From Pegea sp. RAD2-039 (lineage: Eukaryota > Chordata > Thaliacea > Salpida > Salpidae): DNA of 64,000 nt. The notes beneath the pieces were generated by a model, which ran no database searches, was not told the DNA's origin, and was given only the letters and a program-made list of their open reading frames with translations. The translations under genes and the position numbers were made by a program. The DNA lies in the NCBI GenBank assembly GCA_034620365.1, contig JAQGEQ010000349.1, forward strand, positions 94,503 through 158,502, read 5' to 3'. Shown here piece after piece: positions 1 to 64,000 of this stretch; position 1 is the stretch's first letter, and each line of letters starts with the position of its first letter.

Positions 1-260
1 CCAGCTTTTTGGGCCCAGAAACCCAATATAAGGTCCAAAGTCCTTTTGTATCCCCTTTTATTTGCCCAACAAGCAAGTTTTGAAGGGCCCCTGTTTGATT
101 TTCAGATAAGGGAGCACAAAGTCCCTGTTTGGTTTAAGATTTAGATGATTTTAAGATCTTTCTTCAAGGATTTCAAATCTGAGATTTTTAACTGAAGATA
201 AAAACTAAAGATGATCGTGTCTTTCTGCATCTTTTAACTTGAAATCAATCTTGCTTCTAG

Positions 261-2999
261 CTCTTCTGAAACTAAACTCCAAATCGATGCAAGAGATCAT
301 CCAACAAACTCCAATCTCAGATAGGATCAAATCCAAGAAGAAGCTCCTCCAAGATCTTCAGGAGCACAAAGATCAACTTCACAAATTCAAACTTAATTAT
401 CCTTACATCACAGGTGAGTCGATGACATCAATGTGACTATGACGTCATCACTAAGTTTACAGATTTATTCAAAGAATCTGATGACGTAGCACAAATGATT
501 GATGACGTAGAGCTTTCGGTCACGGCTGAGTTGTTGCAGTTAGAAGCACTGAAGCGTGACGACGACGCGTATGAAGGGGAAATCGCGCGGCTGACGTCAC
601 GTCTTAACGACGCGAAAACGGCTTTGGAGCAAATTCGTAAAGGTAGATGACGTCATAATTTTGGAAATGATCACATGATCAATTTTATAAAAGATGACGT
701 CATCTCGAGATCTGATGACGAAGAAGATAAACTGGAAGCTGATATTCGAAATTATGAACAACAACTGAGAGATCTGAAGAACTCCGATCGACGTATGATG
801 ACGTAATCATCGCGTGATGCTGTTATTTAAAAGTCTTGTGATTTAGAACGCCTCTCTCTCAGTACTGTATCAAGTTCGAATGACGATGACGTCATCACAG
901 CTATTGATGTTCGAAACAGTGAAAAGCCACGTGACAAAAAGTAGTTTCGGCCAGAAATGAAAAACGCCAAAAAAGTAATTAATGAAATGCAGATTTGTTG
1001 GTGAAAAAGATGAGTTGTTAGAGTTACTTGGAGATGATTTAAAACGACATCTAGTGACAGATTTATCATCTTCCAATCTCCATGGATCACAAGAGAGAAC
1101 AACTTCCAGTAAAATTCATATTTGAATCTCGAAAAAAATTACTCTTCGAAATTTTCAGTGACGTCATCAACCGGAAGTACCGCTTCACTACTTGAAGCTC
1201 AAATCAGTTTCCCGGATGTAGAAGATGAACTTAAATCCATCTCTAATTCGATTAATGACGTCATCAGCACTCCACAACCAGTTGCTACGTCATCACCATA
1301 TCTCCAAAAACCTGCTAATGATTCAATGACGTCATCACTTCCTACAACAAGTTTTGACCAATCGTGGAACGCCCTTAAAAACCAGGTTAGATTCACCTCC
1401 TGATGACGTCATTCACTCAAAACATTGACGTCATAGTTGGGTGAGCGAGCAAGATCTTTGGAGACTGCTCTTCAGAAGCAAGAAGAGTTAAAGATGAAGA
1501 TCACGGAGATCACCGAAAAATTTGACGATTTTCAAAATCAAGTTGATGACGTCACTAGTGACGTCACTGTAACCAGAAAATTAGTGGCTGAAATTAACTC
1601 AATGGCAGACCAGATTAGTGAAGTAGAGCGTGAAACTCAGATGACGTCACAATCGAAAGGTGGTGACGTCATCAACGCGATTTCGTCAATTTTATTCGAG
1701 CGTTGGGAAACCTTAAGAATGAAAAGCGCTTCAAAGTTAACTAATCAAGAAGTGAGTCGATGACGTCATCTACTACGTCATCATCTGATTACGTCATCAA
1801 CAGATGCTTAAAATGGAAGATCAAGCTCATCTTCAAACAGTAGAGGCTTATAAAAAAGAATTAAATGATATTAATGATTGGATGACGTCACGACAACTAG
1901 AGTTGTCGACGATGACGTCACAAACATCAGATGATGACGTCAGTAACTTACAACGTAATTTAAATAAACATGAAAAAGTTTCTGAAGAAATTGAACGGAA
2001 AGTTGAATTGCTTGAAGAACTTGCTGGTTAGTTTTGATGACGTCATAGTGACGTTTTAAAGATATAATTTTGATGACGTAATTTCTTTAATTTTCGAATT
2101 CGATTTAATATAGAGACCTACAAAAAGATTAATCTTCATCATCAAGAATTTAATAAATCTTTTGGCGTTGCTATAGGTAACAGTGACGTCATCTCGTAGA
2201 TATGGGGTTTTGGTGTTTCGTTTTTAGATTTTCAATCAAAAATTAAGTTTTGATATCACTGTGTGACGTCATCATTCACTCATCTAGAATCTTTTTTGCG
2301 TCGTTGGTGACGTCATCAGTTAAAATCATTTTTCATTTTGTTTGAACTTTGTAAAAATTTATGTAAATAAATTTCAAAAATCAGCTGGAAACACTTTTTT
2401 ACAGAAAATATCTCGAAAAACGATCAACAACCAGAATTAACAGCGGAAATTGATGACGTCAAAAATCGATTGTTTATTTTACAACAAAAAATAAACGAAT
2501 CACAAAAAGTTTTTCAGGTAATTCCCCCGAAATGAAAAAATTAAAAAATTTTCAAATCCGAAATTTCAGAATCAGTTAAAGACTCAAAATCAAGACTCGT
2601 TGAAAAACTACGAATCAGAATCAGAACGACTTCAACGTTGGCTACAATCAATCCAGGTATGACGTCACTACTGTGATGACGTCATTGATTTTAACAAAAA
2701 TAATTTTCAAAGCCACAAATGAAATTGAAAGAAATATCAAATCAATTTTCGGAAGATTTCCAAAATCATCAAGATCAGCTGGATGCTCTTTCCAGACACG
2801 GGAGCAAGATTGATACTGGTTAGTGACATCATTCGGGATGACGTCATCATGGTGACGTCATCAATTTCTAGCGAGTCTTGCGTCGACTCTTGAGGATGGA
2901 GATGTTTTAATGACGTGGAAACAGCTGCGTCATCATTTAGAGGAGTTGCAGATGGAATCAATGACGTCATCAACTAACACGTCATCAGTGGTGATGATG
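261..2999 (+). CDS. SYNE1/2-like: Nesprin exons 1-13: spectrin-like rod, first visible part
   Basis: Exons: 261-413, 463-642, 694-792, 847-940, 993-1108, 1159-1385, 1437-1751, 1804-2026, 2114-2176, 2405-2517, 2570-2656, 2713-2818, 2872 to about 2999. The translation is charged, heptad-like alpha-helical sequence with spaced tryptophans typical of spectrin repeats (for example ERLQRWLQSIQ, LFERWETLRMK, DINDWMTSRQLE). Exon 4 begins after the acceptor TGATTTAG, the only choice that keeps phase with exons 3 and 5. The donor of exon 13 is ambiguous: 2987, 2990 or 2999, all phase 0. Between exons 9 and 10 lies a 228-nt intron with three TGACGTCA copies. The first 260 bases hold no exon I could identify. 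DDVI and MTSS peptides recur because TGACGTCA sits inside codons. Confidence 0.85.
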
Positions 3000-5900
3000 G
3001 TTGGTTGTCATGGTAACCGACAAAAAGAAAAAAGCTTAAACGTAATTCTATGAAAGAAACAAATAATTGAATTTTAATCCAAATTATTTGATCTTTAGAA
3101 GAAACTGGAAGATTTGATAAAGATCTGGAGAAGAGGATCTAAAGATGAAGATGTTGAGAAGAGATCTTTGAAGCTGATGAAAGTAAATCTTCCCAAAAAA
3201 TCCTTTTTTTTCTGTCAATTATCTATTTTTTTGTAGAGAATATCTGATTGGCTACAACATCTTCAATTCAATCATCTAATTGTTGATTGGACAAACCAAA
3301 ATGACGTCATCTCTAAATTAGATGACGTCATAAAAGCTCTAGAAGAACCACTAAGCGAGAAATTCAATGTAAAAATATGATGACGTCATCTTTCAAATAA
3401 TTGTTTTCTTCTTTTTTTTTAGTTTTGTGAACGCTTATCGGATGATAGCGATGACGTCATCGGTTGCGTCATTAGTGTGAAAAATCGCGCGGAATTAGTA
3501 AAGAAAATTATGAATAAAGAAGAAGAAAGATCAGAAGTTAAAAGAAGGGAATGGAAAAACTGTCAGGTTTCAGGGTTTCCAAAATTATTTTTTTAAATTT
3601 ATTTGGAAATAAGTGTTTCTAAATAAAAATTTAAAATTTAATTTTACAAAAATGATTTTTAATTTACTTTCAGATTGAACTTAAATTACTTTTGTCACGT
3701 GTTTCCACTGTACAAAGTGACGTCACAGCGATGACGTCACGTGATCAGAATGATCAATCTGAGCTTGAACGTTGTTGTGATGACGTCACAAACTTACGAA
3801 AGAGTTTTGATAAAAATGAAGAAATTGTTTTAAAGGTTTCCAAATTAATTTTATATTTTGAAACTCTAAAATCGGTATTGACGTCACAGTTTGCTGATGA
3901 CGTCATCCCTCATCATACAATCGACGCAATTCAATTAAAGAAAAATTTGAATATCTTGGAGAAGACGGTTATGAAAGTTTCTCAAGTTTACCGACATCGG
4001 AAAAATGATTCTAATAAATTGATGCAGGTAAAACAGTGTTTCCAATTATAAAATAATTAATAAAACTTTTTAATAAAATTATTATTTTTAATTAGATCAA
4101 GAATAAACAAAATTAAATTAAAAGTATTTAGTTTCGAACAAATACTTTAATTTGAAATTAAATTTTTTTGTTTTGAAACACTGTTTCTAGATGCTTATTG
4201 ATCACGACAACATGATGAAGATCGCTGAAGATAAATTAAATCAACTTCCGATAAAAATTGAAGGTGACGTCATAGATTTATGTGATTACGTCACAAGTTT
4301 CAAGGTTTGAAGTAAAAATTCGAATATTTAGAAAATATTGAAAAAAAAATAATTTTTAGAAATTTTTTCAACTTCTTCATCGGCAACACTTAAATTTCAA
4401 TCAATTTGCAACAAATTTCAACTCGAATTTCACTGAAAAAGCGACAAAGAAAATGAAATATTTGAACGAACGACAAGAACGAGTTGACAGAAAGTGGAAT
4501 GACGTCATCACGCGCTTACAACGCGATTTAAAAGTAAACTTTTTTCACATTTTACTTGTTTCAAATTAAAATTTTTTACAGACACAAAAAGAGATTGACT
4601 CGAAAAGATTACGTCAGAAGACTATCATAAGTGACGTCACAAATTTCATAAAATCGCCAGCAGGAAGTGACGTCACAACCAAAATTAATGAGTTGGAAAC
4701 AAGTCGAGAAAAATTGATTTTTATTGGAGCAGGTTCTGACGATTTATGATGACGTCATCACTAATACTGATTTTTTGCAAATTTTCAGATATTGATAGAA
4801 TGTTGGAAAAATCAAAATCGTGTAGTCACGTGACTAGCTCTCCGCTTTGTAAACAGCTTCGAGAGCTAGTGGACGACCACACGCGAGCTCGTTGCCATGC
4901 CAACTGTCAATTAGACAAATGGGTCAAAGTTAAAAGATTTACAGAAAAGTAAAATCTTTAAAAGTAGAAATTTTATTCTCAAACTTCTGTTTTAAGATTC
5001 CATCGAATCGCTGATGACGTCATCAGTTGGTTACATGATGTAGCATCACCGAATCTTAATCAAATATCAAACAATATGACGTCAAACAAGTAAAACTCAT
5101 GATGACGTCATAAACTTGGCCACTTAACTTGTTTTTTTAGAATTTTAGAATTGTATGAAGAACTTCAATTACATCAGCTCAAAGTTGATGACGTCATCAA
5201 ATTCGTAGAAACACTTAAAATGACGTCATCATCAACTAACAACGCTATAAATCGAAAAATCAATCAGTTAAAAGAATTGAAGTCTTGCGAAAAGCAGATG
5301 ACGTCACGCTATCAGCAAATACTCAAGGTGAGAAGGTTTTTATCTTGCCGGTTGCCATGACAACCGATATTTATTTGCAGGAAAAAATCGGGAAGTCCAA
5401 ACATACAGATTTGCAAATAAGCTCTGAAATCACTGCTTGTGACGTCATCATTAAAAAGCTGATGATACAATTAAGTGACGTCATCGGAGTAGAAGATCTA
5501 GGTCATCAGCTAGTATCAGTGAAAAAAGTCCGATTGAAGATCGAGTCTTTAAGAATCTTTAGTGATTTCGATCAAAAGATTGAAGTAGTGAGCAGCAAAG
5601 TGAGTTTTGTGGTTGCTATGGTGATTGTGGTTGTCATGTGACGTTGCTATGACAACAGGTTGATGATTTAGAGGTGAAAATTGAAGAAGATTTGAAAACA
5701 TGGAAGAAATTTGAAGAGGATGCTGAGATCTTGAAAAGTTGGATACTCAGAGCAAAAAAAGTTTAAAAAAAAACTAAAAAAAAGTTTATTAATTTGTTTC
5801 ATTTACAGATTTTACAAATAGAAGCTTCTCTGTATAACTATGATGACGTCATCACTCATATTTCAGTCATTAAAAAACAAGAGAAAAAAATGAAAGAAAA

Positions 5901-8900
5901 AAATCGAAAATTATTAAAAATGGAAAAATATTTTAAAAGTTTGTTTTCTTGAGAGAAAATTTCAGGAAAATTTCAATAAATTTTCGCGCAGAATTAATTT
6001 TGGACAAAAAAGTCGCTGATAGATGTTTATCTTCAGAACCCGGATGTGGAAGTGATATCCTTGCTGAGTTGAGTCACATGATGATGACTCTGGAAACAGA
6101 TATTTTTGATAAATTTAATAAAATGAAAAATTTATCAAATGATTGGAAAAAGTAAAAATTAAATTTAAAAAAAAATTTGAATTACTTAAAAAATTAATAA
6201 AATTAAAATTTTTTAAATTAAAATTAGTTTAAAAGAAATTGTTATTTAATTCTGCAGTGTTTCTAATTTTTTTTTAGTTAATTTTTTCTAATTTTATTTC
6301 TAAATTAATTAAATATAATAGAAAATATTTACAAGAATGTGTTAGCGAGAGGTGCTTTCTTCAGGCACCCTTCTTCACGTTTATTGTAAAAATAATAATT
6401 ATTATTATTTAAATTTTTTAGATACTTTTCAGTTTATCAAAAAACTGAAAACAAATTGGCTTTTTTCGAAAATGAAACCGAAAAAGTGAAAACAGAAAAT
6501 TCAACTCTAAAAAACAAAATCTCAAAATTAAAATGTAATGACGTCACTAAACTTCGATGACGTCAAACTAACCTCTTGTTGTCATAGTGATGATAGAAGA
6601 TCTCAGAAAAGCTGAGATTGAAAAGAAATTTCTGTTTATAGAAGGTGAAACGCTAATTTCCACCACAACATCAAAAGTTGAAGATTATGTAAGACGCGAA
6701 TATGAAAATGTCGAGAAGAGGTGACGTCATCAAGTTTTAATTGAAGTCTTGTAAGACTTTGATCATTAATAGATGGAACAGCGCAAATGAGTCGATGACG
6801 TCACTCATAAGCTCTTATGACGTCATTCTAAATCAGTTTAACGAATACGAAATAGTCGAGAAGCAAATTGCGTCAATTATCTTTCAAGTGACGTCACGAT
6901 ATAATTTGATGACGTCATCAGATGATCAAATGAGTGATGACAAAATTCTTCATGAATTAGAAGTGATTTTTTCAATTTATTAAAAAAGAAATTAATTTAT
7001 TTTTTTTAGTTTCTTCAAAATGATTGTGATGAGTTAAAAATTCAATTAAAAAAATTGGAAACACTTTCTGTCGTTGAATTTGACGCTCTTGAGGGTTTCC
7101 AAATGGTTTCTAAAAATTACAAGTTCGAATTAATTCGTAAAACTCAAATTCTAAAATTTAATTTTGACAGATTGTCACGTGACATTCGAACTTTAATCCA
7201 ACATGTACAACATTACCTGATGACGTCACAAGATTTGATGACGTCAAATGCTGAATTCAATAAAAATTATAATTTATTAGAAAATTGGTTAAATAAAGTT
7301 GAAAGTTTCAATAAAACTGAATTATCGACCAATAATCGTTTAGCAATTGAAGTAAGTCATCGATATTTATGACGTCATCATCATGACGTCATCTTATGAT
7401 TAACAGAAAGCTTTGATGGATCAACAAATTCTGCTGACTGAATTTGGTGAAAATTCGAAAATGATGAATCAGCAGAATTTATTAATTTATCAAATTTTGA
7501 TGAATCAGCAAAAATTGAAAAAAGTTCAAAAGTTAAATAAAAAATGGAAAAAAGAATTTTTAGAAACGAATCAAAGGTAGAAATATTTTTATTCAATTTA
7601 TAAATACAAAATCAAAATATTTATTTTACAATTTATTATTTTCTAAGTAAATTTTGATAAATTTTCAAAAGTTTTTTGGAAACACTTTTCTCAAATTTAC
7701 ATTTTCTTTTCTAATTTTTTTAACTAATTTTTATACAAAATATAATTATTTATAAAATAAGATTTTATATTTACAAATATTTCCCAATTTTTTTTTAAAT
7801 AAAACTTTTTTTAGTTTAAAAACTATAAAATTTAAAAGATTGAAAAAATTATTTTAATTTTTAGAATGTTTTTGTTACAATCAATGTTGACTGGATTATT
7901 TTCATTTACTGAAAAATGTACAAATTGGAAAATTTTTGTTGAAAAAGTTGAAAATAATCTCACAAAAAGAACAAATAATATTTTCGAAAATGCAAGGTTC
8001 AAAATTTTATAAATTTAAAAAAAAAATTTGAAACTCTAAAAAATTTTTACTAATTAGCATAATAATCACGTGTTTATGACGTCACAGAATTCTCGATCTT
8101 ATTCTTGTTGAGATTGGATCACGTCATCAACTACTCGACTCGATAATTCGAGATAGTGAACTTCTAATTAACGACGATGACGTCATTGCTACAAGGTGAG
8201 CTTATGACGTCATCGAATCATTTTTTTAACATCTTGACTTTCAGTCACCAAAAACTTGACCATCAATGGCGACGTGTTCTAAATGACGTCATCTCACGAC
8301 GTAATGACGTCATGAAAAAAGTTGATTTATGGAAAAGCTTTATGACGTCATCACAACGTCTAAACTACTCAACCAGAACCATTCAAATCCATTTAAACAT
8401 TTTTGATGACAGTTTTCACGCTTCAATGATTACTGATGACGTCACAGCTTTACTGGTAACACTTTGAAGATAAATTTTGAAATTTTTAACTTTTTTTTTT
8501 AGAATTTAGAAAAAAGTGGATTTTGTGATGACAATCAATGTCAAAAGATGTTAGAAAAAGGTCATGACGTGTTGATGACGTTGTTCGAGAATGATCATGA
8601 CAAGTTAAAGCAGCAAATATCAAAAGATCAAATAGTTTGGAGAAATGTAAACTTATCGATTCGATTATTGAGGTTGTTAGTGACGTCATCATCAAATATT
8701 TTCAATTTCTGATAATATTTATTTATTTATAAAAAATATTAAATTGGATTTTCTATGACATTTTATTTTCAAATATTTCAGTTTTCTTAAATTAATTTTT
8801 ACTTTTTTTATATTTCTGTAAATTTGAATAATGAGAACAGCTGTTACATCATATATATGACGTCACGCTAATATCAGAGGTTAATTATTTGCATTCAAAT

Positions 8901-11900
8901 CACATATGGTGCCCTAGTTAGCTATCCGGGTTTTCCCCTGTTTAGTAAATCATCTCTGTGACGTCACGAATTTATTTTTTTTAGTTTTTTGAATAATTTT
9001 TTCGAATTTCAAACCACGTGACAACTACGTCATCAATGACGTCATTCTGTTTCATCAGACGCAAACTTCAAGATCTTAGCAATGACGTCATAGAATTTGA
9101 CGAAACTATTAATGACGTCATCGTATTAGTCATGGAAACACGCGCGATGTTTATCACAGAATCGATGACGTCATCACCATCACAGTTACAAAGTGACGTC
9201 ATCAAGCTGCGCGATCGTCAAATCATGTTTGAGTTAAATTGGGATCGTATCGAGTAAGTGTGACGTCATCAAACCAACATGACGTCATTAAAATTGATGA
9301 TGACGTCATAGGAAGATGAAAAGATCATTTGAAATCTTCATGAAGAAGATCGAACGTCCGGAAAATCTGATGATGGAAAATCGACTCAAAGTCGCGATTC
9401 TTCTCTGGAAGACGATGAAAATGATGACGTCACAACGTCAATACGTCATCAACACAATTTTAGGAGAAAGTGAAAAATTCAATGAAAATTATCGTCGCCT
9501 TTCTGATTGGTTGAATCGAAAAGAAGCAGAAATCGCGTTGATTAATGAACACAACTGTGACGTCATCATGAGTAAAATGCGTGACGTAAGCATCTTTTGA
9601 TGATTGATTCGTTGTGATAATTATTTGATGACGTCATAGGATTTCGCGATTGGAAATGATCATCGCGCGATCTTGAGAGATCTTGGTGAAGATTTGAGAT
9701 CTTCAGGAGCCGATGAGGTTGAGATGAAGATGAGAAGGATTGATGAGCGATGGAGTTATTTAGAAGAGTTGCTTCGCGCGAGGTTGATGACGTCATTAGT
9801 GCGAATTAGGAAATAAATTTCAGTTTTTTTGTTTTAGGTCGAAAAAAGTGAAAGGAACTTTGAAAGCTGTCAATCAACTGAACTTGTGTATGATGGAGCT
9901 TCGTCATTGGCTGAAAGCAATTGAAGATAATTTGAATGAGCCAATCAGATTTGAGAAATGCTCAGATGAAGATATCAAGTTGAAATTGAAAGAACAACAA
10001 GTAAGCGACTAATTTGGCTTTTTGTAGTTTTTTATTTTCGGAAATTATGGTCAGAAAACGGTTCAAAATGGTTTTAAGTGGGTTTTGGTGGTTGAATTAG
10101 GAAAAGTACTTAAACCAGCACTTAAATTAGAAATTTTGAAGCATTTAGACGATAAAAATAAAATTTTGAAATAATATAAAATTAAGAAAAGTTCTAATCG
10201 AGCGCCAAAAACCAACTTTTTGATTTGGTGAGAAAAATTTAAAGTATTTCAAATTATATAATGAGAGAAAGAGGAAGAAAAAGTTGAAATCACTCATGCG
10301 GAACGATGCATTTATCAGCTGTTATTTCTTGAATGTCATTAGAAAGTATAAATTTGAGATAGAAGTTTGTTTTGGTTTACAATTTTCTTAGTTCAGAAAA
10401 TATTCTTGATAAATTTTGTGGCTTTAAAAGTTACTTTCAAATAGAATTGATTTTCTTGATTCGAAAAAAAAGGAGTATTTATTGATTATTATAAGAATCA
10501 GGAATCAGTTTTGACTTTAAGTAAAAAACTTGACCAATAATTTAAGAAAATTAAATTTTCAAACTTTACTAATAAATAAGAATATTTCTATTTTTATAAA
10601 AATATTAAAAAAAATAAAAAAAAAATAAAAAATAATAAATTAATTTTTAAATTTCTATTTCTTCAACAAAATCAGTATTAATTAAAGTCACGTGGTTTTA
10701 AAAAAAAAGGAAGTTAAACTCTCGGCTTCTAGTCACGTGGTTCACTGTTTGCAGTTACTTATGACGTCATAATTACTTCGATTCGTAAAATTGTAAATCA
10801 GTCAAAGTTGTTGATGACGTCATCGCCGTTCACGGTGAAGTTTTAAATTTGATCACGTGTTAAAAATGATTTTAGAATAAAAGAATTTAACATTTTTAAA
10901 TTTAAATTATTTTTTGTTTAGATTGAAAAAAGTTTATTCTTTTTTTACTAAAAGTAATTTATTTTTTTCTTATTTTGATAAAAATAGAAGTTTTATGAAA
11001 GTTTTTTTTTCATCAAAATATATTTTGTAATTTCTTACTTAACTATATTTAGAAAATAAAAAAGAAACTTTTTTAAAACAAACTTTTCCTTGTTTGAAAA
11101 AATTCTTTTATTTCAAGATATTAAATTATATCTGATGACGTCATGATTATATTATTTAAGATAAAATTTAAAATTGACTTTTTATTTGATAAATATTTTC
11201 TTGAAGTTTAAATCTGAAATTTTTTGTTTTTTTGAAAGTTGGTTTTTTACTGAAAATGTTTCAAAATTAAATTTTAATTTTTTTGTTTAATTTTATTGTA
11301 TTTACTTGTGTATTTAGTATTTCTATAAATTTATAATAAATATTTGTTATATAATATATATAAATATTATTTATATTCAAATTATCATAAAAATATAATT
11401 AAATTATAATTTAATAAACTGAAAATTTTTTAAATTTATAAATCAGCAAAAATGAAAAAGTTTTTTGGTTGCTTAGTAACTCTCCTCAAAGATGCTAACC
11501 GGATCAACAATTAAAGACGAATCAAGCATCTACATCAACACTCTTCAAGATCTTCTAAATGAGGAAGACTCTACTGATCTTATAGATCAGATCATTTGTA
11601 ATTTTTGTTGTAATTCCGAATTACGTCATCATTACCATGACAACCAAGGTCCACAAAAATGGTTCAACAAACGGTCCAGATCTTACAGTATGCCTAGTAA
11701 AGTGACAGTGATGACGTCACCGTATGTGACGTCATCAGTACGACGTCAACATTCGGTTCATGACATGTACTACAGTTTGTCGTTAGTGGATATTCCTGAG
11801 AAACTGTTAGTTGATGATGACGTCATTGATGACGTCACAGACGATTCGTCACTTGATGGCGCTCTCGAGTACTTTCGCGTACTGACACCTAGTGGTGGAA

Positions 11901-14900
11901 GTGAAGAAGGTTTTATGACGTCAACACCAAAGCGAAATAGTGCTAAGATGATGACGTCATCAGTAGTTAGTGAAGATTGTGATTTTACGTCACATGGATA
12001 CTGTACTTGTTCTTTCTGTCAAGGGGAATCCCCGATCAGGGAATCTTCAGTTGAGGCATCAGAACAGAGTTCAGGGTTTTGTTTATGTAATGAGGTTGGA
12101 AAAAAGGGCTTCCAATTCAAATTTCTAAATTTTTAATTTTTTTGTAGATTATTCAAGAAGAGATCAGTTGTCATAGCAACGGCGTTTCGTCTGTCATCAA
12201 TCTTTGTGAAGTTCTTCTTCATGATACAGATGCGTGTCCGGAAGAGAGAGATCGTGATGAGATCCGGGGAGCTTCCAGTAGCCTCTCGAGGAGGTGGAAG
12301 TCGATTTGTGTCTCGTCGGAAGAAAAAACAAAAAAGTAAAAAAATTTTCTAAATAAGGAATATATTCGGGGTTCTTCTTCTTCCAAAGACTTTTACGGAA
12401 GATTATTTTATTCCGAAAATTCACTGAAAAGTGATTTGTAACACTTGACTCGATCACGTGATGATCTACGAGAAGTCCTGATTATTTGAGATTCTTCTCA
12501 AAGACTTTTTCAAGATTCTTCATCAATTTATAGAAGACTCTTTTAGTTTTCAATTTATTTTTGAATTGAGAAAAATCTTCATGTAACTGCTTGCTTGTGA
12601 TGACGTCACTGATGACGTCACTGATGTTTCAAGCACGTTTGATCTAAATGAAGATTTTAATAAAAGATTATTGAGATGTAAATTAAACTTTTGATAAGAA
12701 ATCCACCAGAAGCAGGATGCTTTTAAAATCAATAAAATTCCAACTTTTGTGAAATCAACAAATTCTTAAAATTATTCATTCTGAAGTTTTTGGGGATTTT
12801 TTTAATTAATCTATTTTATCTACTAAATAAAAAATTCTATAATTAGTTACAACTTTTTCATCTTTAGCTTTTTTCTGTTTCCGTTTTTGTCTTTGATTAA
12901 CTTTTTTAGTTAAATTCTATTTTTGTTGAAATCTAAAAATTTTTTTGAAAATTTTATCGTTTATTTGAAAAAGAAATTATTTAAAAAATTTCTTTAATAT
13001 TTAGAAACTTTTAAAAAGTTTTGTTAAAAATTTTTATTATAATCAGATGTCAGTTTGATTATCATATCACTTTCTAGTATTACTCAGTAAATGACTAATA
13101 TTAGCTTACTAGTTGCAACTTAAGTAATAAATTATCATTATATGATTAAACATGTTTAAGATGAAACATAACATGACACCAAAATCATATTTGATATTTA
13201 CAAGTTAAAAAATTAAAAATTGATCTTTGCTGCCATCTAACGGATGAAAAATAAATTTTCTAAAGTTGATGAAATTATTTGAGACATATTTTATTTCAAT
13301 TTTTTATATTCTTTTTAAGAAATTGAAATTTTATTTTATTATCTATTTGATAAGATTTCTTTAATCTTTAAATTTATTAAACTCCCAAAATCTATATAAA
13401 TATGATTAAAAACTAAATATTCAAAATATCTTTAGAATTGAAGATACTAAGTCACAGTGGGAGATATTCTTTAAAGATCACTTGATCTTTTCAAACTGGT
13501 TACAAGAAGCAGAGAAGAAGACAGAAGACTCCAACATTCAATTGATAAGCTACAAGAATGCTAAAGATCAGTTGAAGTCATATGAGGTAGGCCAAAATCT
13601 CAAAAAGACAAAAAAGTCGAATTTTATTTAATTAAATTTTTGAAACTAATTTTTTTGGATTTTGAATTTCTTGTAGTTTGCAAATTTATCATTTTTGTTT
13701 CTATCATTTGATGTCTTTAAGATTAAATTAAATAATTCAAAAGTATAATTAATACAAATCTTATTAATTTATTAGATAATTATTATTATTAAAAATCGCA
13801 AAACGAGATACACTTTTCTAAATATTTTAAATTAATTTCAATTTTCTAAATTTAAAAGTATCTTTGTTTCAGAACCTTACATCTTTTTTAATTTTTATAA
13901 TCCTAATTTTGATCTTCATCACTTGCAGACACTCCAACATCAAATCCACAACGAATTGAACCAATTAGAGGCAGTCAACAAACAATACAGAAAATTAACT
14001 CGAGAAAACCGAACTGATTCATCAGAAGAACTCAAAAATAAAGTAAGTTATCGGTTGTCATGGCAACCGACTTATATGACGTCATCATCGTAGGTACATG
14101 ATGCTAACACGAGATGGGACTTGCTGATGAAGAAAGTATTTAACATCATACGCCGCTTGAAACACGTCATCCAGCGCAGAGAAGACTTTGAGTCTCATCG
14201 CGAGGAGTTGATGGTCTGGTTGACTGAAAAAGATCTTCTTCTAACTCATATGGAGCATCTTAGTCCTCAGAAGATCACAATTTCGAGAAAATTTAATGAT
14301 TTATTGGTAAATATTCATTTAATAGTCTCTAAAACAACTCTGACATGTTAGATTGTTTTGAAAATTTGTGTTTTTTGGTGTTTAAAAGTCTTAAAGTTAA
14401 TTTATAGTTTTATTTGAACGGATAAAATGGTCGTTTTTGAGATTGGGTTATGATCGTAAAAAAAAGAAAAAGTCGTTCCGCTTGAATGATTTTCACTACC
14501 CGAAATAATAATGAAAGAAAATTTGGAATTGTAAATTTGTTCGTTTCGAGTTTTAGTTGAAATGCTTTTTGAGTGTTTAGTTGAAGAACTTCAAATTATC
14601 ACTTGTTATTTAGATGTAAGTCTTTTAAAAGGTTGATTTTTTTGTTTATTTTTGTGAATTGTTGCAAATTTTGTTGATATATTTAAATATTTACTTAAAA
14701 AATTGACATTTTTTTATCTGCTTTTCATGAAAATTTATTTTAATTTTTTTTTTGAATTAAAAAATTAAAAATTAAATAAAAAATTTCAATTTTCAAAATT
14801 CAATCTGAGAAACAAACGCCCAAAAAATAAACAAATTTTCCCGAGCTTAATAAAAACAAATAAAAATATCCACAGAATTTTAAAGAGAAGATCAATGAAA

Positions 14901-17529
14901 AGTTAGATGACTTCAGGATCTTGGGATCGGATGCAAGATCCCTTCAACAATCTTCAGATACTTCAGATATTGATGAAATTGAAGCTGAAATGAAAGAAAT
15001 TTATGATTATTGTTGTGACGTCACAAAACGCTTATCGCGTTACAATGAAAAGCTTCAACGTCTTTCTGTAAGTTGATGACGTCATCATCGATGTTTGGTA
15101 ATCTTTTGATCTTTTTAGGATCATTCTTCTCGTCTCAATCTTCATCTTGAAGATTTTGAACTTCCAAATTTTGATTGGTGGAAAAATTGTCGGAAGATGA
15201 CGTCATCACTACCACAAGTGGACCGCAGGACGACTTCTAGTGGAGTGTCCTTAGAATGGGACCCTTATCCCAACAAACATGAAGTAACACTTTTTAACAT
15301 CGACAACGTCACAAACAATGACGTCATCGCTTCTCGATTACACGGTTTGTTTAAATAAATCAAGAGTCGAAATTTGATGACGTCATCATTTTAGGTGACT
15401 TTTCTGAAGGAAGAACCTCTCAGCTAAAAATGGTGAAAAAAAAATTAATTTTTTGAAAATGATTTTTACGATTTTATGCAAATTAGTTCGATGACGAAAT
15501 AGCATCGAAACGAAGCTCTCCAATCAGCATCTCTCAACTCCACTCTGGTGAACTAGGAATGACGTCATCAGCTTCGACTACGTCATCAGTCAATCAGCAG
15601 CTACAACATGACGTCACTGCAGTGATGAGTTGGTTACGTGGCGCAAGTCAAAAGATACAAAGAAATGATGACGTCATCAATAATCGCAACGTCACTGTGA
15701 ATGATTTAGAAGAAATTGTTCGCGATTTGAAGGTGACGTCATCATCACCATGGAGATAGGTTTCATTTTTGGGGATTTTTTTTAATAGGATCTTCAACGC
15801 GAGATCGAATCGAGAAGATGTCTTCATACATCAATCAATCTGATGATGAAGTCTTCAACTGATCAGAAGATCAATACTTTAAACAATAAGTGGACTGATG
15901 TTCGGGAAATGATGACGTCACAGCGTGAAAATTGTCGCCGAAGTTTATTGGAATCAATTGTTAGTTTTTAGAGGATTTTTTAAAAAGGGAAATTTTTGAT
16001 GATTTTTTTGATTTTTAGGATTTTCACAACAAAATGGCTGAAATCGAAAAGTTTTTAGAATCTCAAAAGATAAAAAGATTCCTTGATCCTCCTCATCTTC
16101 AATCAACTGATCTTAAGATGATGACAAAACCAAAAGTGCAAAAAGCCAAAAAATCTTTCAAACAATTCCGATCCGAAACACTTGGCTACCTCCTCCAAGT
16201 AACTTCAACTCACGTGACATCCCAAAAAAAACTCCCAATTGATCCTTAGATCAGCCGGATGCAAGACATCTCGAACGAAATCGTGTTAAACAGCGAAATA
16301 CGTCATCCGAGACCTCCCGACGGAGCTGTAGAGATCTGTAACAAACTCTCTGATACATCTGAAGGACTCCGGATTCTTCTCGAATCTTTAAATCGTCAAC
16401 TTGATGTCTTTCAACGTCATTTACAACACACTACGCGACAGGTAGTGACGTCATCATATCTACACGATGATGACGTCATCATCTTGCAGAGAAAGTCAAG
16501 CTCCGAAGATTCGAGTGTTGATACGTCTCTTCATGCTACGTCATCACCGTTGAAGTTAAAGATGCTACGTCATAAGGTGGGTAGTGACGTAATAAGTGTT
16601 GTGACGTCATCAGAGTTGTTAGAATCGAAGTTAATTTTTGAGTAGTTGAAAATTGAAATTCTCTTTTTTTGTTTTTTTTCTTCTGATCTTTGATGATCAG
16701 ATGGATGATCAGGTAGATGATGATCTTGTTACTATGGAGATCTCACAAAGGTTGGTTGGTTGTCATGGAGTCGTTTGTGTTGTCATGACAACAAGCATGA
16801 TTGGTGGATTAACAAACACACAAATTAACAGACAAATTAACAGACAAATTAACAGACAGAAAATAAAATATTCTTATTTTGTTGGCTTTTTTTTTTGCTG
16901 AAAAATTTTGTTTAAAACTCCAAAAAAAACTAAAAAAAATTTTAGTTAAATTTTAACAAAACTTGACAAAAGAATTTGGGAAAGTTTTTCATAAATGATT
17001 AATTTAAATTGTTTAAATCTTCAAAAAATATTTAGTTTGGAAATTTCATTTTGAAAGTTTGAAAAAAAAAACATTTTAAAATTTTAATTAAAGTTTTTCA
17101 ACATCTTAATTTTCTTTCTAAACTTTTGGTTTTTAAGTTTTGTTGATGACGTTGATGTTAGATGACGTCATCACTGAACGTTGACATTTTGTTGTGACGT
17201 CATCACGCTTTTGTGAAGCATGAGAAAGTTTTGACAGCATGTTTCCAATTTTATTTTTCAAAATTTTAATTATAAAAATTTTTTACAGCTTCGACAAAGA
17301 CGAAACCAAAACTACTAACTACGTCACCGATGACGTCATCACTTCGAAAAAAGCTTTCTGGAAACGCTCCTGTTTGGCTGCATCACTTTTTTATCTATTT
17401 TTTTTCCTTGTCAGTATAGTTTGTTCAATTCAACCACGTGACCCTGTAGCCACGTGTTTGAAGACCAATAATTTGTACTGGTCCGTTTATCCTACTCTCC
17501 AATGGTACCACGGTCCTCCTCCTATTTGA
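261..17529 (+). CDS. SYNE1/2-like: Nesprin (SYNE1/2-like) KASH-domain protein, 5'-partial, 54 exons
   Basis: Nesprins are giant spectrin-repeat proteins of the outer nuclear membrane. Their KASH tail binds SUN proteins in the perinuclear space, and the rod reaches cytoskeletal partners. I chained 54 exons with GT-AG borders and matching phases from 261 to the TGA at 17527-17529, about 8,750 coding nt. Their coordinates are given in the grouped entries below. The N-terminal calponin-homology (actin-binding) part, if present, lies upstream of the window. The C-terminal third shares strings such as NLCEVLLHD, ENRTDS, RRLKH and LEWD with vertebrate nesprins as I remember them, in the same order. 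Most introns are 47-59 nt. Exons and introns are full of TGACGTCA. Family identity is near certain; exact borders of exons 3, 4, 13, 16 and 27 are less sure, and SYNE1 versus SYNE2 cannot be decided. Confidence 0.95.
3099..6151 (+). CDS. SYNE1/2-like: Nesprin exons 14-27: spectrin-like rod
   Basis: Exons: 3099-3182, 3237-3368, 3423-3575, 3674-4027, 4191-4304, 4360-4533, 4582-4732, 4789-4948, 4997-5089, 5141-5327, 5381-5599, 5659-5760, 5809-5938, 5992-6151. All junctions preserve frame. Exon 16 probably uses the donor after 3575, because the nearer GT at 3568 breaks frame. Exon 27 must begin at 5992 (acceptor TTTTCGCGCAG): the closer AG at 5965 would leave a 27-nt intron and a frame clash, whereas 5992 gives a normal 53-nt intron. 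The helical segments end in classic spectrin-type Trp positions, for example VDRKWNDVITRLQRDLK in exon 19. Exon 21 is unusually cysteine-rich. No enzymatic domain is visible; the role is as a structural spacer. Confidence 0.85.
6334..6411 (+). mobile_element. Solo 3' tail of the CR1/Jockey-like retrotransposon in a nesprin intron
   Basis: The word GTTAGCGAGAGGTGCT, a short loop, GGCACCC, TTCTTCAC and TTTATTGTA, followed by an A/T-rich (AAT) tail, closely matches the 3' end of retrotransposon R1 at 31224-31300. It lies in intron 6152-6421, which is 270 nt against a typical 47-59 nt, so the insertion explains most of the extra length. It is a strongly 5'-truncated copy in the same orientation as the host gene. 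Confidence 0.8.
6422..10000 (+). CDS. SYNE1/2-like: Nesprin exons 28-40: spectrin-like rod, distal part
   Basis: Exons: 6422-6534, 6588-6720, 6773-6962, 7010-7351, 7407-7576, 7865-7996, 8088-8195, 8245-8455, 8503-8672, 9059-9253, 9312-9585, 9640-9782, 9838-10000. Exon 30 starts at 6773 after ATTAATAG; an earlier AG would shift the frame. Exon 36 runs to 8672, and its split AG/A codon joins exon 37 in frame. Trp-containing helices recur (LLENWLNKVES, RRLSDWLNRKEAE, ERWSYLEELL). Exon 40 (KGTLKAVNQLNLCMMELRHWL, then KLKEQQ) aligns with the vertebrate nesprin segment just before NLCEVLLHD. Longer introns are 7577-7864 (AT-rich, nothing recognisable) and 8673-9058 (two TGACGTCA copies, otherwise unassigned). 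Confidence 0.87.
10001..11491 (+). promoter_or_regulatory. Intron 40 segment, candidate internal promoter
   Basis: These 1.49 kb of AT-rich DNA contain no supported exon. The second half holds three TGACGTCA sites (near 10760, 10812, 11136), three CACGTG sites (near 10687, 10733, 10852) and an X-box-like GTTGCTTAGTAAC at 11468-11480, only 11 nt before the ATG of the presumed alternative first exon. The promoter role is inferred from position and motifs. Similar motifs occur across the whole gene, so their presence alone is weak evidence. Confidence 0.4.
11468..11480. promoter_or_regulatory. X-box-like (RFX) site
   Basis: GTTGCTTAGTAAC matches the RFX X-box layout GTNRCC-spacer-RGYAAC except for one base in the left half-site, and it has inverted half-sites GTTGC and GTAAC. 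It lies directly upstream of the ATG at 11492. Binding is not shown. Confidence 0.4.
11492..12094 (+). CDS. SYNE1/2-like: Probable alternative first exon of a short nesprin isoform
   Basis: This open frame of 201 codons starts with ATG. The codons immediately upstream read TAG TAA CTC TCC TCA AAG, so the frame is closed 5' of the ATG. It ends at a donor (GAG|GTTGGA) at phase 0, followed by a 53-nt intron, and exon 12148 also begins at phase 0. The main chain (exon 40 to exon 41) skips it, and vertebrate nesprins as I remember them are contiguous across that junction. The peptide is acidic and Ser/Asp-rich, with three Cys clusters (CNFCC, CTCSFC, CLC), and has no domain I recognise. Spliced to exons 41-54 it gives about 963 aa, close to vertebrate nesprin-1alpha, which also comes from an internal promoter. 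A cassette exon using acceptor CTCAAAG|ATG is the alternative. Confidence 0.7.
12148..14306 (+). CDS. SYNE1/2-like: Nesprin exons 41-44: conserved C-terminal spectrin repeats
   Basis: Exons: 12148-12335, 13436-13586, 13929-14042, 14094-14306. This is the best-conserved part. Exon 41 contains SNGVSSVINLCEVLLHD and SRRWKSIC; vertebrates have GVASVLNLCEVLLHD and DRRWRNIC. Exon 43 contains VNKQYRKLTRENRTDS (vertebrate INKQYRRLARENRTDS). Exon 44 contains NIIRRLKHVIQRREDFE and LMVWLTEKDL (vertebrate SILRRLKHFIGQREEFE and LVWLTEMDL). These are the membrane-proximal spectrin repeats shared with nesprin-1alpha/2alpha. Intron 12336-13435 (1.1 kb) is AT-rich, has two TGACGTCA copies at 12599-12622 and no gene I can support. 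Intron 13587-13928 is AT-rich with nothing recognisable. Intron 14043-14093 carries the X-box-like GGTTGTCATGGCAACC. Confidence 0.95.
14876..15732 (+). CDS. SYNE1/2-like: Nesprin exons 45-48: adaptive domain with LEWD kinesin motif
   Basis: Exons: 14876-15067, 15119-15344, 15395-15432 (38-nt microexon), 15487-15732. Exon 45 ends a spectrin repeat (EIYDYCCDVTKRLSRYNEKL; vertebrate ELRRYCQEVFGRVERYHKKL). Exon 46 encodes a low-complexity linker with SGVSLEWDPYP; the LEWD codons are at 15251-15262. In mammals LEWD in the nesprin adaptive domain binds kinesin light chains and recruits kinesin-1 to the nuclear envelope, which matters for nuclear positioning. Exon 48 resumes helical sequence (AVMSWLRGASQKIQ). 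Intron 14307-14875 (569 nt) is AT-rich and unassigned. A second possible donor, GAA|GTAACA, lies inside exon 46. Confidence 0.9.
15789..16750 (+). CDS. SYNE1/2-like: Nesprin exons 49-53: last spectrin repeats and linker
   Basis: Exons: 15789-15959, 16019-16198, 16250-16441, 16490-16576, 16701-16750. Exon 49 contains NTLNNKWTDVREMM, a spectrin helix ending. Exon 51 (EGLRILLESLNRQLDVFQRHL) matches the vertebrate stretch before the Ser-rich linker (NRLKLLLKEVSRHIKELEKLL). Exons 52-53 are Ser-rich then acidic linker ahead of the membrane anchor. Intron 16442-16489 is only 48 nt, a multiple of three, and has no in-frame stop, so retention would add 16 residues in frame. The last intron, 16751-17288, includes a 12-bp tandem repeat, an X-box-like site at 16779-16792 and two TGACGTCA copies. 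Confidence 0.88.
16811..16861 (+). repeat. 12-bp tandem repeat in the last nesprin intron
   Basis: About three and a half copies of ACAAATTAACAG, with a slightly altered copy at each end. Probably replication slippage. Confidence 0.75.
17289..17529 (+). CDS. SYNE1/2-like: Nesprin terminal exon: transmembrane segment and KASH domain
   Basis: The split codon AG/C joins exon 53 in frame. The exon encodes a Lys/Asp-rich juxtamembrane stretch, a hydrophobic helix (CLAASLFYLFFFLVSIVC) and a luminal tail of about 30 residues. The tail TCLKTNN..YPTLQWYHGPPPI lines up residue for residue with the vertebrate tail SCALSNN..HPMLRYTNGPPPL. The cysteine that forms a disulfide with SUN is kept, as is the terminal PPP-X that enters the SUN pocket. 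The chain ends right after PPPI, as KASH function requires a free C-terminus. This exon fixes the gene's identity and strand. The CDS stops at TGA 17527-17529. Confidence 0.97.
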
Positions 17530-18648
17530 CCTCACGTGTTTATGACGTCATAATCAGTATTTAGTTGTCTAGCAACGGCCTTTTATTAAAACTGTGTTTT
17601 TTTGTGAAATTTTTGTAGTTTAGATAAAACTTCGCTTTTAATACAAAGTAGTCGATACGAAGTGCTGATAAAAAAGTTTTTTTAATTTAATTTAATGAAA
17701 AAATGATTTCGAAAAAAAATTTGGAAACACTAATTACAACTTTTAAATTAATCAAATTCTAGCAAATGCCTAAAAAATTTTCAAAACTTTTTAACACTTA
17801 AAGTTAGTTTTGTAGTTTTAAAAAAGTTTCTAAGTTTTGTTTTTTTGAATTAAATTTCTTACAAATGATTATTATTTCATTTAGATAATTTGTAAAAAAT
17901 ACATTTAAAGTTTCATTAATTCTAATTTTAAAATTATTTTTCTTTTATTCACTACATGACTGCAGCAGACAAGTTATAGCAGAAAGATTCAGAAGATGTA
18001 GAGGACATGTGACACAAACATTGTGGATCAAAATTTAATAAATTAAGTAAAGGAACTGACATGTATATATGACTTGTTACTTGCATCTATGTTTATTTTA
18101 TGAAAATATTTATTAGTTCACTAGATGTTATTAAAGCTAAGAAGTGAGTTAATTTGAAGAAGATCTCTAAAGGTTTATCCAGGATTTTTATAGAATTCGT
18201 TGAAGTTGAGATAATTTTCAGTGGAGGTAGCAAGTCAGAATTGTTTATATTTTAAATCAAAACTAAAAAAACTTACTGAGATGTATAGATAACTTCTATT
18301 TACTTCACAACAAGCTTGTAGTTGATTTCTAAATATTAAACCTTTAAAAAATACTTTAAAATACCAACTGGTTGCTTTTACTATTAATCAATTAACTAAT
18401 TACAATAATCAATTGATATTGTAGCTGATTTAGACTAAGAAGGTTTTGAGTTTGATATTTTATTTTAATTAGCACTTGGTTTTGTTGTTGGTTTTTTGTA
18501 GTTCTGTTGTTTTTTACATCAGTAACTATTCCGTTGTATAAATCCTTTAGAGAGATATGAAGGATGTGATGTAAGACACAGAATCTACAAAGTTTTATTG
18601 GTTTCTTTGCTTTCTTCTTTATCCTTCAGTTGTTTGTAGAACAGAAAG

Positions 18649-18662
18649 CGCTCTTCAGAGCG
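18649..18662 (+). other. Short hairpin CGCTCT-TC-AGAGCG
   Basis: A six-base perfect stem with a two-base loop. It resembles the metazoan histone 3' stem-loop only superficially: the loop is two bases too short and no histone gene is near. Function unknown. Confidence 0.4.
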
Positions 18663-19045
18663 ACAGTTAAATTTTTCTGATGTAATAAAATAATTTTGTT
18701 AAAAAAAGAATTGTTTTAAAACCTTTAGAAAATCAAGCAGCAAGTTTCAGTGTTTCAATAAAAGTTTTTAATAAGTTTCTTTATTTAAAAGATTAATAAC
18801 TAATTCCATAACTGGCACAGCTATTCTTATAATCAATCTTTGTGGTGCAACTTAAAACTTTCACAAACTTTTGTTTCGAATCTCAGTTTGCTAAATTATT
18901 ACCAAAAAAATAGACCAAGTTATATCAGAAAATGTAAACTTTTTGATAGAAATCCAAACCTTTTAAAGTAATTGAATAATTTTTCTTAACAAAACCTTTT
19001 AAAACTAAAGTTTATTTAGGTCTTTTGTAAATAAAATAGTTTTGT

Positions 19046-19100
19046 ATAGACAATATAATAAATAAATATATATATTAATATAATATATATATAGTATATT
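19046..19100. repeat. AT-rich microsatellite
   Basis: Runs of TATATA and ATATAT interrupted by single bases; low complexity. Confidence 0.7.
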
Positions 19101-19715
19101 CATGATTCCAGTTATACTTGAAAGAAATTTAATTTAGAATTTTAAAATCACAGAAAAAAAAATTAAACTAATTTAAATTTTTCATGATTTAATTTTGCAA
19201 ATATAAATGTTTCCTTGCAAAATTTTTAACATGGTTTGATTTTTTTGAAAAAAAAGTTTAAAATAATTTGGCAGAAACTAAAAACATTTGTAAGAATTAA
19301 AAATGATATTTGGATAAATATTTTATTTTAAATAAGTATATTTCAATTACTTGCAAATAAAAATAAAAATATATTTTTGATAAAATCTTATTCATTTTAA
19401 ACTGACAAATTTCAAACTGTTATAAACTTTCAAATTTATAATTTAATAAAAGTTTATTTACAAATTATTTATTTTCTATATACAAACATTTTAAACAACA
19501 ATTTAATATTTGTAAAGTTTGACTTTTATTTAAACCAAAATTTTGCAGAATGTCTACGGTTAGCATTTTAAGAAAGTTCAGATATTTTAAGTTTTTAATA
19601 TTTTAAATTCTACAAAACAATTTTTGAAACTCTAGATTTTAAAAAGGACTTTGAGTTTTAAAACAAAATATATCAGCAGAGTGAACAATTAAAGATTATT
19701 AGGAAAAATTATTGC

Positions 19716-19778
19716 TAAAATGTAGCTGAGATGATAGAGCGCGCGTTTAATATAAACAAATCGATTTCCGGCACCTTT
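19716..19778 (+). pseudogene. Decayed tRNA-Ala relic
   Basis: TGTAGCTGAGATGATAGAGC followed by GCGCG and, further on, TTTCCGGCACCT match the A-arm and 3' part of the tRNA-Ala copies in the array. The anticodon loop and B-box region are ruined (TTTAATATAA in place of TTAGCATGTG). It suggests the array once reached at least 1 kb further left. Confidence 0.7.
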
Positions 19779-20780
19779 AATTAGATATTTAAAGTAATTT
19801 CAAAACAAGTCTTACAAAACATTTGAAACTGAATATTCGACTTTAACTTGAAAATTAGTTAGATTAGTTTTCAGTGAAAAATCAAATGAAGTAAATAGTT
19901 TTTATATAAACCAATAAATTAAATTCTATTTAACATAAACAACTAGTAACTAACAATTATCAATTAATTAGTTAATATTAATCAGTTTTCTAATTTATAT
20001 TTACTTAATACTAAAGAAATAATTTCACAATAAGTTTTAATTTCATTTAAAATAAACAAATAGCCTCTAGATCATATCATAATAAATACAAATAAATATT
20101 TTAGATAAACAAACATGATTAATATCAAAATATATTTGAAGTTAAAAGTTATAGATTCAAGGTTCATAATTTTTATGAAAATAAAAGCTACAAAACTACA
20201 ATTATTTAAATTTATTTTTTCAAATAATTATTCTATAAAAACAAAAAAATTATTAATTTATAAAAATAATCGTTTACCAAATAATTATAATCAAATCATT
20301 TTTATTAACTTTGTAAACTTTATTAGAAATTAATAGAATTAAATTTTTGTGAGTTTTCAGTAAATTACTAAAAGTTTCAGCTTTTGACCGAAAGCTCCTA
20401 TGTAAGTCGAATAAATTATCTTTTAAGACATATATTAATTTGGAGTCGTCTACATGACGACAAAGCTAATAGAAATATTGAACTACTGGTAACCAGGCAA
20501 CCACAGATTGGTTTACAAGTGTTCGACTTTATTATAAGCATAGAGTACATAGATGCAGCAGCTATTTCATTATTATTTTTATTTCTATTCTAAAAAGTCA
20601 AAATAAAAACTTGCAGACTTTTTCAACATTGACAGAATCTAAATATTCTTTAAATTAAAAATTTTGAATTACAAAAATTTTCTGACAAATAAAATTTTTT
20701 TGTACTTTTTCAGAATTTGTTAAAAGTTTCTGTTTTGCAAAGTTATCATTTTTTAAATTATTTTAAAATTTTAATAATGT

Positions 20781-20863
20781 CCTTCGAGCCGGATTCGAAC
20801 CAGTGACCTATGGATTTCTATGTACGCTACAGTCCACCGCTCTACCAACTGAGCTATCGAAGG
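20781..20863 (-). tRNA. tRNA-Tyr (GTA), unit 1
   Basis: The minus strand folds as acceptor CCTTCGA/TCGAAGG, D arm GCTC/GAGC, anticodon arm GTGGA-CTGTAGA-TCCAT with an 11-nt intron CGTACATAGAA after position 37, and T arm GCTGG/CCGGC. It is 83 nt, or 72 nt spliced. The intron TAC can pair with the anticodon GTA. A T-run past the 3' end (ATATTTTTG in most copies) would terminate Pol III. In this copy base 49 is A, leaving an A:C mismatch at the base of the T stem. Confidence 0.93.
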
Positions 20864-21100
20864 TGATAAGAGAGTTTCAGAATTACCTGATTGTTCATTA
20901 TTCTAGATATCAAGAAAACAAACTAGTGAACTGCTCTTAAGCTATAAAATGATCAGTTTAAAGTGTAATAGTTGAATTTAAAAATCTAACTTTAATCTTT
21001 TGTGTTGACCAATTGAAACTATGTAATAGGACTTGAGTTATTAAGAGTTGGTTCATCAACAAAGTTTGATTTTCAATAATATACTTTTCTAATTATCAGT

Positions 21101-21172
21101 GGCTCGTTGGTCTAGGGGTATGATTCTCGCTTTGGGTGCGAGAGGTCCCGGGTTCAAATCCCGGACGGGCCC
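21101..21172 (+). tRNA. tRNA-Pro (TGG), unit 1
   Basis: Acceptor GGCTCGT/ACGGGCC plus discriminator C, anticodon arm TCTCG-CTTTGGGTG-CGAGA with TGG in the loop, T arm CCGGG/CCCGG. 72 nt, no intron. Consensus copy. The upstream 40 bases (ATACTTTTCTAATTATCAGT) are conserved between units, and a TTTTT lies about 20 nt downstream. Confidence 0.95.
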
Positions 21173-21606
21173 TTTGTTACTAACATTTTTGCTGTATACT
21201 CATTAATTATCAAATGAACAAAATTTTTCGAACAATTCTTTTACTAAAGCTTTGTCAAGAAATTATTAAAAAAGTTGTTAGGTAATGGGATATTTAGGTC
21301 AAGTGCTTTTGAAAGGCAGGAAGATAATGGTTGATAATCACCCGGTATTTATATTTATCATTAAGCCAGGTGTAGTTTTAATGGATTAGCTTAAACTTTA
21401 TTAAAACGTAAGAAAATAAACTTGACTCTGATCTAATATTTGAAATTTTCTCTTATAGTCTTTTATTTAGTTTGTTTTTGTTTAGTGCAGTAGAAACACT
21501 GTTAAAAATTTGTACGTTTATATGTTAGCTAAATTCAAACTAAGCAACTAATTATAGGAGTGAAAATTTGAATTTTTTGAATACAACGTTGGCCATTGTT
21601 TTCATC

Positions 21607-21679
21607 GGGGGTGTAGCTCAGATGGTAGAGCGCGCGCTTAGCATGTGCGAGGTACCGGGATCAATGCCCGGCACCTCCA
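21607..21679 (+). tRNA. tRNA-Ala (AGC), unit 1
   Basis: Acceptor GGGGGTG/CACCTCC with discriminator A and a G3:U70 pair, the alanine identity element. D arm GCTC/GAGC, anticodon loop TTAGCAT (AGC), T arm CCGGG/CCCGG. 73 nt, followed by TTTT. Consensus copy. The conserved upstream block includes GGAGTGACAATTTG and TTGTTTTCATC. Confidence 0.95.
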
Positions 21680-22738
21680 TTTTGTTGCTAACAAACTTTT
21701 AGCTTGAAAGTTTAGAAGAAAGTTAAATAAGTTCATTTATCCTTTTAAGTTAAGACTATCTATCTAATTTTCAAGTAATATTATTCCTTAACTTAAAACT
21801 TTAAGAACAACTTGACATCATCTTGCAATCTACTTTTTGAGTTACCAAGACACTCTCATAAATGATATTAGAACAAAACTCAACATTAAATATCTACTGA
21901 AGCTTTTTAACACTAATAGTATTTAGGTTTATTTTTCATCAAGCTATTAGTCATTAGGATTTGTTAATGATAATTTACCAAGCTATTGATAAACATCAAC
22001 AAACTTATATGTTACAATTATAATGTATTCTATTAGAGCAAACGTGATAAAAGAAAAATGTTTTTATAATTTCATTAATTTGAATTTTTAAATTTAAAAG
22101 TTTAGCTGATAAATTATTTAAATAATGAAATTCAAACTGAGTTTTAACTTTCATAAAGTTTCTTAGATTAAATTATATTAGACAAAACAACATTTAACCT
22201 ATTAGTAAATGATTTGAAAAGTTTCAAAAAAAGCTAAAACAACTTCTTAGTAATATTTGAATGATTTAACTTGAAAGAAACTAATTTCTTCGTTTGTGAA
22301 TCCTTTAAAACTGTCCAGAAAAAATCATTTTGGAACTTACAGGCTTTGTTGTTCGTCTGTTTATACAAAAAAAATATTAACTAGAATCAATTTGAATTTA
22401 GTTTTAATTTAATTCCCTAAATAATTTATTTATTTTTCGAAATTTTCATATTTCTTTTACTCAGTCTAATTTGTGACTAGCAAATTCTTTTCAACAATTT
22501 CTAATTCCTTCATTTTAACAAAGAAGCAATTCAGTAGAAAGAAATTTAAATGAAATTCTAAATTATTTATCTTAGATTTTAAACGTAACTTGACTTGTAT
22601 TTAATTTTATTGTTCTTATTATATTTTTGTCATTTTACAAACAAGCATATATCCTTCACATTTATTAAAATAATTAAATAAATTTTCTGTTATATTTGCA
22701 AAGTTCATTCTTTAATTAATTATAAAATGTAATAAAAT

Positions 22739-22821
22739 CCTTCGAGCCGGATTCGAACCAGCGACCTATGGATTTCTATGTACGCTACAGTCCACCGCTC
22801 TACCAACTGAGCTATCGAAGG
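22739..22821 (-). tRNA. tRNA-Tyr (GTA), unit 2
   Basis: Consensus copy with the 11-nt intron. It heads the first class M unit, whose 5' flank (GATGATGTAATTTTAATTG on the + strand) differs from class A. Confidence 0.95.
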
Positions 22822-23127
22822 TGATGATGTAATTTTAATTGTTGTAAACTTTGCAAAAACTTGTTAAAAAATCGTTTTCTTAAGTTTTAACACATACTTA
22901 TGCATTTATTTACTGATTACAATAAATGCAAAGGAGATTGCCTGATAGAGCACCTATCGCTAATACAAATTCTCACAAATACTTAAAAGGAATTATAAAA
23001 AGGATATGACAATCTGGAATTTCAGTAGTTGGCAAAAAATTAAAAATATGGAATATCACATGATTTCTTACGAGCAGGTTCATCAACAAAGTTTGATTTT
23101 GAAAAATATACTTTTCTAATTATCAGT

Positions 23128-23199
23128 GGCTCGTTGGTCTAGGGGTATGATTCTCGCTTTGGGTGCGAGAGGTCCCGGGTTCAAATCCCGGACGAGCCC
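23128..23199 (+). tRNA. tRNA-Pro (TGG), unit 2
   Basis: Differs from unit 1 by G69 to A, which turns the T4-G69 wobble into a T-A pair. Likely functional. Confidence 0.95.
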
Positions 23200-23624
23200 T
23201 TTTTTGGTAACTTTGGTGTTGAATAATCATTTAACTTACTTTGCTGAAAATTTTTATTGTTTTTTTAGTTATTGCTTTGCCTAAGAACTTGTTAAAACCT
23301 AGTTCAGAAAAAGTAAAATTAGAGTGGAGTTCTTTTTAAATGCAAAGATGATAAGATTTCATAATCGACAATTACATTTATCTTGCAGCAAAAGTGGTAT
23401 CTTAATGTGTTAGGTTATAGACTGACAAAACTGCCTTAATGACATTTAACTGTAGTTCTAATATAGATTTCTTTTATGGCTTTATCTGTTTGTTCTAGGT
23501 TTTGTGCAGAATCTTGAAAATATTGTTAAAAAGTTACGGGTTTTTATTTAAACTAATATTGGATTAACTAACTAAATAATGTTTTAAAAATTTCTAGAAC
23601 ATAATTTTGGCCATTGTTTTCATC

Positions 23625-23697
23625 GGGGGTGTAGCTCAGATGGTAGAGCGCGCGCTTAGCATGTGCGAGGTACCGGGATCAATGCCCGGCACCTCCA
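23625..23697 (+). tRNA. tRNA-Ala (AGC), unit 2
   Basis: Consensus copy. Its downstream spacer is the class M type (CTTTTTACACAATTCAATG) with no homology to the class A Ala-Tyr spacer over the first several hundred bases. Confidence 0.95.
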
Positions 23698-24606
23698 TTT
23701 TTGCAAACAAACTTTGTAACTTTTTACACAATTCAATGAATGCTGGTTCACAGTTTGAAAATTGAAATGCAATAGTTCGTTGAAAGGGTCTCAAATAAAT
23801 GTAAGAATAAACTTTCGATGTACAAGTAGAAAGTGATTTTCACTTTTGAAATTTTTACTTTCTGTTGATTAAAAGAAAAAATGGAGCAAATTTCATCATA
23901 ATTTTCAGCTGATAAAATTTTTGAAAGTGAATCTTTATTTGACGTTACAGATAAACTTTATAAGATTAAATTTGTTAAAAGTTAATCAAACGTGAAGCAA
24001 GCTAGTTAATAATATGAAAACTTCAAATAAAATTTAAATAATTTTTAAGTAATAACTGAAAGATTCGATTAAACAAATTATTTCTTCTATTATGATTAGT
24101 TTCTGTAGATTGCTCGAAAATATTGTTTTTGAAAAAACTTGTTTCAAAGTATTTGAACTCATTAAAAGTTGGTTTAATATAAACATTTTTAATTTGAAAT
24201 CTTTGTTGCATCATAAGCAGCTGGTTCCGTTTTCTATTCTAGATGGTTACAGGTTCAAATCTACATTATTACTGTTTTTTGGAAGTTTATTAAATCATAA
24301 ATTAGATTGAAGAGAAAACCTTAGATCTTCTCATATAATTCAGATATACATTAGGTTTGTATGAATCAGTTGTTTTTATCATTATTTTTGATTATTAACT
24401 TGATGATATTAGTTATCTATTATACAAAGATGTTTAGAATTTTCAAAGTTTAACAAATTCTATTTTAACAATCTCTTTCTCTGCTTAAAACTAGATTCTT
24501 TCCAAACCTAAAAAAATTAGTTTACTTCTAATGCGATTACAATAATCAAATTTAATAGAATCTAAACTGCAAACTTTAATATTTCTTTCAAAAATATTGA
24601 AATTAT

Positions 24607-24689
24607 CCTTCGAGCCGGATTCGAACCAGCGACCTATGGATTTCTATATACGCTACAGTCCACCGCTCTACCAACTGAGCTATCGAAGG
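24607..24689 (-). tRNA. tRNA-Tyr (GTA), unit 3
   Basis: Mature part is consensus. The intron reads CGTATATAGAA instead of CGTACATAGAA, which weakens the anticodon-intron pairing at one base. Confidence 0.92.
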
Positions 24690-24926
24690 TGATAAGAGCG
24701 TTTCAGTATTACCTAATTGGTCATTATTCTAGATATCAAGAAAACAAATTAGTGAACTGCTCTTAAAATATAAAGTGATCAGTTTAATGTGTAATAGTTG
24801 AATTTAAAAATCTAACTTTAATCTTTTGTTAGGACCAATTGAAACTTTGTAATAGGACTTGAGTTATGAAGAGCAGTTTCATCAACAAAGTTTGATTTTG
24901 AAAAATATACTTTTCTAATTATCAGT

Positions 24927-24998
24927 GGCTCGTTGGTCTAGGGGTATGATTCTCGCTTTGGGTGCGAGAGGTCCCGGGTTCAAATCCCGGACGGGCCC
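24927..24998 (+). tRNA. tRNA-Pro (TGG), unit 3
   Basis: Identical to the unit 1 consensus. Confidence 0.95.
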
Positions 24999-25435
24999 TT
25001 TGTTGCTAACATTTTTGTTGTATAATCAATAATTATCAAATAAACAAAGTTTTTCGAACAATTCTTTTACTAAAGCTTTGTCAAGAAATTATTAAAAATG
25101 TTGTTAGGTAATGGGATATTTAGGTCAAGTGCTTTTGAAAGGCAAGGAAGATAATGGTTCATAATCACCTGGCATTTATATTTATCATTTAGCCAGGTGT
25201 AGTTTTAATGGATTAGCTTAAACTTTATTAAAACGTAAGAAAATAAACTTGACTCTGATCTTATATTTGAAGTTTTCTCTTATAGCCTTTTATTTAGTTT
25301 GTTTTTGTTTAGTGTAGTAGAAACACTGTAAAAAATTTGTACGTTTATATGTTAGCTAAATTCAAACTAAGTAACTAATTATAGGAGTGACAATTTGGAA
25401 ACTTTTTGAACACAACATTGGCCACTCTTTTCATC

Positions 25436-25508
25436 GGGGGTGTAGCTCAGATGGTAAAGCGCGCGCTTAGCATGTGTGAGGTACCGGAATCAATGCCCGG
25501 CACCTCCA
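25436..25508 (+). tRNA. tRNA-Ala (AGC), unit 3, degenerate
   Basis: Four changes from consensus: G22 to A in the D stem, C42 to T in the anticodon stem, G53 to A at the end of the T stem (breaking the invariant 53-61 pair and the B box), and the change of GTGCG to GTGTG. Probably poorly transcribed or a pseudogene. Confidence 0.75.
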
Positions 25509-26563
25509 TTTTGGCGCAAACAAGCTTTTAGCTTGAAAGTTTAGAAGAAAGTTAATTAAGTTAATTTATCTGTTTAAGTTAAGATTATCCATCTAATTTT
25601 CAAGTAATATTATTTCTTAACTCAAAACTTTAAGAAAAACTTGACATCATCTTACAATCTACTTTTAGAATTACCAAGACACTCTCATAAATGATATTAG
25701 AACAAAACTCAACATTAAATACCTATTGAGAAGTTTTAACACCAATAGTATTTAGGTTAATATTTCATCAAGCTATTAGTCATTAGGATTTGTTAATGAT
25801 AATTTATCAAGCTATTGATAAACATCAACAAAATTATATGTTACAGTTATAATGTATTCTATTAGACCAAACTTATTAAAGGAAAAATGTTTTTAAAATT
25901 TCATTTAATTGAACTTTTAAATTTAAAAGTTTAGTTGATAAATTATTTAAATAATGAAATTCAAACTGATTTTTAACTTTCATAAACTTTCTTAGATTAA
26001 ATTATATTAGACAAAACAACATTTAACCTAACAGTAAATGATTTGAAAAGCTTCAAAAAAAGGTAAAACAACTTCTTAGTAATATTTGAATGATTTAACT
26101 TGAAAGAAACTAATTTCTTCGTTTGTGAAAACTTTAAAACTGTTCGGAAAAAATCATTTTGGAACTTACAGGCTTTGTTGTTCGTCTGTTTATACGAAAA
26201 AATATTAACTAGAATCTCTTTGAATTTAGTTTTAATTTAATTCCATAAATAATTTATTTATTTTTCGAAATTTTCATATTTCTTTTACTCAGTCTAAACT
26301 GTGACTAGCAAATTCTTTTCAACAATTTCTAATTCCTTCATTTCAACAAAGAAGCAATTCAATAGAAATAAATTTAAATGAAATTCTAAATTATTTATCT
26401 TAGATTTTAAACGTAACTTGACTTGTATTTAATTTTATTGTTATTAATATATTTTGGTCGTTTTACAAACAAGCATATTTCCTTCACATTTATTAAAATA
26501 ATTAAATAAATTTTCTGTTATGTTTGCAAAATTATTATTCACTATTCAAAGATACAAAATTAT

Positions 26564-26646
26564 CCTTCGAGCCGGATTCGAACCAGCGACCTATGGATTT
26601 CTATGTACGCTACAGTCCACCGCTCTACCAACTGAGCTATCGAAGG
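26564..26646 (-). tRNA. tRNA-Tyr (GTA), unit 4
   Basis: Consensus copy. It is followed by the first E module instead of Pro and Ala. Confidence 0.95.
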
Positions 26647-28325
26647 TGATGAGGTCACTCTTATTCAATCTGATTTTGATTATTTTCTGATTGCTAAAAA
26701 TTGTTGCTTATCTATTTACTATTATTCTTCAAATATAAAAAAATTGTTCTCCGTTTAGAGTAGAGCTAATTATATCTAAGACAAATTATAGAGTTAGTAA
26801 AAGAAATGAAATAATAACCAATTTTACTTTGATATTAACTTTTTTTATATCTTATATTCATAGTAGAACTTTAATGAAACTCAAATATTATCATCCTAAA
26901 GAGTAAACAAATAATCAAACCATGTAAAAACTTTCTTCGTCATCAGTATCTTTCTCAAGAAAATATCAAAGATTTAAATAATAAGTTAGCCTCCAGCACT
27001 TCAATTTTCTTCAAACTATCATCAACCTTTCCTCTGTAGAAGGCTTTGTAAGAGTACTGCTCCTGACTTGTAAAGCAAGTCCAGTAAGATGTGTCCTTAT
27101 GGTGTTCTTTGACAGAAACTAAAGTAAAATGGAATGAAGAGTTTTCTTTGTCGATGTACACAACACTTACTGCCTCTGGTACCATCTTCTAATAATCTTT
27201 TGCTGGTTGTTTTGTGGACTTAATTGACACATCACTGCCTTTTAAACTATTCTCTTCTTCTGCTGACCTCTTGAGTAGTAAGGAGCTGTACTACTGCTTG
27301 AAACATCTTTTCGTTGTAAATAATCCTTCAGTTATTGAAACAAAGAAGCCTTCGACTGGTCTGAATGGATACTGCAAGTTCTAGAAAGTGAAAAAATCCC
27401 AAGATGCTAGTTCTATCTTCCAACTCAGGACTTTGGTATTTGTTCGACTTCTTTTTTAAAGTTCAAGATAAACACAACCGACTTTGAATCAGCTATAATG
27501 AAGAATTCATCGCACAAATAACTGACTCCACTTTTAAACCAACTTAATGGGAGTAGCCTCCTTTTCCACTACTAGATGTGACAACCACGACTCTTGCATA
27601 GATCTGTACAAAATGGCAACTGTACTTGCAGTTTGATTGAAAGTTGATACAGCTACATCACTTGCATTCAACCGAGAATGATGAAGATTCATAAATAGAT
27701 TGTAATGTTGATTTGGAAGTATCTTTCATGAGTTGTTCAAGTTTCTGATTCTCTATTTATCTTCAACGGATCTGAGGAAAGTTCTTTAATCGTTGAATTT
27801 TATCTGAAAATTGCAAGTTGGTATTAGGTGATAAGCAAAAAGTCTTGATGACTTTGCATTTGCAGATGACTGAAGATTCATAAGAAGTTTCCAAATCTTA
27901 TTAATTTGGGGTTTTTACACGATATCCTAGAAACCAGAGATTTTTTTTGATTTCCCTATACAGTTTTATTGGTATAAAGTGATTTTTCTGTCTATAAACG
28001 ATTTAAGAAACCTTTTCGATTTATAAACCTTATACTGAGATGACTGTAGAATAATTTTAATGAGAAACACTAATGTATTTTTAAGCTTATTGCTTGTTAT
28101 TAGTTTAAGTCATTTTACTTTCAAACATTTCCATTTGTAAATACAATCTCAATACATTTTCGAATACAAATATATTAAATTTACCTCAACAGTCGCAAAG
28201 GTTTAGTCTCTCTTGAGTTGGTCCCCAGTGGTAGGCTGGTTATAACCATAAAAAGCAAAACAACTAACAACTATCTCAATTATCTTCAATCAATGTTAAT
28301 GTTAGTTTACCGAGCTATTGATATA
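26647..28325 (-). repeat. E module 1 (replaces Pro-Ala; carries a 76-codon ORF)
   Basis: This is the first of six copies of a 1.65-1.7 kb segment found between a tRNA-Tyr and the shared class A spacer. On the minus strand it carries an ATG ORF at 26955-27185 (76 aa; begins MVPEAVSVVYIDKENSS here, MLPEAVSV elsewhere). The frame upstream of the ATG is also open for about 30 codons apart from one TAG. Further upstream on the same strand are two more short open stretches with splice-like borders. I do not recognise the product. It could be a captured gene fragment, a decayed transposon or non-coding DNA. Confidence 0.6.
26955..27185 (-). CDS. Hypothetical 76-aa ORF of E module 1
   Basis: An intact reading frame with ATG and TGA, conserved in length in five of six E modules. 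It has no signal peptide or membrane segment. The middle is aromatic-rich (YWTCFTSQEQYSYKAFYRG) and the end is Lys/Leu-rich. No family recognised. It could be the last exon of a longer minus-strand gene, a relic, or chance. The absence of a recognisable promoter and the stop just upstream argue for caution. Confidence 0.3.
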   Translation of the reverse strand: MVPEAVSVVYIDKENSSFHFTLVSVKEHHKDTSYWTCFTSQEQYSYKAFYRGKVDDSLKKIEVLEANLLFKSLIFS

Positions 28326-28413
28326 AATAAACAAACTTATTAAAAGAAAAATGTTTACAAAATTTCATTTAATTGAACTTTTAAATTTAAGACTTTAGTT
28401 GATAAATTATTTA

Positions 28414-31137
28414 CTGGATGACAGTGATCTTTTTCGTGCTTTGCGCTGTGATAGACTGTCTGATAGAGGCGGCGGTGTTTGTGTAATCTATAAAACATTA
28501 CTGGCACCCATGATTTCAAGAATTAAGATAAATACCATTGATTGCCCAGGATTTGAGATTATTGCTTTCAATTTTCATTACTCAAAGTCTAAGTTTTCCC
28601 GCTTTATATGTACCTACCTACCACCGTCTAAAGTTAACGATGAGGCTACTATTAAGGCCTTTTTGAAGGTTCTGAAAAGCCTTGTTTGTCCTGAGATGTA
28701 TATTCTCGGGGATTTTAATTTTAGTAGAATTGATTGGAATAACCCAAATTTAGCATTCAATGGAAAAATGTTTAATTTGAATGGAGACAAAACTAATTTA
28801 GCCAATCTGAGTCATGTCTTTGTAAACTTCCTTGATGCCAATAATCTATCTCAGATGGTTACTTTTCCAACCCAAGTTAGTGGTAATACTTTGGATCTTC
28901 TCATCACATCAAAACCTGATAACGTTATCTACGTTGATCAAAATGAACCTTTTGCTCTGACATGCGATCACAACATGATTGAATTCAAGCTCCAACAAAC
29001 TTTTTCTACGAACGTTAAAACTCCAAGCATACGGAACTTTTATCGTGGAAATTATAACAGTATAAACAAGTTTTTATCAGGTGTTGACTGGATTTCTGTT
29101 TTCAACTCTACCGAAGACATCAATGATATCTACTCAAGGTTTACTAACATTGTTAATGAGTCAATTAAGTTCATACCTTTATATAGAGTCAACAAAAAAC
29201 CACACTTGCCAAGATATTTAAGGAATTTACAGCATTTGAAAAACCTCTTATACAAACAAACTAAAGCAGATCCTTCCATCAAACCTCTATACAAAGATCT
29301 TTGTCTAGTCTACAAGAAATCAGTTTATAGCCTCTATTTAGGAAAAGAAAGTGCAATCTTATCTTCACCTAGCAAGAAAACGTTTTTTGGCTTCATTAAT
29401 CACAAGCTTAAGGCGAGATCTCATCTACCTCCCTTGCTTGATAACGCCAATCAGCTGGTGATGGAACCAAAGAATAAAGCTGAATTGCTAAACAAACAAT
29501 TTGAAAAGGTTTTTATAACTGATGATGGCAATACTCCTACTATTTCCTTCTCCAATATCCTTTCAAATATCTCTGAGATGGTAGATCTAGACATAACAGT
29601 TGATATAGTATCTAAGGCTATTTCTTCTCTAAAATCAACAGTTTCCAACACCCCAGATCAAATCCCAGCTTTGTTTTTAAGAAAAAGTACTTCTTCTTTA
29701 GCGCTACCCTTATCGCTACTCTTTAACATGACTCTTAAGCGGGGGAGACTTCCACAAATTTGGAAGAATGCTATTATTACTCCAATTTATAAGAAGGGTC
29801 CTAGAAACACTGCACTTAACTACAGACCAGTTTCGCTTACTTCGGTTATCTGCAGAACTCAAGAACACATCATTCACAACTATATAACTAGCCATTTGAC
29901 GGAGCATCATCTAATATCTGATGCCCAGCATGGCTTTGTTAAGCAAAGATCTTCTTTGACTCAACATCTCACGTTTTTCAATGAGCTTACAGCTCATTAC
30001 GGAAGTAATACTCCATGTGACATCATATACCTTGATTTTGCTAAAGCGTTTGATTCTGTTCCACACAACAAGCTCATTACTGTATTGAAAAACATAAAAA
30101 TCAGCAACTCTATCTTAAAATGGATTGAAGATTTCTTATCAGGTAGAACCCAACGAACCCGTGTAGAAAGATCTTTATCTACTCCTAGTAAAGTCACCAG
30201 CGGCGTTCCTCAAGGTTCCGTCCTGGGTCCACTTCTCTTTTTGATTTTCATTGAAGACCTCATCAGAAGACTAATAACAGTAGACAATGTCAGTGTGTTT
30301 GTGTATGCAGATGACATCAAGCTATTATCTGGTTCTCACTCAAAACTCCAAACTGCACTTAATATTGTAGAAAACTGGTCTGCGAATTGGCAACTTAAAA
30401 TCCAGCCAACAAAGTCTGAAGTTATAACATTCTCCCGTAAGCCAGCGGCCAACTTCAGCAACCAATACTACATCAATGGATCCATTCTTGAACGAGTATC
30501 CTCAGTCATAGACCTCGGCATTACTCTGACATCTGACTTCAAATGGCACAGTTATGTTTCCAGAATCTTTGGAAAATCTATCAAGCTTGTCCACCTCATC
30601 ATAAAGACTTTTAATTCTAAAGATCCATGGTTTTTCGTCAACCTTTTCAAACTGTAGATACGCCCTATTCATGAATACAATATCAGTGCATGGATGCCAT
30701 ATCAAGTTGGTGATATCAGAAAAATCGAATCTGTTCAGGCAACATTTACGAGATTGGTTTGCAGGAAACTTAATATCAAATACGAGAGTTATAAGCATCG
30801 TCTCAGCTTCTTCAATCTAGATACTTTGGAAATCCGAAGAATTAAATACGACCTTATTCTGATTTTTAAAATTATTCACAACCTAATTGATCTTCAGTTT
30901 GATGACTTTTTCTCCATTAGTCCCTCCCTCAAGTTATATCAACTTAGAAGACATAAATTACATCTTAATAAGCCCACTCCACCAGCTACGTTAACCAGAT
31001 TAAGTTTTTTCTCATACCGCACAATCAGTACATGGAACAATCTGCCATCAGAGATTGTCATGTCAAAATCACTTATGCTGTTCAAGAAAAAGCTGAATTG
31101 TTATCATATCGCCAACATTGCCATTTCTAAACTGTGA
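28414..31137 (+). pseudogene. R1 ORF2 (endonuclease-reverse transcriptase), truncated, one nonsense codon
   Basis: A partial apurinic endonuclease domain contains the GDFNFSRIDW motif (residues about 104-113 of the open frame from 28399), TLDLLITS and CDHNMIEF. The reverse transcriptase has NYRPVSLTS, LDFAKAFDSVPH, SGVPQGSVLGPLLF and catalytic YADD at 30304-30315. The C-terminal STWNNLPSEIV block is typical of CR1/Jockey elements. The N-terminal endonuclease part is missing. A TAG at 30655-30657 interrupts the frame, which then continues in the same register to the stop at 31135-31137. It is inactive as it stands. Confidence 0.92.
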
Positions 31138-31300
31138 ATTTTTCTCTTTTACAATACTATGATTCTGTGCAATTCTTCATTGTCATATGCTTTTTCGTTT
31201 ACACGTCAAATAGATCTAATTTGTGAGAATGTGTGTTAGCGAGAGGTGCTCTTTTTAGGCACCCTCCTTCACATTTATTGTAATAAATAAATAAATAAAT
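31138..31300 (+). other. R1 3' UTR with hairpin and AAAT tail
   Basis: It contains GAGGTGCTC, a short spacer and GGCACCCTC, an imperfect stem-loop, then CCTTCACATTTATTGTA and four to five AAAT repeats. The same stem-loop occurs in the solo tail at 6334-6411, so it is a family hallmark, probably the site that the element's own reverse transcriptase recognises. Confidence 0.7.
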
Positions 31301-31922
31301 TTAAATAATGAAATTCAAACTGATTTTTAACTTTCATAAACTTTCTTAGATTAAATTATATTAGACAAAACAACATTTAACCTAACAGTGAATGATTTGA
31401 AAAGCTTCAAAAAAGCTAAAACAACTTCTTAGTAATATTTGAATGATTTAACTTGAAAGAAATTAATTTCTTCGTTTGTGAATCTTTTAAAACTGTTCAG
31501 AAAAAATAATTTTGGAACTTACAGGCTTTGTTGTTTGTCTGTTTATACGAAAAAATATTAACTAGAATCTATTTGAATTTTGTGTTAATTTAATTCCATC
31601 AATAATTTATTTATTTTTGAAATTTTCATATTTCTTTTACTCAGTCTAATTTGTGACTAGCAAATTATTTTCAACAATTTCTAATTCCTTCATTTCAACA
31701 AAGAAGCAATTCAGTAGAAACAAATTTAAATGAAATTCTAAATTATTTATCTTAGATTTTAAACGTAACTTGACTTGTATCTAATTTTATTGTTCTTAAT
31801 ATATTTTTGTCGTTTTACAAACAAGCATATATCCTTCACATTTATTGAAATAATTAACAAAACTTTCGGTTATGTTTGCAAAATTATCATTCTTTAATTA
31901 ATCTTAAAATTTACAAAAATAT

Positions 31923-32005
31923 CCTTCGAGCCGGATTCGAACCAGCGACCTATGGATTTCTATGTACGCTACAGTCCACCGCTCTACCAACTGAGCTATC
32001 GAAAG
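31923..32005 (-). tRNA. tRNA-Tyr (GTA), unit 5
   Basis: Acceptor begins CTTTCGA, giving a T2-G71 wobble; otherwise consensus with the usual intron. Confidence 0.9.
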
Positions 32006-32242
32006 TGATAAGAGCGTTTCAGGATTACCTGATTGCTCATTATTCTAGATATCAAGAAAACAAATTAGTGAACTGCTCTTAAACTATAAAGTGATCAGTT
32101 TAATGTGTAATAGTTGAATTTAAAAATCTAACTTTAAACTTTTGTTTTTACCAATTGAAATTATGTAGTAGCACTTGAGTTATTAAGAGCTTGTTCATCA
32201 ACAAAGTTTGATTTTGAAAAATATACTTTTCTAATTATCAAT

Positions 32243-32314
32243 GGCTCGTTGGTCTAGGGGTATGATTCTCGCTTTGGGTGCGAGAGGTCCCGGGTTCAAA
32301 TCCCGGACGGGCCC
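32243..32314 (+). tRNA. tRNA-Pro (TGG), unit 5
   Basis: Consensus; the base at -2 is A (TATCAAT in place of TATCAGT). Confidence 0.95.
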
Positions 32315-32750
32315 TTTGTTACTAACATTTTTGCTGTATACTCATTAATTATCAAATGAACAAAGTTTTTCGAACAATTCTTTTACTAAAGCTTTGAAAA
32401 GAAATTAATAAAAAAGTTGTTAGGTAATGGAATATTTAGGTCAAGTGCTTTTGAAAAGCAAGGAAGATAATGGTTGATAATCACCCGGCATTTATATTTA
32501 TCATTAAGCGTAGGTGTAGTTTTAATGGATTAGCTTAAACTTTAATAAAACGTAAGAAAATAAACTTGACTCTGATCTAATATTTGAAGTTTTCTCTTAT
32601 AGCGTTTTATTTAGTTTGTTTTTGTTTAGTGCAGTAGAAACACTGTTAAAAATTTATACGTTTATATGTTAGCTAAATTCAAACTAAGTAACTAATTATA
32701 GGAGTGACAATTTGAACTTTTTGAATACAACATTGACCATTGTTTTCATC

Positions 32751-32823
32751 GGGGGTGTAGCTCAGATGGTAGAGTGCGCGCTTAGCATGTGTGAGGTACC
32801 GGGATCAATGCCCGGCACCTCCA
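32751..32823 (+). tRNA. tRNA-Ala (AGC), unit 5
   Basis: C25 to T in the D stem (G-T wobble) and C42 to T in the anticodon stem (G-T wobble). The fold is still possible; possibly functional. Confidence 0.85.
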
Positions 32824-33880
32824 TTTTATTGCAAACAAGCTTTAAACTTGAAAATTTAGAAGAAAATTAATTAAGTTAATTTGTCTGTTTTAGTTAAGAT
32901 TATATATCTAATTTTCAAATAATATTATTCCTTAACTCAAAACATTCAGAACAACTTGACATCATATTGCAATCTACTTTTTGAATTACTAAGGCACTCT
33001 CATAAATGATATTAGGACAAAACTCAACATTAAATATCTACTGAAGCTTTTTAACAACAATAGAATTTAGGTTTATTTTTCATCCAGCTATTAGTCATTT
33101 TTTAATGATAATTTATCAAGCTATTGATAAACATCAACAAATTTATATGTTTCAATTATAATGTATTCTATTAGACCAAACGTGATAAAAGAAAAATGTT
33201 TTTAAAATTTCATTTAATTGAATTTTTAAATTTAAAAGTTTAGCTGATAAATTATTTAAATAATGAAATTCAAACTGATTTTTAACTTTCATAAACTTTC
33301 TTAGATTAAATTATATTAGACAAAACAACATTTAACCTATTAGTAAATGATTTGAAAAGTTTTAAAAAAAGCTAAAACATTTTCTTAGTAATATTTGAAT
33401 GATTTAACTTGAAAGAAACTAATTTCTTCGTTTGTGAATCCTTTAAAACTGTTCAGAAAAAATCATTTTGGAACTTACAGGCTTTGTTGTTCGTCTGTTT
33501 ATACAAAAAAAAATTAACTAGAATCTATTTGAATTTAGTTTTAATTTAATTCCATAAATAATTTATTTATTTTTCGAAATTTTCATATTTCTTTTACTCA
33601 GTCTAATTTGTGACTAGCAAATTCTTTTCAACAATTTCTAATTCCTTCATTTCAACAAAGAAGCAATTCAGTAGAAACAAATTTAAATGAAATTCTAAAT
33701 TATTTATCTTAGATTTTAAACGTAACTTGATTTGTATTTAACCTTATTGTTCTTAATATATTTTTGTCGTTTTACAAACAAGCATATATCCTTCACATTT
33801 ATTAAAATAATTAAAATAAATTTTCTGTTATATTTGCAAAATCATCATTTTCTAAATTATCTTAAAATGTACAAAAATAT

Positions 33881-33963
33881 CCTTCGAGCCGGATTCGAAC
33901 CAGCGACCTATGGATTTCTATGCACGCTACAGTCCACCGCTCTACCAACTGAGCTATCGAAAG
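33881..33963 (-). tRNA. tRNA-Tyr (GTA), unit 6
   Basis: Shares the T2-G71 wobble with unit 5, which suggests the two copies derive from one duplication. Intron variant CGTGCATAGAA. Confidence 0.9.
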
Positions 33964-34200
33964 TGATAAGAGCGTTTCAGGATTACCTGATTGCTCATTA
34001 TTCTAGATATCAAGAAAACAAATTAGTGAACTGCTCTTAAACTATAAAGTGATCAGTTTAATGTGTAATAGTTGAATTTAAAAATCTAACTTTAAACTTT
34101 TGTTTTTACCAATTGAAATTATGTAATAGCATTTGAGTTATGAAGAGCAGGTTCATCAACAAAGTTTGAGTTTGAAAATTATACTTTTCTAATTATCAGT

Positions 34201-34272
34201 GGCTCGTTGGTCTAGGGGTATGATTCTCGCTTTGGGTGCGAGAGGTCCCGGGTTCAAATCCTGGACGGGCCC
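34201..34272 (+). tRNA. tRNA-Pro (TGG), unit 6
   Basis: One change in the 3' strand of the T stem (CCTGG for CCCGG), giving a G-T wobble. Confidence 0.92.
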
Positions 34273-34709
34273 TTTGTTATTAACATTTTTGGTGTATAAT
34301 CATTAATTATCAAATGAAAAAAGTTTTTCGAAGAATTCTTTTACTAAAGCTTTGTCAAGAAATTATTAAAAGGGTTGTCAAGTAATGTGATATTTAGGTC
34401 AAGTGCCTTTTAAAGGCAAGGAAGATAATGGTTCATAATCACCCGGCATTTATATTTATCATTTAGCCAGGTGTAGTTTTAATGGATTAGCTCAAACTTT
34501 AATAAAACCTAAAAAAATAAGCTTGACTCTGATCTAATATTTGAAGTTTTCTCTTATAGCCTTTTATTTAGTTTGTTTTTGTTTAGTGCAGTAGAAACAC
34601 TGTTAAAAATTTGTACGTTTATAAGTTAGCTAAATTCAAACTAAGTAACTAATTATAGGAGTGACAATTTGGAAACTTCTTGAATACAACATTGGCCATT
34701 GTTTTCATC

Positions 34710-34782
34710 GGGGGTGTAGCTCAGATGGTAGAGCGCGCGCTTAGCATGTGCGAGGTACCGGGATCAATGCCCGGCACCTCCA
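34710..34782 (+). tRNA. tRNA-Ala (AGC), unit 6
   Basis: Consensus copy. Confidence 0.95.
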
Positions 34783-35840
34783 TTTTTTTGGAAACAAACT
34801 TTTAACTTGAAAATTTAGAAGAAAATTAATTAAGTTAACTTATCTGTTTAAGTTAAGAATATATATCTAATTTTCAAATAATATTATTCCTTAACTCAAA
34901 ACATTCAGAACAACTTGACATCATATTGCAATCTACTTTTTGAATTACCAAGACATTCTTTATAAATGATATTAGGACAAAACTCAACATTAAATATCTA
35001 CTGAAGCTTTTTAACAACAATAGAATTTAGGTTTATTTTTCATCAAGCTTTTAGTCATTTTTTAATGATAATTTATCAAGCTATTGATAAACATCAACAA
35101 ATTTATATGTTTCAATTATAATGTATTCTATTAGACCAAACGTGATAAAAGAAAAATGTTTTTAAAATTTCATTTAATTGAATTTTTAAATTTAAAAGTT
35201 TAGCTGATAAATTATTTAAATAATGAAATTCAAACTGATTTTTAACTTTCATAAACTTTCTTAGATTAAATTATATTAGACAAAACAACATTTAACTTAT
35301 TAGTAAATGATTTGAAAAGCTTCAAAAAAAGCTAAAACAACTTCTTAGTAATATTTGAATCACTTAACTTGAAAGAAACTAATTTCTTCGTTTGTGAATT
35401 TTTTAAAACTGTTCAGAAAAAATCATTTTGGAACTTACAGGCTTTGTTGTTTGTCTGTTTATACGAAAAAAATATTAACTAGAATCTATTTGAATTTAGT
35501 TTTAATTTAATTCCATAAATAATTTATTCATTCTTCGAAATTTTCATATTTCTTTTACTCAGTCTAATTTGTGACTAGCAAATTATTTTCAACAATTTCT
35601 AATTCCTTCATTTCAACAAAGAATCGATTCAGTAGAAAGAAGTTTAAATGAAATTCTAAATTATTTATCTTAGATTTTAAACGTAACTTGACTTGTATTT
35701 AATCTTATTGTTCTTATTATATTTTGGTCGTTTTACAAACAAGCATATATCCTTCACCACTATTAAAATAATTAAATAAACTTTCTGTTATATTTGCAAA
35801 ATTAACATTTTTTAAATTATCTTAAAATGTACAAAAATAT

Positions 35841-35923
35841 CCTTCGAGCCGGATTCGAACCAGCGACCTATGGATTTCTATGTACGCTACAGTCCACCGC
35901 TCTACCAACTGAGCTATCGAAGG
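35841..35923 (-). tRNA. tRNA-Tyr (GTA), unit 7
   Basis: Consensus; heads the second class M unit. Confidence 0.95.
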
Positions 35924-36228
35924 TGATCATGTAATTTTAATTGATCTAAACTTTGCAAGAACTTGTTAAAAAATCATTTTCTTAAGTTTTAAAACATACT
36001 TATGCATGTATTTACTGATTACAATAAATGCAAAGGAGATTGCCTGATAGAGCACCTATCGCTAATACACATTCTCACAAATACTTAAAATGAAATATAA
36101 AAAGGATGTAACACATGGGATTTCAGTAGTTGCCAAAAAATTAAAAATATGGAATATCACATGATTTATTAAGAGCGGGTTCATCAACAAAGTTTGATTT
36201 TGAAAAATATACTTTTCTAATTATCAGT

Positions 36229-36300
36229 GGCTCGTTGATCTAGGGGTATGATTCTCGCTTTGGGTGCGAGAGGTCCCGGGTTCAAATCCCGGACAAGCCC
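36229..36300 (+). tRNA. tRNA-Pro (TGG), unit 7, degenerate
   Basis: G10 to A in the A box, and the 3' acceptor reads ACAAGCC: T4-A69 pairs but C5-A68 is a mismatch. Probably weak or inactive. Confidence 0.8.
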
Positions 36301-36725
36301 TTTTTAGGTAACTTTGGTGTTGAATAATCATTTAACTTACTTTGCTGAAAATTTTTATTATTTTTTTAGTTATTGCTTTGCCTAAGAACTTGTTAAAACC
36401 TAGTTCAGCAAAAGTAAATTTAGAGTGGACTTCTTTTTAAATGCAAAGATGATAAGATTTCATAATCGACAATTACATTTATCTTGCGGCAAAAGTGGTA
36501 TCTTAATGTGTTAGGTTATAGATTGACAAAACTGCCTCAATGACAATTAACTGTAGTTCTAATATAGATTTCTTTTATGGCTTTATCTGTTTGTTCTGGG
36601 TTTTGTGCAGAATCTTGAAAATATTATTAAAGAGTTACGGGTTTTTAGTTAAACTAATTTTTGGTTAACTAAATAATTAAAATTTCAAAAATTTCTAGAA
36701 CATACTTTTGGCGACTCTTTTTATC

Positions 36726-36798
36726 GGGGGTGTAGCTCAGATGGTAGAGCGCGCACTTAGCATGTGTGAGGTACCGGGATCAATTCCCGGCACCTCCA
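36726..36798 (+). tRNA. tRNA-Ala (AGC), unit 7
   Basis: The anticodon stem is CGCAC/GTGTG: the G30-T40 wobble becomes A-T, while 28-42 becomes a wobble. The T loop ends ATT instead of ATG. The fold is intact. Confidence 0.85.
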
Positions 36799-37709
36799 TT
36801 TTCTTGCAAACAAACTTTTAACTTTTTACACAACTCAATGAATGCTGGTTCACACTTCGAAAATTGAAATGTAATAATTCGTTGAAAGGATCTTAAATAA
36901 ATGTAAGAATAAACTTTTGATGTACAAGTAGAAAGTGATTTTCACTTCTGAAATTTTTACTTTCTGTTGATTAAAAGAAAAAATGGAGCAAATTTCAGCA
37001 TAATTTTCAGCTGATAAAATTTTTGAAAGTGAATCTTTATTTGACGTTACAGATAAACTTTATAAGATTAAATTTGTTAAAAGTCAATCAAACGTGAAGC
37101 AAGCTAGTTAATAATATGAAAAACTTCAAAAATTTTAAATAATTTTTAAGTAATAACTGAAAGATTCGATTAAACAAATTATTTCTTCTATTATGATTAG
37201 TTTCTGTAGATTGCTCGAAAATATTGTTGTTGAAAAAACTTGTTTCGAAGTATTTGAACTCATTAAAAGTTGGTTCAATAAAAACATTTTTAATTTGAAA
37301 TGTTTTTTGCATCATAAGCAGCTTGTTGGGTTTTCTATTCTAGATGGTTACAGGTTCAATTCTTCATTATTACTGTTTTTTGAAAGTTTATTAAATGATA
37401 ATTTAGATTGAAAAGAAAACCTTGCAACTTCTCATATAATTCAGATATACATTAGGTTTGTATGAATCAGTTGCTGTAGTCATTATTTTTGATTATTAAC
37501 TTGCTGATATTAGTTATTTATTTATACAAAGATGTTTAGAATTTTTAAAGTTTAATAAATTCTATTTTAACAATCTCTTTCTCTGCTTAAAACATAATCC
37601 TTTTCAAACCTAAAAAAATTTAGTTTACTTCTAATGCGATTACAATAATCAAATTTAATAGAATCTAAACTTCAAACTTTAATATTTCTTTCAAAAATAT
37701 TGAAATTAT

Positions 37710-37792
37710 CCTTCGAGCCGGATTCGAACCAGCGACCTATGGATTTCTATGTACGCTACAGTCCACCGCTCTACCAACTGAGCTATCGAAGG
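37710..37792 (-). tRNA. tRNA-Tyr (GTA), unit 8
   Basis: Consensus; followed by E module 2. Confidence 0.95.
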
Positions 37793-39470
37793 TGATGAGG
37801 TTACTCTTATTCAATCTGACTTTGATTTTTTTCTGATTGCTTAAAAATGTTGATTATCTATTTACTATTATTCTTCAAATATAAACTAAAAGTTATCTGC
37901 TCAGAGTAGATCTAGTTGTATCTAAGACAAATTATAAAGTTAGTAAAAGAAATGAAATAATAACCAATTTTACTTTGATATTAACTTTTTTTATCGCTTA
38001 TATTCATAGTAGAACTTTATTTAAAACTCAAATATTATCTTCCTAAAGAGTAAACAAATAATCAAACCATGTAAAAACTTGCTTCGTCATCAGTATCATT
38101 CTCAAGAAAATATCAAAGATTTAAATAATAAGTTAGCCTCCAGCACTTCAATTTTCTTCAAACTATCATCAACCTTTCCTCTGTAGAAGGCTTTGTAAGA
38201 GTACTGTTCCTGACTTGTAAAGCAAGTCCAGTAAGATGTGTCCTTATGGTGTTCGTTGACAGAAACTAAAGTAAATGGAATGAAGAGTTTTCTTTGTCGA
38301 TGTACCTAACACTTACTGCCTCTGGTAGCATCTTCTGCTAATCCTTTGTTGGTTGTTTTGTGGACTTTATTTGACACCTCACTGCCTTTTAAACTATTTT
38401 CTTCTTCTGTTGATCCTTTAACTAGTAAGGAGCTGTACTACTGCTTGAAATATCTTTTTGTTGTAAATATTACTTCAGTTCTTGAAACATAGAATCCTTC
38501 GACTGGTCTGAATGGATACTGCAAGTTCTAGAAAGTGAAAAAATACCAAGATGCTAATTCTATCTTCCAACTCAGGACTTTAGTATTTGTTCGACTTCTT
38601 TATTAAGTTCAGGATAAACACAACCAACTTTGAATCAGCTATAATGAAGAATTCATCGCACAAGTAACTGACTCCACTTTCAAACCAACTTAATAATGGG
38701 AGTAGCCTCCTTTTCCACTACTAGGTGTGACAACCACGACTCTTGCATAAATCTGTACAAAATGGCCACTGTACTTGCAGTTTGATTGAAAGTTGATACA
38801 GCTACATCACTTGTATTCAACCGAGAATGATGAAGATTCATAAATATATTGTAATGTTGATTTGGAAATATCTTTCATGAGTTGTTCAAGTTTCTGATTC
38901 TCTATTTTTCTTTAACGGCACTGATGGAGGTTCTTTAATCGTTGAATTTTATCTGAAAATTGCAAGTTGGTTTTAGGTGATAAGCAAAAAGTCTTGATGA
39001 CTTTGCATGTGCAGATGACTGAAGATTCATAAGAAGTTTCCAGATCTTATTAATTTGGGGTTTTTACACGATATCCTAGAAACCAGGGTTTTTTTGTTGA
39101 GCTCCATCTACAGTTTTGATTGGTATAAAGTCATTTTTCTGTCTATAAACGATTTAAGAAACCTTTTTGATTTGTAAACCTTATACTGAGATGACTGTAG
39201 AATAATTTTAGTGAGAAACAGTAATGTATTTTGAAGCTCATTGCTTGTTATTAGTTTAAGTCATTTTACTTTCAAACATTTCCATATGTAAATACAATCT
39301 CAATACATTTTCGAATACAAATATATTAAATTTACTAACCTCAACAGTCGTAAAGGTTTAGTCTCTCTTGAGTTGGTTACCCGGTGGTAGGCTGGTTTTA
39401 ACAATAAAAAGCAAAACAACTAACAACTATCTCATTTATCATCAATCAATGTTAATGCTAGTTTACTAAG
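37793..39470 (-). repeat. E module 2 (ORF frameshifted)
   Basis: Full-length E module. The region matching the 76-codon ORF (38102-38331) is 230 nt, not 231: one A is missing in AAAGTAAATGG relative to the other copies, so the frame is broken. Confidence 0.7.
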
Positions 39471-40190
39471 CTATTGATATAAATCAACAAACTTATTAAA
39501 AGAAAAATGTTTATAAAATTTCATTTAATTAAATTTTTAAATTTAAAAGTTTAGCTGATAAATTATTTAAATAATGAAATTCAAACTGATTTTTAACTTT
39601 CCTAAACTTTCTTAGATTAAATTATATTAGACAAAACAACATTTAACCTATTAGTAAATGATTTGAAAACCATCAAAAAACGCTAAAACAACTTCTTAGT
39701 AATATTTGAATGATTTAACTTGAAAGAAACTAATTTCTTCGTTTGTGAATATTTTAAAACTGTTCAGAAAAAATCATTTTGGAACTTACAGGCTTTGTTG
39801 TTCGTCTGTTTATACGAAAAAATATTAACTAGAATCAATTTGAATTTAGTTTTAATTTAATTCCCTAAATAATTTATTTATTTTTCGAAATTTTCATATT
39901 TCTTTTACTCAGTCTAATTTGTGACTAGCAAATTATTTTCAACAATTTCTAATTCCTTCATTTCAACAAAGAATCGATTCAGTAGAAATAAATTTAAATG
40001 AATTTCTAAAATATTTATCTTAGATTTTAAACCTAGCTTGACTTGTATTTAATTTTATTGTTCTTAATATATTTTGGTCGTTTTACAAACAAGCATATAT
40101 CCTTCACATTTATTAAAATAATTAAACAAATTTTCTGTTATGTTTGCAAAATTATTATTCTTTAATTAATCCTAAAATGTACAAAAATAT

Positions 40191-40273
40191 CCTTCGAGCC
40201 GGATTCGAACCAGCGACCTATGGATTTCTATGTACGCTACAGTCCACCGCTCTACCAACTGAGCTATCGAAGG
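40191..40273 (-). tRNA. tRNA-Tyr (GTA), unit 9
   Basis: Consensus copy. Confidence 0.95.
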
Positions 40274-40449
40274 TGATAAGAGAGTTTCAGGATTACCTGA
40301 TTGCTCATTATTCTAGATATCAAGAAAACAAATTAGTGAACTGCTGTTAAACTAAAAAGTGATCAGTTTAATGTGTAATAGTTGAATTTAAAAATCTATT
40401 TTTAAACGTTTGTTTTGACCAATTGAAACTATGTAATGGCACTATTAAT

Positions 40450-40494
40450 GGCTTTGGGTGCGAGAGGTCCCGGGTTCAAATCCCGGACGGGCCC
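40450..40494 (+). pseudogene. tRNA-Pro 3' half, unit 9
   Basis: Only GGCTTTGGGTGCGAGAGG through the T arm and 3' acceptor remain. The D arm, A box and about 80 bp including the conserved 5' flank are deleted (the junction follows GGCACTATTAAT). It cannot fold as a tRNA. Confidence 0.92.
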
Positions 40495-40931
40495 ATTGTT
40501 GCTAACATTTTTGCTCTATAATCATTAATTAGAAAATGAACAAAGTTTTTCGAACTATTCTTTTACTAAAGCTTTGTCAAGAAATTATTAAAAAAGTTGT
40601 TAGGTAATGAGATATTTAGGTCAAGTACTTTTGAAAGGCAAGGAAGATAATGGTTCATAATCACCCGGCATCCATATTTATCATTTAGCCAGGTGTAGTT
40701 TTAATGGATTAGCTTAAACTTTATTAAAACGTAAGAAAATAAACTTGACTTTGATCTAATATTTGAAGTTTTCTCTTATAGTCTTTTATTTAGTTTGGTT
40801 TTGTTTAGTGTAGTAGAAACACTGTTAAAGATTTGTACGTTTATAAGTTAGCTAAATTCAAACTAAGCAACTAATTATAGGAGTGACAATTTGGAAACTT
40901 CTTGAATACAACATTAGCCATTGTTTTCATC

Positions 40932-41004
40932 GGGGGTGTAGCTCAGATGGTAGAGCGCGCGCTTAGCATGTGCGAGGTACCGGGATCAATGCCCGGCACC
41001 TCCA
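40932..41004 (+). tRNA. tRNA-Ala (AGC), unit 9
   Basis: Consensus copy. Confidence 0.95.
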
Positions 41005-42066
41005 TTTTTTTGGATACAAACTTTTAGCTTGCAAATTTAGAAGAAAGTTAATTAATTTAATTTATCTGTTTAAGTTAAGATTATCCATCTAATTTTCAAG
41101 TAATATTATTCCTTAACTTAAAACTTTTAGAACAACTTGACATCATCTTGCAATCTACTTTTTGAATTACCAAGACATTCTTCATAAATGATATTAGAAC
41201 AAAACTCAAAATAAAATATCTACTGAAGCTTTTTAACAACTATAGTATTTTGGTTTATTTTTTATCTAGCTATAAGTCATTAGGATTTGTTAATGATAAT
41301 TTATCAAGCTATTGATAAACATCAACAAACTTATATGTTTCAGTTATAATGTATTCTATTAGATCAAACGTGATAAAAGAAAAATGTTTTTATAATTTCA
41401 TTAATTTGAATTTTTAAATTTAAAAGTTTAGCTGATAAATTATTTAAATAATGAAATTCAAACTGATTTTTAACTTTCATAAACTTTCTTAGATTAAATT
41501 ATATTAAACAAAACAACATTTAACCTATTAGTAAATGATTTGAAAAACTTCAAAAAAAGCTAAAACAACTTCTTAGTAATATTTGAATGACTTAACTTGA
41601 AAGAAACTAATTTCTTCGTTTGTGAATCTTTTAAAACTGTTAGAAAATTCATTTTGGAACTTACAGGCTTTGTTGTTCGTCTGTTTATACGAAAAAAATA
41701 TTAACTAGAATCTATTTGAATTTTGTTTCAATTTAATTCCATAAATAATTTATTTATTTTTCGAAATTTTCATATTTCTTTTACTCAGTCTAATTTGTGA
41801 CTAGCAAATTCTTTTCAACAATTTCTAATTCCTTCATTTCAACAAAGAAGCAATTCAGTAGAAATAAATTTAAATGAAATTCTAAATTATTTATCTTAGA
41901 TTTTAAACGTAACTTGACTTGTATTTAACCTTATTGTTCTTAATATATTTTTGTCGTTTTACAAACAAGCATATATCCTTCACATTTATTGAAATCAATA
42001 CAAAAATTTTCTGTTATGTTTCCAAAGTTATCATTCTTTAATTAATCATAAAATGTATAAAAGTAT

Positions 42067-42149
42067 CCTTCGAGCCGGATTCGAACCAGCGACCTATGGA
42101 TTTCTATGTACGCTACAGTCCACCGCTCTACCAACTGAACTATCGAAGG
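42067..42149 (-). tRNA. tRNA-Tyr (GTA), unit 10
   Basis: One change in the D stem and A box (TAGTTCAGTTGG), giving a T11-G24 wobble. Confidence 0.9.
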
Positions 42150-42385
42150 TGATAAGAGCGTTTCAGTATTACCTGATTGCTCATTATTCTAGATATTAAG
42201 AAAACAAACTAGTGAACTGCTCGTAAACTATAAAGTGATCAGTTTAATGTGTAATAGTTGGATTTAAAAATCTAACTTTAAACGTTTGTTTTGACCAATT
42301 GATACTATTTAATAGGACTTGAGTTATGAAGAGTAGGTTCATCAACAAAGTTTGATTTTGAAAAATATACTTTCTAATTATCAGT

Positions 42386-42457
42386 GGCTCGTTGGTCTAG
42401 GGGTATGATTCTCGCTTTGGGTGCGAGAGGTCCCGGGTTCAAATCCCGGACGGGCCC
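42386..42457 (+). tRNA. tRNA-Pro (TGG), unit 10
   Basis: Consensus copy. Confidence 0.95.
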
Positions 42458-42893
42458 ATTGTTGCTAACATTTTTGCTCTATAATCATTAATTAGAAAAT
42501 GAACTAAGTTTTCGAAGAATTCTTTTACTAAAACTTTGTCAAGAACTTATTAAAAAGGTTTTTAAGTAATGTGATATTTAGGTCAAGTCCTTTTTAAAGC
42601 CAAGGAAGATAATGGTTCATAATCACCAGGCATTTATATTTATCATTTAGCCAGGTGTAGTTTTAATGGATTAGCTTAAACTTTATTAAAACGTAAGAAA
42701 ATAAACTTGACTCTGATCTAATATTTGAAGTTTTCTCTTGTAACCTTTTATATAGTTTGGTTTTGTTTAGTGTAGTAGAAACACTGTTAAAAATTTGTAT
42801 GTTTATATGTTAGCTAAATTCAAAATAAGTAACTAATTATAGGAGTGACAATTTGGAAACTTCTTGAATACAACATTGGCCGCCCTTTTCATC

Positions 42894-42966
42894 GGGGGTG
42901 TAGCTCAGATGGTAGAGCGCGCGCTTAGCATGTGCGAGGTACCGGGATCAATGCCCGGCACCTCCA
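42894..42966 (+). tRNA. tRNA-Ala (AGC), unit 10
   Basis: Consensus copy. Confidence 0.95.
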
Positions 42967-44028
42967 TTTTTTTGGATACAAACTTTTAGCTTGCAAATTT
43001 GGAAGAAAGTTAATTAAATTCATTTATCCTTTTAAGTTAAGATTATCCATCTAATTTTCAAGTAAAATTATTCCTTAACTGAAAACTTTAAGAAAAACTT
43101 GACATCATCTTACAATCTACTTTTTGAATTACTAAGACATTCTCATAAATGATATTAGAACAAAACTCAACATTAAATATCTACTGAAGCTTTTGAACAA
43201 CAATAGTATTTAGGTTTATTTTTCCTTAAGCTATTAGTCATTAGGATTTTTTAATGATAATTTATCAAGCTATTGATAAACATCAACAAACTTATATGTT
43301 TCAGTTATAATGTATTCTATTAGAGCAAACGTGATAAAAGAAAAATGCTTTTAAAATTTCATTTAATTAAATTTTTAAATTTAAAAGTCTAGCTGATAAA
43401 TTATTTAAATAACGAAATTCAAACTGATTTTTAACTTTCATAAACTTTCTTAGATTAAATTATATTAGACAAAACAACATTTAACTTATTAGTAAATGAT
43501 TTGAAAAGTTTAAAAAAAAGCTAAAACAACTTCTTAGTAATATTTGAATGATTTAACTTGAAAGAAACTAATTTCTTCGTTTGTGAATCCTTTAAAACTG
43601 TTACGATAAAATGATTTTGGAACTTACAGGCTTTGTTGTTTGTCTGTTTATACAAAAGAAAATATTAACTAGAATCTATTTGAATTTAGTTTTAATTTAA
43701 TTCCATCAATAATTTATTTATTTTTCAAAAATTTCATATTTCTTTTACTCAGTCTAATTTGTGACTAGCAATTTCTTTTCAACAATTTCTAATTCCTTCA
43801 TTTTAACAAAGAAGCAATTCAGTAGAAATAAATTTAAATGAAATTTTAAATTATTTATCTTAGATTTTAAACGTAACTTGACTTGTATTTAACCTTATTG
43901 TTCTTAATATATTTTTGTCGTTTTACAAACACACATATATCCTTCTCATTTATTGAAATTATTAAATAAACTTTCTGTTATATTTGCTAAGTTCATTCTT
44001 TAATTAATCATAAAATGTTAAAAAATAT

Positions 44029-44111
44029 CCTTCGAGCCGGATTCGAACCAGCGACCTATGGATTTCTATGTACGCTACAGTCCACCGCTCTACCAACTGA
44101 GCTATCGAAGG
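44029..44111 (-). tRNA. tRNA-Tyr (GTA), unit 11
   Basis: Consensus; followed by E module 3. Confidence 0.95.
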
Positions 44112-45775
44112 TGATGAGGTCATTCTAATTCAATCTGATTTTGATTATTTTCTGATTGCTTGAAAACGTTGATTATCTATTTACTATTATTCTTGAAATA
44201 TAAAATAAAAGTTATCTGCTCAAAGTAGAGCTAATTATATCTAAGACAAATTATAGAGTTAGTAAAAGAAATGAAATAATAACCAAATTTACTTTTATAT
44301 TAGCTTTTTTTATATCTTATATTCATAGTAGAACTTTATTGAAAACTCAAATATCATCTTCCTAAAGAGTAAACAAATAATCAAACCATGTAAAAACTTG
44401 CTTCGTCATCAGTATCTTTCTCAAGAAAATATCAAAGATTTAAATAATAAGTTAGCCTCCAGCCGTAAAATTTTCTTCAAACTATCATCAACCTTTCTTC
44501 TGTAGAAGGCTTTGTAAGAGTACTGTTCCTGACTTGTAAAGCAAGTCCAGTAACATGTGTCCTTATGGTGTTCGTTGACAGAAACTAAAGTGAAATGGAA
44601 TGAAGAGTTTTCTTTGTCGATGTACACAACACTTACTGCCTCTGGTAGCATCTTCTGCTAATCTTTTGCTGGTTGTTCTGTGGACTTAATTGACACATCA
44701 CTGCCTTTTAAACTATTCTCTTCTTCTGCTGACCCTTTTAGTAGTAAGGAGCTGTACTACTGCTTGAAACATCTTTTCATTGTAAATAATCCTTCAGTTC
44801 TTGAAACAAAGAAGCCTTCGACTGGTCTGAATGGATACTTCAAGTTCTAGAAAGTGAAAAAATCCCAAGATGCTAATTCTATCTTCCAACTCAGGACTTT
44901 GGTATTTGTTCGACTTCTTTTTTAAAGTTCAGGATAAACACAACCGACTTTTAATCAGCTATAATGAAGAATTCATCGCACAAGTAACTGACTCCACTTT
45001 CAAACCAACTTAATAATGGGAGTAACCTCCTTTTCCACTACTAGGTGTGACAACCACGATTCTTGCATAGATCTGTACAAAATGGCCACTGTACTTGCAG
45101 TTTGATTGAAAGTTGATACAGCTACATCACTTGCATTCAACCGAAAATGATGAAGATTCATAAATAGATTGTAATGTTGATTTGGAAATATCTTTCATGA
45201 GTTGTTCAAGTTTCTGATTCTCTATTTTTCTTCAACGGAACTGATGGAAGTTCTTTAATCGTTGAATTTTATCTAAAAATTGCAAGTTGGTATTAGGTGA
45301 TAAGCAAAAAGTCTTGATGACTTTGCATTTGCAGATGACTGAGGATCCATAAGATGTTTCCAGATCTTATTAACTTGGGGTTTTTACACGTTATCCTCGA
45401 AACCAGAGATTTTGTTTGAGCTCCATCTACAGTTTTGAATGGTTTAAAATCATATTTCTGTCTATAAACGATTTAAGAAACCTTTTTGATTTATAAAGCT
45501 TATACTGAGATGACTGTAGAATAATTTTAGTGGAAAACACTAATGTATTTTTAAGCTCATTGCTTGTTATTAGTTTAAGTCATTTTACTTTCAAACATTT
45601 CCATTTGTAAATACAATCTCAATACATTTTCAAATACAAATATATTAAATTTACTAACCTCAACAGTCGGAAAGGTTTAGTCTCTATTGAGTTGGATACC
45701 CGGTGGTAGGCTGGTTTTAACAATAAAAAGCAAAACAACTAACAACTATCTCATTTATCTTCAATCAATGTAATG
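44112..45775 (-). repeat. E module 3
   Basis: Carries an intact 76-codon ORF at 44421-44651, with local changes near the end (LKKILRLEAN instead of LKKIEVLEAN). Confidence 0.7.
44421..44651 (-). CDS. Hypothetical 76-aa ORF of E module 3
   Basis: Same frame and length as in E module 1. Differences include NEHHKDTCYW for KEHHKDTSYW, FYRRKV for FYRGKV and KILRLEA for KIEVLEA. Product unknown. Confidence 0.3.
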   Translation of the reverse strand: MLPEAVSVVYIDKENSSFHFTLVSVNEHHKDTCYWTCFTSQEQYSYKAFYRRKVDDSLKKILRLEANLLFKSLIFS

Positions 45776-46509
45776 CTAGTTTACCGAGCTATTGATATAA
45801 ATCAACAAACTTATTAAAAGAAAAATGTTTACAAAATTTCATTTAATTGAATTTTTAAATTTAAAAGTTTAGCTGATAAATTATTTAAATAATGAAATTC
45901 AAACTGATTTTTAACTTTCATAAACTTTCTTAGATTAAATTATATTAGACAAAACAACATTTAACTTATTAGTAAATGATTTGAAAAGTTTCAAAAAAAG
46001 CTAAAACAACTTCTTAGTAATATTTGAATGATTTAACTTGAAAGAAACTAATTTCTTCGTTTGTGAATCCTTTAAAACTGTTAGGATAAAATGATTTTGG
46101 AAATTACAGGCTTTGTTGTTTGTCTGTTTATACAAAAGAAAATATTAACTAGAATCTATTTGAATTTAGTTTTAATTTAATTCCATCAATAATTTATTTA
46201 TTTTTGAAATTTTCATATTTCTTTTACTCAGTCTAATTTGTGACTAGCAAATTCATTTCAACAATTTCTAATTCCTTCATTTTAACAAAGAAGCAATTCA
46301 GTAGAAATAAATTTAAATGAAATTTTAATTTATTTATCTTAGATTTTAAACGTAACTTGACTTGTATTTAATTTTATTGTTCTTAATATATTTTTGTCGT
46401 TTTACAAACAAGCATACATCCTTCACCACTATTAAAATAATTAAATAAATTTTCTGTTATGTTTCCAAAATTATCATTCTTTAATTAATCATAAAATGTA
46501 CAAAAATAT

Positions 46510-46592
46510 CCTTCGAGCCGGATTCGAACCAGCGACCTATGGATTTCTATGTACGCTACAGTCCACCGCTCTACCAACTGAGCTATCGAAGG
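46510..46592 (-). tRNA. tRNA-Tyr (GTA), unit 12
   Basis: Consensus; followed by E module 4, so two E units stand side by side. Confidence 0.95.
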
Positions 46593-48255
46593 TGATGAGG
46601 TCACTCTTATTCAATCTGATTTTGATTATTTTCTGATTGCTAAAAAATGTTGATTATCTATTTACTATTATTCTTCAAATATAAAATAAAAGTTATCTGC
46701 TCAAAGTAGAGCTAGTTGTATCTAAGACAAAATATAGAGTTAGTAAAAGAAATGAAATAATAACCAAATTTACTTTGATATTAGCTTTTTTATATCTTAT
46801 ATTCATAGTAGAACTTTATTGAAAACTCAAATATTATCTTCCTAAAGAGTAAACAAACAATCAAACCATGTAAAAACTTGCTTCGTCATCAGTATCTTTC
46901 TCAAGAAAATATCAAAGATTTAAATAATAAGTTAGCCTCCAGCACTTCAATTTTCTTCAAACTATCATCAACCTTTCCTCTGTAGAAGGCTTTGTAAGAG
47001 TACTGTTCCTGACTTGTAAAGCAAGTCCAGTAACATGTGTCCTTATGATGTTCGTTGACAGAAACTAAAGTGAAATGGAATGAAGAGTTTTCTTTGTCGA
47101 TGTACACAACACTTACTGCCTCTGGTAGCATCTTCTGCTAATCTTTTGCTGGTTGTTTTGTGGACTTAATTGACACATCACTGCCTTTTAAACTATTCTC
47201 TTCTTCTGCTGACCCTTTTAGTAGTAAGGAGCTGTACTACTGCTTGAAACATCTTTTCGTTGTAAATAATCCTTCAGTTCTTGAAACAAAGAAGCCTTCG
47301 ACTGGTCTGAATGGATACTTCAAGTTCTAGAAAGTGAAAAAATCCCAAGATGCTAATTCTATCTTCCAACTCAGGACTTTGGTATTTGTTCGACTTCTTT
47401 TTTAAAGTTCAGGATAAACACAACCGACTTTTAATCAGCTATAATGAAGAATTCATCGCACAAGTAACTGACTCCACTTTTAAACCAACTTAATAATGGG
47501 AGTAGCCTCCTTTTCCACTACTAGGTGTGACAACCACGACTCTTGCATAGATCTGTACAAAATGGCCACTGTACTTGCAGTTTGATTGAAAGTTGATACA
47601 GCTACATCACTTGCATTCAACCGAGAATGATGAAGATTCATAAATAGATTGTAATGTTGATTTGGAAATATCTTTCATGAGTTGTTCAAGTTTCTGATTC
47701 TCTATTTTTCTTTAACGGAACTGATGGAAGTTCTTTAATCGTTGAATTTTATCTGAAAATTACAAGTTGGTGTTAGGTGATAAGCAAAAAGTCTTGATGA
47801 CTTTGCATTTGCAGACGACTGAAGATCCATAAGAGGTTTCCAGATCTTATTAACTTGGGGTTTTTACACGATATCCTAGAAACCAGAGATTTTTTTTGAG
47901 CTCGATATACAGTTTTGATTGGTATAAAGTCATTTTTCTGTCTATAAACGATTTAAGAAACCTTTTTGATTTGTAAAGCTTATACTGAGATGACTGTAGA
48001 ATAATTTTAATGAGAAACACTAATGTATTTTTAAGCTCATTGCTTGTTATTAGTTTAAATCATTTTACTTTCAAACATTTCCATTTGTAAATACAATCTC
48101 AATACATTTTCGAATACAAATATATTAAATTTACTAACCTCAACAGTCAGAAAGGTTTAGTCTCTATTAAGTTGGTTACCCGGTGGTAGGCTGGTTTTAA
48201 CCATAAAAAGCAAAACAACTAACAACTATCTCATTTATCTTCAATCAATGTTAAT
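46593..48255 (-). repeat. E module 4
   Basis: Intact 76-codon ORF at 46901-47131. Very similar to E module 3 over its whole length, consistent with a recent duplication of the unit. Confidence 0.7.
46901..47131 (-). CDS. Hypothetical 76-aa ORF of E module 4
   Basis: Shares NEHHKDTCYW with module 3 but keeps the common KIEVLEANLL ending. Product unknown. Confidence 0.3.
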   Translation of the reverse strand: MLPEAVSVVYIDKENSSFHFTLVSVNEHHKDTCYWTCFTSQEQYSYKAFYRGKVDDSLKKIEVLEANLLFKSLIFS

Positions 48256-48989
48256 GCTAGTTTACCGAGCTATTGATATAAATCAACAAACTTATTAAAA
48301 GAAAAATGTTTATCAAACTCATTTAATTAAATTTTTAAATTTAAAAGTTTAGCTGATAAATTATTTAAATAATGAAATTCAAACTGATTTTTAACTTTCA
48401 TAAACTTTCTTAGATTAGATTATATTAGACAAAACAACATTTAACCTAACAGTAAATGATTTGAAAAGCTTCAAAAAAAGCTAAAACAACTTCTTAGTAA
48501 TGTTTGAATGATTTAACTTGAAAGAAACTAATTTCTTCGTTTGTGAATCCTTTAAAACTGTTCAGAAAAAATCATTTTGGAACTTACAGGCTTTGTTGTT
48601 CGTCTGTTTATACAAAAAAAATATTAACTAGAATCTATTTGAATTTTGTTTTAATTTAATTCCATAAATAATATATTCATTCTTCGAAATTTTCATATTT
48701 CTTTTACTCAGTCTAATTTGTGACTAGCAAATTCTTTTCAACAATTTCTAATTCCTTCATTTCAACAAAGAAGCAATTCAGTAGAAAGAAGTTTAAATGA
48801 AATTCTAAATTATTTATCTTAGATTTTAAACGTAACTTGACTTGTATTTAACCTTATTGTTCTTAATATATTTTTGTCGTTTTACAGACAAGCATATATC
48901 CTTCACATTTATTGAAATAATTAAAAAAAATTTCTGTTATATTTGCAAAATTATCATTCATCAATAAATCTTAAAATGTACAAAATTAT

Positions 48990-49072
48990 CCTTCGAGCCG
49001 GATTCGAACCAGCGACCTATGGATTTCTATGTACGCTACAGTCCACCGCTCTACCAACTGAGCTATCGAAGG
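48990..49072 (-). tRNA. tRNA-Tyr (GTA), unit 13
   Basis: Consensus copy. Confidence 0.95.
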
Positions 49073-49309
49073 TGATAAGAGTGTTTTAGTATTAGCTGAT
49101 TGCTCATTATTCTAGATATTAAGAAAACAAATTAGTGAACTGCTCTTAAACTATAAAGTGATCAGTTTATTGTGTAATAGTTGAATTTCAAAATCTAACT
49201 TTAAAATTTTGTTTTGACCAATTGAAATTATGTAATGGCACTTGAGTTATGAAGAGCAGTTTCATCAACAAAGTTTGATTTTAAAAATTATACTTTTCTA
49301 ATTATCAGT

Positions 49310-49381
49310 GGCTTGTTGGTCTAGGGGTATGATTCTCGCTTTGGGTGCGAGAGGTCCCGGGTTCAAATCCCGGACGGGCCC
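49310..49381 (+). tRNA. tRNA-Pro (TGG), unit 13
   Basis: C5 to T in the acceptor, giving a T5-G68 wobble next to the T4-G69 wobble; the stem is weakened. Confidence 0.88.
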
Positions 49382-49817
49382 TTTGTTGCTAACATTTTTG
49401 GTGTATAATCATTAATTATCAAATAAACAAAGTTTTCGAACAATTCTTTTACTAAAGCTTTGTCAAGAATTTATTAAAAAAGTTGTTAGGTAATGTGATA
49501 TTTAGGTCAAGTGCTTTTGAAAGGCAAGGAAGATAATAGTTCTAAATCACCCGGCATTCATATTTATCATTTAGGCAGGTGTAGTTTTAACAGATTACCT
49601 CAAACTTTAATAAAACCTAAAAAAATAAGCTTGACTCTGATCTAATATTTGAAGTTTTCTCTTATAGTCTTTTATTTAGTTTGTTTTTGTTTAGTGCAGT
49701 AGAAACACTGTTAAAAATTTGTATGTTTATATGTTAGCTAAATTCAAACTAAGTAACTAATTATAGGAGTGACAATTTGGAAACTGCTTGAATACAATAT
49801 TGGCCACTCTTTTCATC

Positions 49818-49890
49818 GGGGGTGTAGCTCAGATGGTAGAGCGCGCGCTTAGCTTGTGCGAGGTACCGGGATCAATGCCCGGCATCTCCA
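49818..49890 (+). tRNA. tRNA-Ala (AGC), unit 13, degenerate
   Basis: The anticodon loop is TTAGCTT: position 37, almost always a purine, is T. The acceptor 3' strand reads CATCTCC (G5-T68 wobble). Probably a pseudogene or a poor decoder. Confidence 0.75.
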
Positions 49891-50944
49891 TTTTTTTGGA
49901 AACAAACTTTTAGCTTGAAAGTTTAGAAGAAAGTTAATTAAGTTAATTTATATGTTTAAGTTAAGATTATATATCTAATTTTCAAGTAATATTATTCCTT
50001 AACTCAAAACTTTAAGAACAACTTGACATCATCTTACAATCTACTTTTTGAATTACCAAGACATTCTTCATAAATGATATTAGAACAAAACTCAACATAA
50101 AATATATTGAAGCTTTTTAACAACAATAGTATTTATGTTTATTTTTCATCAAGCTATTAGTCATTTTTTAATGATAATTTATCAAGCTATTGATAAACAT
50201 CAACAAACTTATATGTTACAATTATAATGTATTCTATTAGATCAAACGTGATAAAAGAAAAAGGTTTTTAAAATTCATTTCATTGGATTTTTAAATTTAA
50301 AAGTTTAGCTGATAAATTATTTAAATAATGAAATTCAAAATGATTTTTAACTTTCATAAACTTTCTTAGATTAAATTATATTAGACAAAACAACATTTAA
50401 CCTATTAGTAAATGATTTGAAAAGTTTCAATAAAAGCTAAAACAACTTCTTAGTAATATTTGAATCACTTAACTTGAAAGAAACTAATTTCTTCGTTTGT
50501 GAATCCTTTAAAACTGTTAGGATAAAATGATTTTGGAACTTACAGGCTCTGTTGTTCGTCTGTTTATACAAAAGAAAATATTAACTAGAATCTATTTGAA
50601 TTTAGTTTTAATTTAATTCCATCAATAATTTATTTATTTTTCGAAATTTTCATATTTCTTTTACTCAGTCTAATTTGTGACTAGCAAATTCATTTCAACA
50701 ATTTCTAATTCCTTCATTTTAACAAAGAAGCAATTCAGTAGAAATAAATTTAAATGAAATTTTAATTTATTTATCTTAGATTTTAAACGTAACTTGACTT
50801 GTATTTAATTTTATTGTTCTTAATATATTTTTGTCGTTTTACAAACAAGCATATATCCTTCACATTTATTAAAATAATTAAATAAATTTTCTGTTATATT
50901 TGCAAAATTATCATTCTTTAATTAATCATAAAATGTAATAAAAT

Positions 50945-51027
50945 CCTTCGAGCCGGATTCGAACCAGCGACCTATGGATTTCTATGTACGCTACAGTCCA
51001 CCGCTCTACCAACTGAGCTATCGAAGG
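50945..51027 (-). tRNA. tRNA-Tyr (GTA), unit 14
   Basis: Consensus; followed by E module 5. Confidence 0.95.
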
Positions 51028-52685
51028 TGATGAGGTCACTCTTATTCAATCTGATTTTGATTATTTTCTGATTGCTAAAAAATGTTGATTATCTATTTAC
51101 TATTATTCTTGAAATATAAAATAAAAGCTCTCTGCTCAGAGTAGATCTAATTATATCTAGGACAAATTATAGAGTTAGTAAAAGAAATGAAATAATAACC
51201 AATTTTACTTTGAAATTAGTTTTTTTATATCTTATATTCATAGTAGAACTTTATTTAAAACTCAAATATTCTCTTCCTAAAGAATAAAAAAATAATCAAA
51301 CCATGTAAAAACTTGCTTCGTCATCAGTATCATTCTCAAGAAAATATCAAAGATTTAAATAATAAGTTAGCCTCCAGCACTTCAATTTTCTTCAAACTAT
51401 CATCAACCTTTCCTCTGTAGAAGGCTTTGTAAGAGTACTGTTCCTGACTTGTAAAGCAAGTCCAGTAAGATGTGTCCTTATGGTGTTCTTTGACAGAAAC
51501 TAAAGTAAAATGGAATGAAGAGTTTTCTTTGTCGATGTACACAACACTTACTGCCTCTGGTAGCATCTTCTGCTAATCTTTTGCTGGTTGTTTTGTGGAC
51601 TTTAGTTCACACCTCACTGCCTTTTAAACTATTCTCTTCTTCTGCTGACCCTTTGACTAGTAAGGAGCTGTACTACTGCTTGAAACATTATTTCGTTGTA
51701 AATATTACTTCAGTTCTTGAAACAAAGAAGCCTTCGACTGGTCTGAATGGATACTTCAAGTTCTAGAAAGTGAAAAAAGCCCAAGATGCTAATTCTATCT
51801 TCCAACTCAGGACTTTGGTATTTGTTCGACTTCTATTTTAAAGTCTAGGATGAACACAACCAACTTTTAATCAGCTATAATGAAGAATTCATCGCACAAG
51901 TAACTGACTCCACTTTTAAACCAACTTAATAATGGGAGTAGCCTCCTTTTCCACTACTAGGTGTGACAACCACGACTCTTGCAAAGATCTGTACAAAATG
52001 GCCACTGTACTTGCAGTTTGATTGAAAGTTGATACAGCTACATCACTTGCATTCAACCGAGACTGATAAAGATTCATAAATAGATTGTAATGTTGATTTG
52101 GAAGTATCTTTCATGAGTTGTTCAAGTTTCTGATTCTCTTTTTATCTTCAACGGAACTGATGGAGGTTCTTTAATCGTTGAATTTTATCTGAAAATTGCA
52201 AGTTGGTATTAGGTGATAAGCAAAAGTATTGATGACTTTGCATTTGCAGATGACTGAAGATTCATAGGAAGTTTCCAGATCTTATTAATTTGGGGTTTTT
52301 ACACGATATCCTTGAAACTAGGGTTTTTTTTGAGCTCCATATACAGTTTTGAATGGTTTAAAATCATATTTCTGTCTATAAACGATTTAAGAAACCTTTT
52401 CAAATTATAAAACTTATACTGAGATGACTGTAGAATAATTTTAGTGAGAAACACTAATGTATTTTTAAGCTTATTGCTTGTTATTAGTTTAAATCATTTT
52501 ACTTTCAAACATTTCCATTTGTAAATACATTTTCAAATACAAATATATTAAATTTAATAACCTCAACAGTCGGAAAGGTTTAGTCTCTATTGAGTTGGTT
52601 ACCCGATGGTACGCTGGTTATAACCATAAAAAGCAAAACAACTAACAACTATCTCATTTATCATCAATCAATGTTAATGCTAGTT
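51028..52685 (-). repeat. E module 5
   Basis: Intact 76-codon ORF at 51336-51566. Near its right end the conserved block reads CCCGATGGTACGCTGG instead of CCCGGTGGTAGGCTGG. Confidence 0.7.
51336..51566 (-). CDS. Hypothetical 76-aa ORF of E module 5
   Basis: Same protein as module 1 apart from the second residue (ML for MV). Product unknown. Confidence 0.3.
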   Translation of the reverse strand: MLPEAVSVVYIDKENSSFHFTLVSVKEHHKDTSYWTCFTSQEQYSYKAFYRGKVDDSLKKIEVLEANLLFKSLIFS

Positions 52686-53410
52686 TACCGAGCTATTGAT
52701 ATAAATAAACAAACTTATTAAAAGAAAAATGCTTATAAAATTTCATTTAATTGAACTTTTAAATTTAAGACTTTAGCTGATAAATTATTTAAATAATGAA
52801 ATTCAAACTGATTTTTAACTTTCATAAACTTTCTTAGATTAAATTATATTAGACAAAACAACATTTAACCTATTAGTAAATGATTTGAAAAACTTCAAAA
52901 AAAGCTAAAACAACTTCTTAGTAATATTTGAATCACTTAACTTGAAAGAAACTAATTTCTTCGTTTGTGAATATTTTAAAACTGTTCATAAAAAATCATT
53001 TTGGAACTTACAGGCTTTGTTGTTCGTCTGTTTATACGAAAAAAATATGTACTAGAATCTATTTGAAATTTTGTTTTAATTTAATTCCATAAATAATATA
53101 TTCATTCTTCGAAATTTTCATATTTCTTTTACTCAGTCTAATCTGTGACTAGCAAATTCTTTTCAACAATTTCTAATTCCTTCATTTTAACAAAGAAGCA
53201 ATTCAGTAGAAAGAAATTTAAATGAAATGCTAAATTATTTATCTTAGATTTTAAAACTAACTTTACTTTTATTTAACCTTATTGTTCTTAATATATTTTT
53301 GTCGTTTTACAAAAAAGCATATATCCTTCACATTTATTAAAATAATTAAATAAACTTTCTGTTCTATTTGCAAAGTTCATTCTTTAACTAATCATAAAAT
53401 GTAATAAAAT

Positions 53411-53493
53411 CCTTCGAGCTGGATTCGAACCAGCGACCTATGGATTTCTATGTACGCTACAGTCCACCGCTCTACCAACTGAGCTATCGAAGG
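53411..53493 (-). tRNA. tRNA-Tyr (GTA), unit 15
   Basis: One T-stem change (CCAGC for CCGGC) that replaces the T51-G63 wobble by a T-A pair, so the fold is improved. Confidence 0.93.
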
Positions 53494-55155
53494 TGCTGAG
53501 GTTACTCTAATTCAACTTGATTTTCATTTTTTTCTGATTACTTTAAAATGTTGATTATCTATTTACTATTATTCTTGAAATATAAAATAAAAGCTATCTG
53601 CTCAGAGTAGATCTGGTTGTATCTAAGACAAATTATAGAGTTAGTAAAAGAAATGAAATAATAACCAATTTTACTTTGATATTAACTTTTTTTATATCTT
53701 AAATTCATAGTAGAACTTTATTTAAAACTCAAATATTATCTTCCTAAAGAGTAAACAAATAATCAAACCATGTAAAAACTTGCTTCGTCATCAGTATCTT
53801 TCTCAAGAAAATATCAAAGATTTAAATAATAAGTTAGCCTCCAGCACTTCAATTTTCTTCAAACTATCATCAACCTTTCCTCTGTAGAAGGCTTTGTAAG
53901 AGTACTGTTCCTGGTTTGTATAGCAAGTCCAGTAAGATGTGTCTTTAAGGTGTTCTTTCACAGAAACTAAAGTAAAATGGAATGAAGAGTTTTCTTTGTC
54001 GATGTACACAACACTTACTGCCTCTGGTAGCATCTTCTGCTAATCTTTTGCTGGTTGTTTTGTGGACTTTAGTTGACATCTTACTGCCTTTTAAACTATT
54101 CTCTTCTTCTGCTGACCCTTTGAGTAGTAAGGAGCTGTACTACTGCTTGAAACATCTTTTTCGTTGTAAATAATCCTTCAGTTCTTGAAACAAAGAAGCC
54201 TTCGACTAGTCTGAATGGATACTGCAAGTTCTAGAAAGTGAAAAAATACCAAGATGCTAATTCTATCTTCCAACTCAGGACTTTGGTATTTGTTCGACTT
54301 CTTTTTTAAAGTTCAGGATAAACACAACCGACTTTTAATCATCTATAATGAAGAATTCATCGCACAAGTAACTGACTCCACTTTTAAACCAACTTAATAA
54401 TGGGAGTAGCCTCCTTTTCCACTACTAGGTGTGACAACCACGACTCTTGCATAGATATGTACAAAATGGCCACTGTACTTGCAGTTTGATTGAAAGTTGA
54501 TACAGCTACATCACTTGCATTCAACCGAGAATGATGAAGATTCATAAATAGATTGTAATGTTGATTTGGAAATATCTTTCATGAGTTGTTCAAGTTTCTG
54601 ATTCTCTTTTTTCTTTAACGGAACTGATGAAGGTTCTTTAATCGTTGAATTTTATCTGAAAATTGCAAGTTGGTATTAGGTGATAAGCAAAAAGTCTTGA
54701 TGATTTTGCATTTGCAGACGACTGAAGATCCATAAGAGGTTTCCAGATTTTATTAACTTGGGGCTTTTACACAATATCCTAGAAACCAGAGATTTTTTTT
54801 GAGCTCGATCTACAGTTTTGAATGGTTTAAAATCATATTTCTGTCTATAAAAGATTTAAGAAACCTTTTTGATTTGTAAAGCTTATACTGAGATGACTGT
54901 AGAATAATTTTAATGAGAAACACTAATGTATTTTTAAGCTCATTGCTTGTTATTAGTTTAAGACATTTTGCTTTCAAACATTTCCATATGTAAATACAAT
55001 CTCAATACATTTTCGAATACAAATATATTAAATTTACTAACCTCAACAGTCGTAAAGGTTTAGTCTCTCTTGAGTTGGTTACCCGGTGGTAGGCTGGTTT
55101 TAACCATAAAAAGCAAAACAACTAACAACTATCTCATTTATCATCAATCAATGTT
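53494..55155 (-). repeat. E module 6
   Basis: Intact 76-codon ORF at 53803-54033 with the most divergent sequence of the five. Confidence 0.7.
53803..54033 (-). CDS. Hypothetical 76-aa ORF of E module 6
   Basis: Changes include KEHLKDTSYW, and WTCYTNQEQ for WTCFTSQEQ. Several differences alter residues, so no clear sign of purifying selection is visible by eye. Confidence 0.3.
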   Translation of the reverse strand: MLPEAVSVVYIDKENSSFHFTLVSVKEHLKDTSYWTCYTNQEQYSYKAFYRGKVDDSLKKIEVLEANLLFKSLIFS

Positions 55156-55894
55156 AATGCTAGTTTACCGAGCTATTGATATAAATCAACAAACTTATTA
55201 AAAGAAAAATGTTTACAAAATTTCATTTAATTGAATTTTTAAATTTAAAAGTTTAGATGATAAATTATTTAAATAATGAAATTCAAACTGATTTTTAACT
55301 TTCATAAACTTTCTCAGATTAAATTATATTAGACAAAACAACATTTAACCTATTAGTAAATGATTTGAAAAGTTTCAAAAAAAGCTAAAACAACTTCTTA
55401 GTAATATTTGAATGATTTAACTTGAAAGAAACTAATTTCTTCGTTTGTGAATCCTTTAAAACTGTCCAGAAAAAATCATTTTGGAACTTACAGGCTTTGT
55501 TGTTCGTCTGTTTATACAAAAAGAAATATTAACTAGAATCAATTTGAATTTAGTTTTAATTTAATTCCATAAATAATTTATTTATTTTTCGAAATTTTCA
55601 TATTTCTTTTACTCAGTCTAATCTGTGACTAGCAAATTCTTTTCAACAATTTCTAATTCCTTCATTTTAACAAAGAATCGATTCAGTAGAAATAAATTTA
55701 AATGAAATTCTAAATTATTTATCTTAGATTTTAAACGTAACTTGACTCGTATTTAATTTTATTGTTCTTAATATATTTTTGTCGTTTTACAAACAAGCAT
55801 ATATCCTTCACATTTATTAAAATAATTAAATAAACTTTCTGTTATATTTGCAAAATTATCATTCTTTAATTAATCTTAAAATTTACAAAAATAT

Positions 55895-55977
55895 CCTTCG
55901 AGCCGGATTCGAACCAGCGACCTATGGATTTCTATGTACGCTACAGTCCACCGCTCTACCAACTGAGCTATCAAAGG
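55895..55977 (-). tRNA. tRNA-Tyr (GTA), unit 16
   Basis: Acceptor starts CCTTTGA, giving a T5-G68 wobble; otherwise consensus. Confidence 0.9.
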
Positions 55978-55998
55978 TGATAAGAGCGTTTCAGTATT

Positions 55999-56342
55999 AC
56001 CTGATTGCTCATTATTCTAGATATCAAGCAAACAAATTAGTGGGCTGCTCTTAAGCTATAAAAGCAAAAAATTGATCAGTTTAATGTGTAATAGTTAAAT
56101 TTAAAAATCTAACTTTAAACGTTTGTTTTGACCAATTGAAATTATGTAATGGCACTTGAGTTATGAAGAGCTTGTTCATCAACAAAACTTTATTTTCAAA
56201 AATATACTTTTCTAATTAACAGTGGCTCGTTGGTTTAGGCGTATGAATTTACAAAAGTTTAAATAAATCACTTTTTGCTTATATATTTTAACAACAGTTC
56301 ACTAATTTGTTTTCATGATATCTGAATAATGAGAAATCAGGT
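55999..56342. repeat. Inverted repeat of the tRNA-Tyr 5' flank
   Basis: The left arm (55999-56076) contains ACCTGATTGCTCATTATTCT, then GATATCAAG, CAAATTAGTG and AAGCAAAAAATTGAT. The right arm (about 56268-56342) is its reverse complement with a few changes: ATCACTTTTTGCTT, then CAGTTCACTAATTTG, GATATCTGAATAATGAG and AAATCAGGT. The spacer is about 190 bp. No other unit has the right arm, and it begins where the tRNA-Pro of this unit breaks off. Confidence 0.85.
56224..56246 (+). pseudogene. tRNA-Pro 5' fragment, unit 16
   Basis: GGCTCGTTGGTTTAGG and a few more bases match the acceptor and D arm. The rest of the gene is replaced by the inverted copy of the Tyr flank. It carries two point changes (GTTT for GTCT, GGCG for GGGG). 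Confidence 0.9.
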
Positions 56343-56665
56343 GTGATAATAAGTTCATGTCCTGTTTAACGGCAAGGAAGATAATGGCTCATAATCACCC
56401 GGCATTTATACTTATCATTAAGCCAGGTGTAGTTTTAATGGATTAGCTTAAACTTTATTAAAACGTAAGAAAATAAACTTGACTCTGATCTAATATTTGA
56501 AGTTTTCTCTTATAGCCTTTTATTTAGTTTGTTTTTGTTTAGAGTAGTAGAAACACTGTTAAAAATTTGTACGTTTATATGTTAGCTAAATTCAAACTAA
56601 GTAACTAAATATAGGAGTTACAATTTGGAAACTTCTTGAATATAACGTTGGCCATTGTTTTCATC

Positions 56666-56738
56666 GGGGGTGTATCTCAGATGGTAGAGCGCGCGCTTAG
56701 CATGTGCGAGGTACCGAGATAAATGCCCGGCACCTCCA
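56666..56738 (+). pseudogene. tRNA-Ala, unit 16, degenerate
   Basis: G10 to T in the A box (TGTATCTCAG) and two changes in the T arm (CCGAGATAAATG for CCGGGATCAATG) that break both the stem and the B box. The anticodon AGC is kept. Its downstream spacer is class M. Confidence 0.8.
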
Positions 56739-57646
56739 TTTCTTGCAAACAAACTTTTAACTTTTTACACAACTCAATGAACGCTGGTTCACACTTTGAA
56801 AATTGAAATGCAATACTTCGTTGAAAGGATCTCAAATAAATGTAAGAATAAACTTTCGATGTACAAGTAGAAAGTGATTTTCACTTCTGAAATTTTTACT
56901 TTCTGTTGATTAAAAGAAAAAATGGAGCAAATTTCATTATAATTTTCAGCTGATAAAATTTTGAAAGTGAATCTTTATTTGACGTTACAGATAAACTTTA
57001 TAAGATTAAATTTGTTAAAAGTCAATCAAACATGAAGCAAGCTATTTAATAATATGAAAAACTTCAAAAATATTTTAATAATTTTTAAGTAATAACTGAA
57101 AGATTCGATTAAACAAATTATTTCTTCTATTATGATTTGTTTCTGTAGATTGCTCGAAAATATTGTTTTTGAAAAAATTTGTATCGAAGTATTTGAACTC
57201 ATTAAAAGTTAATTCAATAAAAACATTTTTAATTTGAAATGTTTTTTGCATCATGCAGCTTGTTCCGTTTTCTATTCTAGATGGTTACAGGTTCAATTCT
57301 TCATTATTACTGTTTTTAGGAAGTTTATTAAATCATAATTTAGATTGAATAGAAAACCTTGGAACTTCTCATATAATTCAGATATACATTAGGTTTGTAT
57401 GAATCAATTGTTCTAGTCATTATTTTTGATTATTAACTTGCTGATATTAGTTATTTATTTATACAAAGATGTTTAGAACTTTTAAAGTTTAACAAATTCT
57501 ATTTTAACAATCTCTTTCTCTGCTTAAAACATAATCCTTTTCAAACCTAAAAAAATTTAGTTTACTTCTAATGCGATTACAATAATCAAATTTAATAGAA
57601 TCTAAACTGCAAACTTTAATATTTCTTTCAAAAACATTGAAATTAT

Positions 57647-57729
57647 CCTTCGAGCCGGATTCGAACCAGCGACCTATGGATTTCTATGTACGCTACAGTC
57701 CACCGCTCTACCAACTGAGCTATCGAAGG
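57647..57729 (-). tRNA. tRNA-Tyr (GTA), unit 17
   Basis: Consensus copy in a shortened unit: about 430 bp including the whole tRNA-Pro are deleted just upstream on its 5' side. Confidence 0.95.
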
Positions 57730-57879
57730 TGATAAGAGCGTTTCAGTATTACCTGATTGCTCATTATTCTAGATATCAAGAAAACAAATTAGTGAACTCC
57801 TCTTAAACTATAAAGTAACTAATTATAGGAGTGACAATTTGGAAACTTCTTGAATACAACGTTGGCCATTGTTTTCATC

Positions 57880-57950
57880 GGGGGTGTAGCTCAGATGGTA
57901 GAGCGCGCTTAGCATGTGCGAGGTACCGGGATCAATGCCCGGCACCTCCA
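57880..57950 (+). pseudogene. tRNA-Ala, unit 17, 2-nt deletion
   Basis: GAGCGCGCTTAGC in place of GAGCGCGCGCTTAGC: one CG dinucleotide is lost, so the 5' strand of the anticodon stem is two bases short (71 nt in all). Confidence 0.85.
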
Positions 57951-59032
57951 TTTTTTTGGATACAAACTTTTAGCTTGCAAATTTAGAAGAAAGTTAATTA
58001 AGTTAATTTATCTGTTTAAGTTAAGATTATCCATGTAATTTTCAAATTAAATTATTCCTTAACTTGAAACCTTCATAACAACTTGACATCATCTTGCAAT
58101 CTACTTTTTGAATTACTAAGACATTCTTCATAAATGATATTAGAACAAAGCTCAACATTAAATACCTACTGAAGCTTTTTAACAACAATAGTATTTTGGT
58201 TTATTTTTCATCAAGCTATTAGTCATTAAGATTTGTTAATAATAATTTACCAAGCCTTTGATAAACATCAACAAACTTATATGTTACAATTATAATGTAT
58301 TCTATTAGATGAAACGTGTTATTTTAGATCAAACTTATTAAAGGAAAAATACTTTTTAAAATTTCATTTAATTGAATTTTTAAATTTAAAAGTTTAGCTG
58401 ATAAATTATTTAAATAATGAAATTCAAACTGATTTTTGACTTTCATAAAGTTTCTTAGATTAGATTATATTAGATAAAACAACATTTAACCTATTAGTAA
58501 ATGATTTGAAAAGTTTCAAAAAAGCTAAAACAACTTCTTAGTAATATTTGAATGATTTAACTTGAAAGAAACTAATTTCTTCGTTTGTGAATCCTTTAAA
58601 ACTGTTCAGAAAAATCATTTTGGAACTTACAGGCTTTGTTGTTCGTCTGTTTATACGAAACAAATATTAACTAGAATCTATTTGAATTTTGTTTTAATTT
58701 AAATCCATAAATAATTTATTTATTTTTCGAAATTTTCATATTTCTTTTACTCAGTCTAATTTGTGACTAGCAAATTCTTTTCAACAATTTCTAATTCCTT
58801 CATTTCAACAAAGAATCGATTCAGTAGAAATAAATTTAAATGAAATTCTAAATTATTTATCTTAGATTTTAAACGTAACTTGACTTGTATTTAATTTTAT
58901 TGTTCTTAATATTTTTTTGTCGTTTTTCAAACAAGCATATATCCTTCACATTTATTGAAATAATTAAATAAGTTTTTTGTTATGTTTGCAAAGTTATTAT
59001 TCTTTAATTAATCTTAAAATGTACAAAAATAT

Positions 59033-59115
59033 CCTTCGAGCCGGATTCGAACCAGCGACCTATGGATTTCTATGTACGCTACAGTCCACCGCTCTACCAA
59101 CTGAGCTATCGAAGG
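59033..59115 (-). tRNA. tRNA-Tyr (GTA), unit 18
   Basis: Consensus; the last copy in the window. Confidence 0.95.
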
Positions 59116-59360
59116 TGATAAGAGCGTTTCAGGATTACCTAATTGCTCATTATTCTAGATATCAAGAAAACAAACTAGTGAACTGCTCTTAAAATATAAA
59201 AGCAAAAAATGATCAGTTTAATGTGTAATAGTTGAATTTAAAATTCTAACTTTAAACGTTTGTTTTGACTAATTGAAATTATGTAATAGCACTTGAGTTA
59301 TTAAGAGTTGGTTCATCAACAAAGTTTGATTTTCAAAAATATACTTTTCTAATTATCAAT

Positions 59361-59432
59361 GGCTTGTTGGTCTAGGGGTATGATTCTCGCTTTGGGTGCG
59401 AGAGGTCCCGGGTTCAAATCCCGGGCGGTCCC
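59361..59432 (+). tRNA. tRNA-Pro (TGG), unit 18, degenerate
   Basis: The acceptor is GGCTTGT against GCGGTCC: C3-T70 is a mismatch and three more pairs are wobbles. The anticodon arm and T arm are intact. Function is doubtful. Confidence 0.75.
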
Positions 59433-59868
59433 TTTGTTGATAACATTTTTGTTGTATAATCATTAATTATCAAATAAACAAAGTTTTCGAACAATTCTTT
59501 TACTAAAACTTTGTCAAGAACTTATTAAAAAAGTTGTTAGGTAATGTGATATTTAGGTCAAGTCCTTTTTAAAGGCAAGGAAGATAATGGTTCATAATCA
59601 CCCGGTATTTATATTTATCAATAAGCCAGGTGTAGTTTTAATGGATTCGCTTAAACTTTATTAAAACGTAAGAAAATAAACTTGACTCTGATCTAATATT
59701 TGAAGTTTTCTCTTATAGTCTTTTATATAGTTTATTTTTGTTTAGTGTAGTAGAAACACTTTTAAAGATTTGTACGTTTATATGTTAGCTAAATTCAAAC
59801 TAAGTAACTAATTATAGGAGTGACAATTTGGAAACTTCATGAATACAACATTGACCACCCTTTTCATC

Positions 59869-59941
59869 GGGGATGTAGCTCAGATGGTAGAGCGCGCGCT
59901 TAGCATGTGCGAGGTACCGGGATCAATGCCCGGCACCTCCA
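59869..59941 (+). tRNA. tRNA-Ala (AGC), unit 18
   Basis: Acceptor GGGGATG leaves an A5-C68 mismatch; the rest is consensus. Confidence 0.82.
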
Positions 59942-60287
59942 TTTTTTTGGATACAAACTTTTAGCTTGCAAATTTAGAAGAAAGTTAATTAAGTTAATTT
60001 GTATGTTTAAGTTAAGATTATCCATCTAATTTTCAAGTAATATTAATCCTTAAATTAAAAGTTTTAGAACAACTTGACATCATCTTACAATCTACTTTTT
60101 GAGTTACCAAGGCACTCTCATAAATGATATTAGAACAAAACTCAACATTAAATATCTACTGAAGCTTTTTAACAACAATAGTATTTAGGTTTATTTTTCA
60201 TCAAGCTATTAGTCATTAGGATTTGTTAATGATAATTTATCAAGCTATTGATAAACATCAACAAACTTATATGTTACAATTATAATT

Positions 60288-60560
60288 CTATTTGAATAAG
60301 TGCTTATAAGTTGTGATAAAGTTATTTCTAGGAAGTGAATTGTTTATTATACATATATTATATTTTGTGATTGGTGACAGTAAAAATCTTTTATAAATCT
60401 TTGGTGGATACACATTTTTGAATAACTGCTAATAAGCTGTGATTAACTTTTGTGGTGTATTTATTTATATTTTTACTTATTATTATATATTATTAACTTG
60501 GTATATTTGGTATACTTTATTAACTTGGTATACTTTGGTGGGAGTTACTAAAAATCTATC
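60288..60560 (+). promoter_or_regulatory. R2 5' UTR with internal direct repeats
   Basis: A 24-nt motif GAATAAGTGCTTATAAGTTG.. at 60294-60317 recurs with four changes at 60420-60443, an offset of 126 bp. A second pair, TTATTAACTTGGTATA, sits at about 60490 and 60517 just before the ORF1 ATG. Non-LTR elements carry their promoter internally, so this segment is the likely promoter. Confidence 0.6.
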
Positions 60561-61556
60561 ATGGAAACTATGGTAGATACAAATGACAGGACCTTGCGGT
60601 CAAAAGCTCCAAAAAACCCAAGCAAACCAAGTTCTTCAAAACAAGCTTGCAATGGCAATTGCCAAGCTTGTAACAAAACTTGCTCTGGTAAAGATCTGGC
60701 AATAGATTGCATCAAATGCCTCTCTAGGTTTCACCTCACTTGTAGTGATGTGAATAAAAAATTATATGATATATTTGAAAATAATAAAATGCAGCAAGTG
60801 GGATTTTGTTGGTCCTGCATTAAATGTAGATCTATGGACAAAACAACTACCTCGTCCAACACTAACAAAAGCCTATTGTCTGACATCAGCAACACCATAT
60901 CCACTGAATTGACCAAATTAAAATCTGAAATTGGCAACGATGTTGCCAAAATCAATGAAAAGATTTCTATCTTATCCAAATCTATGGATGAACTGGAAGC
61001 CTCCACAAAGAAGCCTCTCACATGGGCCTCAGTTGTTGGTAATTCTGGATCCGATAAAAATACTAGCGTGGTGCAACTTCTTGCCAAGAAGGTTACTGAC
61101 ACGCACAAGAAACTTACTCTGGACCGGGAGGATAGAGAAAACAATGTCATCATCTTTGGTGTCCCTGAGACTGATAAAGACGATGACATCAAGACTTTTA
61201 ATCAAATGTGCACTCAAGGCCTTGGTGCTGTGGACATTCCAAAAGTTTCAATGACCAGACTCGGGGCAAAAAGATCAAATCATAAAAGACCGTTAAAAGT
61301 GTCCTTTCAGGAAAGATGGGACAAACGTAAGTTTCTTGCTAAGCTGTATAAACTTAAGCAGGACGAAAAATTCCAGGGCATCAGAGTAGCACATAATATG
61401 TGTGAAGATGATCGCGTAGAAAATAAGCGTCTTCTAAAAGAGGCGTACAGCCGAAATCAGAAAGAGCAACCAACTGATTTCAAATACAAAGTTCGAGGTC
61501 CACCATGGGCTTTAAAGATTGTGAAGGTCTTTTCAAAAAACGGAAGTGCAAAATAA
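60561..61556 (+). CDS. R2 ORF1 protein with PHD-type zinc finger
   Basis: 331 aa. Residues about 34-86 form a C4HC3 PHD-type finger: C34/C37, C50/C53, H58/C61, C83/C86. A predicted coiled coil follows (about 105-150, DISNTISTELTKLKSEIG), then a segment DRENNVIIFGVPE (about 191-203), the first strand of an RRM-like fold seen in many ORF1 proteins, and a basic C-terminus. ORF1 proteins of this kind bind the element RNA and package it with the ORF2 enzyme. A PHD finger in ORF1 is known in several CR1-like and related lineages. The ATG follows the 5' UTR, and the frame is intact to TAA. Confidence 0.88.
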   Translation: METMVDTNDRTLRSKAPKNPSKPSSSKQACNGNCQACNKTCSGKDLAIDCIKCLSRFHLTCSDVNKKLYDIFENNKMQQVGFCWSCIKCRSMDKTTTSSNTNKSLLSDISNTISTELTKLKSEIGNDVAKINEKISILSKSMDELEASTKKPLTWASVVGNSGSDKNTSVVQLLAKKVTDTHKKLTLDREDRENNVIIFGVPETDKDDDIKTFNQMCTQGLGAVDIPKVSMTRLGAKRSNHKRPLKVSFQERWDKRKFLAKLYKLKQDEKFQGIRVAHNMCEDDRVENKRLLKEAYSRNQKEQPTDFKYKVRGPPWALKIVKVFSKNGSAK

Positions 61557-61612
61557 CCACTGGACCCACATCATCCTTATTCAACCTCTCTTCGCACAAA
61601 ATTATTAATACT

Positions 61613-64000
61613 ATGCTTCCAGCCCAAGATAACAGTACACAGAAGACTACCACCAAATCTTACAAGTGTCAAAAAGACAATTTTTCTTTTATATTAGGTA
61701 TGTTTTTCAACGCACGGTCAATTGTCAACAAAATTTTCGAATTGAAAGCTCTTTTGCTTTCTCAAGATTTTACATTTGTTTTCATTACCGAAATTTGGTT
61801 GAAACCCTTTTATCCTGACTCCTTTCTGGATGACAGTCATCTTTTTCGTGCTTTGCGCTGTGATAGACTGTTTGATAGAGGCGGCGGTGTTTGTGTAATC
61901 TATAAAACATCACTGGTACCCATGATTTCAAGAATTAAGATAAATACCATTGATTGCCCAGGATTTGAGATTATTGCTTTCAATTTTCATTACTCAAAGT
62001 CTAAGTTTTCCCGCTTTATATGTACCTACCTACCACCGTCTAAAGTTAACGATGAGGTTACTATTAAGGCCTTATTGAAGGTTCTGAAAAGCCTTGTTTG
62101 TCCTGAGATGTATATTCTCGGGGATTTTAATTTTAGTAGAATTGATTGGAATAACCCAAATTTAGCATTCAATGGAAAAATGTTTAATTTGAATGGAGAC
62201 AAAACTAATTTAGCCAATCTGAGTCATGTCTTTGTAAACTTCCTTGATGCCAATAATCTATCTCAGATGGTTACTTTTCCAACCCAAGTTTGTGATAATA
62301 CTTTGGATCTTCTCATCACATCAAAACCTGATAACGTTATCTACGTTGATCAAAATGAACCTTTTGCTCTGACATGCGATCACAACATGATTGAATTCAA
62401 GCTCCAACAAACTTTTTCTACGAACGTTAAAACTTCAAGCATACGGAACTTTTATCGTGGAAATTATAACAGTATAAACAAGTTTTTATCAGGTGTTGAC
62501 TGGATTTCTGTTTTCAACTCTACCGAAGACATCAATGATATCTACTCGAGGTTTACTAACATTGTTAATGAGTCAATTAAAAAGTTCATACCTTTATATA
62601 GAGTCAACAAAAAACCACACTTGCCAAGATATTTAAGGAATTTACAGCATTTGAAAAACCTCTTATACAAACAAACTAAAGCAGATCCTTCCATCAAACC
62701 TCTATACAAAGATCTTTGTCTAGTCTACAAGAAATCAGTTTATAGCCTCTATTTAGGAAAAGAAAGTGCAATCTTATCTTCACCTAGCAAGAAAACGTTT
62801 TTTGGCTTCATTAATCACAAGCTTAAGGCGAGATCTCATCTACCTCCCTTGCTTGATAACGCCAATCAGCTGGTGATGGAACCAAAGAATAAAGCTGAAT
62901 TGCTAAACAAGCAATTTGAAAAAGTTTTTATAACCGATGATGGCAATACTCCTACTATTTTCTACTCCAATATCCTTTCAAATATCTCTGAGATGGTAGA
63001 TCTAGACATAACAGTTGATATAGTATCTAAGGCTATTTCTTCTCTAAAATCAACAGTTTCCAACACCCCAGATCAAATCCCAGCTTTGTTTTTAAGAAAA
63101 AGTACTTCTTCTTTAGCGCTACCCTTATCGCTACTCTTTAACATGACTCTTAAGCGGGGAAGACTTCCACAAATTTGGAAGAATGCTATTATTACTCCAA
63201 TTTATAAGAAGGGTCCCAGAAACACTGCAATTAACTACAGACCAGTTTCGCTGACTTCGGTTATCTGCAGAACTCAAGAACATATCATTCACAACCATAT
63301 AACTAGCCATTTGACGGAGCATCATCTAATATCTGATGCCCAGCATGGCTTTGTTAAGCAAAGATCTTCTTTGACTCAACATCTCACTTTTTTCAATGAG
63401 ATTACAGCTCATTACGAAAGTAATACTCCATGTGACATCATATACCTTGATTTTGCTACAGCGTTTGATTCTGTTCCACACAACAAGCTCATTACTGTAT
63501 TGAAAAACATAAAAATCAGCAACTCTATCTTAAAATGGATTGAAGATTTCTTATCAGGTAGAACCCAACGAACCCGTGTAGAAAAATCTTTATCTACTCC
63601 TAGTAAAGTCACCAGCGGCGTTCGTCAGGGTTCCGTTCTGGGTCCACTTCTCTTTTTGATTTTCATTGAAGACCTCATCAGAAGACTAATAACAGTAGAC
63701 AATGTCAGTGTGTTTGTGTATGCAGATGACATCAAGCTATTATCTGGTTCTCACTCAAAACTCCAAACTGCACTAAACATTGTAGAAAACTGGTCTGCGA
63801 ATTGGCAACTTAAAATCCAGCCAACAAAGTCTGAAGTTATAACATTCTCCCGTAAGCCAGCGGCCAACTTCAGCAACCAATACTACATCAATGGATCCAT
63901 TCTTGAACGAGTATCCTCAGTCATAGACCTCGGCATTACTCTGACATCTGACTTCAAATGGCACAGTTATGTTTCCAGAATCTTTGGAAAATCTATCAAG
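61613..64000 (+). CDS. R2 ORF2 (endonuclease-reverse transcriptase), open to window end
   Basis: The frame is open from ATG 61613 to the window end (about 796 codons) by my reading. It has the N-terminal endonuclease that R1 lacks: FFNARSIVNKI, FITEIWLKP and GGGVCVIYK, then GDFNFSRIDW. Reverse transcriptase motifs follow, with YADD at 63719-63730. Two substitutions fall in conserved RT blocks: FATAFD for FAKAFD (near 63455) and GVRQGS for GVPQGS (near 63620). Either could reduce activity. The C-terminal part, where R1 has its nonsense codon, is outside the window. Confidence 0.88.
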   Translation, partial: MLPAQDNSTQKTTTKSYKCQKDNFSFILGMFFNARSIVNKIFELKALLLSQDFTFVFITEIWLKPFYPDSFLDDSHLFRALRCDRLFDRGGGVCVIYKTSLVPMISRIKINTIDCPGFEIIAFNFHYSKSKFSRFICTYLPPSKVNDEVTIKALLKVLKSLVCPEMYILGDFNFSRIDWNNPNLAFNGKMFNLNGDKTNLANLSHVFVNFLDANNLSQMVTFPTQVCDNTLDLLITSKPDNVIYVDQNEPFALTCDHNMIEFKLQQTFSTNVKTSSIRNFYRGNYNSINKFLSGVDWISVFNSTEDINDIYSRFTNIVNESIKKFIPLYRVNKKPHLPRYLRNLQHLKNLLYKQTKADPSIKPLYKDLCLVYKKSVYSLYLGKESAILSSPSKKTFFGFINHKLKARSHLPPLLDNANQLVMEPKNKAELLNKQFEKVFITDDGNTPTIFYSNILSNISEMVDLDITVDIVSKAISSLKSTVSNTPDQIPALFLRKSTSSLALPLSLLFNMTLKRGRLPQIWKNAIITPIYKKGPRNTAINYRPVSLTSVICRTQEHIIHNHITSHLTEHHLISDAQHGFVKQRSSLTQHLTFFNEITAHYESNTPCDIIYLDFATAFDSVPHNKLITVLKNIKISNSILKWIEDFLSGRTQRTRVEKSLSTPSKVTSGVRQGSVLGPLLFLIFIEDLIRRLITVDNVSVFVYADDIKLLSGSHSKLQTALNIVENWSANWQLKIQPTKSEVITFSRKPAANFSNQYYINGSILERVSSVIDLGITLTSDFKWHSYVSRIFGKSIK

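Follow-up and report, generated by a model that had tools for sequence, protein, structure and literature searches.

What brings one eight-base palindrome again and again into the exons and introns of a single gene of the salp Pegea, and what keeps it there, is the question raised by the DNA analysed here. This DNA, the window, comprises the terminal 64 kb (C24:94503-158502) of a 158.5-kb contig. An exact-word count revealed 113 copies of TGACGTCA in the window, the first at 440 and the last at 17543-17550, which corresponds to one copy per ~150 letters across 440-17550 and coincides with the approximately 113 exact copies in 17.1 kb that an earlier, sequence-only reading of this DNA had counted. 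A first-order Markov simulation of 439-17550 (300 runs) yielded a mean of 0.31 copies and a maximum of 2, leaving the earlier judgement of a density far above chance intact; the GC content of the palindrome-bearing stretch is 30.8% and not ~35% as then assumed. The other 46 kb of the window (17551-64000) contain 0 copies. This remainder is taken up by a tRNA-gene array with a LINE.

The array and the gene that carries it

The copies are dispersed, as had been noted before. The 20+20 bases beside the window sites average 29.5% identity and the window is devoid of tandem arrays of score at least 100, on which grounds a repeat family and a tandem array were rejected. Comparison of the 5 kb at 3200-8200 with the genome returned, among the best candidates scored, the stretch itself, a site-free dispersed repeat of ~130 bp and a single weak internal match, and no allelic or paralogous copy. 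Site spacing gave no signal of helical periodicity at 9.5-11 bp, and values of 3.5-3.8 at 147-165 bp are not interpretable, as distances were cut at 400. Many copies are extended, again in line with the earlier description: 104 of the 113 have the form R-TGACGTCA-Y and thus the R/Y flanks of ATF/CREB sites, TGA precedes the core in 35, TCA follows it in 42 and both are present in 10, while GATGACGTCATCA occurs 16 times on the plus strand and its reverse complement 13 times.

The predicted gene that carries the array is a nesprin gene, as the sequence-only reading had it. Its last exon (17290..17529, plus strand) encodes a KASH domain, whose score of 36.9 bits exceeds the cut-off of 23, as is found at the C-terminus of nesprins, and the best PDB matches of the gene, albeit weak, are nesprin-2 and nesprin-1 (E 0.03-0.16); one piece of the gene model matched spectrin with 20.7 bits, below the cut-off of 29.9. 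In the window, the 3' part of the gene (1..17529, plus strand) forms a spectrin-repeat-like coding path interrupted by many introns of ~52 nt, and the gene extends upstream on the contig. The last exon ends with ...GPPPI and the stop codon, reads a site at 17331 as DDVI in the verified frame, and is followed 14 bases past the stop codon by the last TGACGTCA of the array. Upstream of the window, the array continues with 61 and 63 sites in two adjoining 10-kb stretches, giving 237 sites over the 37.6-kb modelled nesprin stretch (C24:74503-112102).

Exons and introns were called with our own HMM, trained on nesprin itself and applied in a splice-weight variant to other loci. For C24:74503-112102, the model joins 134 exon segments into an open path of 6846 aa; it put the 3' end of nesprin in the wrong frame, and the frame of the KASH exon was fixed separately. 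A bias of the model is possible: the HMM favours exons in which the stop frame is empty, and where a site does occupy it, the call may tip towards intron. Donor and acceptor signals are no weaker in introns with sites than in introns without. By this model, 69 of the window sites are exonic and 44 intronic. The copies indeed run through exons and introns of the gene body, as had been claimed, and are too dense for a promoter element.

Distribution over introns, exons and genes

By our own gene model, the short introns of ~52 nt are the focus of the array in nesprin, and other rich genes look alike. The median modelled nesprin intron measures 54 nt. Introns shorter than 80 nt (n = 99, 5,127 bp) contain 86 sites, or 16.8/kb, where shuffles expect 0.035; introns of 80-199 nt hold 12 sites in 1,794 bp, exons 121 sites in 20,540 bp (5.9/kb) and long introns 17 sites in 10,139 bp (1.7/kb). 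Sites are present in 58 of the 99 short introns and lacking in 41. Thirty-one carry one site (e.g. 643..693, plus strand), 26 carry two (e.g. 2657..2712, plus strand), as compared to 15.7 under a Poisson distribution, and one carries three (9254..9311, plus strand). At other loci rich in sites, short introns hold 9 sites in 710 bases (L011), 6 in 432 (L012), 7 in 420 (L022), 9 in 365 (L023) and, on the better-scoring strand, 12 in 941 (L028) and 4 in 726 (L027); for L024, the two strands gave 0 in 209 and 3 in 391, respectively. The counts at poor loci are 0 in 635 (L013), 0 in 56 (L014), 0 in 404 (L015), 1 in 370 (L016), 0 in 116 (L018), 0 in 151 (L019), 0 in 172 (L020) and 0 in 38 (L021), and no short introns were modelled for L017, L025 and L026.

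Within exons, the sites write themselves into the protein. Of the exonic nesprin sites, 71 read x-D-V and 50 read x-T-S, mostly as DDVI and MTSS, and the third frame yields a stop. The same peptides occur in IBTK, the product of another rich gene: the Pegea query (918 aa) contains 5 MTS and 6 DDV, as compared to 2 MTS and 10 DDV in the 48,109 aa of 38 other proteins from the IBTK search (P0121-P0158; the last ten of the 48 matched proteins, weak matches, were left out). Given this rarity, MTS and DDV are not a feature of IBTK as such. In the exons of the tankyrase-like gene at L011, which encodes a conserved ankyrin protein, there are 4 sites in 3,621 bp. The drop in density from short introns over exons of a tolerant protein to exons of a conserved one suggests a pressure at the DNA level that places sites where the protein allows.

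The footprints of such sites in the protein appear to be old. A search of 5.8 billion proteins with the exon stretch 11492-12100 gave a single homolog at E <= 0.1, namely P0169, with 86% identity. The long exon concerned (11492..12068, plus strand) contains six sites (11712, 11727, 11818, 11830, 11916 and 11952). All 12 residues fully encoded by them are identical in P0169, as are 7 of the 8 partly encoded ones, the exception being a V to M change that keeps the TG of the site; among the remaining residues of the stretch, 164 of 194 are identical. Set against this background of 85%, 12/12 is expected by chance with a probability of ~0.13 and is not significant. All six sites leave a protein footprint in the relative, which does not prove the exact DNA sites there. 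Since the footprints are shared at 86% protein identity, they are older than that split, and a recent burst of sites was rejected at the protein level.

Genome-wide (105.7 Mb, 387 contigs), TGACGTCA occurs 27,792 times, which is 9.5- to 40-fold above three control palindromes of the same composition (ACTGCAGT, 969; AGTCGACT, 694; TCAGCTGA, 2,917), and TGACGTCATCA was counted 8,239 + 7,990 times as compared to 34 + 45 for the reversed control. The excess is very uneven. Eleven 10-kb stretches at round-number positions (L013-L021, L025 and L026, on contigs long enough to reach them; L013 and L014 were chosen after a site listing had been viewed) contain 17 sites in 110 kb (7, 1, 0, 3, 0, 1, 0, 0, 4, 1, 0), where 0.68 are expected. 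Loci picked on density have 33 to 63 sites per 10 kb if they neighbour the window on C24 (L009, L010, L022, L023) and 19 (L011), 31 (L012), 9 (L024), 14 (L027) and 41 (L028) if they were taken from listed clusters. Rich clusters, set against round-number positions with hardly any sites, indicate that certain genes or domains account for the genome-wide excess. The suggestion of a genome-wide iterated palindrome thus holds for the total count, whereas an even spread does not; likewise, many loci are poor in sites, and a lack of enrichment in other genes had been named by the sequence-only reading as a possible refutation, yet the genome as a whole stands far above the controls.

In addition to nesprin, IBTK and the tankyrase-like gene (515 bits), the rich genes comprise a UBE3C-like HECT ligase (6k2c, 265.6 bits; next match 131), a MARK/SIK-type kinase and a formin with FH2 domain, which we take to be FHOD. 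The poor loci show a serpin and integrin-, nephrin-, FREM- and zinc-finger-like frames, named by eye. The cellulose synthase gene has 0 sites in 4.5 kb, which contain a GH6 exon (27.5 bits against a cut-off of 27) and GT2-type cellulose-synthase motifs, judged by eye; cellulose synthase fused to GH6 is a hallmark of tunicates. The serpin fits a tunicate loosely, its best named relatives being a frog, a sawshark and the ascidian Phallusia mammillata at 37-40% identity, below other records that reach 91%; no match to COX1 was obtained, and no named tunicate was among the 48 proteins of the IBTK search. This division suggests that rich and poor genes may differ by broad versus restricted expression. 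However, a USP/DEAH-helicase-like locus (L016, named by eye) has 3 sites in 10 kb although it is likely broadly expressed, which speaks against a simple expression rule.

Putative binding-site character and possible maintenance of the array

The consensus of ATF/CREB sites is RTGACGTCAY, and the flanks of TGACGTCA appear to agree with it: in 334 sites of rich loci (window 439-17550, L009, L010, L012, L022 and L023:1-2000), the base following the core is T in 68% or C in 25%, and then come C in 51% and A in 60%. In the same set, one-mismatch variants number 78 versus 25.8 expected, beside 336 intact sites. Most enriched is TTACGTCA (32 versus 2.3), in which a bZIP half-site is kept, followed by TGATGTCA (15 versus 4.8), and the other ten classes sum to 31 versus 18.7. 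We reason that, under neutral creation and decay, one-step variants should be roughly as numerous as intact sites. Genome-wide, TGATGTCA reaches 11,070 and TTACGTCA 5,160, as compared to 2,673 and 2,795 for reversed controls that are not dinucleotide-matched; therefore, decayed or alternative forms are common outside the rich genes. C-to-T variants are accordingly few in rich loci and numerous genome-wide, and speak neither for nor against the methylation mark considered in the sequence-only reading. Two companion palindromes, which we assume to be sites of USF/MITF-type and RFX proteins, respectively, are enriched as well, and this had escaped the earlier reading. The E-box palindrome RTCACGTGAY was found 3,577 times versus 57 and the X-box palindrome GTTGYCATGRCAAC 264 times versus 0, while TCACGTGA amounts to 24 versus 1.4 expected in rich loci, with L028 added for this count, and to 6 versus 0.68 in poor loci. 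Two X-box-type palindromes are located in short introns of nesprin, GTTGCCATGACAAC at 5351..5364 and GTTGTCATGGCAAC at 14054..14067, the latter in an intron that also holds a site.

We read the array as a gene-body array of putative bZIP-type sites, maintained at the DNA level with little regard for coding. That natural selection on the DNA site keeps these ATF/CREB-class bZIP sites across the bodies of certain genes is the explanation we favour over transmission bias and over mutation or repair bias, tentatively and with slightly less than even confidence. A bZIP protein would read the sites, the rich genes would be broadly or germline expressed, and occupied sites would hold off nucleosomes, heterochromatin or methylation and so preserve an open gene body, be it in germ cells or in the early embryo. 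The benefit of any one site would then be slight and bounded by what this site costs the protein. The core, the flanks and the main tolerated variant TTACGTCA fit recognition by an ATF/CREB-class bZIP protein, and the gradient from short introns over exons to those of L011 is what a pressure on the DNA, counteracted by the protein, should produce. The sequence-specific excess, its restriction to some genes, the few variants in rich loci and the footprints kept in the relative would also argue for selection, as would the genome-wide enrichment of the E-box and X-box palindromes and the presence of bZIP genes (12 exon-level matches in the genome). Against it stands above all the redundancy, as a hundredth site in one gene hardly adds much and yet sites alter the protein. 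In addition, long introns are free of coding constraint and hold few sites, footprint conservation does not exceed that of the surroundings beyond doubt, the variants TGATGTCA and TTACGTCA are numerous genome-wide, and broad expression of the rich genes is deduced from few recognised genes, with L016 being poor.

The redundancy argues for a transmission bias instead. Molecular drive by biased gene conversion, in which meiotic repair copies the bound allele and sites spread in germ-cell-open genes whether useful or not, appears rather unlikely overall, although it would account for the redundancy, for sites being placed regardless of coding and for short introns being saturated. Recombination can be influenced by ATF/CREB sites: passages of a study in fission yeast report that ATGACGT bound by Atf1-Pcr1 constitutes the M26 hotspot and that sites of other factors can be hotspots too (PMC9775316), which fits the co-enrichment of E-box and X-box. 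However, a break-initiating hotspot is normally lost in conversion, so that the opposite direction would be required, and this usual self-destruction counts against drive. Moreover, the full CRE TGACGTCA placed in ade6 was neither bound nor hot according to the same passages (PMC9775316), long introns are poor in sites, and a second allele of 3200-8200 was not found among the best candidates scored. In its boldest version, which we regard as unlikely, TGACGTCA would be a selfish transcription factor-site palindrome of a chordate: bound alleles would win conversion and the site would invade every tolerated position in genes that are open in the germline, up to the saturation of short introns, rewriting proteins (DDVI, MTSS) on its way, with E-box and X-box behaving likewise at a lower rate.

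Alternatively, the sites could arise incidentally from a mutation or repair bias, e.g. methylation-directed mismatch repair. Such an origin has been proposed for cyanobacterial HIP, whose excess was modelled as a possible by-product of mismatch repair in the part of PMC4390886 that treats this model. The core contains CpG, the genome encodes 11 matches to the PF00145 methylase domain, and in Ciona, broadly expressed genes are marked by methylation of their bodies, as outlined in PMC3827831. Nevertheless, we judge this quite unlikely, because X-box palindromes without CpG are also enriched, because the bias would need to act on some genes only, and because TGATGTCA, at merely 15 versus 4.8 beside 336 intact sites in rich loci, does not resemble decaying methylated CpGs. 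The CpG observed/expected ratio, determined with the minisatellite of L010 masked, may also count against it: rich loci have 0.98 and poor loci 0.68, but nesprin by itself splits into 1.05 for exons and 0.67 for introns.

Ordinary gene-specific regulation, i.e. clustered CREs acting as enhancers of cAMP- or stress-regulated genes, is improbable. The motif is a CRE and is present in Ciona enhancer regions, but in most of the regions that contain it, it lies outside the minimal enhancers, as far as the sections on this motif go (PMC11001920), and canonical CREs lack positional bias around Ciona transcription starts in the relevant part of PMC1796609. Nor would enhancers be expected to comprise 237 sites, exons included, over 37.6 kb of one gene. 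Still less probable is a role at the RNA level, in which sites pair or serve as splicing signals in very short introns. These introns are indeed the densest class, two sites co-occur in them more often than Poisson expectation, and their mean folding energy is -15.5 kcal/mol with at least two sites (27 introns) as compared to -5.4 without a site (41 introns). Yet stems between paired sites extend by 1.48 versus 1.77 with shuffled partners (27 pairs), i.e. no further, which disfavours an RNA hairpin; besides, 31 of the 58 site-bearing short introns carry a single site, exons are enriched too, and any complementary pair would serve, which leaves one fixed palindrome unexplained. Finally, an assembly artefact or repeat family, conceivable as the window lies at a contig end and adjoins a repeat array, or the mis-assembly or simple tandem repeat named as a pitfall by the sequence-only reading, is next to impossible given the genome-wide excess, the unrelated flanks, the lack of a duplicate of 3200-8200 among the best candidates scored and the footprints in the independent record P0169.

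If selection keeps the sites, they would form an element distributed over gene bodies, at a scale for which we found no description in animals, and would offer a way to study how genes are held open in a compact genome. If a transmission bias keeps them, a sequence-specific drive would be visible in protein sequences. Either way, the question why palindromes become highly iterated, which has stood since HIP1, becomes testable in tunicates, for which crosses, transgenesis and large natural samples exist. As a caution, an enrichment of CREs in enhancers of tunicates might simply reflect background.

Relation to known systems

The core of the array is identical to that of CRE/ATF-CREB sites, and the flank preference is the same as in the consensus. 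CREs are known as promoter or enhancer elements, biased to -1 to -150 in vertebrates according to passages of PMC1796609, whereas here exons and introns are filled. In Ciona, the portion of PMC11001920 on a Spalt-like notochord enhancer region describes TRTGACGTCA 10 times in 1.8 kb, i.e. the same motif, reported there as a local and not as a genome-wide or gene-body property. The Ciona case may be the same phenomenon seen locally, and the earlier remark that such iteration is not an animal feature was too strong. A genome-wide account of TGACGTCA excess in an animal was not found in our literature search, which largely covered sources other than subscription journals and preprints. The array shares ATGACGT with the M26 hotspot of fission yeast, and the bZIP reader proposed here would parallel Atf1-Pcr1; M26 is a recombination hotspot, though, and the full TGACGTCA in ade6 is not, as far as the account of this locus in PMC9775316 goes. 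PATCs, the periodic An/Tn clusters of C. elegans, are a dispersed non-coding feature tied to germline expression in the description given in part of PMC7725773. They consist of periodic A/T runs, whereas the array is a palindrome without helical period that includes exons and for which a germline link is presumed.

Closest by analogy is HIP1 of cyanobacteria (GCGATCGC), as the sequence-only reading had recognised. Both are dispersed 8-bp palindromes with a CpG-type core and a very high count, far above expectation genome-wide, albeit very unevenly so in Pegea, and some cyanobacterial genomes hold other iterated palindromes beside HIP1, comparable to E-box and X-box here (noted in sections of PMC4390886). 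HIP1 has been linked to orphan methyltransferases for its inner sequence, and PF00145 domains are encoded in Pegea. In terms of density, HIP1 reaches ~500-2500/Mb genome-wide, in figures from the same sections (PMC4390886), as compared to 263/Mb genome-wide and ~6,600/Mb in 440-17550 for the palindrome studied here. The iterated word is TGACGTCA and not GCGATCGC, and unlike HIP1 it resides in an animal nuclear genome and is restricted to some genes. Thus, the array would seem to work like bacterial HIP1 but is not HIP1.

Repeats in and near palindrome-rich genes

An intron of the nesprin gene harbours a short dispersed repeat of ~130 bp (window 6277-6440), which lacks the CRE-type palindrome TGACGTCA and has at least 40 additional copies across the genome. 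At L023, a palindrome-rich locus neighbouring the window, a minisatellite downstream of the UBE3C-like HECT ligase gene (L023:2055-2574) is built from a 33-bp unit that includes TGACGTCA. A further minisatellite, located within the nesprin region at the neighbouring locus L010 (L010:4198-5028), encodes RSKEDQKK repeats when the reverse strand is read.

C5 DNA-methylase family matches

In the whole genome assembly the C5 DNA-methylase family has 11 matches, on contigs C57, C249, C32, C52, C262 and C49. Several of these matches each take the form of one long, uninterrupted reading frame, 830-873 aa in length. The matches on C57 and C249 score almost identically, and C32 carries a cluster of matches.

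Predicted tRNA genes and non-LTR elements in the window

ARAGORN (bacterial code) predicted 36 tRNA genes at window 20779-59941. The repeated units of this array comprise tRNA-Pro(tgg) and tRNA-Ala(agc) on the + strand and, on the - strand, a predicted tRNA gene with a four-base 'gtag' anticodon, which is perhaps an intron-bearing tRNA-Tyr. A LINE occupies window 28399-31137. It carries endonuclease as well as reverse transcriptase domains and is interrupted by a stop that separates two open frames. Finally, a 334-aa open frame at window 60552-61556, whose start is rich in cysteine and which has no Pfam match, looks like ORF 1 of a non-LTR element.
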